Origin: Aphanomyces cochlioides
Taxonomy: Eukaryota; Oomycota; Saprolegniomycetes; Saprolegniales; Verrucalvaceae
Assembly (NCBI GenBank): GCA_019828595.1
Contig: JAHQRK010000022.1
Location: 1,426,001-1,490,000 of the forward strand
Reading direction: 5' to 3'
DNA length: 64,000 bases
Below, piece after piece: positions 1-64,000 of the stretch (positions are counted from its first letter, which is position 1; the number at the start of each line of letters is the position of its first letter). The position numbers were made by a program, and so were the translations under genes. The notes beneath the pieces were generated by a model. It worked only from the letters and a program-made list of their open reading frames with translations, did no database searches and was not told the DNA's origin.

Positions 1-316
1 ACTCAGTTTGTCTAGGCTTTGGTTGCGAAAATAGAGTGCGCTGAAGGATTTTTGTGTCCAGAGTCGTCGTGAATGGTATGGAAACAGATCACAGACGTGG
101 AGAGAGGAGATGATGTTTGTGACTTGTGAGGTCGAGTCTATCGTGGGCCGTGTGGTGACAGGATGTTAGTATAGGCGATGTTGTTGTGTGTGCTGACGTG
201 ATGGGTTTGGCGTTGAATGTGTGACAAGGATAGCGTTCCAATGGTTGTGAGAGGGTGCTGGTATGTGATTGATGTGAATGATGAGCAAGGTAGGCATAGT
301 AGACATGGAGGTCTTA

Positions 317-327
317 TAGTGTAGCGG
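317..327 (+). promoter_or_regulatory. Pol III box A of tRNA-Val
   Basis: TAGTGTAGCGG fits the eukaryotic box A consensus TRGYNNARNGG at every position and lies at tRNA nt 8-18. It is repeated in every unit. In interrupted units it stays on the 5' half, upstream of the inserted element. Confidence 0.9.
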
Positions 328-360
328 TTATCACGTCTCCTTGACGTGGAGAAGGTCCCC

Positions 361-371
361 GGTTCAAGTCC
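361..371 (+). promoter_or_regulatory. Pol III box B of tRNA-Val
   Basis: GGTTCAAGTCC fits the box B consensus GGTTCRANNCC and forms the T arm. In interrupted units it stays on the 3' half, so an insertion separates it from box A by an extra ~372 bp (SINE) or several kb (LINE). Confidence 0.9.
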
Positions 372-382
372 GGGTAAGACCA

Positions 383-1495
383 TCCTTTTTCGACCCAAAT
401 CAACTTTTTTTGCTTCCCGAATGATATCTCGGCCAATATTTTCTTCCCAACACACGCTATCTCTTATGGCACCTCACATGCTCTTCTTTCAACCGCATCA
501 CAACCCGTCATCCCCGCACGCCGACGAAATGCGTGTAAAATGACAAAAGTACTAGACTTTGCGTCTCCATTTCTCATCCATGAGGCAAGTGTACCAATCA
601 TAAAACACGCATAAATAGAACAGTTCAAACTGGACTTTCACCGAGACCCTGACACGACAAATATTCCATCTCAGTTTCACTTCAGAAAGGACGATTTTAA
701 ATCCTCATTGACTTGGAGGGGACGCTACTTGAGAAACCCTTCCAGTCATTCCTTACTCTCTTCAAAGCAACAAACTTTTCCAAAATGGACCCAACTTAAA
801 CTTAACCACACTAAACAAATCTCAACAACAGGTAGCTCCAAAGAAACAGCGATTCGTTCAAATGAATACACAATCGTATCAACCGAGCGCTGGATAGACA
901 CATCCACTCGACCTCAGAGTATGTCTCTCAAAACAATGACAGACAAGATGGAAGAGAGCATCCAATTGGACCGTTGGAACTTATTATAGATTCCAAGATA
1001 CATATATGTAGATGATTACAGGAGGTCCATCGTTCCCTGTGAGTTTGTGTGTTTAGACTCGTTTTTTGTGGGAGGGGGCGATGATCCGCTTTTGGTTTGA
1101 AATGAAAGTATTTGAATAGGTCTACGAGAGGAGACAAACTTTTTCTCCCAAGCCCTTCGAGTATTGCATGTTGGCGAGGACTGACCACTCAGTTTGTCTA
1201 GGCTTTGGTTGCGAAAATAGAGTGCGCTGAAGGATTTTTGTGTCCAGAGTCGTCGTGAATGGTATGGAAACAGATCACAGACGTGGAGAGAGGAGATGAT
1301 GTTTGTGACTTGTGAGGTCGAGTCTATCGTGGGCCGTGTGGTGACAGGATGTTAGTATAGGCGATGTTGTTGTGTGTGCTGACGTGATGGGTTTGGCGTT
1401 GAATGTGTGACAAGGATAGCGTTCCAATGGTTGTGAGAGGGTGCTGGTATGTGATTGATGTGAATGATGAGCAAGGTAGGCATAGTAGACATGGA
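383..1495. other. Non-coding intergenic spacer of the repeat unit (representative)
   Basis: This is the ~1.1-kb spacer between consecutive tRNA genes, repeated in every unit. I see no supportable gene in it. From 383 to about 980 the + strand is C/A-rich and G-poor; from about 1010 to the next tRNA it is strongly G/T-rich. The switch lies in an AT-rich stretch holding two perfect palindromes, TCCAATTGGA (961-970) and TACATATATGTA (999-1010). The short open frames here have non-ATG starts or overlap the tRNA, and single-base indels in some units break them. Confidence 0.8.
386..390 (+). terminator. Pol III T5 terminator
   Basis: A run of five T starts 4 nt after the tRNA 3' end, the usual eukaryotic Pol III terminator. 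It is kept in all copies except the unit at 2682, which has only four T. A second run of seven T follows ~16 nt downstream and could act as a backup. Confidence 0.85.
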
Positions 1496-1568
1496 GGTCT
1501 TATAGTGTAGCGGTTATCACGTCTCCTTGACGTGGAGAAGGTCCCCGGTTCAAGTCCGGGTAAGACCA
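1496..1568 (+). tRNA. tRNA-Val(GAC), intact copy 2
   Basis: Same sequence as the copy at 310. The upstream marker base (1420) is C and the T5 terminator is present. Confidence 0.95.
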
Positions 1569-2681
1569 TCCTTTTTCGACCCAAATCAACTTTTTTTGCT
1601 TCCCGAATGATATCTCGGCCAATATTTTCTTCCCAACACACGCTATCTCTTATGGCACCTCACATGCTCTTCTTTCAACCGCATCACAACCCGTCATCCC
1701 CGCACGCCGACGAAATGCGTGTAAAATGACAAAAGTACTAGACTTTGCGTCTCCATTTCTCATCCATGAGGCAAGTGTACCAATCATAAAACACGCATAA
1801 ATAGAACAGTTCAAACTGGACTTTCACCGAGACCCTGACACGACAAATATTCCATCTCAGTTTCACTTCAGAAAGGACGATTTTAAATCCTCATTGACTT
1901 GGAGGGGACGCTACTTGAGAAACCCTTCCAGTCATTCCTTACTCTCTTCAAAGCAACAAACTTTTCCAAAATGGACCCAACTTAAACTTAACCACACTAA
2001 ACAAATCTCAACAACAGGTAGCTCCAAAGAAACAGCGATTCGTTCAAATGAATACACAATCGTATCAACCGAGCGCTGGATAGACACATCCACTCGACCT
2101 CAGAGTATGTCTCTCAAAACAATGACAGACAAGATGGAAGAGAGCATCCAATTGGACCGTTGGAACTTATTATAGATTCCAAGATACATATATGTAGATG
2201 ATTACAGGAGGTCCATCGTTCCCTGTGAGTTTGTGTGTTTAGACTCGTTTTTTGTGGGAGGGGGCGATGATCCGCTTTTGGTTTGAAATGAAAGTATTTG
2301 AATAGGTCTACGAGAGGAGACAAACTTTTTCTCCCAAGCCCTTCGAGTATTGCATGTTGGCGAGGACTGACCACTCAGTTTGTCTAGGCTTTGGTTGCGA
2401 AAATAGAGTGCGCTGAAGGATTTTTGTGTCCAGAGTCGTCGTGAATGGTATGGAAACAGATCACAGACGTGGAGAGAGGAGATGATGTTTGTGACTTGTG
2501 AGGTCGAGTCTATCGTGGGCCGTGTGGTGACAGGATGTTAGTATAGGCGATGTTGTTGTGTGTGCTGACGTGATGGGTTTGGCGTTGAATGTGTGACAAG
2601 GATAGCGTTCCAATGGTTGTGAGAGGGTGCTGGTATGTGATTGATGTGAATGATGAGCAAGGTAGGCATAGTAGACATGGA

Positions 2682-2754
2682 GGTCTTATAGTGTAGCGGT
2701 TATCACGTCTCCTTGACGTGGAGAAGGTCCCCGGTTCAAGTCCGGGTAAGACCA
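2682..2754 (+). tRNA. tRNA-Val(GAC), intact copy 3, shortened terminator
   Basis: The tRNA sequence is unchanged, but the terminator at 2758-2761 has only four T instead of five. This makes the unit 1,185 bp and is the only change seen in this element. Termination may be weaker here. Confidence 0.95.
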
Positions 2755-3866
2755 TCCTTTTCGACCCAAATCAACTTTTTTTGCTTCCCGAATGATATCT
2801 CGGCCAATATTTTCTTCCCAACACACGCTATCTCTTATGGCACCTCACATGCTCTTCTTTCAACCGCATCACAACCCGTCATCCCCGCACGCCGACGAAA
2901 TGCGTGTAAAATGACAAAAGTACTAGACTTTGCGTCTCCATTTCTCATCCATGAGGCAAGTGTACCAATCATAAAACACGCATAAATAGAACAGTTCAAA
3001 CTGGACTTTCACCGAGACCCTGACACGACAAATATTCCATCTCAGTTTCACTTCAGAAAGGACGATTTTAAATCCTCATTGACTTGGAGGGGACGCTACT
3101 TGAGAAACCCTTCCAGTCATTCCTTACTCTCTTCAAAGCAACAAACTTTTCCAAAATGGACCCAACTTAAACTTAACCACACTAAACAAATCTCAACAAC
3201 AGGTAGCTCCAAAGAAACAGCGATTCGTTCAAATGAATACACAATCGTATCAACCGAGCGCTGGATAGACACATCCACTCGACCTCAGAGTATGTCTCTC
3301 AAAACAATGACAGACAAGATGGAAGAGAGCATCCAATTGGACCGTTGGAACTTATTATAGATTCCAAGATACATATATGTAGATGATTACAGGAGGTCCA
3401 TCGTTCCCTGTGAGTTTGTGTGTTTAGACTCGTTTTTTGTGGGAGGGGGCGATGATCCGCTTTTGGTTTGAAATGAAAGTATTTGAATAGGTCTACGAGA
3501 GGAGACAAACTTTTTCTCCCAAGCCCTTCGAGTATTGCATGTTGGCGAGGACTGACCACTCAGTTTGTCTAGGCTTTGGTTGCGAAAATAGAGTGCGCTG
3601 AAGGATTTTTGTGTCCAGAGTCGTCGTGAATGGTATGGAAACAGATCACAGACGTGGAGAGAGGAGATGATGTTTGTGACTTGTGAGGTCGAGTCTATCG
3701 TGGGCCGTGTGGTGACAGGATGTTAGTATAGGCGATGTTGTTGTGTGTGCTGACGTGATGGGTTTGGCGTTGAATGTGTGACAAGGATAGCGTTCCAATG
3801 GTTGTGAGAGGGTGCTGGTATGTGATTGATGTGAATGATGAGCAAGGTAGGCATAGTAGACATGGA

Positions 3867-3939
3867 GGTCTTATAGTGTAGCGGTTATCACGTCTCCTTG
3901 ACGTGGAGAAGGTCCCCGGTTCAAGTCCGGGTAAGACCA
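3867..3939 (+). tRNA. tRNA-Val(GAC), intact copy 4
   Basis: Unchanged tRNA; the next unit downstream is the first one carrying a SINE. Confidence 0.95.
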
Positions 3940-5109
3940 TCCTTTTTCGACCCAAATCAACTTTTTTTGCTTCCCGAATGATATCTCGGCCAATATTTTC
4001 TTCCCAACACACGCTATCTCTTATGGCACCTCACATGCTCTTCTTTCAACCGCATCACAACCCGTCATCCCCGCACGCCGACGAAATGCGTGTAAAATGA
4101 CAAAAGTACTAGACTTTGCGTCTCCATTTCTCATCCATGAGGCAAGTGTACCAATCATAAAACACGCATAAATAGAACAGTTCAAACTGGACTTTCACCG
4201 AGACCCTGACACGACAAATATTCCATCTCAGTTTCACTTCAGAAAGGACGATTTTAAATCCTCATTGACTTGGAGGGGACGCTACTTGAGAAACCCTTCC
4301 AGTCATTCCTTACTCTCTTCAAAGCAACAAACTTTTCCAAAATGGACCCAACTTAAACTTAACCACACTAAACAAATCTCAACAACAGGTAGCTCCAAAG
4401 AAACAGCGATTCGTTCAAATGAATACACAATCGTATCAACCGAGCGCTGGATAGACACATCCACTCGACCTCAGAGTATGTCTCTCAAAACAATGACAGA
4501 CAAGATGGAAGAGAGCATCCAATTGGACCGTTGGAACTTATTATAGATTCCAAGATACATATATGTAGATGATTACAGGAGGTCCATCGTTCCCTGTGAG
4601 TTTGTGTGTTTAGACTCGTTTTTTGTGGGAGGGGGCGATGATCCGCTTTTGGTTTGAAATGAAAGTATTTGAATAGGTCTACGAGAGGAGACAAACTTTT
4701 TCTCCCAAGCCCTTCGAGTATTGCATGTTGGCGAGGACTGACCACTCAGTTTGTCTAGGCTTTGGTTGCGAAAATAGAGTGCGCTGAAGGATTTTTGTGT
4801 CCAGAGTCGTCGTGAATGGTATGGAAACAGATCACAGACGTGGAGAGAGGAGATGATGTTTGTGACTTGTGAGGTCGAGTCTATCGTGGGCCGTGTGGTG
4901 ACAGGATGTTAGTATAGGCGATGTTGTTGTGTGTGCTGACGTGATGGGTTTGGCGTTGAATGTGTGACAAGGATAGTGTTCCAATGGTTGTGAGAGGGTG
5001 CTGGTATGTGATTGATGTGAATGATGAGCAAGGTAGGCATAGTAGACATGGAGGTCTTATAGTGTAGCGGTTATCACGTCTCCTTGACGTGGAGAATGAG
5101 GGGGGAAAT

Positions 5110-5120
5110 TGGCTCAGTGG
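5110..5120 (+). promoter_or_regulatory. SINE box A
   Basis: TGGCTCAGTGG fits TRGYNNARNGG. It forms the D arm of the SINE head and is the same in the other SINE copies. Confidence 0.85.
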
Positions 5121-5152
5121 TAGAGCACACGCTTCGTAAGCGAGAGGTCACC

Positions 5153-5163
5153 GGTTCGATCCC
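5153..5163 (+). promoter_or_regulatory. SINE box B
   Basis: GGTTCGATCCC fits GGTTCRANNCC, 43 bp downstream of box A by start-to-start distance. Together they form a type 2 internal Pol III promoter. Confidence 0.85.
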
Positions 5164-5437
5164 GGGCTAGGAGAGGGATTTGCAACCCCTCCACCCCCCC
5201 TGTCCGAAAGCACGGTATTTAATGGGATGTATGTAATCGGGAAACTTAAGTGCGCCTCGAACTTACAAGAGAAGGATTGTCCGGAAGCGGTTACCGGAAT
5301 GAAAGTGTCAGTTTAATGTGGCCGTTCTGTAAAAACGTGTCGAATCGCTGTACTACCGAAAAGGTAGAACTATCAAGACAAAGCCGTTAGACCTGGTCCA
5401 GCTGAGTTAAAGTAGTTCATATCCACTATAACCTAGG

Positions 5438-5453
5438 TAATATACTCAATAAA
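5438..5453 (+). repeat. SINE 3' tail shared with the LINE
   Basis: TAATATACTCAATAAA matches the LINE 3' terminus (48550-48565, TAATATACTCAGTTAA) at 14 of 16 positions, at exactly the same distance from the junction. Shared 3' ends are the hallmark of SINEs mobilised by a partner LINE. Confidence 0.75.
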
Positions 5454-6610
5454 CCTTGACGTGGAGAAGGTCCCCGGTTCAAGTCCGGGTAAGACCATCC
5501 TTTTTCGACCCAAATCAACTTTTTTTGCTTCCCGAATGATATCTCGGCCAATATTTTCTTCCCAACACACGCTATCTCTTATGGCACCTCACATGCTCTT
5601 CTTTCAACCGCATCACAACCCGTCATCCCCGCACGCCGACGAAATGCGTGTAAAATGACAAAAGTACTAGACTTTGCGTCTCCATTTCTCATCCATGAGG
5701 CAAGTGTACCAATCATAAAACACGCATAAATAGAACAGTTCAAACTGGACTTTCACCGAGACCCTGACACGACAAATATTCCATCTCAGTTTCACTTCAG
5801 AAAGGACGATTTTAAATCCTCATTGACTTGGAGGGGACGCTACTTGAGAAACCCTTCCAGTCATTCCTTACTCTCTTCAAAGCAACAAACTTTTCCAAAA
5901 TGGACCCAACTTAAACTTAACCACACTAAACAAATCTCAACAACAGGTAGCTCCAAAGAAACAGCGATTCGTTCAAATGAATACACAATCGTATCAACCG
6001 AGCGCTGGATAGACACATCCACTCGACCTCAGAGTATGTCTCTCAAAACAATGACAGACAAGATGGAAGAGAGCATCCAATTGGACCGTTGGAACTTATT
6101 ATAGATTCCAAGATACATATATGTAGATGATTACAGGAGGTCCATCGTTCCCTGTGAGTTTGTGTGTTTAGACTCGTTTTTTGTGGGAGGGGGCGATGAT
6201 CCGCTTTTGGTTTGAAATGAAAGTATTTGAATAGGTCTACGAGAGGAGACAAACTTTTTCTCCCAAGCCCTTCGAGTATTGCATGTTGGCGAGGACTGAC
6301 CACTCAGTTTGTCTAGGCTTTGGTTGCGAAAATAGAGTGCGCTGAAGGATTTTTGTGTCCAGAGTCGTCGTGAATGGTATGGAAACAGATCACAGACGTG
6401 GAGAGAGGAGATGATGTTTGTGACTTGTGAGGTCGAGTCTATCGTGGGCCGTGTGGTGACAGGATGTTAGTATAGGCGATGTTGTTGTGTGTGCTGACGT
6501 GATGGGTTTGGCGTTGAATGTGTGACAAGGATAGCGTTCCAATGGTTGTGAGAGGGTGCTGGTATGTGATTGATGTGAATGATGAGCAAGGTAGGCATAG
6601 TAGACATGGA

Positions 6611-6683
6611 GGTCTTATAGTGTAGCGGTTATCACGTCTCCTTGACGTGGAGAAGGTCCCCGGTTCAAGTCCGGGTAAGACCA
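6611..6683 (+). tRNA. tRNA-Val(GAC), intact copy 5
   Basis: Unchanged tRNA directly following the SINE 1 unit; marker base 6535 is C. Confidence 0.95.
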
Positions 6684-7796
6684 TCCTTTTTCGACCCAAA
6701 TCAACTTTTTTTGCTTCCCGAATGATATCTCGGCCAATATTTTCTTCCCAACACACGCTATCTCTTATGGCACCTCACATGCTCTTCTTTCAACCGCATC
6801 ACAACCCGTCATCCCCGCACGCCGACGAAATGCGTGTAAAATGACAAAAGTACTAGACTTTGCGTCTCCATTTCTCATCCATGAGGCAAGTGTACCAATC
6901 ATAAAACACGCATAAATAGAACAGTTCAAACTGGACTTTCACCGAGACCCTGACACGACAAATATTCCATCTCAGTTTCACTTCAGAAAGGACGATTTTA
7001 AATCCTCATTGACTTGGAGGGGACGCTACTTGAGAAACCCTTCCAGTCATTCCTTACTCTCTTCAAAGCAACAAACTTTTCCAAAATGGACCCAACTTAA
7101 ACTTAACCACACTAAACAAATCTCAACAACAGGTAGCTCCAAAGAAACAGCGATTCGTTCAAATGAATACACAATCGTATCAACCGAGCGCTGGATAGAC
7201 ACATCCACTCGACCTCAGAGTATGTCTCTCAAAACAATGACAGACAAGATGGAAGAGAGCATCCAATTGGACCGTTGGAACTTATTATAGATTCCAAGAT
7301 ACATATATGTAGATGATTACAGGAGGTCCATCGTTCCCTGTGAGTTTGTGTGTTTAGACTCGTTTTTTGTGGGAGGGGGCGATGATCCGCTTTTGGTTTG
7401 AAATGAAAGTATTTGAATAGGTCTACGAGAGGAGACAAACTTTTTCTCCCAAGCCCTTCGAGTATTGCATGTTGGCGAGGACTGACCACTCAGTTTGTCT
7501 AGGCTTTGGTTGCGAAAATAGAGTGCGCTGAAGGATTTTTGTGTCCAGAGTCGTCGTGAATGGTATGGAAACAGATCACAGACGTGGAGAGAGGAGATGA
7601 TGTTTGTGACTTGTGAGGTCGAGTCTATCGTGGGCCGTGTGGTGACAGGATGTTAGTATAGGCGATGTTGTTGTGTGTGCTGACGTGATGGGTTTGGCGT
7701 TGAATGTGTGACAAGGATAGCGTTCCAATGGTTGTGAGAGGGTGCTGGTATGTGATTGATGTGAATGATGAGCAAGGTAGGCATAGTAGACATGGA

Positions 7797-7869
7797 GGTC
7801 TTATAGTGTAGCGGTTATCACGTCTCCTTGACGTGGAGAAGGTCCCCGGTTCAAGTCCGGGTAAGACCA
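7797..7869 (+). tRNA. tRNA-Val(GAC), intact copy 6
   Basis: Unchanged tRNA and terminator; unit length 1,186 bp. Confidence 0.95.
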
Positions 7870-8982
7870 TCCTTTTTCGACCCAAATCAACTTTTTTTGC
7901 TTCCCGAATGATATCTCGGCCAATATTTTCTTCCCAACACACGCTATCTCTTATGGCACCTCACATGCTCTTCTTTCAACCGCATCACAACCCGTCATCC
8001 CCGCACGCCGACGAAATGCGTGTAAAATGACAAAAGTACTAGACTTTGCGTCTCCATTTCTCATCCATGAGGCAAGTGTACCAATCATAAAACACGCATA
8101 AATAGAACAGTTCAAACTGGACTTTCACCGAGACCCTGACACGACAAATATTCCATCTCAGTTTCACTTCAGAAAGGACGATTTTAAATCCTCATTGACT
8201 TGGAGGGGACGCTACTTGAGAAACCCTTCCAGTCATTCCTTACTCTCTTCAAAGCAACAAACTTTTCCAAAATGGACCCAACTTAAACTTAACCACACTA
8301 AACAAATCTCAACAACAGGTAGCTCCAAAGAAACAGCGATTCGTTCAAATGAATACACAATCGTATCAACCGAGCGCTGGATAGACACATCCACTCGACC
8401 TCAGAGTATGTCTCTCAAAACAATGACAGACAAGATGGAAGAGAGCATCCAATTGGACCGTTGGAACTTATTATAGATTCCAAGATACATATATGTAGAT
8501 GATTACAGGAGGTCCATCGTTCCCTGTGAGTTTGTGTGTTTAGACTCGTTTTTTGTGGGAGGGGGCGATGATCCGCTTTTGGTTTGAAATGAAAGTATTT
8601 GAATAGGTCTACGAGAGGAGACAAACTTTTTCTCCCAAGCCCTTCGAGTATTGCATGTTGGCGAGGACTGACCACTCAGTTTGTCTAGGCTTTGGTTGCG
8701 AAAATAGAGTGCGCTGAAGGATTTTTGTGTCCAGAGTCGTCGTGAATGGTATGGAAACAGATCACAGACGTGGAGAGAGGAGATGATGTTTGTGACTTGT
8801 GAGGTCGAGTCTATCGTGGGCCGTGTGGTGACAGGATGTTAGTATAGGCGATGTTGTTGTGTGTGCTGACGTGATGGGTTTGGCGTTGAATGTGTGACAA
8901 GGATAGCGTTCCAATGGTTGTGAGAGGGTGCTGGTATGTGATTGATGTGAATGATGAGCAAGGTAGGCATAGTAGACATGGA

Positions 8983-9055
8983 GGTCTTATAGTGTAGCGG
9001 TTATCACGTCTCCTTGACGTGGAGAAGGTCCCCGGTTCAAGTCCGGGTAAGACCA
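8983..9055 (+). tRNA. tRNA-Val(GAC), intact copy 7
   Basis: Unchanged tRNA and terminator; unit length 1,186 bp. Confidence 0.95.
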
Positions 9056-10168
9056 TCCTTTTTCGACCCAAATCAACTTTTTTTGCTTCCCGAATGATAT
9101 CTCGGCCAATATTTTCTTCCCAACACACGCTATCTCTTATGGCACCTCACATGCTCTTCTTTCAACCGCATCACAACCCGTCATCCCCGCACGCCGACGA
9201 AATGCGTGTAAAATGACAAAAGTACTAGACTTTGCGTCTCCATTTCTCATCCATGAGGCAAGTGTACCAATCATAAAACACGCATAAATAGAACAGTTCA
9301 AACTGGACTTTCACCGAGACCCTGACACGACAAATATTCCATCTCAGTTTCACTTCAGAAAGGACGATTTTAAATCCTCATTGACTTGGAGGGGACGCTA
9401 CTTGAGAAACCCTTCCAGTCATTCCTTACTCTCTTCAAAGCAACAAACTTTTCCAAAATGGACCCAACTTAAACTTAACCACACTAAACAAATCTCAACA
9501 ACAGGTAGCTCCAAAGAAACAGCGATTCGTTCAAATGAATACACAATCGTATCAACCGAGCGCTGGATAGACACATCCACTCGACCTCAGAGTATGTCTC
9601 TCAAAACAATGACAGACAAGATGGAAGAGAGCATCCAATTGGACCGTTGGAACTTATTATAGATTCCAAGATACATATATGTAGATGATTACAGGAGGTC
9701 CATCGTTCCCTGTGAGTTTGTGTGTTTAGACTCGTTTTTTGTGGGAGGGGGCGATGATCCGCTTTTGGTTTGAAATGAAAGTATTTGAATAGGTCTACGA
9801 GAGGAGACAAACTTTTTCTCCCAAGCCCTTCGAGTATTGCATGTTGGCGAGGACTGACCACTCAGTTTGTCTAGGCTTTGGTTGCGAAAATAGAGTGCGC
9901 TGAAGGATTTTTGTGTCCAGAGTCGTCGTGAATGGTATGGAAACAGATCACAGACGTGGAGAGAGGAGATGATGTTTGTGACTTGTGAGGTCGAGTCTAT
10001 CGTGGGCCGTGTGGTGACAGGATGTTAGTATAGGCGATGTTGTTGTGTGTGCTGACGTGATGGGTTTGGCGTTGAATGTGTGACAAGGATAGCGTTCCAA
10101 TGGTTGTGAGAGGGTGCTGGTATGTGATTGATGTGAATGATGAGCAAGGTAGGCATAGTAGACATGGA

Positions 10169-10241
10169 GGTCTTATAGTGTAGCGGTTATCACGTCTCCT
10201 TGACGTGGAGAAGGTCCCCGGTTCAAGTCCGGGTAAGACCA
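10169..10241 (+). tRNA. tRNA-Val(GAC), intact copy 8
   Basis: Unchanged tRNA; the SINE 2 unit follows. Confidence 0.95.
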
Positions 10242-11354
10242 TCCTTTTTCGACCCAAATCAACTTTTTTTGCTTCCCGAATGATATCTCGGCCAATATTT
10301 TCTTCCCAACACACGCTATCTCTTATGGCACCTCACATGCTCTTCTTTCAACCGCATCACAACCCGTCATCCCCGCACGCCGACGAAATGCGTGTAAAAT
10401 GACAAAAGTACTAGACTTTGCGTCTCCATTTCTCATCCATGAGGCAAGTGTACCAATCATAAAACACGCATAAATAGAACAGTTCAAACTGGACTTTCAC
10501 CGAGACCCTGACACGACAAATATTCCATCTCAGTTTCACTTCAGAAAGGACGATTTTAAATCCTCATTGACTTGGAGGGGACGCTACTTGAGAAACCCTT
10601 CCAGTCATTCCTTACTCTCTTCAAAGCAACAAACTTTTCCAAAATGGACCCAACTTAAACTTAACCACACTAAACAAATCTCAACAACAGGTAGCTCCAA
10701 AGAAACAGCGATTCGTTCAAATGAATACACAATCGTATCAACCGAGCGCTGGATAGACACATCCACTCGACCTCAGAGTATGTCTCTCAAAACAATGACA
10801 GACAAGATGGAAGAGAGCATCCAATTGGACCGTTGGAACTTATTATAGATTCCAAGATACATATATGTAGATGATTACAGGAGGTCCATCGTTCCCTGTG
10901 AGTTTGTGTGTTTAGACTCGTTTTTTGTGGGAGGGGGCGATGATCCGCTTTTGGTTTGAAATGAAAGTATTTGAATAGGTCTACGAGAGGAGACAAACTT
11001 TTTCTCCCAAGCCCTTCGAGTATTGCATGTTGGCGAGGACTGACCACTCAGTTTGTCTAGGCTTTGGTTGCGAAAATAGAGTGCGCTGAAGGATTTTTGT
11101 GTCCAGAGTCGTCGTGAATGGTATGGAAACAGATCACAGACGTGGAGAGAGGAGATGATGTTTGTGACTTGTGAGGTCGAGTCTATCGTGGGCCGTGTGG
11201 TGACAGGATGTTAGTATAGGCGATGTTGTTGTGTGTGCTGACGTGATGGGTTTGGCGTTGAATGTGTGACAAGGATAGTGTTCCAATGGTTGTGAGAGGG
11301 TGCTGGTATGTGATTGATGTGAATGATGAGCAAGGTAGGCATAGTAGACATGGA

Positions 11355-11800
11355 GGTCTTATAGTGTAGCGGTTATCACGTCTCCTTGACGTGGAGAATG
11401 AGGGGGGAAATTGGCTCAGTGGTAGAGCACACGCTTCGTAAGCGAGAGGTCACCGGTTCGATCCCGGGCTAGGACGAGGGATTTGCAACCCCCCTCCACC
11501 CCCCTGTCCGAAAGCACGGTATTTAATGGGATGTATGTAATCGGGAAACTTAAGTGCGCCTCGAACTTACAAGAGAAGGATTGTCCGGAAGCGGTTACCG
11601 GAATGAAAGTGTCAGTTTAATGTGGCCGTTCTGTAAAAACGTGTCGAATCGCTGTACTACCGAAAAGGTAAACTATCAAGACAAAGCCGTTAGACCTGGT
11701 CCAGCTGAGTTAAAGTAGTTCATATCCACTATAACCTAGGTAATATACTCAATAAACCTTGACGTGGAGAAGGTCCCCGGTTCAAGTCCGGGTAAGACCA
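11355..11800 (+). pseudogene. tRNA-Val(GAC) split by SINE 2
   Basis: The 5' part is 11355-11398 and the 3' part is 11757-11800, with the 15-bp duplication on both sides. Marker base 11279 is T. Confidence 0.95.
11399..11756 (+). mobile_element. SINE 2 in tRNA-Val
   Basis: This 358-bp copy has a longer first C-tract segment. It has lost one G in the 3' strand of the internal hairpin near 11671, so that stem is shortened. The 5' junction (TGAGGGGGG) matches SINE 1. Confidence 0.92.
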
Positions 11801-12913
11801 TCCTTTTTCGACCCAAATCAACTTTTTTTGCTTCCCGAATGATATCTCGGCCAATATTTTCTTCCCAACACACGCTATCTCTTATGGCACCTCACATGCT
11901 CTTCTTTCAACCGCATCACAACCCGTCATCCCCGCACGCCGACGAAATGCGTGTAAAATGACAAAAGTACTAGACTTTGCGTCTCCATTTCTCATCCATG
12001 AGGCAAGTGTACCAATCATAAAACACGCATAAATAGAACAGTTCAAACTGGACTTTCACCGAGACCCTGACACGACAAATATTCCATCTCAGTTTCACTT
12101 CAGAAAGGACGATTTTAAATCCTCATTGACTTGGAGGGGACGCTACTTGAGAAACCCTTCCAGTCATTCCTTACTCTCTTCAAAGCAACAAACTTTTCCA
12201 AAATGGACCCAACTTAAACTTAACCACACTAAACAAATCTCAACAACAGGTAGCTCCAAAGAAACAGCGATTCGTTCAAATGAATACACAATCGTATCAA
12301 CCGAGCGCTGGATAGACACATCCACTCGACCTCAGAGTATGTCTCTCAAAACAATGACAGACAAGATGGAAGAGAGCATCCAATTGGACCGTTGGAACTT
12401 ATTATAGATTCCAAGATACATATATGTAGATGATTACAGGAGGTCCATCGTTCCCTGTGAGTTTGTGTGTTTAGACTCGTTTTTTGTGGGAGGGGGCGAT
12501 GATCCGCTTTTGGTTTGAAATGAAAGTATTTGAATAGGTCTACGAGAGGAGACAAACTTTTTCTCCCAAGCCCTTCGAGTATTGCATGTTGGCGAGGACT
12601 GACCACTCAGTTTGTCTAGGCTTTGGTTGCGAAAATAGAGTGCGCTGAAGGATTTTTGTGTCCAGAGTCGTCGTGAATGGTATGGAAACAGATCACAGAC
12701 GTGGAGAGAGGAGATGATGTTTGTGACTTGTGAGGTCGAGTCTATCGTGGGCCGTGTGGTGACAGGATGTTAGTATAGGCGATGTTGTTGTGTGTGCTGA
12801 CGTGATGGGTTTGGCGTTGAATGTGTGACAAGGATAGTGTTCCAATGGTTGTGAGAGGGTGCTGGTATGTGATTGATGTGAATGATGAGCAAGGTAGGCA
12901 TAGTAGACATGGA

Positions 12914-12986
12914 GGTCTTATAGTGTAGCGGTTATCACGTCTCCTTGACGTGGAGAAGGTCCCCGGTTCAAGTCCGGGTAAGACCA
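12914..12986 (+). tRNA. tRNA-Val(GAC), intact copy 9, with the SINE-linked marker
   Basis: The tRNA is intact, but marker base 12838 is T, which otherwise occurs only in SINE-bearing units. An extra C at 13171-13173 lengthens the spacer by one base. It lies between two SINE units and is either the uninserted ancestor haplotype or a recombinant. Confidence 0.95.
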
Positions 12987-14100
12987 TCCTTTTTCGACCC
13001 AAATCAACTTTTTTTGCTTCCCGAATGATATCTCGGCCAATATTTTCTTCCCAACACACGCTATCTCTTATGGCACCTCACATGCTCTTCTTTCAACCGC
13101 ATCACAACCCGTCATCCCCGCACGCCGACGAAATGCGTGTAAAATGACAAAAGTACTAGACTTTGCGTCTCCCATTTCTCATCCATGAGGCAAGTGTACC
13201 AATCATAAAACACGCATAAATAGAACAGTTCAAACTGGACTTTCACCGAGACCCTGACACGACAAATATTCCATCTCAGTTTCACTTCAGAAAGGACGAT
13301 TTTAAATCCTCATTGACTTGGAGGGGACGCTACTTGAGAAACCCTTCCAGTCATTCCTTACTCTCTTCAAAGCAACAAACTTTTCCAAAATGGACCCAAC
13401 TTAAACTTAACCACACTAAACAAATCTCAACAACAGGTAGCTCCAAAGAAACAGCGATTCGTTCAAATGAATACACAATCGTATCAACCGAGCGCTGGAT
13501 AGACACATCCACTCGACCTCAGAGTATGTCTCTCAAAACAATGACAGACAAGATGGAAGAGAGCATCCAATTGGACCGTTGGAACTTATTATAGATTCCA
13601 AGATACATATATGTAGATGATTACAGGAGGTCCATCGTTCCCTGTGAGTTTGTGTGTTTAGACTCGTTTTTTGTGGGAGGGGGCGATGATCCGCTTTTGG
13701 TTTGAAATGAAAGTATTTGAATAGGTCTACGAGAGGAGACAAACTTTTTCTCCCAAGCCCTTCGAGTATTGCATGTTGGCGAGGACTGACCACTCAGTTT
13801 GTCTAGGCTTTGGTTGCGAAAATAGAGTGCGCTGAAGGATTTTTGTGTCCAGAGTCGTCGTGAATGGTATGGAAACAGATCACAGACGTGGAGAGAGGAG
13901 ATGATGTTTGTGACTTGTGAGGTCGAGTCTATCGTGGGCCGTGTGGTGACAGGATGTTAGTATAGGCGATGTTGTTGTGTGTGCTGACGTGATGGGTTTG
14001 GCGTTGAATGTGTGACAAGGATAGTGTTCCAATGGTTGTGAGAGGGTGCTGGTATGTGATTGATGTGAATGATGAGCAAGGTAGGCATAGTAGACATGGA

Positions 14101-14546
14101 GGTCTTATAGTGTAGCGGTTATCACGTCTCCTTGACGTGGAGAATGAGGGGGGAAATTGGCTCAGTGGTAGAGCACACGCTTCGTAAGCGAGAGGTCACC
14201 GGTTCGATCCCGGGCTAGGACGAGGGATTTGCAACCCCTCCACCCCCCCTGTCCGAAAGCACGGTATTTAATGGGATGTATGTAATCGGGAAACTTAAGT
14301 GCGCCTCGAACTTACAAGAGAAGGATTGTCCGGAAGCGGTTACCGGAATGAAAGTGTCAGTTTAATGTGGCCGTTCTGTAAAAACGTGTCGAATCGCTGT
14401 ACTACCGAAAAGGTAGAACTATCAAGACAAAGCCGTTAGACCTGGTCCAGCTGAGTTAAAGTAGTTCATATCCACTATAACCTAGGTAATATACTCAATA
14501 AACCTTGACGTGGAGAAGGTCCCCGGTTCAAGTCCGGGTAAGACCA
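14101..14546 (+). pseudogene. tRNA-Val(GAC) split by SINE 3
   Basis: The 5' part is 14101-14144 and the 3' part is 14503-14546. Marker base 14025 is T. Confidence 0.95.
14145..14502 (+). mobile_element. SINE 3 in tRNA-Val
   Basis: This 358-bp copy matches the majority SINE sequence in this window, including the common 5' junction. Confidence 0.92.
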
Positions 14547-15659
14547 TCCTTTTTCGACCCAAATCAACTTTTTTTGCTTCCCGAATGATATCTCGGCCAA
14601 TATTTTCTTCCCAACACACGCTATCTCTTATGGCACCTCACATGCTCTTCTTTCAACCGCATCACAACCCGTCATCCCCGCACGCCGACGAAATGCGTGT
14701 AAAATGACAAAAGTACTAGACTTTGCGTCTCCATTTCTCATCCATGAGGCAAGTGTACCAATCATAAAACACGCATAAATAGAACAGTTCAAACTGGACT
14801 TTCACCGAGACCCTGACACGACAAATATTCCATCTCAGTTTCACTTCAGAAAGGACGATTTTAAATCCTCATTGACTTGGAGGGGACGCTACTTGAGAAA
14901 CCCTTCCAGTCATTCCTTACTCTCTTCAAAGCAACAAACTTTTCCAAAATGGACCCAACTTAAACTTAACCACACTAAACAAATCTCAACAACAGGTAGC
15001 TCCAAAGAAACAGCGATTCGTTCAAATGAATACACAATCGTATCAACCGAGCGCTGGATAGACACATCCACTCGACCTCAGAGTATGTCTCTCAAAACAA
15101 TGACAGACAAGATGGAAGAGAGCATCCAATTGGACCGTTGGAACTTATTATAGATTCCAAGATACATATATGTAGATGATTACAGGAGGTCCATCGTTCC
15201 CTGTGAGTTTGTGTGTTTAGACTCGTTTTTTGTGGGAGGGGGCGATGATCCGCTTTTGGTTTGAAATGAAAGTATTTGAATAGGTCTACGAGAGGAGACA
15301 AACTTTTTCTCCCAAGCCCTTCGAGTATTGCATGTTGGCGAGGACTGACCACTCAGTTTGTCTAGGCTTTGGTTGCGAAAATAGAGTGCGCTGAAGGATT
15401 TTTGTGTCCAGAGTCGTCGTGAATGGTATGGAAACAGATCACAGACGTGGAGAGAGGAGATGATGTTTGTGACTTGTGAGGTCGAGTCTATCGTGGGCCG
15501 TGTGGTGACAGGATGTTAGTATAGGCGATGTTGTTGTGTGTGCTGACGTGATGGGTTTGGCGTTGAATGTGTGACAAGGATAGCGTTCCAATGGTTGTGA
15601 GAGGGTGCTGGTATGTGATTGATGTGAATGATGAGCAAGGTAGGCATAGTAGACATGGA

Positions 15660-15732
15660 GGTCTTATAGTGTAGCGGTTATCACGTCTCCTTGACGTGGA
15701 GAAGGTCCCCGGTTCAAGTCCGGGTAAGACCA
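15660..15732 (+). tRNA. tRNA-Val(GAC), intact copy 10
   Basis: Unchanged tRNA between SINE units 3 and 4; the marker base is C. Confidence 0.95.
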
Positions 15733-16845
15733 TCCTTTTTCGACCCAAATCAACTTTTTTTGCTTCCCGAATGATATCTCGGCCAATATTTTCTTCCCAA
15801 CACACGCTATCTCTTATGGCACCTCACATGCTCTTCTTTCAACCGCATCACAACCCGTCATCCCCGCACGCCGACGAAATGCGTGTAAAATGACAAAAGT
15901 ACTAGACTTTGCGTCTCCATTTCTCATCCATGAGGCAAGTGTACCAATCATAAAACACGCATAAATAGAACAGTTCAAACTGGACTTTCACCGAGACCCT
16001 GACACGACAAATATTCCATCTCAGTTTCACTTCAGAAAGGACGATTTTAAATCCTCATTGACTTGGAGGGGACGCTACTTGAGAAACCCTTCCAGTCATT
16101 CCTTACTCTCTTCAAAGCAACAAACTTTTCCAAAATGGACCCAACTTAAACTTAACCACACTAAACAAATCTCAACAACAGGTAGCTCCAAAGAAACAGC
16201 GATTCGTTCAAATGAATACACAATCGTATCAACCGAGCGCTGGATAGACACATCCACTCGACCTCAGAGTATGTCTCTCAAAACAATGACAGACAAGATG
16301 GAAGAGAGCATCCAATTGGACCGTTGGAACTTATTATAGATTCCAAGATACATATATGTAGATGATTACAGGAGGTCCATCGTTCCCTGTGAGTTTGTGT
16401 GTTTAGACTCGTTTTTTGTGGGAGGGGGCGATGATCCGCTTTTGGTTTGAAATGAAAGTATTTGAATAGGTCTACGAGAGGAGACAAACTTTTTCTCCCA
16501 AGCCCTTCGAGTATTGCATGTTGGCGAGGACTGACCACTCAGTTTGTCTAGGCTTTGGTTGCGAAAATAGAGTGCGCTGAAGGATTTTTGTGTCCAGAGT
16601 CGTCGTGAATGGTATGGAAACAGATCACAGACGTGGAGAGAGGAGATGATGTTTGTGACTTGTGAGGTCGAGTCTATCGTGGGCCGTGTGGTGACAGGAT
16701 GTTAGTATAGGCGATGTTGTTGTGTGTGCTGACGTGATGGGTTTGGCGTTGAATGTGTGACAAGGATAGCGTTCCAATGGTTGTGAGAGGGTGCTGGTAT
16801 GTGATTGATGTGAATGATGAGCAAGGTAGGCATAGTAGACATGGA

Positions 16846-17289
16846 GGTCTTATAGTGTAGCGGTTATCACGTCTCCTTGACGTGGAGAATGAGGGGGGAA
16901 ATTGGCTCAGTGGTAGAGCACACGCTTCGTAAGCGAGAGGTCACCGGTTCGATCCCGGGCTAGGACGAGGGATTTGCAACCCCTCCCCCCCCTGTCCGAA
17001 AGCACGGTATTTAATGGGATGTATGTAATCGGGAAACTTAAGTGCGCCTCGAACTTACAAGAGAAGGATTGTCCGGAAGCGGTTACCGGAATGAAAGTGT
17101 CAGTTTAATGTGGCCGTTCTGTAAAAACGTGTCGAATCGCTGTACTACCGAAAAGGTAGAACTATCAAGACAAAGCCGTTAGACCTGGTCCAGCTGAGTT
17201 AAAGTAGTTCATATCCACTATAACCTAGGTAATATACTCAATAAACCTTGACGTGGAGAAGGTCCCCGGTTCAAGTCCGGGTAAGACCA
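16846..17289 (+). pseudogene. tRNA-Val(GAC) split by SINE 4
   Basis: The 5' part is 16846-16889 and the 3' part is 17246-17289. Marker base 16770 is C, unlike nearly all other SINE units. Confidence 0.95.
16890..17245 (+). mobile_element. SINE 4 in tRNA-Val
   Basis: This 356-bp copy has a C-tract that lost its internal A near 16987. It has the common 5' junction but a C at the upstream marker, so it probably reached this unit by crossover or conversion between the marker and the tRNA. Confidence 0.92.
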
Positions 17290-18402
17290 TCCTTTTTCGA
17301 CCCAAATCAACTTTTTTTGCTTCCCGAATGATATCTCGGCCAATATTTTCTTCCCAACACACGCTATCTCTTATGGCACCTCACATGCTCTTCTTTCAAC
17401 CGCATCACAACCCGTCATCCCCGCACGCCGACGAAATGCGTGTAAAATGACAAAAGTACTAGACTTTGCGTCTCCATTTCTCATCCATGAGGCAAGTGTA
17501 CCAATCATAAAACACGCATAAATAGAACAGTTCAAACTGGACTTTCACCGAGACCCTGACACGACAAATATTCCATCTCAGTTTCACTTCAGAAAGGACG
17601 ATTTTAAATCCTCATTGACTTGGAGGGGACGCTACTTGAGAAACCCTTCCAGTCATTCCTTACTCTCTTCAAAGCAACAAACTTTTCCAAAATGGACCCA
17701 ACTTAAACTTAACCACACTAAACAAATCTCAACAACAGGTAGCTCCAAAGAAACAGCGATTCGTTCAAATGAATACACAATCGTATCAACCGAGCGCTGG
17801 ATAGACACATCCACTCGACCTCAGAGTATGTCTCTCAAAACAATGACAGACAAGATGGAAGAGAGCATCCAATTGGACCGTTGGAACTTATTATAGATTC
17901 CAAGATACATATATGTAGATGATTACAGGAGGTCCATCGTTCCCTGTGAGTTTGTGTGTTTAGACTCGTTTTTTGTGGGAGGGGGCGATGATCCGCTTTT
18001 GGTTTGAAATGAAAGTATTTGAATAGGTCTACGAGAGGAGACAAACTTTTTCTCCCAAGCCCTTCGAGTATTGCATGTTGGCGAGGACTGACCACTCAGT
18101 TTGTCTAGGCTTTGGTTGCGAAAATAGAGTGCGCTGAAGGATTTTTGTGTCCAGAGTCGTCGTGAATGGTATGGAAACAGATCACAGACGTGGAGAGAGG
18201 AGATGATGTTTGTGACTTGTGAGGTCGAGTCTATCGTGGGCCGTGTGGTGACAGGATGTTAGTATAGGCGATGTTGTTGTGTGTGCTGACGTGATGGGTT
18301 TGGCGTTGAATGTGTGACAAGGATAGTGTTCCAATGGTTGTGAGAGGGTGCTGGTATGTGATTGATGTGAATGATGAGCAAGGTAGGCATAGTAGACATG
18401 GA

Positions 18403-18848
18403 GGTCTTATAGTGTAGCGGTTATCACGTCTCCTTGACGTGGAGAATGAGGGGGGAAATTGGCTCAGTGGTAGAGCACACGCTTCGTAAGCGAGAGGTCA
18501 CCGGTTCGATCCCGGGCTAGGACGAGGGATTTGCAACCCCTCCACCCCCCCTGTCCGAAAGCACGGTATTTAATGGGATGTATGTAATCGGGAAACTTAA
18601 GTGCGCCTCGAACTTACAAGAGAAGGATTGTCCGGAAGCGGTTACCGGAATGAAAGTGTCAGTTTAATGTGGCCGTTCTGTAAAAACGTGTCGAATCGCT
18701 GTACTACCGAAAAGGTAGAACTATCAAGACAAAGCCGTTAGACCTGGTCCAGCTGAGTTAAAGTAGTTCATATCCACTATAACCTAGGTAATATACTCAA
18801 TAAACCTTGACGTGGAGAAGGTCCCCGGTTCAAGTCCGGGTAAGACCA
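18403..18848 (+). pseudogene. tRNA-Val(GAC) split by SINE 5
   Basis: The 5' part is 18403-18446 and the 3' part is 18805-18848. Marker base 18327 is T. This is the only place where two SINE units lie directly next to each other (with SINE 4). Confidence 0.95.
18447..18804 (+). mobile_element. SINE 5 in tRNA-Val
   Basis: A 358-bp majority-type copy with the common 5' junction. Confidence 0.92.
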
Positions 18849-19961
18849 TCCTTTTTCGACCCAAATCAACTTTTTTTGCTTCCCGAATGATATCTCGGCC
18901 AATATTTTCTTCCCAACACACGCTATCTCTTATGGCACCTCACATGCTCTTCTTTCAACCGCATCACAACCCGTCATCCCCGCACGCCGACGAAATGCGT
19001 GTAAAATGACAAAAGTACTAGACTTTGCGTCTCCATTTCTCATCCATGAGGCAAGTGTACCAATCATAAAACACGCATAAATAGAACAGTTCAAACTGGA
19101 CTTTCACCGAGACCCTGACACGACAAATATTCCATCTCAGTTTCACTTCAGAAAGGACGATTTTAAATCCTCATTGACTTGGAGGGGACGCTACTTGAGA
19201 AACCCTTCCAGTCATTCCTTACTCTCTTCAAAGCAACAAACTTTTCCAAAATGGACCCAACTTAAACTTAACCACACTAAACAAATCTCAACAACAGGTA
19301 GCTCCAAAGAAACAGCGATTCGTTCAAATGAATACACAATCGTATCAACCGAGCGCTGGATAGACACATCCACTCGACCTCAGAGTATGTCTCTCAAAAC
19401 AATGACAGACAAGATGGAAGAGAGCATCCAATTGGACCGTTGGAACTTATTATAGATTCCAAGATACATATATGTAGATGATTACAGGAGGTCCATCGTT
19501 CCCTGTGAGTTTGTGTGTTTAGACTCGTTTTTTGTGGGAGGGGGCGATGATCCGCTTTTGGTTTGAAATGAAAGTATTTGAATAGGTCTACGAGAGGAGA
19601 CAAACTTTTTCTCCCAAGCCCTTCGAGTATTGCATGTTGGCGAGGACTGACCACTCAGTTTGTCTAGGCTTTGGTTGCGAAAATAGAGTGCGCTGAAGGA
19701 TTTTTGTGTCCAGAGTCGTCGTGAATGGTATGGAAACAGATCACAGACGTGGAGAGAGGAGATGATGTTTGTGACTTGTGAGGTCGAGTCTATCGTGGGC
19801 CGTGTGGTGACAGGATGTTAGTATAGGCGATGTTGTTGTGTGTGCTGACGTGATGGGTTTGGCGTTGAATGTGTGACAAGGATAGCGTTCCAATGGTTGT
19901 GAGAGGGTGCTGGTATGTGATTGATGTGAATGATGAGCAAGGTAGGCATAGTAGACATGGA

Positions 19962-20034
19962 GGTCTTATAGTGTAGCGGTTATCACGTCTCCTTGACGTG
20001 GAGAAGGTCCCCGGTTCAAGTCCGGGTAAGACCA
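19962..20034 (+). tRNA. tRNA-Val(GAC), intact copy 11
   Basis: Unchanged tRNA between SINE units 5 and 6; the marker base is C. Confidence 0.95.
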
Positions 20035-21147
20035 TCCTTTTTCGACCCAAATCAACTTTTTTTGCTTCCCGAATGATATCTCGGCCAATATTTTCTTCCC
20101 AACACACGCTATCTCTTATGGCACCTCACATGCTCTTCTTTCAACCGCATCACAACCCGTCATCCCCGCACGCCGACGAAATGCGTGTAAAATGACAAAA
20201 GTACTAGACTTTGCGTCTCCATTTCTCATCCATGAGGCAAGTGTACCAATCATAAAACACGCATAAATAGAACAGTTCAAACTGGACTTTCACCGAGACC
20301 CTGACACGACAAATATTCCATCTCAGTTTCACTTCAGAAAGGACGATTTTAAATCCTCATTGACTTGGAGGGGACGCTACTTGAGAAACCCTTCCAGTCA
20401 TTCCTTACTCTCTTCAAAGCAACAAACTTTTCCAAAATGGACCCAACTTAAACTTAACCACACTAAACAAATCTCAACAACAGGTAGCTCCAAAGAAACA
20501 GCGATTCGTTCAAATGAATACACAATCGTATCAACCGAGCGCTGGATAGACACATCCACTCGACCTCAGAGTATGTCTCTCAAAACAATGACAGACAAGA
20601 TGGAAGAGAGCATCCAATTGGACCGTTGGAACTTATTATAGATTCCAAGATACATATATGTAGATGATTACAGGAGGTCCATCGTTCCCTGTGAGTTTGT
20701 GTGTTTAGACTCGTTTTTTGTGGGAGGGGGCGATGATCCGCTTTTGGTTTGAAATGAAAGTATTTGAATAGGTCTACGAGAGGAGACAAACTTTTTCTCC
20801 CAAGCCCTTCGAGTATTGCATGTTGGCGAGGACTGACCACTCAGTTTGTCTAGGCTTTGGTTGCGAAAATAGAGTGCGCTGAAGGATTTTTGTGTCCAGA
20901 GTCGTCGTGAATGGTATGGAAACAGATCACAGACGTGGAGAGAGGAGATGATGTTTGTGACTTGTGAGGTCGAGTCTATCGTGGGCCGTGTGGTGACAGG
21001 ATGTTAGTATAGGCGATGTTGTTGTGTGTGCTGACGTGATGGGTTTGGCGTTGAATGTGTGACAAGGATAGTGTTCCAATGGTTGTGAGAGGGTGCTGGT
21101 ATGTGATTGATGTGAATGATGAGCAAGGTAGGCATAGTAGACATGGA

Positions 21148-21592
21148 GGTCTTATAGTGTAGCGGTTATCACGTCTCCTTGACGTGGAGAATGAGGGGGA
21201 AATTGGCTCAGTGGTAGAGCACACGCTTCGTAAGCGAGAGGTCACCGGTTCGATCCCGGGCTAGGACGAGGGATTTGCAACCCCTCCACCCCCCCTGTCC
21301 GAAAGCACGGTATTTAATGGGATGTATGTAATCGGGAAACTTAAGTGCGCCTCGAACTTACAAGAGAAGGATTGTCCGGAAGCGGTTACCGGAATGAAAG
21401 TGTCAGTTTAATGTGGCCGTTCTGTAAAAACGTGTCGAATCGCTGTACTACCGAAAAGGTAGAACTATCAAGACAAAGCCGTTAGACCTGGTCCAGCTGA
21501 GTTAAAGTAGTTCATATCCACTATAACCTAGGTAATATACTCAATAAACCTTGACGTGGAGAAGGTCCCCGGTTCAAGTCCGGGTAAGACCA
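21148..21592 (+). pseudogene. tRNA-Val(GAC) split by SINE 6
   Basis: The 5' part is 21148-21191 and the 3' part is 21549-21592. Marker base 21072 is T. Confidence 0.95.
21192..21548 (+). mobile_element. SINE 6 in tRNA-Val
   Basis: This 357-bp copy has one G fewer in the 5' G-run (five instead of six) and is otherwise majority type. Confidence 0.92.
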
Positions 21593-22705
21593 TCCTTTTT
21601 CGACCCAAATCAACTTTTTTTGCTTCCCGAATGATATCTCGGCCAATATTTTCTTCCCAACACACGCTATCTCTTATGGCACCTCACATGCTCTTCTTTC
21701 AACCGCATCACAACCCGTCATCCCCGCACGCCGACGAAATGCGTGTAAAATGACAAAAGTACTAGACTTTGCGTCTCCATTTCTCATCCATGAGGCAAGT
21801 GTACCAATCATAAAACACGCATAAATAGAACAGTTCAAACTGGACTTTCACCGAGACCCTGACACGACAAATATTCCATCTCAGTTTCACTTCAGAAAGG
21901 ACGATTTTAAATCCTCATTGACTTGGAGGGGACGCTACTTGAGAAACCCTTCCAGTCATTCCTTACTCTCTTCAAAGCAACAAACTTTTCCAAAATGGAC
22001 CCAACTTAAACTTAACCACACTAAACAAATCTCAACAACAGGTAGCTCCAAAGAAACAGCGATTCGTTCAAATGAATACACAATCGTATCAACCGAGCGC
22101 TGGATAGACACATCCACTCGACCTCAGAGTATGTCTCTCAAAACAATGACAGACAAGATGGAAGAGAGCATCCAATTGGACCGTTGGAACTTATTATAGA
22201 TTCCAAGATACATATATGTAGATGATTACAGGAGGTCCATCGTTCCCTGTGAGTTTGTGTGTTTAGACTCGTTTTTTGTGGGAGGGGGCGATGATCCGCT
22301 TTTGGTTTGAAATGAAAGTATTTGAATAGGTCTACGAGAGGAGACAAACTTTTTCTCCCAAGCCCTTCGAGTATTGCATGTTGGCGAGGACTGACCACTC
22401 AGTTTGTCTAGGCTTTGGTTGCGAAAATAGAGTGCGCTGAAGGATTTTTGTGTCCAGAGTCGTCGTGAATGGTATGGAAACAGATCACAGACGTGGAGAG
22501 AGGAGATGATGTTTGTGACTTGTGAGGTCGAGTCTATCGTGGGCCGTGTGGTGACAGGATGTTAGTATAGGCGATGTTGTTGTGTGTGCTGACGTGATGG
22601 GTTTGGCGTTGAATGTGTGACAAGGATAGCGTTCCAATGGTTGTGAGAGGGTGCTGGTATGTGATTGATGTGAATGATGAGCAAGGTAGGCATAGTAGAC
22701 ATGGA

Positions 22706-22778
22706 GGTCTTATAGTGTAGCGGTTATCACGTCTCCTTGACGTGGAGAAGGTCCCCGGTTCAAGTCCGGGTAAGACCA
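22706..22778 (+). tRNA. tRNA-Val(GAC), intact copy 12
   Basis: Unchanged tRNA and terminator. Confidence 0.95.
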
Positions 22779-23891
22779 TCCTTTTTCGACCCAAATCAAC
22801 TTTTTTTGCTTCCCGAATGATATCTCGGCCAATATTTTCTTCCCAACACACGCTATCTCTTATGGCACCTCACATGCTCTTCTTTCAACCGCATCACAAC
22901 CCGTCATCCCCGCACGCCGACGAAATGCGTGTAAAATGACAAAAGTACTAGACTTTGCGTCTCCATTTCTCATCCATGAGGCAAGTGTACCAATCATAAA
23001 ACACGCATAAATAGAACAGTTCAAACTGGACTTTCACCGAGACCCTGACACGACAAATATTCCATCTCAGTTTCACTTCAGAAAGGACGATTTTAAATCC
23101 TCATTGACTTGGAGGGGACGCTACTTGAGAAACCCTTCCAGTCATTCCTTACTCTCTTCAAAGCAACAAACTTTTCCAAAATGGACCCAACTTAAACTTA
23201 ACCACACTAAACAAATCTCAACAACAGGTAGCTCCAAAGAAACAGCGATTCGTTCAAATGAATACACAATCGTATCAACCGAGCGCTGGATAGACACATC
23301 CACTCGACCTCAGAGTATGTCTCTCAAAACAATGACAGACAAGATGGAAGAGAGCATCCAATTGGACCGTTGGAACTTATTATAGATTCCAAGATACATA
23401 TATGTAGATGATTACAGGAGGTCCATCGTTCCCTGTGAGTTTGTGTGTTTAGACTCGTTTTTTGTGGGAGGGGGCGATGATCCGCTTTTGGTTTGAAATG
23501 AAAGTATTTGAATAGGTCTACGAGAGGAGACAAACTTTTTCTCCCAAGCCCTTCGAGTATTGCATGTTGGCGAGGACTGACCACTCAGTTTGTCTAGGCT
23601 TTGGTTGCGAAAATAGAGTGCGCTGAAGGATTTTTGTGTCCAGAGTCGTCGTGAATGGTATGGAAACAGATCACAGACGTGGAGAGAGGAGATGATGTTT
23701 GTGACTTGTGAGGTCGAGTCTATCGTGGGCCGTGTGGTGACAGGATGTTAGTATAGGCGATGTTGTTGTGTGTGCTGACGTGATGGGTTTGGCGTTGAAT
23801 GTGTGACAAGGATAGCGTTCCAATGGTTGTGAGAGGGTGCTGGTATGTGATTGATGTGAATGATGAGCAAGGTAGGCATAGTAGACATGGA

Positions 23892-23964
23892 GGTCTTATA
23901 GTGTAGCGGTTATCACGTCTCCTTGACGTGGAGAAGGTCCCCGGTTCAAGTCCGGGTAAGACCA
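23892..23964 (+). tRNA. tRNA-Val(GAC), intact copy 13
   Basis: Unchanged tRNA; the SINE 7 unit follows. Confidence 0.95.
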
Positions 23965-25077
23965 TCCTTTTTCGACCCAAATCAACTTTTTTTGCTTCCC
24001 GAATGATATCTCGGCCAATATTTTCTTCCCAACACACGCTATCTCTTATGGCACCTCACATGCTCTTCTTTCAACCGCATCACAACCCGTCATCCCCGCA
24101 CGCCGACGAAATGCGTGTAAAATGACAAAAGTACTAGACTTTGCGTCTCCATTTCTCATCCATGAGGCAAGTGTACCAATCATAAAACACGCATAAATAG
24201 AACAGTTCAAACTGGACTTTCACCGAGACCCTGACACGACAAATATTCCATCTCAGTTTCACTTCAGAAAGGACGATTTTAAATCCTCATTGACTTGGAG
24301 GGGACGCTACTTGAGAAACCCTTCCAGTCATTCCTTACTCTCTTCAAAGCAACAAACTTTTCCAAAATGGACCCAACTTAAACTTAACCACACTAAACAA
24401 ATCTCAACAACAGGTAGCTCCAAAGAAACAGCGATTCGTTCAAATGAATACACAATCGTATCAACCGAGCGCTGGATAGACACATCCACTCGACCTCAGA
24501 GTATGTCTCTCAAAACAATGACAGACAAGATGGAAGAGAGCATCCAATTGGACCGTTGGAACTTATTATAGATTCCAAGATACATATATGTAGATGATTA
24601 CAGGAGGTCCATCGTTCCCTGTGAGTTTGTGTGTTTAGACTCGTTTTTTGTGGGAGGGGGCGATGATCCGCTTTTGGTTTGAAATGAAAGTATTTGAATA
24701 GGTCTACGAGAGGAGACAAACTTTTTCTCCCAAGCCCTTCGAGTATTGCATGTTGGCGAGGACTGACCACTCAGTTTGTCTAGGCTTTGGTTGCGAAAAT
24801 AGAGTGCGCTGAAGGATTTTTGTGTCCAGAGTCGTCGTGAATGGTATGGAAACAGATCACAGACGTGGAGAGAGGAGATGATGTTTGTGACTTGTGAGGT
24901 CGAGTCTATCGTGGGCCGTGTGGTGACAGGATGTTAGTATAGGCGATGTTGTTGTGTGTGCTGACGTGATGGGTTTGGCGTTGAATGTGTGACAAGGATA
25001 GTGTTCCAATGGTTGTGAGAGGGTGCTGGTATGTGATTGATGTGAATGATGAGCAAGGTAGGCATAGTAGACATGGA

Positions 25078-25523
25078 GGTCTTATAGTGTAGCGGTTATC
25101 ACGTCTCCTTGACGTGGAGAATGAGGGGGGAAATTGGCTCAGTGGTAGAGCACACGCTTCGTAAGCGAGAGGTCACCGGTTCGATCCCGGGCTAGGACGA
25201 GGGATTTGCAACCCCTCCACCCCCCCTGTCCGAAAGCACGGTATTTAATGGGATGTATGTAATCGGGAAACTTAAGTGCGCCTCGAACTTACAAGAGAAG
25301 GATTGTCCGGAAGCGGTTACCGGAATGAAAGTGTCAGTTTAATGTGGCCGTTCTGTAAAAACGTGTCGAATCGCTGTACTACCGAAAAGGTAGAACTATC
25401 AAGACAAAGCCGTTAGACCTGGTCCAGCTGAGTTAAAGTAGTTCATATCCACTATAACCTAGGTAATATACTCAATAAACCTTGACGTGGAGAAGGTCCC
25501 CGGTTCAAGTCCGGGTAAGACCA
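25078..25523 (+). pseudogene. tRNA-Val(GAC) split by SINE 7
   Basis: The 5' part is 25078-25121 and the 3' part is 25480-25523. Marker base 25002 is T. Confidence 0.95.
25122..25479 (+). mobile_element. SINE 7 in tRNA-Val
   Basis: A 358-bp majority-type copy with the common 5' junction. Confidence 0.92.
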
Positions 25524-26636
25524 TCCTTTTTCGACCCAAATCAACTTTTTTTGCTTCCCGAATGATATCTCGGCCAATATTTTCTTCCCAACACACGCTA
25601 TCTCTTATGGCACCTCACATGCTCTTCTTTCAACCGCATCACAACCCGTCATCCCCGCACGCCGACGAAATGCGTGTAAAATGACAAAAGTACTAGACTT
25701 TGCGTCTCCATTTCTCATCCATGAGGCAAGTGTACCAATCATAAAACACGCATAAATAGAACAGTTCAAACTGGACTTTCACCGAGACCCTGACACGACA
25801 AATATTCCATCTCAGTTTCACTTCAGAAAGGACGATTTTAAATCCTCATTGACTTGGAGGGGACGCTACTTGAGAAACCCTTCCAGTCATTCCTTACTCT
25901 CTTCAAAGCAACAAACTTTTCCAAAATGGACCCAACTTAAACTTAACCACACTAAACAAATCTCAACAACAGGTAGCTCCAAAGAAACAGCGATTCGTTC
26001 AAATGAATACACAATCGTATCAACCGAGCGCTGGATAGACACATCCACTCGACCTCAGAGTATGTCTCTCAAAACAATGACAGACAAGATGGAAGAGAGC
26101 ATCCAATTGGACCGTTGGAACTTATTATAGATTCCAAGATACATATATGTAGATGATTACAGGAGGTCCATCGTTCCCTGTGAGTTTGTGTGTTTAGACT
26201 CGTTTTTTGTGGGAGGGGGCGATGATCCGCTTTTGGTTTGAAATGAAAGTATTTGAATAGGTCTACGAGAGGAGACAAACTTTTTCTCCCAAGCCCTTCG
26301 AGTATTGCATGTTGGCGAGGACTGACCACTCAGTTTGTCTAGGCTTTGGTTGCGAAAATAGAGTGCGCTGAAGGATTTTTGTGTCCAGAGTCGTCGTGAA
26401 TGGTATGGAAACAGATCACAGACGTGGAGAGAGGAGATGATGTTTGTGACTTGTGAGGTCGAGTCTATCGTGGGCCGTGTGGTGACAGGATGTTAGTATA
26501 GGCGATGTTGTTGTGTGTGCTGACGTGATGGGTTTGGCGTTGAATGTGTGACAAGGATAGCGTTCCAATGGTTGTGAGAGGGTGCTGGTATGTGATTGAT
26601 GTGAATGATGAGCAAGGTAGGCATAGTAGACATGGA

Positions 26637-26709
26637 GGTCTTATAGTGTAGCGGTTATCACGTCTCCTTGACGTGGAGAAGGTCCCCGGTTCAAGTCCGG
26701 GTAAGACCA
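26637..26709 (+). tRNA. tRNA-Val(GAC), intact copy 14
   Basis: Unchanged tRNA and terminator. Confidence 0.95.
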
Positions 26710-27822
26710 TCCTTTTTCGACCCAAATCAACTTTTTTTGCTTCCCGAATGATATCTCGGCCAATATTTTCTTCCCAACACACGCTATCTCTTATGGCACC
26801 TCACATGCTCTTCTTTCAACCGCATCACAACCCGTCATCCCCGCACGCCGACGAAATGCGTGTAAAATGACAAAAGTACTAGACTTTGCGTCTCCATTTC
26901 TCATCCATGAGGCAAGTGTACCAATCATAAAACACGCATAAATAGAACAGTTCAAACTGGACTTTCACCGAGACCCTGACACGACAAATATTCCATCTCA
27001 GTTTCACTTCAGAAAGGACGATTTTAAATCCTCATTGACTTGGAGGGGACGCTACTTGAGAAACCCTTCCAGTCATTCCTTACTCTCTTCAAAGCAACAA
27101 ACTTTTCCAAAATGGACCCAACTTAAACTTAACCACACTAAACAAATCTCAACAACAGGTAGCTCCAAAGAAACAGCGATTCGTTCAAATGAATACACAA
27201 TCGTATCAACCGAGCGCTGGATAGACACATCCACTCGACCTCAGAGTATGTCTCTCAAAACAATGACAGACAAGATGGAAGAGAGCATCCAATTGGACCG
27301 TTGGAACTTATTATAGATTCCAAGATACATATATGTAGATGATTACAGGAGGTCCATCGTTCCCTGTGAGTTTGTGTGTTTAGACTCGTTTTTTGTGGGA
27401 GGGGGCGATGATCCGCTTTTGGTTTGAAATGAAAGTATTTGAATAGGTCTACGAGAGGAGACAAACTTTTTCTCCCAAGCCCTTCGAGTATTGCATGTTG
27501 GCGAGGACTGACCACTCAGTTTGTCTAGGCTTTGGTTGCGAAAATAGAGTGCGCTGAAGGATTTTTGTGTCCAGAGTCGTCGTGAATGGTATGGAAACAG
27601 ATCACAGACGTGGAGAGAGGAGATGATGTTTGTGACTTGTGAGGTCGAGTCTATCGTGGGCCGTGTGGTGACAGGATGTTAGTATAGGCGATGTTGTTGT
27701 GTGTGCTGACGTGATGGGTTTGGCGTTGAATGTGTGACAAGGATAGCGTTCCAATGGTTGTGAGAGGGTGCTGGTATGTGATTGATGTGAATGATGAGCA
27801 AGGTAGGCATAGTAGACATGGA

Positions 27823-27895
27823 GGTCTTATAGTGTAGCGGTTATCACGTCTCCTTGACGTGGAGAAGGTCCCCGGTTCAAGTCCGGGTAAGACCA
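27823..27895 (+). tRNA. tRNA-Val(GAC), intact copy 15
   Basis: Unchanged tRNA; the spacer after it lacks one A near 28185. Confidence 0.95.
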
Positions 27896-29007
27896 TCCTT
27901 TTTCGACCCAAATCAACTTTTTTTGCTTCCCGAATGATATCTCGGCCAATATTTTCTTCCCAACACACGCTATCTCTTATGGCACCTCACATGCTCTTCT
28001 TTCAACCGCATCACAACCCGTCATCCCCGCACGCCGACGAAATGCGTGTAAAATGACAAAAGTACTAGACTTTGCGTCTCCATTTCTCATCCATGAGGCA
28101 AGTGTACCAATCATAAAACACGCATAAATAGAACAGTTCAAACTGGACTTTCACCGAGACCCTGACACGACAAATATTCCATCTCGTTTCACTTCAGAAA
28201 GGACGATTTTAAATCCTCATTGACTTGGAGGGGACGCTACTTGAGAAACCCTTCCAGTCATTCCTTACTCTCTTCAAAGCAACAAACTTTTCCAAAATGG
28301 ACCCAACTTAAACTTAACCACACTAAACAAATCTCAACAACAGGTAGCTCCAAAGAAACAGCGATTCGTTCAAATGAATACACAATCGTATCAACCGAGC
28401 GCTGGATAGACACATCCACTCGACCTCAGAGTATGTCTCTCAAAACAATGACAGACAAGATGGAAGAGAGCATCCAATTGGACCGTTGGAACTTATTATA
28501 GATTCCAAGATACATATATGTAGATGATTACAGGAGGTCCATCGTTCCCTGTGAGTTTGTGTGTTTAGACTCGTTTTTTGTGGGAGGGGGCGATGATCCG
28601 CTTTTGGTTTGAAATGAAAGTATTTGAATAGGTCTACGAGAGGAGACAAACTTTTTCTCCCAAGCCCTTCGAGTATTGCATGTTGGCGAGGACTGACCAC
28701 TCAGTTTGTCTAGGCTTTGGTTGCGAAAATAGAGTGCGCTGAAGGATTTTTGTGTCCAGAGTCGTCGTGAATGGTATGGAAACAGATCACAGACGTGGAG
28801 AGAGGAGATGATGTTTGTGACTTGTGAGGTCGAGTCTATCGTGGGCCGTGTGGTGACAGGATGTTAGTATAGGCGATGTTGTTGTGTGTGCTGACGTGAT
28901 GGGTTTGGCGTTGAATGTGTGACAAGGATAGCGTTCCAATGGTTGTGAGAGGGTGCTGGTATGTGATTGATGTGAATGATGAGCAAGGTAGGCATAGTAG
29001 ACATGGA

Positions 29008-29080
29008 GGTCTTATAGTGTAGCGGTTATCACGTCTCCTTGACGTGGAGAAGGTCCCCGGTTCAAGTCCGGGTAAGACCA
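29008..29080 (+). tRNA. tRNA-Val(GAC), intact copy 16
   Basis: Unchanged tRNA. The spacer after it has two homopolymer changes, one T lost near 29185 and one T gained near 29841, so the unit keeps its usual length. Confidence 0.95.
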
Positions 29081-30193
29081 TCCTTTTTCGACCCAAATCA
29101 ACTTTTTTTGCTTCCCGAATGATATCTCGGCCAATATTTTCTTCCCAACACACGCTATCTCTTATGGCACCTCACATGCTCTTCTTCAACCGCATCACAA
29201 CCCGTCATCCCCGCACGCCGACGAAATGCGTGTAAAATGACAAAAGTACTAGACTTTGCGTCTCCATTTCTCATCCATGAGGCAAGTGTACCAATCATAA
29301 AACACGCATAAATAGAACAGTTCAAACTGGACTTTCACCGAGACCCTGACACGACAAATATTCCATCTCAGTTTCACTTCAGAAAGGACGATTTTAAATC
29401 CTCATTGACTTGGAGGGGACGCTACTTGAGAAACCCTTCCAGTCATTCCTTACTCTCTTCAAAGCAACAAACTTTTCCAAAATGGACCCAACTTAAACTT
29501 AACCACACTAAACAAATCTCAACAACAGGTAGCTCCAAAGAAACAGCGATTCGTTCAAATGAATACACAATCGTATCAACCGAGCGCTGGATAGACACAT
29601 CCACTCGACCTCAGAGTATGTCTCTCAAAACAATGACAGACAAGATGGAAGAGAGCATCCAATTGGACCGTTGGAACTTATTATAGATTCCAAGATACAT
29701 ATATGTAGATGATTACAGGAGGTCCATCGTTCCCTGTGAGTTTGTGTGTTTAGACTCGTTTTTTGTGGGAGGGGGCGATGATCCGCTTTTGGTTTGAAAT
29801 GAAAGTATTTGAATAGGTCTACGAGAGGAGACAAACTTTTTTCTCCCAAGCCCTTCGAGTATTGCATGTTGGCGAGGACTGACCACTCAGTTTGTCTAGG
29901 CTTTGGTTGCGAAAATAGAGTGCGCTGAAGGATTTTTGTGTCCAGAGTCGTCGTGAATGGTATGGAAACAGATCACAGACGTGGAGAGAGGAGATGATGT
30001 TTGTGACTTGTGAGGTCGAGTCTATCGTGGGCCGTGTGGTGACAGGATGTTAGTATAGGCGATGTTGTTGTGTGTGCTGACGTGATGGGTTTGGCGTTGA
30101 ATGTGTGACAAGGATAGTGTTCCAATGGTTGTGAGAGGGTGCTGGTATGTGATTGATGTGAATGATGAGCAAGGTAGGCATAGTAGACATGGA

Positions 30194-30639
30194 GGTCTTA
30201 TAGTGTAGCGGTTATCACGTCTCCTTGACGTGGAGAATGAGGGGGGAAATTGGCTCAGTGGTAGAGCACACGCTTCGTAAGCGAGAGGTCACCGGTTCGA
30301 TCCCGGGCTAGGACGAGGGATTTGCAACCCCTCCACCCCCCCTGTCCGAAAGCACGGTATTTAATGGGATGTATGTAATCGGGAAACTTAAGTGCGCCTC
30401 GAACTTACAAGAGAAGGATTGTCCGGAAGCGGTTACCGGAATGAAAGTGTCAGTTTAATGTGGCCGTTCTGTAAAAACGTGTCGAATCGCTGTACTACCG
30501 AAAAGGTAGAACTATCAAGACAAAGCCGTTAGACCTGGTCCAGCTGAGTTAAAGTAGTTCATATCCACTATAACCTAGGTAATATACTCAATAAACCTTG
30601 ACGTGGAGAAGGTCCCCGGTTCAAGTCCGGGTAAGACCA
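30194..30639 (+). pseudogene. tRNA-Val(GAC) split by SINE 8
   Basis: The 5' part is 30194-30237 and the 3' part is 30596-30639. Marker base 30118 is T. Confidence 0.95.
30238..30595 (+). mobile_element. SINE 8 in tRNA-Val
   Basis: A 358-bp majority-type copy with the common 5' junction. Confidence 0.92.
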
Positions 30640-31752
30640 TCCTTTTTCGACCCAAATCAACTTTTTTTGCTTCCCGAATGATATCTCGGCCAATATTTTC
30701 TTCCCAACACACGCTATCTCTTATGGCACCTCACATGCTCTTCTTTCAACCGCATCACAACCCGTCATCCCCGCACGCCGACGAAATGCGTGTAAAATGA
30801 CAAAAGTACTAGACTTTGCGTCTCCATTTCTCATCCATGAGGCAAGTGTACCAATCATAAAACACGCATAAATAGAACAGTTCAAACTGGACTTTCACCG
30901 AGACCCTGACACGACAAATATTCCATCTCAGTTTCACTTCAGAAAGGACGATTTTAAATCCTCATTGACTTGGAGGGGACGCTACTTGAGAAACCCTTCC
31001 AGTCATTCCTTACTCTCTTCAAAGCAACAAACTTTTCCAAAATGGACCCAACTTAAACTTAACCACACTAAACAAATCTCAACAACAGGTAGCTCCAAAG
31101 AAACAGCGATTCGTTCAAATGAATACACAATCGTATCAACCGAGCGCTGGATAGACACATCCACTCGACCTCAGAGTATGTCTCTCAAAACAATGACAGA
31201 CAAGATGGAAGAGAGCATCCAATTGGACCGTTGGAACTTATTATAGATTCCAAGATACATATATGTAGATGATTACAGGAGGTCCATCGTTCCCTGTGAG
31301 TTTGTGTGTTTAGACTCGTTTTTTGTGGGAGGGGGCGATGATCCGCTTTTGGTTTGAAATGAAAGTATTTGAATAGGTCTACGAGAGGAGACAAACTTTT
31401 TCTCCCAAGCCCTTCGAGTATTGCATGTTGGCGAGGACTGACCACTCAGTTTGTCTAGGCTTTGGTTGCGAAAATAGAGTGCGCTGAAGGATTTTTGTGT
31501 CCAGAGTCGTCGTGAATGGTATGGAAACAGATCACAGACGTGGAGAGAGGAGATGATGTTTGTGACTTGTGAGGTCGAGTCTATCGTGGGCCGTGTGGTG
31601 ACAGGATGTTAGTATAGGCGATGTTGTTGTGTGTGCTGACGTGATGGGTTTGGCGTTGAATGTGTGACAAGGATAGCGTTCCAATGGTTGTGAGAGGGTG
31701 CTGGTATGTGATTGATGTGAATGATGAGCAAGGTAGGCATAGTAGACATGGA

Positions 31753-31825
31753 GGTCTTATAGTGTAGCGGTTATCACGTCTCCTTGACGTGGAGAAGGTC
31801 CCCGGTTCAAGTCCGGGTAAGACCA
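31753..31825 (+). tRNA. tRNA-Val(GAC), intact copy 17
   Basis: Unchanged; first of five consecutive intact units, the longest uninterrupted run in the window. Confidence 0.95.
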
Positions 31826-32938
31826 TCCTTTTTCGACCCAAATCAACTTTTTTTGCTTCCCGAATGATATCTCGGCCAATATTTTCTTCCCAACACACGC
31901 TATCTCTTATGGCACCTCACATGCTCTTCTTTCAACCGCATCACAACCCGTCATCCCCGCACGCCGACGAAATGCGTGTAAAATGACAAAAGTACTAGAC
32001 TTTGCGTCTCCATTTCTCATCCATGAGGCAAGTGTACCAATCATAAAACACGCATAAATAGAACAGTTCAAACTGGACTTTCACCGAGACCCTGACACGA
32101 CAAATATTCCATCTCAGTTTCACTTCAGAAAGGACGATTTTAAATCCTCATTGACTTGGAGGGGACGCTACTTGAGAAACCCTTCCAGTCATTCCTTACT
32201 CTCTTCAAAGCAACAAACTTTTCCAAAATGGACCCAACTTAAACTTAACCACACTAAACAAATCTCAACAACAGGTAGCTCCAAAGAAACAGCGATTCGT
32301 TCAAATGAATACACAATCGTATCAACCGAGCGCTGGATAGACACATCCACTCGACCTCAGAGTATGTCTCTCAAAACAATGACAGACAAGATGGAAGAGA
32401 GCATCCAATTGGACCGTTGGAACTTATTATAGATTCCAAGATACATATATGTAGATGATTACAGGAGGTCCATCGTTCCCTGTGAGTTTGTGTGTTTAGA
32501 CTCGTTTTTTGTGGGAGGGGGCGATGATCCGCTTTTGGTTTGAAATGAAAGTATTTGAATAGGTCTACGAGAGGAGACAAACTTTTTCTCCCAAGCCCTT
32601 CGAGTATTGCATGTTGGCGAGGACTGACCACTCAGTTTGTCTAGGCTTTGGTTGCGAAAATAGAGTGCGCTGAAGGATTTTTGTGTCCAGAGTCGTCGTG
32701 AATGGTATGGAAACAGATCACAGACGTGGAGAGAGGAGATGATGTTTGTGACTTGTGAGGTCGAGTCTATCGTGGGCCGTGTGGTGACAGGATGTTAGTA
32801 TAGGCGATGTTGTTGTGTGTGCTGACGTGATGGGTTTGGCGTTGAATGTGTGACAAGGATAGCGTTCCAATGGTTGTGAGAGGGTGCTGGTATGTGATTG
32901 ATGTGAATGATGAGCAAGGTAGGCATAGTAGACATGGA

Positions 32939-33011
32939 GGTCTTATAGTGTAGCGGTTATCACGTCTCCTTGACGTGGAGAAGGTCCCCGGTTCAAGTCC
33001 GGGTAAGACCA
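32939..33011 (+). tRNA. tRNA-Val(GAC), intact copy 18
   Basis: Unchanged tRNA and terminator. Confidence 0.95.
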
Positions 33012-34124
33012 TCCTTTTTCGACCCAAATCAACTTTTTTTGCTTCCCGAATGATATCTCGGCCAATATTTTCTTCCCAACACACGCTATCTCTTATGGCA
33101 CCTCACATGCTCTTCTTTCAACCGCATCACAACCCGTCATCCCCGCACGCCGACGAAATGCGTGTAAAATGACAAAAGTACTAGACTTTGCGTCTCCATT
33201 TCTCATCCATGAGGCAAGTGTACCAATCATAAAACACGCATAAATAGAACAGTTCAAACTGGACTTTCACCGAGACCCTGACACGACAAATATTCCATCT
33301 CAGTTTCACTTCAGAAAGGACGATTTTAAATCCTCATTGACTTGGAGGGGACGCTACTTGAGAAACCCTTCCAGTCATTCCTTACTCTCTTCAAAGCAAC
33401 AAACTTTTCCAAAATGGACCCAACTTAAACTTAACCACACTAAACAAATCTCAACAACAGGTAGCTCCAAAGAAACAGCGATTCGTTCAAATGAATACAC
33501 AATCGTATCAACCGAGCGCTGGATAGACACATCCACTCGACCTCAGAGTATGTCTCTCAAAACAATGACAGACAAGATGGAAGAGAGCATCCAATTGGAC
33601 CGTTGGAACTTATTATAGATTCCAAGATACATATATGTAGATGATTACAGGAGGTCCATCGTTCCCTGTGAGTTTGTGTGTTTAGACTCGTTTTTTGTGG
33701 GAGGGGGCGATGATCCGCTTTTGGTTTGAAATGAAAGTATTTGAATAGGTCTACGAGAGGAGACAAACTTTTTCTCCCAAGCCCTTCGAGTATTGCATGT
33801 TGGCGAGGACTGACCACTCAGTTTGTCTAGGCTTTGGTTGCGAAAATAGAGTGCGCTGAAGGATTTTTGTGTCCAGAGTCGTCGTGAATGGTATGGAAAC
33901 AGATCACAGACGTGGAGAGAGGAGATGATGTTTGTGACTTGTGAGGTCGAGTCTATCGTGGGCCGTGTGGTGACAGGATGTTAGTATAGGCGATGTTGTT
34001 GTGTGTGCTGACGTGATGGGTTTGGCGTTGAATGTGTGACAAGGATAGCGTTCCAATGGTTGTGAGAGGGTGCTGGTATGTGATTGATGTGAATGATGAG
34101 CAAGGTAGGCATAGTAGACATGGA

Positions 34125-34197
34125 GGTCTTATAGTGTAGCGGTTATCACGTCTCCTTGACGTGGAGAAGGTCCCCGGTTCAAGTCCGGGTAAGACCA
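34125..34197 (+). tRNA. tRNA-Val(GAC), intact copy 19
   Basis: Unchanged tRNA and terminator. Confidence 0.95.
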
Positions 34198-35310
34198 TCC
34201 TTTTTCGACCCAAATCAACTTTTTTTGCTTCCCGAATGATATCTCGGCCAATATTTTCTTCCCAACACACGCTATCTCTTATGGCACCTCACATGCTCTT
34301 CTTTCAACCGCATCACAACCCGTCATCCCCGCACGCCGACGAAATGCGTGTAAAATGACAAAAGTACTAGACTTTGCGTCTCCATTTCTCATCCATGAGG
34401 CAAGTGTACCAATCATAAAACACGCATAAATAGAACAGTTCAAACTGGACTTTCACCGAGACCCTGACACGACAAATATTCCATCTCAGTTTCACTTCAG
34501 AAAGGACGATTTTAAATCCTCATTGACTTGGAGGGGACGCTACTTGAGAAACCCTTCCAGTCATTCCTTACTCTCTTCAAAGCAACAAACTTTTCCAAAA
34601 TGGACCCAACTTAAACTTAACCACACTAAACAAATCTCAACAACAGGTAGCTCCAAAGAAACAGCGATTCGTTCAAATGAATACACAATCGTATCAACCG
34701 AGCGCTGGATAGACACATCCACTCGACCTCAGAGTATGTCTCTCAAAACAATGACAGACAAGATGGAAGAGAGCATCCAATTGGACCGTTGGAACTTATT
34801 ATAGATTCCAAGATACATATATGTAGATGATTACAGGAGGTCCATCGTTCCCTGTGAGTTTGTGTGTTTAGACTCGTTTTTTGTGGGAGGGGGCGATGAT
34901 CCGCTTTTGGTTTGAAATGAAAGTATTTGAATAGGTCTACGAGAGGAGACAAACTTTTTCTCCCAAGCCCTTCGAGTATTGCATGTTGGCGAGGACTGAC
35001 CACTCAGTTTGTCTAGGCTTTGGTTGCGAAAATAGAGTGCGCTGAAGGATTTTTGTGTCCAGAGTCGTCGTGAATGGTATGGAAACAGATCACAGACGTG
35101 GAGAGAGGAGATGATGTTTGTGACTTGTGAGGTCGAGTCTATCGTGGGCCGTGTGGTGACAGGATGTTAGTATAGGCGATGTTGTTGTGTGTGCTGACGT
35201 GATGGGTTTGGCGTTGAATGTGTGACAAGGATAGCGTTCCAATGGTTGTGAGAGGGTGCTGGTATGTGATTGATGTGAATGATGAGCAAGGTAGGCATAG
35301 TAGACATGGA

Positions 35311-35383
35311 GGTCTTATAGTGTAGCGGTTATCACGTCTCCTTGACGTGGAGAAGGTCCCCGGTTCAAGTCCGGGTAAGACCA
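35311..35383 (+). tRNA. tRNA-Val(GAC), intact copy 20
   Basis: Unchanged tRNA and terminator. Confidence 0.95.
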
Positions 35384-36496
35384 TCCTTTTTCGACCCAAA
35401 TCAACTTTTTTTGCTTCCCGAATGATATCTCGGCCAATATTTTCTTCCCAACACACGCTATCTCTTATGGCACCTCACATGCTCTTCTTTCAACCGCATC
35501 ACAACCCGTCATCCCCGCACGCCGACGAAATGCGTGTAAAATGACAAAAGTACTAGACTTTGCGTCTCCATTTCTCATCCATGAGGCAAGTGTACCAATC
35601 ATAAAACACGCATAAATAGAACAGTTCAAACTGGACTTTCACCGAGACCCTGACACGACAAATATTCCATCTCAGTTTCACTTCAGAAAGGACGATTTTA
35701 AATCCTCATTGACTTGGAGGGGACGCTACTTGAGAAACCCTTCCAGTCATTCCTTACTCTCTTCAAAGCAACAAACTTTTCCAAAATGGACCCAACTTAA
35801 ACTTAACCACACTAAACAAATCTCAACAACAGGTAGCTCCAAAGAAACAGCGATTCGTTCAAATGAATACACAATCGTATCAACCGAGCGCTGGATAGAC
35901 ACATCCACTCGACCTCAGAGTATGTCTCTCAAAACAATGACAGACAAGATGGAAGAGAGCATCCAATTGGACCGTTGGAACTTATTATAGATTCCAAGAT
36001 ACATATATGTAGATGATTACAGGAGGTCCATCGTTCCCTGTGAGTTTGTGTGTTTAGACTCGTTTTTTGTGGGAGGGGGCGATGATCCGCTTTTGGTTTG
36101 AAATGAAAGTATTTGAATAGGTCTACGAGAGGAGACAAACTTTTTCTCCCAAGCCCTTCGAGTATTGCATGTTGGCGAGGACTGACCACTCAGTTTGTCT
36201 AGGCTTTGGTTGCGAAAATAGAGTGCGCTGAAGGATTTTTGTGTCCAGAGTCGTCGTGAATGGTATGGAAACAGATCACAGACGTGGAGAGAGGAGATGA
36301 TGTTTGTGACTTGTGAGGTCGAGTCTATCGTGGGCCGTGTGGTGACAGGATGTTAGTATAGGCGATGTTGTTGTGTGTGCTGACGTGATGGGTTTGGCGT
36401 TGAATGTGTGACAAGGATAGCGTTCCAATGGTTGTGAGAGGGTGCTGGTATGTGATTGATGTGAATGATGAGCAAGGTAGGCATAGTAGACATGGA

Positions 36497-36569
36497 GGTC
36501 TTATAGTGTAGCGGTTATCACGTCTCCTTGACGTGGAGAAGGTCCCCGGTTCAAGTCCGGGTAAGACCA
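36497..36569 (+). tRNA. tRNA-Val(GAC), intact copy 21
   Basis: Unchanged; last of the five-unit intact run. Confidence 0.95.
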
Positions 36570-37682
36570 TCCTTTTTCGACCCAAATCAACTTTTTTTGC
36601 TTCCCGAATGATATCTCGGCCAATATTTTCTTCCCAACACACGCTATCTCTTATGGCACCTCACATGCTCTTCTTTCAACCGCATCACAACCCGTCATCC
36701 CCGCACGCCGACGAAATGCGTGTAAAATGACAAAAGTACTAGACTTTGCGTCTCCATTTCTCATCCATGAGGCAAGTGTACCAATCATAAAACACGCATA
36801 AATAGAACAGTTCAAACTGGACTTTCACCGAGACCCTGACACGACAAATATTCCATCTCAGTTTCACTTCAGAAAGGACGATTTTAAATCCTCATTGACT
36901 TGGAGGGGACGCTACTTGAGAAACCCTTCCAGTCATTCCTTACTCTCTTCAAAGCAACAAACTTTTCCAAAATGGACCCAACTTAAACTTAACCACACTA
37001 AACAAATCTCAACAACAGGTAGCTCCAAAGAAACAGCGATTCGTTCAAATGAATACACAATCGTATCAACCGAGCGCTGGATAGACACATCCACTCGACC
37101 TCAGAGTATGTCTCTCAAAACAATGACAGACAAGATGGAAGAGAGCATCCAATTGGACCGTTGGAACTTATTATAGATTCCAAGATACATATATGTAGAT
37201 GATTACAGGAGGTCCATCGTTCCCTGTGAGTTTGTGTGTTTAGACTCGTTTTTTGTGGGAGGGGGCGATGATCCGCTTTTGGTTTGAAATGAAAGTATTT
37301 GAATAGGTCTACGAGAGGAGACAAACTTTTTCTCCCAAGCCCTTCGAGTATTGCATGTTGGCGAGGACTGACCACTCAGTTTGTCTAGGCTTTGGTTGCG
37401 AAAATAGAGTGCGCTGAAGGATTTTTGTGTCCAGAGTCGTCGTGAATGGTATGGAAACAGATCACAGACGTGGAGAGAGGAGATGATGTTTGTGACTTGT
37501 GAGGTCGAGTCTATCGTGGGCCGTGTGGTGACAGGATGTTAGTATAGGCGATGTTGTTGTGTGTGCTGACGTGATGGGTTTGGCGTTGAATGTGTGACAA
37601 GGATAGTGTTCCAATGGTTGTGAGAGGGTGCTGGTATGTGATTGATGTGAATGATGAGCAAGGTAGGCATAGTAGACATGGA

Positions 37683-38128
37683 GGTCTTATAGTGTAGCGG
37701 TTATCACGTCTCCTTGACGTGGAGAATGAGGGGGGAAATTGGCTCAGTGGTAGAGCACACGCTTCGTAAGCGAGAGGTCACCGGTTCGATCCCGGGCTAG
37801 GACGAGGGATTTGCAACCCCTCCACCCCCCCTGTCCGAAAGCACGGTATTTAATGGGATGTATGTAATCGGGAAACTTAAGTGCGCCTCGAACTTACAAG
37901 AGAAGGATTGTCCGGAAGCGGTTACCGGAATGAAAGTGTCAGTTTAATGTGGCCGTTCTGTAAAAACGTGTCGAATCGCTGTACTACCGAAAAGGTAGAA
38001 CTATCAAGACAAAGCCGTTAGACCTGGTCCAGCAGAGTTAAAGTAGTTCATATCCACTATAACCTAGGTAATATACTCAATAAACCTTGACGTGGAGAAG
38101 GTCCCCGGTTCAAGTCCGGGTAAGACCA
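37683..38128 (+). pseudogene. tRNA-Val(GAC) split by SINE 9
   Basis: The 5' part is 37683-37726 and the 3' part is 38085-38128. Marker base 37607 is T. Confidence 0.95.
37727..38084 (+). mobile_element. SINE 9 in tRNA-Val
   Basis: This 358-bp copy carries a private T-to-A change at 38034 in the 3' region and is otherwise majority type. Confidence 0.92.
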
Positions 38129-39241
38129 TCCTTTTTCGACCCAAATCAACTTTTTTTGCTTCCCGAATGATATCTCGGCCAATATTTTCTTCCCAACACA
38201 CGCTATCTCTTATGGCACCTCACATGCTCTTCTTTCAACCGCATCACAACCCGTCATCCCCGCACGCCGACGAAATGCGTGTAAAATGACAAAAGTACTA
38301 GACTTTGCGTCTCCATTTCTCATCCATGAGGCAAGTGTACCAATCATAAAACACGCATAAATAGAACAGTTCAAACTGGACTTTCACCGAGACCCTGACA
38401 CGACAAATATTCCATCTCAGTTTCACTTCAGAAAGGACGATTTTAAATCCTCATTGACTTGGAGGGGACGCTACTTGAGAAACCCTTCCAGTCATTCCTT
38501 ACTCTCTTCAAAGCAACAAACTTTTCCAAAATGGACCCAACTTAAACTTAACCACACTAAACAAATCTCAACAACAGGTAGCTCCAAAGAAACAGCGATT
38601 CGTTCAAATGAATACACAATCGTATCAACCGAGCGCTGGATAGACACATCCACTCGACCTCAGAGTATGTCTCTCAAAACAATGACAGACAAGATGGAAG
38701 AGAGCATCCAATTGGACCGTTGGAACTTATTATAGATTCCAAGATACATATATGTAGATGATTACAGGAGGTCCATCGTTCCCTGTGAGTTTGTGTGTTT
38801 AGACTCGTTTTTTGTGGGAGGGGGCGATGATCCGCTTTTGGTTTGAAATGAAAGTATTTGAATAGGTCTACGAGAGGAGACAAACTTTTTCTCCCAAGCC
38901 CTTCGAGTATTGCATGTTGGCGAGGACTGACCACTCAGTTTGTCTAGGCTTTGGTTGCGAAAATAGAGTGCGCTGAAGGATTTTTGTGTCCAGAGTCGTC
39001 GTGAATGGTATGGAAACAGATCACAGACGTGGAGAGAGGAGATGATGTTTGTGACTTGTGAGGTCGAGTCTATCGTGGGCCGTGTGGTGACAGGATGTTA
39101 GTATAGGCGATGTTGTTGTGTGTGCTGACGTGATGGGTTTGGCGTTGAATGTGTGACAAGGATAGCGTTCCAATGGTTGTGAGAGGGTGCTGGTATGTGA
39201 TTGATGTGAATGATGAGCAAGGTAGGCATAGTAGACATGGA

Positions 39242-39314
39242 GGTCTTATAGTGTAGCGGTTATCACGTCTCCTTGACGTGGAGAAGGTCCCCGGTTCAAG
39301 TCCGGGTAAGACCA
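39242..39314 (+). tRNA. tRNA-Val(GAC), intact copy 22
   Basis: Unchanged tRNA and terminator. Confidence 0.95.
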
Positions 39315-40427
39315 TCCTTTTTCGACCCAAATCAACTTTTTTTGCTTCCCGAATGATATCTCGGCCAATATTTTCTTCCCAACACACGCTATCTCTTATG
39401 GCACCTCACATGCTCTTCTTTCAACCGCATCACAACCCGTCATCCCCGCACGCCGACGAAATGCGTGTAAAATGACAAAAGTACTAGACTTTGCGTCTCC
39501 ATTTCTCATCCATGAGGCAAGTGTACCAATCATAAAACACGCATAAATAGAACAGTTCAAACTGGACTTTCACCGAGACCCTGACACGACAAATATTCCA
39601 TCTCAGTTTCACTTCAGAAAGGACGATTTTAAATCCTCATTGACTTGGAGGGGACGCTACTTGAGAAACCCTTCCAGTCATTCCTTACTCTCTTCAAAGC
39701 AACAAACTTTTCCAAAATGGACCCAACTTAAACTTAACCACACTAAACAAATCTCAACAACAGGTAGCTCCAAAGAAACAGCGATTCGTTCAAATGAATA
39801 CACAATCGTATCAACCGAGCGCTGGATAGACACATCCACTCGACCTCAGAGTATGTCTCTCAAAACAATGACAGACAAGATGGAAGAGAGCATCCAATTG
39901 GACCGTTGGAACTTATTATAGATTCCAAGATACATATATGTAGATGATTACAGGAGGTCCATCGTTCCCTGTGAGTTTGTGTGTTTAGACTCGTTTTTTG
40001 TGGGAGGGGGCGATGATCCGCTTTTGGTTTGAAATGAAAGTATTTGAATAGGTCTACGAGAGGAGACAAACTTTTTCTCCCAAGCCCTTCGAGTATTGCA
40101 TGTTGGCGAGGACTGACCACTCAGTTTGTCTAGGCTTTGGTTGCGAAAATAGAGTGCGCTGAAGGATTTTTGTGTCCAGAGTCGTCGTGAATGGTATGGA
40201 AACAGATCACAGACGTGGAGAGAGGAGATGATGTTTGTGACTTGTGAGGTCGAGTCTATCGTGGGCCGTGTGGTGACAGGATGTTAGTATAGGCGATGTT
40301 GTTGTGTGTGCTGACGTGATGGGTTTGGCGTTGAATGTGTGACAAGGATAGCGTTCCAATGGTTGTGAGAGGGTGCTGGTATGTGATTGATGTGAATGAT
40401 GAGCAAGGTAGGCATAGTAGACATGGA

Positions 40428-40500
40428 GGTCTTATAGTGTAGCGGTTATCACGTCTCCTTGACGTGGAGAAGGTCCCCGGTTCAAGTCCGGGTAAGACCA
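40428..40500 (+). tRNA. tRNA-Val(GAC), intact copy 23
   Basis: Unchanged; the unit that follows carries the long LINE. Confidence 0.95.
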
Positions 40501-41642
40501 TCCTTTTTCGACCCAAATCAACTTTTTTTGCTTCCCGAATGATATCTCGGCCAATATTTTCTTCCCAACACACGCTATCTCTTATGGCACCTCACATGCT
40601 CTTCTTTCAACCGCATCACAACCCGTCATCCCCGCACGCCGACGAAATGCGTGTAAAATGACAAAAGTACTAGACTTTGCGTCTCCATTTCTCATCCATG
40701 AGGCAAGTGTACCAATCATAAAACACGCATAAATAGAACAGTTCAAACTGGACTTTCACCGAGACCCTGACACGACAAATATTCCATCTCAGTTTCACTT
40801 CAGAAAGGACGATTTTAAATCCTCATTGACTTGGAGGGGACGCTACTTGAGAAACCCTTCCAGTCATTCCTTACTCTCTTCAAAGCAACAAACTTTTCCA
40901 AAATGGACCCAACTTAAACTTAACCACACTAAACAAATCTCAACAACAGGTAGCTCCAAAGAAACAGCGATTCGTTCAAATGAATACACAATCGTATCAA
41001 CCGAGCGCTGGATAGACACATCCACTCGACCTCAGAGTATGTCTCTCAAAACAATGACAGACAAGATGGAAGAGAGCATCCAATTGGACCGTTGGAACTT
41101 ATTATAGATTCCAAGATACATATATGTAGATGATTACAGGAGGTCCATCGTTCCCTGTGAGTTTGTGTGTTTAGACTCGTTTTTTGTGGGAGGGGGCGAT
41201 GATCCGCTTTTGGTTTGAAATGAAAGTATTTGAATAGGTCTACGAGAGGAGACAAACTTTTTCTCCCAAGCCCTTCGAGTATTGCATGTTGGCGAGGACT
41301 GACCACTCAGTTTGTCTAGGCTTTGGTTGCGAAAATAGAGTGCGCTGAAGGATTTTTGTGTCCAGAGTCGTCGTGAATGGTATGGAAACAGATCACAGAC
41401 GTGGAGAGAGGAGATGATGTTTGTGACTTGTGAGGTCGAGTCTATCGTGGGCCGTGTGGTGACAGGATGTTAGTATAGGCGATGTTGTTGTGTGTGCTGA
41501 CGTGATGGGTTTGGCGTTGAATGTGTGACAAGGATAGCGTTCCAATGGTTGTGAGAGGGTGCTGGTATGTGATTGATGTGAATGATGAGCAAGGTAGGCA
41601 TAGTAGACATGGAGGTCTTATAGTGTAGCGGTTATCACGTCT

Positions 41643-41657
41643 CCTTGACGTGGAGAA
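41643..41657 (+). repeat. Left target-site duplication of LINE 1
   Basis: CCTTGACGTGGAGAA, tRNA nt 30-44, is repeated at 48566-48580. The stagger implies a first (bottom-strand) nick between tRNA nt 29 and 30 and a second (top-strand) cut after nt 44. Confidence 0.92.
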
Positions 41658-41658
41658 T

Positions 41659-41943
41659 CTGTGCCTGAAAGACAAAGTCCACCGTTGGCCCAATTGCAAT
41701 TTAATCACGGACGCCTCCTTGATTAAATTAATTTCCAGTCCTGCTGCTGGAAACCTGGTGCAACATCATAAAATTGAAGAAGAGTTGAGCCATATTGTGA
41801 AAGATCTGGCACTCCAAACAATTGACCCTACGAAGTGTTTTGACTCGGATACTGATGCCTTGTTAACTTTACTTCCGGACGAAAAGGCTCCTGAACTCGA
41901 CTACAAAGAACTTGGCGATGGTGACAATGCAGACTCCAATTGA
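41659..41943 (+). CDS. LINE ORF1, C-terminal fragment (5'-truncated)
   Basis: This open frame of 94 codons runs in from the target-site duplication and ends at TGA 41941-41943. The apparent GTG start at 41650 lies in tRNA sequence, so the true start is missing. The fragment ends in an acidic tail rich in D and E (about the last 40 residues). No zinc knuckle or RRM is visible in what remains. By position before ORF2 it is taken as the end of ORF1, which in related LINEs encodes an RNA-binding chaperone. The function here is an inference from position only. Confidence 0.6.
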   Translation: MCLKDKVHRWPNCNLITDASLIKLISSPAAGNLVQHHKIEEELSHIVKDLALQTIDPTKCFDSDTDALLTLLPDEKAPELDYKELGDGDNADSN

Positions 41944-42043
41944 CTCGCCAACACACAAAATCAATTAAAACCACAATCACCACACCCCGACCCAAACCAA
42001 CACAACGACTTGAAGTCAAAAAATCAAAACCCAAATATTAATC

Positions 42044-45000
42044 ATGACCGTGACCACAATTAACGCGCTACCACAAGCCATTATCGACTGGGATATTAGC
42101 TTGTTTTCTCTCAACACAAATGGTCTCTCCAACTCTTTCCACCACCTTCTCAAGAACTTTCTCCTCAAAAACTCTATCTCACTTATCCAAGAAACTCGAC
42201 TGCCTTACCCCAGCGACCATGGCAAAATCAATTTCTACTGGAAAAAACATACCAACCAACAAGGCACTTTCTTCTACGAGGAGCCAATTTATTCCATCAG
42301 CAATACCTCTCATCCTACTGGAGGCCTTGCTACATTTATTCATCCTGACTGCCCTCTGGACAATTGCACCAATTTAAACCACTCTTGGGACAAACCTCTC
42401 CTCCGTGGTCGTTATTTACTTATATCGGCCACTCTGGACAATATACCGGTTTTTATTCACAACATCTATGCTCCGTACGACTATCACGACCGTGTGGATT
42501 TTTTTAATGATCTGCCTCGCGATTTTCCACCCGAAGCTTTTCATATTGTTGGTGGCGACTTTAACGTTATTTTCTCCCCAACATTAGATTCATGCCGTCC
42601 TTCGACTCATGCGACCCATGGCTCATATGAACTCAACCTATGGCTACAAGATTTACACCTCGTTGACATTTTCCGTCAACAAAATCCACTGAAACGTGCT
42701 TTCACAAGTCCAAAATTTGTCAATCGGCTTGACTATATTTTCATCTCGTCTGCTATGGCATCCCTACGTCATCTGAAATTTTGTCACCTGGAACTAATTC
42801 CTCATGCTGACCACACTCCCTGCAAATTATTGACCAAACGTCCAGCAGTATCAATGGGACCTGGTCCATGGAAAACACCACAATGGGTTCTCAACAATGA
42901 CAAGGCCAAATTAATTATCTCTCGTCAACTTGAAACCTTCCTTACCAAGACCCAATTAAACTCAAATGTTGGTCTACATTTCGACACCATGATCACCAAC
43001 ATGCGAAATCAATTAAAATACCTACACGACGAGTTGGTCGAAAATCAACAAAGGCCTCTCAAGAAATTATCTATGGATTTGGCTTTATTGATTCGGGATT
43101 ACCAAAACGCCCCATGTGCGTCCTTGATGGCACGTATCAAAACAATTCAAGCTGCCATACATGAATATCATGACAGGAAAAAAGTCCTACGGGAAGATAC
43201 TGCTATGCAAACTCATCTCGAGAAAGCGGAAAGGTGTACCAAATTTCACCTGAAGCCACCTCGCACAATCCCTTTACAAAAATCTCCCTTCAAGGCACTC
43301 AAAATGTCCAATGGAAATATTGCTTCTGATCAACAATCAATTTCCTCGACACTCCACGAGTTTTATTCTGACCTGTATGGCGACCATGAGGCAGTTGACA
43401 AGGAAAGAATGGCCAAGTATTTAAAAACTCTGATATCTCGCCGACTCAATATCGACGACAAGAGATTTATTGGGGCTCCTCTCACGGCAAACGAATTTTA
43501 TTTTGCCATTAAACACTCCAAACGGAATTCAACTCCTGGGCCAAATTCACTGCCCTACGAAATTTTGAAAATGTTTCCCCATGAATGGTCCCTGGCTTTG
43601 GAAATGCTATACTATTACCAAATCAACTCTCACTCCAACTTGGCACCCTCCCAATTGACAAGTTTAATTGTACTGCTGTACAAAAAGGACGACAAACTAC
43701 TCCCAAAAAATTACCGTCCCATCAGCTTGGTCAATATCGACGTGAAAATCCTCACAATGGTCCTTGCAGAACGAATGCAGAGAATCATTCAGTCGATAGT
43801 CCACCCGGATCAAACAGGTTTTATTCGTGGTCGATCAATCCAAACCAATTTACTGCGCTTGGAAGACCTGAATCACTTTATGAAGTTTTATTCCTCCGAG
43901 TCTATTGTGGCCCTCTTGGACTTTGAAAAAGCCTTTGATAGGGTCAACCATTCCTATTTATTGGCAACCCTGAAGGAATTTAATTTTCCACCGTCCTTTC
44001 TCAACATGGTCAAAGTGCTTTATTCAAATCGTCGTGGACGAATTATTGTCAATGGACATTTATCCAACCCATTTAAGATCCAACGTGGTGTTTTACAAGG
44101 CGACCCATTATCACCTCTTTTATTTGTCTTGGCGCTAGAACCTATGTGTTTAGCCATACGCAAGAGAAAAGATTTGGGCATACGAATTGGTCATCACACT
44201 CACACCGGGAGCTATTATGCAGACGACTCCCAATTGTACTCCAAAAATACATCGACGTTGCAACTCCAACTCGACATCGTCAAAAAATTCTGTGATATCT
44301 CTGGTTTCAAGTTAAATCTCTCCAAGACAGAATTATTAACCCATGCCAATTTACCTCCAGACCTGGCACCTTTGGCTATTACTGATGACAAACCTGCTAA
44401 ATCGTTGGGCCTTTTAATTTCTCCCAACATCACAGCCACAACACGTTTAAATTCGCTATTGGAGAAATTGGTCTCAAGAACACAACTATGGTCTTATCGA
44501 GCACGAACCCTACCCGGAAAAGTGACAATCCTAAGGTCAATTTGTTTTCCTGTGCTCTGGTATCAACTCCAATTTATTCCGATCGACAAAGAATATGCCA
44601 AACTATTCGACAAGGTCGCCAAGCAATTTATTCACGGCGATACAATTGATCCATATTCGACTCAACGTTATTTGCATCAATTCAACTCGGACATTATTTT
44701 CCTTCCAAAAGCACAAGGTGGTCTCGGATTTAAATCGTCTACCCACTGGTGGTCAAAACTACACCGGGTCATGACCTTTAAATGCTTCAAGCTACTCCTA
44801 GCACCACCTCACAACTCGTATGGTCAAACGAAATTGCCAGCATGGCTATCCATTGGAGAATATTTACTCTCCAGAGCCTTCAGTCCATGGGGAAATTTTT
44901 ATGATCTCCTTTTCATGAGTCCACACTCTAGTATGTACAAAGCCATATCCCACCAAGATAAGGTTCCACCTCTCTGGTCAGCATTTACTCGACTATGGTT

Positions 45001-46129
45001 ATCCTTATCTCCAACCCCACTTAAATTTCCCACAGTTCAAGTCGATGGAAATTTTCCACTTTGGCACAATCAATTCTTACCCTTGGAGAAAACTGTCTTT
45101 GAACACTGCTATCCAAAGACTTATGATTATGCTGTATCACTGGCAAAATTAAATTTTACCCATGTTCGCCACCTACTCGATGAAAATGGCAATCTTATGG
45201 ATCGGAAAATCCTGTTAGATTGGATTAAATCTCAATGCTCAAGACGCCATTTAGCCACTCCCGATCATAAATGGTGGTATGCTCTACACGGAAGACTTAA
45301 GTCTATCCTTCCATCTCCACCCGAGGACACAGAAATTAATTTTCGTCAGCCTACACCTTATCGGCAAACGGCTACCGAAATTACTTGGGCTGGAAATTTT
45401 AAAGATGGCTTTTTACCCTTTATTGATGCCACCTTGGATGATTTAACTCATGAATTTAAATCCAAATCAGCTCAGGAGGTTTTACCCACAGCGCATTTAT
45501 TGGTACCCTCGGATTTTTATGCCCACAAGGAAAATATTAAAGTGGTCGCATTCTACAGGCAGCCCAAATTTATTCTGCCAACGTATAGTGCTTTCATATA
45601 TCGACTGCTTATACGAGCCTTACCTCTCCGATACAAATTCAAGTACTCGGACGATATCCCGAACACTTGTATTTTCTGTCATGAAGTGGAGACGTATAAA
45701 CATTTCACCTTGGACTGTCCATATACTCGAGCATGTTGGAGTCCATTTAAATCCATGGCCAGATCCCTTAACTTTACTTGGCCAACTACCATGGAAAAAA
45801 TATTCTTCTCTCCTATAGCACTCCAAGACAAAGACCTCCAAGCTGGATTTAATTTGCTGTGGCCAATTTTTTTATCTTGTATTTGGTATACAATATGGAA
45901 AACTCGGTGCGACCGGATTTACCGTCCAGATTTACCTAACAAAACACCTATGACGATATCCAGCTTAGCAGGACACATTATAAAGCGGCATCTGTACCAA
46001 GTCAATCGAGCCTCCTTGGACGACTCCACGAAGGCTTCCTTGACATCGGTGCTTCATAGTTTGCACCAGAATGAGTGGTTCTCTGCCCAAATCTTACCAC
46101 AATCTCAAAACGAGACCTTGGAACCTTAA
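42044..46129 (+). CDS. LINE ORF2: AP endonuclease-reverse transcriptase, intact, 1,361 aa
   Basis: This is the enzyme for target-primed reverse transcription: it nicks the target and copies element RNA from the exposed 3' end. The N-terminal AP endonuclease (about 14-262) keeps N24 (LNTNG), E50 (QET), Y142 (IYAP), D172/N174 (GGDFN), D230 (RLDYIF) and D256/H257 (ADHTP). The reverse transcriptase (about 415-810) shows LLYKKDD (544-550), NYRPISL (556-562), the catalytic D626 in LLDFEKAFD, GVLQGDPLSP (682-691) and YADD (725-728). A C-terminal C-X2-C-X7-H-X4-C knuckle (C1209, C1212, H1220, C1225) matches the zf-RVT type. No RNase H was recognised. The ATG at 42044 starts ahead of the endonuclease, 100 bp after ORF1 and in another frame. 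All catalytic motifs are present and there is no internal stop, so the protein may be active. The length is slightly above the usual ~1,275-1,310 aa for L1/Tx1. Confidence 0.96.
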   Translation: MTVTTINALPQAIIDWDISLFSLNTNGLSNSFHHLLKNFLLKNSISLIQETRLPYPSDHGKINFYWKKHTNQQGTFFYEEPIYSISNTSHPTGGLATFIHPDCPLDNCTNLNHSWDKPLLRGRYLLISATLDNIPVFIHNIYAPYDYHDRVDFFNDLPRDFPPEAFHIVGGDFNVIFSPTLDSCRPSTHATHGSYELNLWLQDLHLVDIFRQQNPLKRAFTSPKFVNRLDYIFISSAMASLRHLKFCHLELIPHADHTPCKLLTKRPAVSMGPGPWKTPQWVLNNDKAKLIISRQLETFLTKTQLNSNVGLHFDTMITNMRNQLKYLHDELVENQQRPLKKLSMDLALLIRDYQNAPCASLMARIKTIQAAIHEYHDRKKVLREDTAMQTHLEKAERCTKFHLKPPRTIPLQKSPFKALKMSNGNIASDQQSISSTLHEFYSDLYGDHEAVDKERMAKYLKTLISRRLNIDDKRFIGAPLTANEFYFAIKHSKRNSTPGPNSLPYEILKMFPHEWSLALEMLYYYQINSHSNLAPSQLTSLIVLLYKKDDKLLPKNYRPISLVNIDVKILTMVLAERMQRIIQSIVHPDQTGFIRGRSIQTNLLRLEDLNHFMKFYSSESIVALLDFEKAFDRVNHSYLLATLKEFNFPPSFLNMVKVLYSNRRGRIIVNGHLSNPFKIQRGVLQGDPLSPLLFVLALEPMCLAIRKRKDLGIRIGHHTHTGSYYADDSQLYSKNTSTLQLQLDIVKKFCDISGFKLNLSKTELLTHANLPPDLAPLAITDDKPAKSLGLLISPNITATTRLNSLLEKLVSRTQLWSYRARTLPGKVTILRSICFPVLWYQLQFIPIDKEYAKLFDKVAKQFIHGDTIDPYSTQRYLHQFNSDIIFLPKAQGGLGFKSSTHWWSKLHRVMTFKCFKLLLAPPHNSYGQTKLPAWLSIGEYLLSRAFSPWGNFYDLLFMSPHSSMYKAISHQDKVPPLWSAFTRLWLSLSPTPLKFPTVQVDGNFPLWHNQFLPLEKTVFEHCYPKTYDYAVSLAKLNFTHVRHLLDENGNLMDRKILLDWIKSQCSRRHLATPDHKWWYALHGRLKSILPSPPEDTEINFRQPTPYRQTATEITWAGNFKDGFLPFIDATLDDLTHEFKSKSAQEVLPTAHLLVPSDFYAHKENIKVVAFYRQPKFILPTYSAFIYRLLIRALPLRYKFKYSDDIPNTCIFCHEVETYKHFTLDCPYTRACWSPFKSMARSLNFTWPTTMEKIFFSPIALQDKDLQAGFNLLWPIFLSCIWYTIWKTRCDRIYRPDLPNKTPMTISSLAGHIIKRHLYQVNRASLDDSTKASLTSVLHSLHQNEWFSAQILPQSQNETLEP

Positions 46130-47247
46130 AAGGCATGTTATATTGCAACCTTTGAAGAAATTCACCTAAGTCACCCAAACCAATGGGAAAACTCAAAGTG
46201 GATTTTCTCGCGACCCACTTGGCCTTTTCATGCGTTTGATGGCTCGTTAGCCCCAGCTAACAGAGCTCTATGGACACACCAAGTAACTTTATCTCATGCC
46301 GAGTCGTTCACAAAATCGACTTGACTTTATCCGTTCACCCAAAATGGCAAAACTATCGACAACTCTGGCATTGCTCTGACGATCATTTCAGACATTCTAA
46401 TGGTCTTCAGGGTTGCTAGACATCCCAAGCAGACAAACGCAAGCGTTAGATTGCAAAAAAGTGCAGTGGTTCTCTCACAACAACACTTTGAAAATTGTTA
46501 CGACGTCTCCCCCTGGGGGCGAAATCTCAAAATCGAGTGCACACTTTTTGTTCGGAAAAATTGCGCCACGGTGCCTAAAAGATTCTCCCATGTCTCCTCC
46601 TCAAGATGTGCCAGTTTGCGAGTGCTCAAACCTCGCCAAACTCGCGAAACAAAATTCGAAAGGAAATTCGACCCGGTGACACCCATTTTGAACCGGTTTC
46701 AACCCGTCACCAAAAGTGAAATTTCTCTCGACCTACTGCGTGGATTTCTACGTTTAGTGGCTTGTTATCTCAGTTGAATCGAGCTCTATGCCGAGACCAA
46801 CTAGCACATATTGCAGATCTATGGTTCAAAACCACGAACCCATTTTGGACTGTCACCCAAACCGGTGAAACACCAGGACAACTCGAACGCTTCCCCTACG
46901 GTCACCGAGTGACATCTAGGGGTCTAGTGGGTGGCTCCACCACTTATTACGACTAGCCAAAGCGTTAGAACGCCCTGAAACATCCTGGTTTGCTCGCAAT
47001 CCTCAATCCAAAATGTCAACCGCCCCTATCCACCGGCTACAAAACCTTAAGTCGGCTACAGGTCGCAAATCATTTCCAATCGACCGGCTATGACTCTTTT
47101 CCATCCTATCATGGCTAGACGAGTGTTTTAAGCCATCAAGAGCGATGATTGAAGCCCTGGAACCTACTTGCCGTCGCCCCGACAACTTTTGGTGAAATGG
47201 CTAAAACTCATCGGAATGGCTCCTGAACGCAAATCAACTCCGATCGC

Positions 47248-47487
47248 CCAACTTAGAGTTGGAGAGGCTCGAGAATGTCCTCGCGATGGATTTGAGCTAT
47301 CAAGCACCATGATAGCAGCACAGGAACCCAACTTCCGATTCCAAACCATTTTGAGCCGATAAGGCTCCAAAACGACCATCGTAGCTCATTTCAGCTACAC
47401 GACTCTATATGCACCGATTAATATGGTGCATCCACCGCTAGCCTCCATTGATGGAGGACACCAAGTATGGCTATCTATCTCATAGCC
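47248..47487 (+). other. Tandem hairpin cluster in the LINE 3' UTR
   Basis: Seven perfect inverted repeats follow one another in 240 bp. Their stems are CCAACT/AGTTGG (47248-47262), GCTATCA/TGATAGC (47296-47316), GAGCC/GGCTC (47353-47367), GTAGCT/AGCTAC (47381-47398), ATGCACC/GGTGCAT (47409-47431), CCTCCA/TGGAGG (47442-47457) and GGCTAT/ATAGCC (47469-47487). Loops are 3-9 nt. The same order recurs in the truncated LINE copy. The role is unknown; binding of ORF2 protein or RNA stability are possible. Confidence 0.7.
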
Positions 47488-47730
47488 GTTCGGAAGTTAT
47501 GACTCCTTCAAATTTGGCCGCCGAGACGCCCGATTGGAAAAAACACTGGTTTTGGCTAGCGCTCTCCCGCTACACACTACCTATGGCGATTCTAATGGTG
47601 CGCTATCCTTCGTACGTATCGTCGCTACGATTCTGCCAAGTGGCTCCATGCACCGCGGCGCCGTTCGAAATCCAGCTCCGACGATGCTCGCGCTCGAGAC
47701 CTATCCGCGCATGGCGCATGTCAAAATGGC

Positions 47731-47771
47731 ACCTCCCAAATATTTTACCCTTTTTATTATTTTTGGGAGGT
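47731..47771 (+). other. 10-bp stem-loop in the LINE 3' UTR
   Basis: ACCTCCCAAA (47731-47740) pairs with TTTGGGAGGT (47762-47771) around a T-rich 21-nt loop. In the second LINE copy the outermost A is T, leaving 9 bp, and the loop has one extra T. Confidence 0.6.
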
Positions 47772-48523
47772 TTACCCCAAAAGCCCAACCCACAAGGGAT
47801 TTTCCCTCTATCTCGCCACCATCAACTCCGACGAAGACGCTCCTGAAATCAACTTTGCTTGTCATGGAACGACCGACCTCGTTGATTTTTTTGGCTGGTC
47901 AAATCGTCCAAGAACATTTTACTTTGGATGGTCTTTTCTCTCAAACCCAGCTTTTCCCATGGATCCAGCGATTTAATTCGGCCTCCTGAGGTCGAATTAA
48001 ATTGGCCACGACCTTTTTGGATTTTTTGGGCTCCTACCTCTTGCCAATTTATTTTCCTTGGGCCTGATTTTACTCTGTTTCGACCCTTTTGTCAATTTTT
48101 GGCCTTCCTCTCCTGTCGATTTATTTATTCATGGATCGACCCCAACTCAAGCTTTTATTTACTTGGCCTTTTTCACTGCGTACCTCCACTTGGAATTTTT
48201 ATCAAGACTTTTGTATACAAATTTTCAAGTCCTCCACAGTCAACCCGAAATTGCCTCGTATCTCGCCACCACCAACTCGGATCAAGATGGTCATGAAAAG
48301 AAAGTTGCTTGTATGGCTCTTCTCTATACTGTTGAATTTTTTCACAGCCTGAATCGCCATGCAACATTTTCTTTCTGCCATGGTTCCTCCAAATTACCCC
48401 ACACCCAAGTCTATTTCGGTTAAGCAACACTGGACGATTTTCCACAAGAACCTTCCAAGGTCACATTTCGCAACACATATTTATTATGCGACCTATGAAG
48501 CCAAAATCGAAAGTCTAGTTTGC

Positions 48524-48537
48524 GGCCCTTTTGGGCC
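48524..48537 (+). other. Terminal hairpin of the LINE
   Basis: GGCCC-TTTT-GGGCC forms a 5-bp GC stem with a TTTT loop, 28 nt before the 3' end. It is repeated at 58572-58585 in LINE 2. Hairpins near the 3' end are recognition signals for the reverse transcriptase in stringent-type LINEs; a similar role here is inference. Confidence 0.6.
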
Positions 48538-48549
48538 ATATTAATTCTT

Positions 48550-48565
48550 TAATATACTCAGTTAA
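48550..48565 (+). repeat. LINE 3' tail shared with the SINE
   Basis: TAATATACTCA followed by GTTAA directly meets the target duplication. The SINE has the same 11 bases at the same distance from its junction (5438-5448). Confidence 0.75.
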
Positions 48566-48580
48566 CCTTGACGTGGAGAA
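48566..48580 (+). repeat. Right target-site duplication of LINE 1
   Basis: The second copy of CCTTGACGTGGAGAA. It continues into tRNA nt 45-73 and the T5 terminator. Confidence 0.92.
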
Positions 48581-49722
48581 GGTCCCCGGTTCAAGTCCGG
48601 GTAAGACCATCCTTTTTCGACCCAAATCAACTTTTTTTGCTTCCCGAATGATATCTCGGCCAATATTTTCTTCCCAACACACGCTATCTCTTATGGCACC
48701 TCACATGCTCTTCTTTCAACCGCATCACAACCCGTCATCCCCGCACGCCGACGAAATGCGTGTAAAATGACAAAAGTACTAGACTTTGCGTCTCCATTTC
48801 TCATCCATGAGGCAAGTGTACCAATCATAAAACACGCATAAATAGAACAGTTCAAACTGGACTTTCACCGAGACCCTGACACGACAAATATTCCATCTCA
48901 GTTTCACTTCAGAAAGGACGATTTTAAATCCTCATTGACTTGGAGGGGACGCTACTTGAGAAACCCTTCCAGTCATTCCTTACTCTCTTCAAAGCAACAA
49001 ACTTTTCCAAAATGGACCCAACTTAAACTTAACCACACTAAACAAATCTCAACAACAGGTAGCTCCAAAGAAACAGCGATTCGTTCAAATGAATACACAA
49101 TCGTATCAACCGAGCGCTGGATAGACACATCCACTCGACCTCAGAGTATGTCTCTCAAAACAATGACAGACAAGATGGAAGAGAGCATCCAATTGGACCG
49201 TTGGAACTTATTATAGATTCCAAGATACATATATGTAGATGATTACAGGAGGTCCATCGTTCCCTGTGAGTTTGTGTGTTTAGACTCGTTTTTTGTGGGA
49301 GGGGGCGATGATCCGCTTTTGGTTTGAAATGAAAGTATTTGAATAGGTCTACGAGAGGAGACAAACTTTTTCTCCCAAGCCCTTCGAGTATTGCATGTTG
49401 GCGAGGACTGACCACTCAGTTTGTCTAGGCTTTGGTTGCGAAAATAGAGTGCGCTGAAGGATTTTTGTGTCCAGAGTCGTCGTGAATGGTATGGAAACAG
49501 ATCACAGACGTGGAGAGAGGAGATGATGTTTGTGACTTGTGAGGTCGAGTCTATCGTGGGCCGTGTGGTGACAGGATGTTAGTATAGGCGATGTTGTTGT
49601 GTGTGCTGACGTGATGGGTTTGGCGTTGAATGTGTGACAAGGATAGTGTTCCAATGGTTGTGAGAGGGTGCTGGTATGTGATTGATGTGAATGATGAGCA
49701 AGGTAGGCATAGTAGACATGGA

Positions 49723-50168
49723 GGTCTTATAGTGTAGCGGTTATCACGTCTCCTTGACGTGGAGAATGAGGGGGGAAATTGGCTCAGTGGTAGAGCACAC
49801 GCTTCGTAAGCGAGAGGTCACCGGTTCGATCCCGGGCTAGGACGAGGGATTTGCAACCCCTCCACCCCCCCTGTCCGAAAGCACGGTATTTAATGGGATG
49901 TATGTAATCGGGAAACTTAAGTGCGCCTCGAACTTACAAGAGAAGGATTGTCCGGAAGCGGTTACCGGAATGAAAGTGTCAGTTTAATGTGGCCGTTCTG
50001 TAAAAACGTGTCGAATCGCTGTACTACCGAAAAGGTAGAACTATCAAGACAAAGCCGTTAGACCTGGTCCAGCTGAGTTAAAGTAGTTCATATCCACTAT
50101 AACCTAGGTAATATACTCAATAAACCTTGACGTGGAGAAGGTCCCCGGTTCAAGTCCGGGTAAGACCA
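49723..50168 (+). pseudogene. tRNA-Val(GAC) split by SINE 10
   Basis: The 5' part is 49723-49766 and the 3' part is 50125-50168. Marker base 49647 is T. It follows the LINE 1 unit. Confidence 0.95.
49767..50124 (+). mobile_element. SINE 10 in tRNA-Val
   Basis: A 358-bp majority-type copy with the common 5' junction. Confidence 0.92.
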
Positions 50169-51281
50169 TCCTTTTTCGACCCAAATCAACTTTTTTTGCT
50201 TCCCGAATGATATCTCGGCCAATATTTTCTTCCCAACACACGCTATCTCTTATGGCACCTCACATGCTCTTCTTTCAACCGCATCACAACCCGTCATCCC
50301 CGCACGCCGACGAAATGCGTGTAAAATGACAAAAGTACTAGACTTTGCGTCTCCATTTCTCATCCATGAGGCAAGTGTACCAATCATAAAACACGCATAA
50401 ATAGAACAGTTCAAACTGGACTTTCACCGAGACCCTGACACGACAAATATTCCATCTCAGTTTCACTTCAGAAAGGACGATTTTAAATCCTCATTGACTT
50501 GGAGGGGACGCTACTTGAGAAACCCTTCCAGTCATTCCTTACTCTCTTCAAAGCAACAAACTTTTCCAAAATGGACCCAACTTAAACTTAACCACACTAA
50601 ACAAATCTCAACAACAGGTAGCTCCAAAGAAACAGCGATTCGTTCAAATGAATACACAATCGTATCAACCGAGCGCTGGATAGACACATCCACTCGACCT
50701 CAGAGTATGTCTCTCAAAACAATGACAGACAAGATGGAAGAGAGCATCCAATTGGACCGTTGGAACTTATTATAGATTCCAAGATACATATATGTAGATG
50801 ATTACAGGAGGTCCATCGTTCCCTGTGAGTTTGTGTGTTTAGACTCGTTTTTTGTGGGAGGGGGCGATGATCCGCTTTTGGTTTGAAATGAAAGTATTTG
50901 AATAGGTCTACGAGAGGAGACAAACTTTTTCTCCCAAGCCCTTCGAGTATTGCATGTTGGCGAGGACTGACCACTCAGTTTGTCTAGGCTTTGGTTGCGA
51001 AAATAGAGTGCGCTGAAGGATTTTTGTGTCCAGAGTCGTCGTGAATGGTATGGAAACAGATCACAGACGTGGAGAGAGGAGATGATGTTTGTGACTTGTG
51101 AGGTCGAGTCTATCGTGGGCCGTGTGGTGACAGGATGTTAGTATAGGCGATGTTGTTGTGTGTGCTGACGTGATGGGTTTGGCGTTGAATGTGTGACAAG
51201 GATAGCGTTCCAATGGTTGTGAGAGGGTGCTGGTATGTGATTGATGTGAATGATGAGCAAGGTAGGCATAGTAGACATGGA

Positions 51282-51354
51282 GGTCTTATAGTGTAGCGGT
51301 TATCACGTCTCCTTGACGTGGAGAAGGTCCCCGGTTCAAGTCCGGGTAAGACCA
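51282..51354 (+). tRNA. tRNA-Val(GAC), intact copy 24
   Basis: Unchanged tRNA between SINE units 10 and 11; the marker base is C. Confidence 0.95.
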
Positions 51355-52467
51355 TCCTTTTTCGACCCAAATCAACTTTTTTTGCTTCCCGAATGATATC
51401 TCGGCCAATATTTTCTTCCCAACACACGCTATCTCTTATGGCACCTCACATGCTCTTCTTTCAACCGCATCACAACCCGTCATCCCCGCACGCCGACGAA
51501 ATGCGTGTAAAATGACAAAAGTACTAGACTTTGCGTCTCCATTTCTCATCCATGAGGCAAGTGTACCAATCATAAAACACGCATAAATAGAACAGTTCAA
51601 ACTGGACTTTCACCGAGACCCTGACACGACAAATATTCCATCTCAGTTTCACTTCAGAAAGGACGATTTTAAATCCTCATTGACTTGGAGGGGACGCTAC
51701 TTGAGAAACCCTTCCAGTCATTCCTTACTCTCTTCAAAGCAACAAACTTTTCCAAAATGGACCCAACTTAAACTTAACCACACTAAACAAATCTCAACAA
51801 CAGGTAGCTCCAAAGAAACAGCGATTCGTTCAAATGAATACACAATCGTATCAACCGAGCGCTGGATAGACACATCCACTCGACCTCAGAGTATGTCTCT
51901 CAAAACAATGACAGACAAGATGGAAGAGAGCATCCAATTGGACCGTTGGAACTTATTATAGATTCCAAGATACATATATGTAGATGATTACAGGAGGTCC
52001 ATCGTTCCCTGTGAGTTTGTGTGTTTAGACTCGTTTTTTGTGGGAGGGGGCGATGATCCGCTTTTGGTTTGAAATGAAAGTATTTGAATAGGTCTACGAG
52101 AGGAGACAAACTTTTTCTCCCAAGCCCTTCGAGTATTGCATGTTGGCGAGGACTGACCACTCAGTTTGTCTAGGCTTTGGTTGCGAAAATAGAGTGCGCT
52201 GAAGGATTTTTGTGTCCAGAGTCGTCGTGAATGGTATGGAAACAGATCACAGACGTGGAGAGAGGAGATGATGTTTGTGACTTGTGAGGTCGAGTCTATC
52301 GTGGGCCGTGTGGTGACAGGATGTTAGTATAGGCGATGTTGTTGTGTGTGCTGACGTGATGGGTTTGGCGTTGAATGTGTGACAAGGATAGTGTTCCAAT
52401 GGTTGTGAGAGGGTGCTGGTATGTGATTGATGTGAATGATGAGCAAGGTAGGCATAGTAGACATGGA

Positions 52468-52912
52468 GGTCTTATAGTGTAGCGGTTATCACGTCTCCTT
52501 GACGTGGAGAATGAGGGGGGAAATTGGCTCAGTGGTAGAGCACACGCTTCGTAAGCGAGAGGTCACCGGTTCGATCCCGGGCTAGGACGAGGGATTTGCA
52601 ACCCCCCTCCCCCCCTGTCCGAAAGCACGGTATTTAATGGGATGTATGTAATCGGGAAACTTAAGTGCGCCTCGAACTTACAAGAGAAGGATTGTCCGGA
52701 AGCGGTTACCGGAATGAAAGTGTCAGTTTAATGTGGCCGTTCTGTAAAAACGTGTCGAATCGCTGTACTACCGAAAAGGTAGAACTATCAAGACAAAGCC
52801 GTTAGACCTGGTCCAGCTGAGTTAAAGTAGTTCATATCCACTATAACCTAGGTAATATACTCAATAAACCTTGACGTGGAGAAGGTCCCCGGTTCAAGTC
52901 CGGGTAAGACCA
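52468..52912 (+). pseudogene. tRNA-Val(GAC) split by SINE 11
   Basis: The 5' part is 52468-52511 and the 3' part is 52869-52912. Marker base 52392 is T. Confidence 0.95.
52512..52868 (+). mobile_element. SINE 11 in tRNA-Val
   Basis: This 357-bp copy has a rearranged C-tract (its internal A is missing) near 52602-52616 and the common 5' junction. Confidence 0.92.
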
Positions 52913-54025
52913 TCCTTTTTCGACCCAAATCAACTTTTTTTGCTTCCCGAATGATATCTCGGCCAATATTTTCTTCCCAACACACGCTATCTCTTATGGC
53001 ACCTCACATGCTCTTCTTTCAACCGCATCACAACCCGTCATCCCCGCACGCCGACGAAATGCGTGTAAAATGACAAAAGTACTAGACTTTGCGTCTCCAT
53101 TTCTCATCCATGAGGCAAGTGTACCAATCATAAAACACGCATAAATAGAACAGTTCAAACTGGACTTTCACCGAGACCCTGACACGACAAATATTCCATC
53201 TCAGTTTCACTTCAGAAAGGACGATTTTAAATCCTCATTGACTTGGAGGGGACGCTACTTGAGAAACCCTTCCAGTCATTCCTTACTCTCTTCAAAGCAA
53301 CAAACTTTTCCAAAATGGACCCAACTTAAACTTAACCACACTAAACAAATCTCAACAACAGGTAGCTCCAAAGAAACAGCGATTCGTTCAAATGAATACA
53401 CAATCGTATCAACCGAGCGCTGGATAGACACATCCACTCGACCTCAGAGTATGTCTCTCAAAACAATGACAGACAAGATGGAAGAGAGCATCCAATTGGA
53501 CCGTTGGAACTTATTATAGATTCCAAGATACATATATGTAGATGATTACAGGAGGTCCATCGTTCCCTGTGAGTTTGTGTGTTTAGACTCGTTTTTTGTG
53601 GGAGGGGGCGATGATCCGCTTTTGGTTTGAAATGAAAGTATTTGAATAGGTCTACGAGAGGAGACAAACTTTTTCTCCCAAGCCCTTCGAGTATTGCATG
53701 TTGGCGAGGACTGACCACTCAGTTTGTCTAGGCTTTGGTTGCGAAAATAGAGTGCGCTGAAGGATTTTTGTGTCCAGAGTCGTCGTGAATGGTATGGAAA
53801 CAGATCACAGACGTGGAGAGAGGAGATGATGTTTGTGACTTGTGAGGTCGAGTCTATCGTGGGCCGTGTGGTGACAGGATGTTAGTATAGGCGATGTTGT
53901 TGTGTGTGCTGACGTGATGGGTTTGGCGTTGAATGTGTGACAAGGATAGCGTTCCAATGGTTGTGAGAGGGTGCTGGTATGTGATTGATGTGAATGATGA
54001 GCAAGGTAGGCATAGTAGACATGGA

Positions 54026-54098
54026 GGTCTTATAGTGTAGCGGTTATCACGTCTCCTTGACGTGGAGAAGGTCCCCGGTTCAAGTCCGGGTAAGACCA
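54026..54098 (+). tRNA. tRNA-Val(GAC), intact copy 25
   Basis: Unchanged tRNA and terminator. Confidence 0.95.
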
Positions 54099-55211
54099 TC
54101 CTTTTTCGACCCAAATCAACTTTTTTTGCTTCCCGAATGATATCTCGGCCAATATTTTCTTCCCAACACACGCTATCTCTTATGGCACCTCACATGCTCT
54201 TCTTTCAACCGCATCACAACCCGTCATCCCCGCACGCCGACGAAATGCGTGTAAAATGACAAAAGTACTAGACTTTGCGTCTCCATTTCTCATCCATGAG
54301 GCAAGTGTACCAATCATAAAACACGCATAAATAGAACAGTTCAAACTGGACTTTCACCGAGACCCTGACACGACAAATATTCCATCTCAGTTTCACTTCA
54401 GAAAGGACGATTTTAAATCCTCATTGACTTGGAGGGGACGCTACTTGAGAAACCCTTCCAGTCATTCCTTACTCTCTTCAAAGCAACAAACTTTTCCAAA
54501 ATGGACCCAACTTAAACTTAACCACACTAAACAAATCTCAACAACAGGTAGCTCCAAAGAAACAGCGATTCGTTCAAATGAATACACAATCGTATCAACC
54601 GAGCGCTGGATAGACACATCCACTCGACCTCAGAGTATGTCTCTCAAAACAATGACAGACAAGATGGAAGAGAGCATCCAATTGGACCGTTGGAACTTAT
54701 TATAGATTCCAAGATACATATATGTAGATGATTACAGGAGGTCCATCGTTCCCTGTGAGTTTGTGTGTTTAGACTCGTTTTTTGTGGGAGGGGGCGATGA
54801 TCCGCTTTTGGTTTGAAATGAAAGTATTTGAATAGGTCTACGAGAGGAGACAAACTTTTTCTCCCAAGCCCTTCGAGTATTGCATGTTGGCGAGGACTGA
54901 CCACTCAGTTTGTCTAGGCTTTGGTTGCGAAAATAGAGTGCGCTGAAGGATTTTTGTGTCCAGAGTCGTCGTGAATGGTATGGAAACAGATCACAGACGT
55001 GGAGAGAGGAGATGATGTTTGTGACTTGTGAGGTCGAGTCTATCGTGGGCCGTGTGGTGACAGGATGTTAGTATAGGCGATGTTGTTGTGTGTGCTGACG
55101 TGATGGGTTTGGCGTTGAATGTGTGACAAGGATAGCGTTCCAATGGTTGTGAGAGGGTGCTGGTATGTGATTGATGTGAATGATGAGCAAGGTAGGCATA
55201 GTAGACATGGA

Positions 55212-55284
55212 GGTCTTATAGTGTAGCGGTTATCACGTCTCCTTGACGTGGAGAAGGTCCCCGGTTCAAGTCCGGGTAAGACCA
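55212..55284 (+). tRNA. tRNA-Val(GAC), intact copy 26
   Basis: Unchanged tRNA; the spacer after it lacks one C near 55696. Confidence 0.95.
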
Positions 55285-56396
55285 TCCTTTTTCGACCCAA
55301 ATCAACTTTTTTTGCTTCCCGAATGATATCTCGGCCAATATTTTCTTCCCAACACACGCTATCTCTTATGGCACCTCACATGCTCTTCTTTCAACCGCAT
55401 CACAACCCGTCATCCCCGCACGCCGACGAAATGCGTGTAAAATGACAAAAGTACTAGACTTTGCGTCTCCATTTCTCATCCATGAGGCAAGTGTACCAAT
55501 CATAAAACACGCATAAATAGAACAGTTCAAACTGGACTTTCACCGAGACCCTGACACGACAAATATTCCATCTCAGTTTCACTTCAGAAAGGACGATTTT
55601 AAATCCTCATTGACTTGGAGGGGACGCTACTTGAGAAACCCTTCCAGTCATTCCTTACTCTCTTCAAAGCAACAAACTTTTCCAAAATGGACCCAATTAA
55701 ACTTAACCACACTAAACAAATCTCAACAACAGGTAGCTCCAAAGAAACAGCGATTCGTTCAAATGAATACACAATCGTATCAACCGAGCGCTGGATAGAC
55801 ACATCCACTCGACCTCAGAGTATGTCTCTCAAAACAATGACAGACAAGATGGAAGAGAGCATCCAATTGGACCGTTGGAACTTATTATAGATTCCAAGAT
55901 ACATATATGTAGATGATTACAGGAGGTCCATCGTTCCCTGTGAGTTTGTGTGTTTAGACTCGTTTTTTGTGGGAGGGGGCGATGATCCGCTTTTGGTTTG
56001 AAATGAAAGTATTTGAATAGGTCTACGAGAGGAGACAAACTTTTTCTCCCAAGCCCTTCGAGTATTGCATGTTGGCGAGGACTGACCACTCAGTTTGTCT
56101 AGGCTTTGGTTGCGAAAATAGAGTGCGCTGAAGGATTTTTGTGTCCAGAGTCGTCGTGAATGGTATGGAAACAGATCACAGACGTGGAGAGAGGAGATGA
56201 TGTTTGTGACTTGTGAGGTCGAGTCTATCGTGGGCCGTGTGGTGACAGGATGTTAGTATAGGCGATGTTGTTGTGTGTGCTGACGTGATGGGTTTGGCGT
56301 TGAATGTGTGACAAGGATAGCGTTCCAATGGTTGTGAGAGGGTGCTGGTATGTGATTGATGTGAATGATGAGCAAGGTAGGCATAGTAGACATGGA

Positions 56397-58657
56397 GGTC
56401 TTATAGTGTAGCGGTTATCACGTCTCCTTGACGTGGAGAAGTTCTAATGGTCTTCAGGGTTGCTAGACATCCCAAGCAGACAAACGCAAGCGTTAGATTG
56501 CAAAAAAGTGCAGTGGTTCTCTCACAACAACACTTTGAAAATTGTTACGACGTCTCCCCCTGGGGGCGAAATCTCAAAATCGAGTGCACACTTTTTGTTC
56601 GGGAAAATTGCGCCACGGTGCCTAAAAGATTCTCCCATGTCTCCTCCTCAAGATGTGCCAGTTTGCGAGTGCTCAAACCTCGCCAAACTCGCGAAACAAA
56701 ATTCGAAAGGAAATTCGACCCGGTGACACCCATTTTGAACCGGTTTCAACCCGTCACCAAAAGTGAAATTTCTCTCGACCTACTGCGTGGATTTCTACGT
56801 TTAGTGGCTTGTTATCTCAGTTGAATCGAGCTCTATGCCGACACCAACTAGCACATATTGCAGATCTATGGTTCAAAACCACGAACCCATTTTGGACTGT
56901 CACCCAAACCGGTGAAACACCAGGACAACTCGAACGCTTTCCCTACGGTCACCGAGTGACATCTAGGGGTCTAGTGGGTGGCTCCACCACTTATTACGAC
57001 TAGCCAAAGCGTTAGAACGCCCTGAAACATCCTGGTTTGCTCGCAATCCTCAATCCAAAATGTCAACCGCCCCTATCCACCGGCTACAAAACCTTAAGTC
57101 GGCTACAGGTCGCAAATCATTTCCTATCGACCGGCTATGACTCTTTTCCATCCTATCATGGCTAGACGAGTGTTTTAAGCCATCAAGAGCGATGATTGAA
57201 GCCCTGGAACCTACTTGCCGTCGCCCCGACAACTTTTGGTGAAATGGCTAAAACTCATCGAAATGGCTCCTGAACGCAAATCAACTCCGATCGCCCAACT
57301 TAGAGTTGGAGAGGCTCGAGAATGTCCTCGCGATGGATTTGAGCTATCAAGCACCATGATAGCAGCACAGGAACCCAACTTCCGATTCCAAACCATTTTG
57401 AGCCGATAAGGCTCCAAAACGACCATCGTAGCTCATTTCAGCTACACGACTCTATATGCACCGATTAATATGGTGCATCCACCGCTAGCCTCCATTGATG
57501 GAGGACACCAAGTATGGCTATCTATCTCATAGCCGTTCGGAAGTTATGACTCCTTCAAATTTGGCCGCCGAGACGCCCGATTGGAAAAAACACTGGTTTT
57601 GGCTAGCGCTCTCCCGCTACACACTACCTATGGCGATTCTAATGGTGCGCTATCCTTCGTACGTATCGTCGCTACGATTCTGCCAAGTGGCTCCATGCAC
57701 CGCGGCGCCGTTCGAAATCCAGCTCCGACGATGCTCGCGCTCGAGACCTATCCGCGCATGGCGCATGTCAAAATGGCTCCTCCCAAATATTTTACCCTTT
57801 TTTATTATTTTTGGGAGGTTTACCCCAAAAGCCCAACCCACAAGGGATTTTCCCTCTATCTCGCCACCATCAACTCCGATGAAGACGCTCCTGAAATCAA
57901 CTTTGCTTGTCATGGAACGACCGACCTCGTTGATTTTTTTGGCTGGTCAAATCGTCCAAGAACATTTTATTTTGGATGGTCTTTTCTCTCAAACCCAGCT
58001 TTTCCCATGGATCCAGCGATTTAATTCGGCCTCCTGAGGTCGAATTAAATTGGCCACGACCTTTTTGGATTTTTTGGGCTCCTACCTCTTGCCAATTTAT
58101 TTTCCTTGGGCCTGATTTTACTCTGTTTCGACCCTTTTGTCAATTTTTGGCCTTCCTCTCCTGTCGATTTATTTATTCATGGATCGACCCCAACTCAAGC
58201 TTTTATTTACTTGGCCTTTTTCACTGTGTACCTCCACTTGGAACTTTTATCAAGACTTTTGTATACAAATTTTCAAGTCCTCCACAGTCAACCCGAAATT
58301 GCCTCGTATCTCGCCACCACCAACTCGGATCAAGATGGTCATGAAAAGAAAGTTGCTTGTATGGCTCTTCTCTATACTGTTGAATTTTTTCACAGCCTGA
58401 ATCGCCATGCAACATTTTCTTTCTGCCATGGTTCCTCCAAATTACCCCACACCCAAGTCTATTTCGGTTAAGCAACACTGGACGATTTTCCACAAGAACC
58501 TTCCAAGGTCACATTTCGCAACACATATTTATTATGCGACCTATGAAGCCAAAATCGAAAGTCTAGTTTGCGGCCCTTTTGGGCCATATTAATTCTTTAA
58601 TATACTCAGTTAACCTTGACGTGGAGAAGGTCCCCGGTTCAAGTCCGGGTAAGACCA
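56397..58657 (+). pseudogene. tRNA-Val(GAC) split by the truncated LINE 2
   Basis: The 5' part is 56397-56440 and the 3' part is 58614-58657. The target duplication (56426-56440 and 58614-58628) may be one base longer here (16 bp), because the left junction continues with G as the tRNA does. The upstream marker base is C. Confidence 0.94.
56441..58613 (+). mobile_element. 5'-truncated LINE copy (LINE 2), 3' UTR only
   Basis: From 56442 it aligns without a break to 46395-48565 of LINE 1 and has the same 3' end. I counted ten substitutions and one single-T insertion over ~2.17 kb. It holds no ORF2 sequence and cannot move by itself. Its start differs from LINE 1, so it is a separate insertion event at the same target; 5' truncation is typical of incomplete reverse transcription. 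Confidence 0.94.
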
Positions 58658-59770
58658 TCCTTTTTCGACCCAAATCAACTTTTTTTGCTTCCCGAATGAT
58701 ATCTCGGCCAATATTTTCTTCCCAACACACGCTATCTCTTATGGCACCTCACATGCTCTTCTTTCAACCGCATCACAACCCGTCATCCCCGCACGCCGAC
58801 GAAATGCGTGTAAAATGACAAAAGTACTAGACTTTGCGTCTCCATTTCTCATCCATGAGGCAAGTGTACCAATCATAAAACACGCATAAATAGAACAGTT
58901 CAAACTGGACTTTCACCGAGACCCTGACACGACAAATATTCCATCTCAGTTTCACTTCAGAAAGGACGATTTTAAATCCTCATTGACTTGGAGGGGACGC
59001 TACTTGAGAAACCCTTCCAGTCATTCCTTACTCTCTTCAAAGCAACAAACTTTTCCAAAATGGACCCAACTTAAACTTAACCACACTAAACAAATCTCAA
59101 CAACAGGTAGCTCCAAAGAAACAGCGATTCGTTCAAATGAATACACAATCGTATCAACCGAGCGCTGGATAGACACATCCACTCGACCTCAGAGTATGTC
59201 TCTCAAAACAATGACAGACAAGATGGAAGAGAGCATCCAATTGGACCGTTGGAACTTATTATAGATTCCAAGATACATATATGTAGATGATTACAGGAGG
59301 TCCATCGTTCCCTGTGAGTTTGTGTGTTTAGACTCGTTTTTTGTGGGAGGGGGCGATGATCCGCTTTTGGTTTGAAATGAAAGTATTTGAATAGGTCTAC
59401 GAGAGGAGACAAACTTTTTCTCCCAAGCCCTTCGAGTATTGCATGTTGGCGAGGACTGACCACTCAGTTTGTCTAGGCTTTGGTTGCGAAAATAGAGTGC
59501 GCTGAAGGATTTTTGTGTCCAGAGTCGTCGTGAATGGTATGGAAACAGATCACAGACGTGGAGAGAGGAGATGATGTTTGTGACTTGTGAGGTCGAGTCT
59601 ATCGTGGGCCGTGTGGTGACAGGATGTTAGTATAGGCGATGTTGTTGTGTGTGCTGACGTGATGGGTTTGGCGTTGAATGTGTGACAAGGATAGCGTTCC
59701 AATGGTTGTGAGAGGGTGCTGGTATGTGATTGATGTGAATGATGAGCAAGGTAGGCATAGTAGACATGGA

Positions 59771-60215
59771 GGTCTTATAGTGTAGCGGTTATCACGTCTC
59801 CTTGACGTGGAGAAAGGGGGGGAAATTGGCTCAGTGGTAGAGCACACGCTTCGTAAGCGAGAGGTCACCGGTTCGATCCCGGGCTAGGACGAGGGATTTG
59901 CAACCCCTCCACCCCCCCTGTCCGAAAGCACGGTATTTAATGGGATGTATGTGATCGGGAAACTTAAGTGCGCCTCGAACTTACAAGAGAAGGATTGTCC
60001 GGAAGCGGTTACCGGAATGAAAGTGTCAGTTTAATGTGGCCGTTCTGTAAAAACGTGTCGAATCGCTGTACTACCGAAAAGGTAGAACTATCAAGACAAA
60101 GCCGTTAGACCTGGTCCAGCTGAGTTAAAGTAGTTCATATCCACTATAACCTAGGTAATATACTCAATAAACCTTGACGTGGAGAAGGTCCCCGGTTCAA
60201 GTCCGGGTAAGACCA
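59771..60215 (+). pseudogene. tRNA-Val(GAC) split by SINE 12
   Basis: The 5' part is 59771-59814 and the 3' part is 60172-60215. Marker base 59695 is C. Confidence 0.95.
59815..60171 (+). mobile_element. SINE 12 in tRNA-Val, independent insertion
   Basis: This 357-bp copy has a different 5' junction from the other eleven: AGGGGGGG follows the duplication instead of TGAGGGGGG. It also has a private A-to-G change at 59953 and lies in a unit with the C marker. The three differences together suggest a separate retrotransposition event at the same site. Confidence 0.9.
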
Positions 60216-61328
60216 TCCTTTTTCGACCCAAATCAACTTTTTTTGCTTCCCGAATGATATCTCGGCCAATATTTTCTTCCCAACACACGCTATCTCTTAT
60301 GGCACCTCACATGCTCTTCTTTCAACCGCATCACAACCCGTCATCCCCGCACGCCGACGAAATGCGTGTAAAATGACAAAAGTACTAGACTTTGCGTCTC
60401 CATTTCTCATCCATGAGGCAAGTGTACCAATCATAAAACACGCATAAATAGAACAGTTCAAACTGGACTTTCACCGAGACCCTGACACGACAAATATTCC
60501 ATCTCAGTTTCACTTCAGAAAGGACGATTTTAAATCCTCATTGACTTGGAGGGGACGCTACTTGAGAAACCCTTCCAGTCATTCCTTACTCTCTTCAAAG
60601 CAACAAACTTTTCCAAAATGGACCCAACTTAAACTTAACCACACTAAACAAATCTCAACAACAGGTAGCTCCAAAGAAACAGCGATTCGTTCAAATGAAT
60701 ACACAATCGTATCAACCGAGCGCTGGATAGACACATCCACTCGACCTCAGAGTATGTCTCTCAAAACAATGACAGACAAGATGGAAGAGAGCATCCAATT
60801 GGACCGTTGGAACTTATTATAGATTCCAAGATACATATATGTAGATGATTACAGGAGGTCCATCGTTCCCTGTGAGTTTGTGTGTTTAGACTCGTTTTTT
60901 GTGGGAGGGGGCGATGATCCGCTTTTGGTTTGAAATGAAAGTATTTGAATAGGTCTACGAGAGGAGACAAACTTTTTCTCCCAAGCCCTTCGAGTATTGC
61001 ATGTTGGCGAGGACTGACCACTCAGTTTGTCTAGGCTTTGGTTGCGAAAATAGAGTGCGCTGAAGGATTTTTGTGTCCAGAGTCGTCGTGAATGGTATGG
61101 AAACAGATCACAGACGTGGAGAGAGGAGATGATGTTTGTGACTTGTGAGGTCGAGTCTATCGTGGGCCGTGTGGTGACAGGATGTTAGTATAGGCGATGT
61201 TGTTGTGTGTGCTGACGTGATGGGTTTGGCGTTGAATGTGTGACAAGGATAGCGTTCCAATGGTTGTGAGAGGGTGCTGGTATGTGATTGATGTGAATGA
61301 TGAGCAAGGTAGGCATAGTAGACATGGA

Positions 61329-61401
61329 GGTCTTATAGTGTAGCGGTTATCACGTCTCCTTGACGTGGAGAAGGTCCCCGGTTCAAGTCCGGGTAAGACC
61401 A
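61329..61401 (+). tRNA. tRNA-Val(GAC), intact copy 27
   Basis: Unchanged tRNA and terminator. Confidence 0.95.
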
Positions 61402-62514
61402 TCCTTTTTCGACCCAAATCAACTTTTTTTGCTTCCCGAATGATATCTCGGCCAATATTTTCTTCCCAACACACGCTATCTCTTATGGCACCTCACATGC
61501 TCTTCTTTCAACCGCATCACAACCCGTCATCCCCGCACGCCGACGAAATGCGTGTAAAATGACAAAAGTACTAGACTTTGCGTCTCCATTTCTCATCCAT
61601 GAGGCAAGTGTACCAATCATAAAACACGCATAAATAGAACAGTTCAAACTGGACTTTCACCGAGACCCTGACACGACAAATATTCCATCTCAGTTTCACT
61701 TCAGAAAGGACGATTTTAAATCCTCATTGACTTGGAGGGGACGCTACTTGAGAAACCCTTCCAGTCATTCCTTACTCTCTTCAAAGCAACAAACTTTTCC
61801 AAAATGGACCCAACTTAAACTTAACCACACTAAACAAATCTCAACAACAGGTAGCTCCAAAGAAACAGCGATTCGTTCAAATGAATACACAATCGTATCA
61901 ACCGAGCGCTGGATAGACACATCCACTCGACCTCAGAGTATGTCTCTCAAAACAATGACAGACAAGATGGAAGAGAGCATCCAATTGGACCGTTGGAACT
62001 TATTATAGATTCCAAGATACATATATGTAGATGATTACAGGAGGTCCATCGTTCCCTGTGAGTTTGTGTGTTTAGACTCGTTTTTTGTGGGAGGGGGCGA
62101 TGATCCGCTTTTGGTTTGAAATGAAAGTATTTGAATAGGTCTACGAGAGGAGACAAACTTTTTCTCCCAAGCCCTTCGAGTATTGCATGTTGGCGAGGAC
62201 TGACCACTCAGTTTGTCTAGGCTTTGGTTGCGAAAATAGAGTGCGCTGAAGGATTTTTGTGTCCAGAGTCGTCGTGAATGGTATGGAAACAGATCACAGA
62301 CGTGGAGAGAGGAGATGATGTTTGTGACTTGTGAGGTCGAGTCTATCGTGGGCCGTGTGGTGACAGGATGTTAGTATAGGCGATGTTGTTGTGTGTGCTG
62401 ACGTGATGGGTTTGGCGTTGAATGTGTGACAAGGATAGCGTTCCAATGGTTGTGAGAGGGTGCTGGTATGTGATTGATGTGAATGATGAGCAAGGTAGGC
62501 ATAGTAGACATGGA

Positions 62515-62587
62515 GGTCTTATAGTGTAGCGGTTATCACGTCTCCTTGACGTGGAGAAGGTCCCCGGTTCAAGTCCGGGTAAGACCA
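62515..62587 (+). tRNA. tRNA-Val(GAC), intact copy 28
   Basis: Unchanged tRNA and terminator. Confidence 0.95.
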
Positions 62588-63700
62588 TCCTTTTTCGACC
62601 CAAATCAACTTTTTTTGCTTCCCGAATGATATCTCGGCCAATATTTTCTTCCCAACACACGCTATCTCTTATGGCACCTCACATGCTCTTCTTTCAACCG
62701 CATCACAACCCGTCATCCCCGCACGCCGACGAAATGCGTGTAAAATGACAAAAGTACTAGACTTTGCGTCTCCATTTCTCATCCATGAGGCAAGTGTACC
62801 AATCATAAAACACGCATAAATAGAACAGTTCAAACTGGACTTTCACCGAGACCCTGACACGACAAATATTCCATCTCAGTTTCACTTCAGAAAGGACGAT
62901 TTTAAATCCTCATTGACTTGGAGGGGACGCTACTTGAGAAACCCTTCCAGTCATTCCTTACTCTCTTCAAAGCAACAAACTTTTCCAAAATGGACCCAAC
63001 TTAAACTTAACCACACTAAACAAATCTCAACAACAGGTAGCTCCAAAGAAACAGCGATTCGTTCAAATGAATACACAATCGTATCAACCGAGCGCTGGAT
63101 AGACACATCCACTCGACCTCAGAGTATGTCTCTCAAAACAATGACAGACAAGATGGAAGAGAGCATCCAATTGGACCGTTGGAACTTATTATAGATTCCA
63201 AGATACATATATGTAGATGATTACAGGAGGTCCATCGTTCCCTGTGAGTTTGTGTGTTTAGACTCGTTTTTTGTGGGAGGGGGCGATGATCCGCTTTTGG
63301 TTTGAAATGAAAGTATTTGAATAGGTCTACGAGAGGAGACAAACTTTTTCTCCCAAGCCCTTCGAGTATTGCATGTTGGCGAGGACTGACCACTCAGTTT
63401 GTCTAGGCTTTGGTTGCGAAAATAGAGTGCGCTGAAGGATTTTTGTGTCCAGAGTCGTCGTGAATGGTATGGAAACAGATCACAGACGTGGAGAGAGGAG
63501 ATGATGTTTGTGACTTGTGAGGTCGAGTCTATCGTGGGCCGTGTGGTGACAGGATGTTAGTATAGGCGATGTTGTTGTGTGTGCTGACGTGATGGGTTTG
63601 GCGTTGAATGTGTGACAAGGATAGCGTTCCAATGGTTGTGAGAGGGTGCTGGTATGTGATTGATGTGAATGATGAGCAAGGTAGGCATAGTAGACATGGA

Positions 63701-63773
63701 GGTCTTATAGTGTAGCGGTTATCACGTCTCCTTGACGTGGAGAAGGTCCCCGGTTCAAGTCCGGGTAAGACCA
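63701..63773 (+). tRNA. tRNA-Val(GAC), intact copy 29
   Basis: Last complete tRNA; its downstream spacer is cut by the window edge, so the array continues beyond it. Confidence 0.95.
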
Positions 63774-64000
63774 TCCTTTTTCGACCCAAATCAACTTTTT
63801 TTGCTTCCCGAATGATATCTCGGCCAATATTTTCTTCCCAACACACGCTATCTCTTATGGCACCTCACATGCTCTTCTTTCAACCGCATCACAACCCGTC
63901 ATCCCCGCACGCCGACGAAATGCGTGTAAAATGACAAAAGTACTAGACTTTGCGTCTCCATTTCTCATCCATGAGGCAAGTGTACCAATCATAAAACACG

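Follow-up and report, generated by a model that had tools for sequence, protein, structure and literature searches.

In Aphanomyces cochlioides, a multicopy tRNA gene is very probably the target of a site-specific, L1-like (APE) LINE that enters its anticodon arm, and a tRNA-headed SINE probably uses the LINE enzyme to reach the same spot, a reading drawn from 14 of 14 inserts in one array. That array spans the 64,000 nucleotides analysed here (the window), and, as read within it, the feature is best described as a paired, site-specific LINE and SINE lodged in the anticodon arm of the arrayed gene.

The tRNA gene array and its insertion site

In the window, 43 tRNA genes follow one another in tandem on the + strand (310..63773; 29 intact and 14 interrupted, by ARAGORN and half-gene matches), in units of ~1186 bp. 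Both ends of the window lie inside the array. ARAGORN called all 29 intact genes in the window tRNA-Val with anticodon GAC, beginning with the first intact gene of the array at 310-382, and in the stretch scanned with Rfam (39000-53000) the three intact genes each scored 66 bits against the tRNA family (cut-off 29). In eukaryotes, the anticodon that usually reads these Val codons is AAC; given this, a large array of GAC genes would be odd, the Val identity being that predicted by ARAGORN.

Array units are strongly homogenised. With inserts removed, the 42 complete units compared were 1185-1187 bp long and varied at 7 of 1188 alignment columns: six are indels private to one copy each, and the seventh is a C/T site shared between units. 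A search inside one array unit found no repeat, and Tandem Repeats Finder, whose longest period (500) is exceeded by the unit of ~1186 bp, reported none. The 73-nt tRNA gene itself was invariant in the window: its left half (nt 1-44) and its right half (nt 30-73) were each found 43 times, every one exact. The right halves were followed by TCCTTTTT in 42 of 43 cases and by TCCTTTT in the remaining one, either of which is likely to be a Pol III stop.

Fourteen of the genes in the window carry an insert, 12 of them a SINE of 356-358 bp and two a LINE (6908 bp and 2173 bp). All 14 are broken after tRNA nt 44, with nt 30-44 (CCTTGACGTGGAGAA) repeated on the far side, and every insert has the orientation of the tRNA gene. 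No insertion at any other position was found in the 42 complete units. CCTTGACGTGGAGAA occurs 57 times, always exact and always on the + strand, as 43 sites and 14 second copies; nothing further lay within 3 mismatches in the window, where shuffles lead one to expect 2.06. The two next-best target-like places in one unit match at 11 of 15 positions, and both are without an insert.

The region around LINE copy 1 illustrates the arrangement. An intact tRNA-Val-like (GAC) gene, one of the 29, adjoins it at 40428..40500 (+ strand; ARAGORN; Rfam tRNA, 66 bits) and contains an empty target site at 40457..40471 (tRNA nt 30-44, anticodon arm; exact match to the target, + strand). The LINE-interrupted gene was recovered as two half-gene matches on the + strand: a left piece, nt 1-44, at 41614..41657, with the left duplication copy at 41643-41657, and a right piece, nt 30-73, at 48566..48609, with the right duplication copy at 48566-48580 and TCCTTTTT following. 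The same two pieces make up the other interrupted genes. The first base of LINE 2 is a G, as is the base next after the target, and its duplication may therefore be 16 bp instead of 15 bp.

An earlier note on this DNA, made from sequence alone, had counted 14 interruptions (2 LINE, 12 SINE) at the same place and in the same orientation with the same 15 bp (nt 30-44) duplicated, and the 43 + 43 exact halves and 57 target copies bear out that count. The 15 bp are indeed carried by 14 of 14 inserts, although the possible 16-bp duplication of LINE 2 qualifies the statement that all share one duplication. The same note had box A, the anticodon loop and box B split by each insertion, which proved incorrect: boxes A and B, whose positions we take from the general consensus, are pushed apart but each uncut, and the anticodon loop is present twice.

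The LINE and the SINE that shares its tail

LINE copy 1 (41658..48565, + strand; 6908 bp) is probably 5'-truncated. A frame runs open through its 5' junction, so the segment 41658..41943 (+ strand) is probably the end of ORF1; no Pfam match was obtained in this segment at E <= 0.001. ORF2 (42044..46129, + strand) is open over 1361 aa and, judged by its frame, profiles, alignment and PDB matches, encodes an APE endonuclease, a reverse transcriptase and a CCHC motif. By these predicted parts (N-terminal APE endonuclease, LINE-type RT and C-terminal CCHC), the element is an APE-type, L1-like LINE, and it has LINE-type hallmarks in the form of a 15- (or 16-) bp target-site duplication and two different 5' ends.

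ORF2 matched Pfam RVT_1 (7.3e-39) and, below the cut-off of 27.5, zf-RVT (2.4e-05, 25.4 bits), while NCBIfam profiles gave matches below cut-offs only. Residues 119-849 matched L1 ORF2 (4.4e-66), and a comparison of the endonuclease part with PDB placed L1 endonucleases nearest among solved structures (best 5.2e-09). The Pfam APE profile was not reached by this ORF2 at E <= 0.001; it matched seven of the nine proteins that we aligned (this ORF2 and eight relatives). The N, E, Y, GDxN, RxD and DH positions of the endonuclease, presumably its catalytic residues, are invariant in all nine. ORF2 also contains the motifs YYADD and CX2CX7HX4C, and the residues of the latter (C1209, C1212, H1220 and C1225) are likewise invariant in the nine.

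The closest protein to ORF2 was P0001, of equal length and 93% identical, and the nearest named relatives were from Aphanomyces euteiches (40-45% identical). In an RT tree of 55 rows, from which 9 of 63 homologues had been left out by a length filter and which contained no named Tx1 elements, the window ORF2 fell into a nine-row group with A. euteiches elements (support 100/100). Judged from this one protein, the host is probably an oomycete akin to Aphanomyces. Viral contigs yielded no match to peptides of P0001, to a 35-nt pattern joining tRNA and target, or to a pattern for the SINE head, and 28 stretches of viral contigs matched ORF2 alignment A1, none of which was confirmed. Among genome contigs, 55 stretches matched alignment A1, of which 17 were confirmed as relatives (23-30% identity, all in bacteria-titled records). 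ARAGORN found a tRNA gene in none of the 17, which are therefore uninformative on the target. Fifteen LINE-type RT contigs belong together under the record title 'uncultured Trichormus' (ERR2144891_bin.1) and are probably eukaryotic sequence in a bacterial metagenome-assembled genome.

Downstream of ORF2, the region 46130..48565 (3' UTR; + strand), delimited by the ORF map and tail comparison, ends in a tail common to the SINE. At ~2.4 kb without a long ORF, it is unusually long for a LINE 3' UTR. Repeats within it are weak; a diverged 54-nt direct repeat (80%) lies at 47809 and 48259. LINE copy 2 (56441..58613, + strand; 2173 bp) is truncated inside this region, as judged by comparison of the copies.

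The head of the SINE is tRNA-like: both copies in the stretch 39000-53000, out of 12 in the window, scored 31.5 bits against Rfam tRNA (cut-off 29). Its tail resembles that of the LINE, with 14 of the last 16 nt agreeing in register, an agreement reached by 0 of 200,000 shuffles, and with an unbroken block of 11, seen in 5 of 200,000 shuffles. Because these 14 nt are common to both elements, the SINE was probably moved by this LINE, as far as the sequences indicate. It might instead have been moved by another LINE with the same target, the likeness of the tails being convergence. That likeness is confined to the tail (BLAST found no significant SINE-LINE match outside it), but both the shuffles and the identity of site, strand and duplication between SINE and LINE argue against a second LINE, which we regard as extremely unlikely. 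The LINE end folds into two hairpins, and the SINE end is without a clear equivalent fold; this and the restriction of the match to the tail weigh against the proposed pairing.

Insertion events, recombination and a possible mechanism

Across the 12 SINE copies, 12 of 359 alignment columns vary, the first four of them from shifts at the 5' end. For the copies at 21192 and 59815, raw 5' ends were used, and the alignment shift in the 5' G run inflates pairwise counts. The flanks offer a single informative SNP, a C/T site 76 bp upstream of the tRNA, which we used as a marker. Of the 12 SINE-bearing genes, 10 have marker T upstream, as does 1 of the 29 intact genes and neither of the two LINE-bearing ones (Fisher 3.6e-7 for SINE-bearing genes versus the rest, a guide only, the copies being related).

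By copy and marker comparison, the SINE copies with marker T, all on the + strand, are 5097..5453, 11399..11756, 14145..14502, 18447..18804, 21192..21548 (5' G run shorter by one G), 25122..25479, 30238..30595, 37727..38084, 49767..50124 (tRNA-like head 49780-49836) and 52512..52868 (tRNA-like head 52525-52581). Since they share marker T in the left flank, these ten are best read as mostly one insertion spread by recombination. Two further + strand copies carry marker C. That at 16890..17245 has the common 5' junction and may be a recombinant, while that at 59815..60171 differs in its 5' junction, has an A-to-G change of its own and is probably a separate insertion, though it could be an altered recombinant instead. 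The tRNA gene starting at 12914 is the only intact gene with marker T and lies between two SINE-bearing T units; its unit may be a recombinant or an ancestral T unit.

These observations bear on whether the common site reflects targeting or descent. If non-specific elements had made one or two chance insertions that recombination then spread, the shared site would follow from common descent, and both the concentration of marker T in SINE-bearing genes and the strong homogenisation of the array agree with this. Yet a LINE and a SINE with an unrelated body occupy the same site and strand, the 5' ends of the two LINE copies are not the same, their sequences show 10 substitutions over 2172 bp where the 42 flanking units have a single SNP in common, and SINE 59815 has its own 5' junction. 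We consider chance followed by spread very unlikely. A single insertion behind everything was rejected, given the different LINE and SINE sequences, the two LINE 5' ends and the second SINE 5' junction; 14 independent insertions were rejected on marker T.

With two different 5' ends for the LINE and a second 5' junction for the SINE, at least three events, and probably four, have to be counted at one position and in one orientation. The chance of four events falling on one position and strand in an 1186-bp unit is 7.5e-11, and by the same formula about 1.8e-7 for three. The earlier note's central claim, that an APE-type LINE and a SINE share one position in the anticodon arm, is upheld by the different LINE 5' ends, the substitutions between the LINE copies and the two SINE 5' junctions, but its treatment of the 14 interruptions as 14 separate insertions is not, with 10 of 12 SINE copies sharing the marker. 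It had named descent of every copy from a single insertion as what would count against it; ten SINE copies fit such descent, and the LINE copies and SINE 59815 do not.

Target-primed reverse transcription is established for LINEs and agrees with the anatomy seen here, and by analogy with known LINEs we infer the following steps for site-specific insertion. ORF2 would nick the non-coding (bottom) strand between tRNA nt 29 and 30, and the freed 3' end would act as primer for reverse transcription of LINE or SINE RNA, beginning at the tail that both share. The other strand would then be cut at nt 44/45 (perhaps 45/46 for LINE 2), yielding the 15- (or 16-) bp duplication. The SINE would borrow the LINE enzyme through its near-identical 3' tail and so reach the same site. 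Recombination would subsequently spread copies along the array as the source of most SINE copies, with two thirds of the genes left intact. The arrangement suggests a self-copying element that uses a gene the cell can spare.

The SINE consensus contains no run of four T, so a Pol III transcript begun in its tRNA-like head would be expected to read through to the tRNA gene's own T run, which would serve as the stop. We tentatively raise the possibility that SINE RNA extends in this way through the right tRNA half, and that the resulting tail, an exact complement of the nicked primer strand, guides re-insertion. A target-derived guide tail has been proposed for read-through R2 RNA; the idea here is the same, applied to an APE-type LINE–SINE pair at a tRNA anticodon arm.

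The array allows retrotransposition to be separated from recombination copy by copy. Should the pattern hold genome-wide, it would add an APE-type LINE, followed to the same spot by a SINE, to the elements that enter tRNA genes themselves, and the 15 bp of anticodon arm would provide a small, defined target for studying how L1-like endonucleases gain sequence specificity. It would also provide a system for asking whether target sequence gained by read-through serves SINE RNAs as a guide, and would raise the question of how the host retains enough intact tRNA genes with a third of the array broken.

Comparison with known target-specific elements and tRNA arrays

Dewa, Mutsu and Keno are APE elements of the Tx1 clade. 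Like the LINE described here, they target multicopy small-RNA gene repeats: according to the accessible part of PMC3706591, Dewa lies in a tRNA-Leu spacer, Mutsu in 5S rRNA genes and Keno in U2 snRNA genes. None of the three is described there as lying inside a tRNA gene, whereas this LINE does.

LINEs specific for one kind of tRNA gene are known, namely NeSL-1_TV, LIN15_SM and LIN25_SM, for tRNA-Pro, tRNA-Arg and tRNA-Glu genes (PMC4640811, in part). These resemble our LINE in that specificity, but they group with NeSL-related elements that have a restriction-like endonuclease, as do target-specific LINEs outside the Tx1 and R1 clades (same source), while this LINE has a predicted N-terminal APE. 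The accessible text of PMC4640811 mentions no SINE partner for them; here a SINE shares the site.

Insertion in or near the anticodon arm, including that of tRNA-Val, is described for the DNA transposons Dada-tV, -tD, -tA and -tL (PMC8869645, in part). Dada elements, however, carry a DDE transposase, make 6-7-bp duplications and lie opposite in orientation to the tRNA, in contrast to the 15-bp duplications and shared orientation of the RT-bearing system here. The suggestion that the target specificity is new thus stands for an APE-type LINE with a SINE partner, and has to be narrowed in so far as tRNA-specific LINEs (PMC4640811) and anticodon-arm Dada (PMC8869645) were already in print. The literature searched, which consisted mostly of non-subscription papers, some available in part, yielded no APE-type LINE that shares a site within a tRNA gene with a SINE partner.

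The dictyostelid elements TRE5, TRE3, NLTR-A and NLTR-B are L1-clade LINEs tied to tRNA genes, like this one, and the ORF2 of TRE5-A and TRE3-A combines APE, RT and zinc finger, as in this ORF2 (PMC5911963, in part). The accessible sections of PMC5911963 and PMC5006619 place the insertions of TRE and NLTR elements outside the tRNA gene: TRE5 40-54, NLTR-A 2-6 and NLTR-B 39-64 bp upstream, and TRE3 40-150 bp downstream (distances from PMC5911963). They thus keep a loose distance outside the gene, whereas the LINE and SINE here occupy one position inside it, and TRE-like loose targeting was rejected on this ground. Attraction of the LINE by Pol III factors, as of TRE5-A by TFIIIB, instead of by the DNA sequence of the anticodon arm would fit a target that is a Pol III gene, and TRE5-A does contact TFIIIB (PMC5911963, in part). 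However, the dictyostelid insertions outside the gene cover ranges of several to about 100 bp, in contrast to the single position of every insert here, and we judge this explanation highly unlikely.

Targeting of the anticodon-arm sequence itself, our preferred reading, would take place in an array of a kind described from another oomycete. Phytophthora infestans has long single-tRNA tandem arrays of near-identical units (for example, 271 tRNA-Cys copies with a 513-nt unit), which resemble the present array, although the Val array there is AAC and paired with Ser, and that here is GAC (PMC9584435, in part). Elements inside tRNA genes go unmentioned in the accessible text on those arrays (PMC9584435), whereas here 14 of 43 genes are interrupted.
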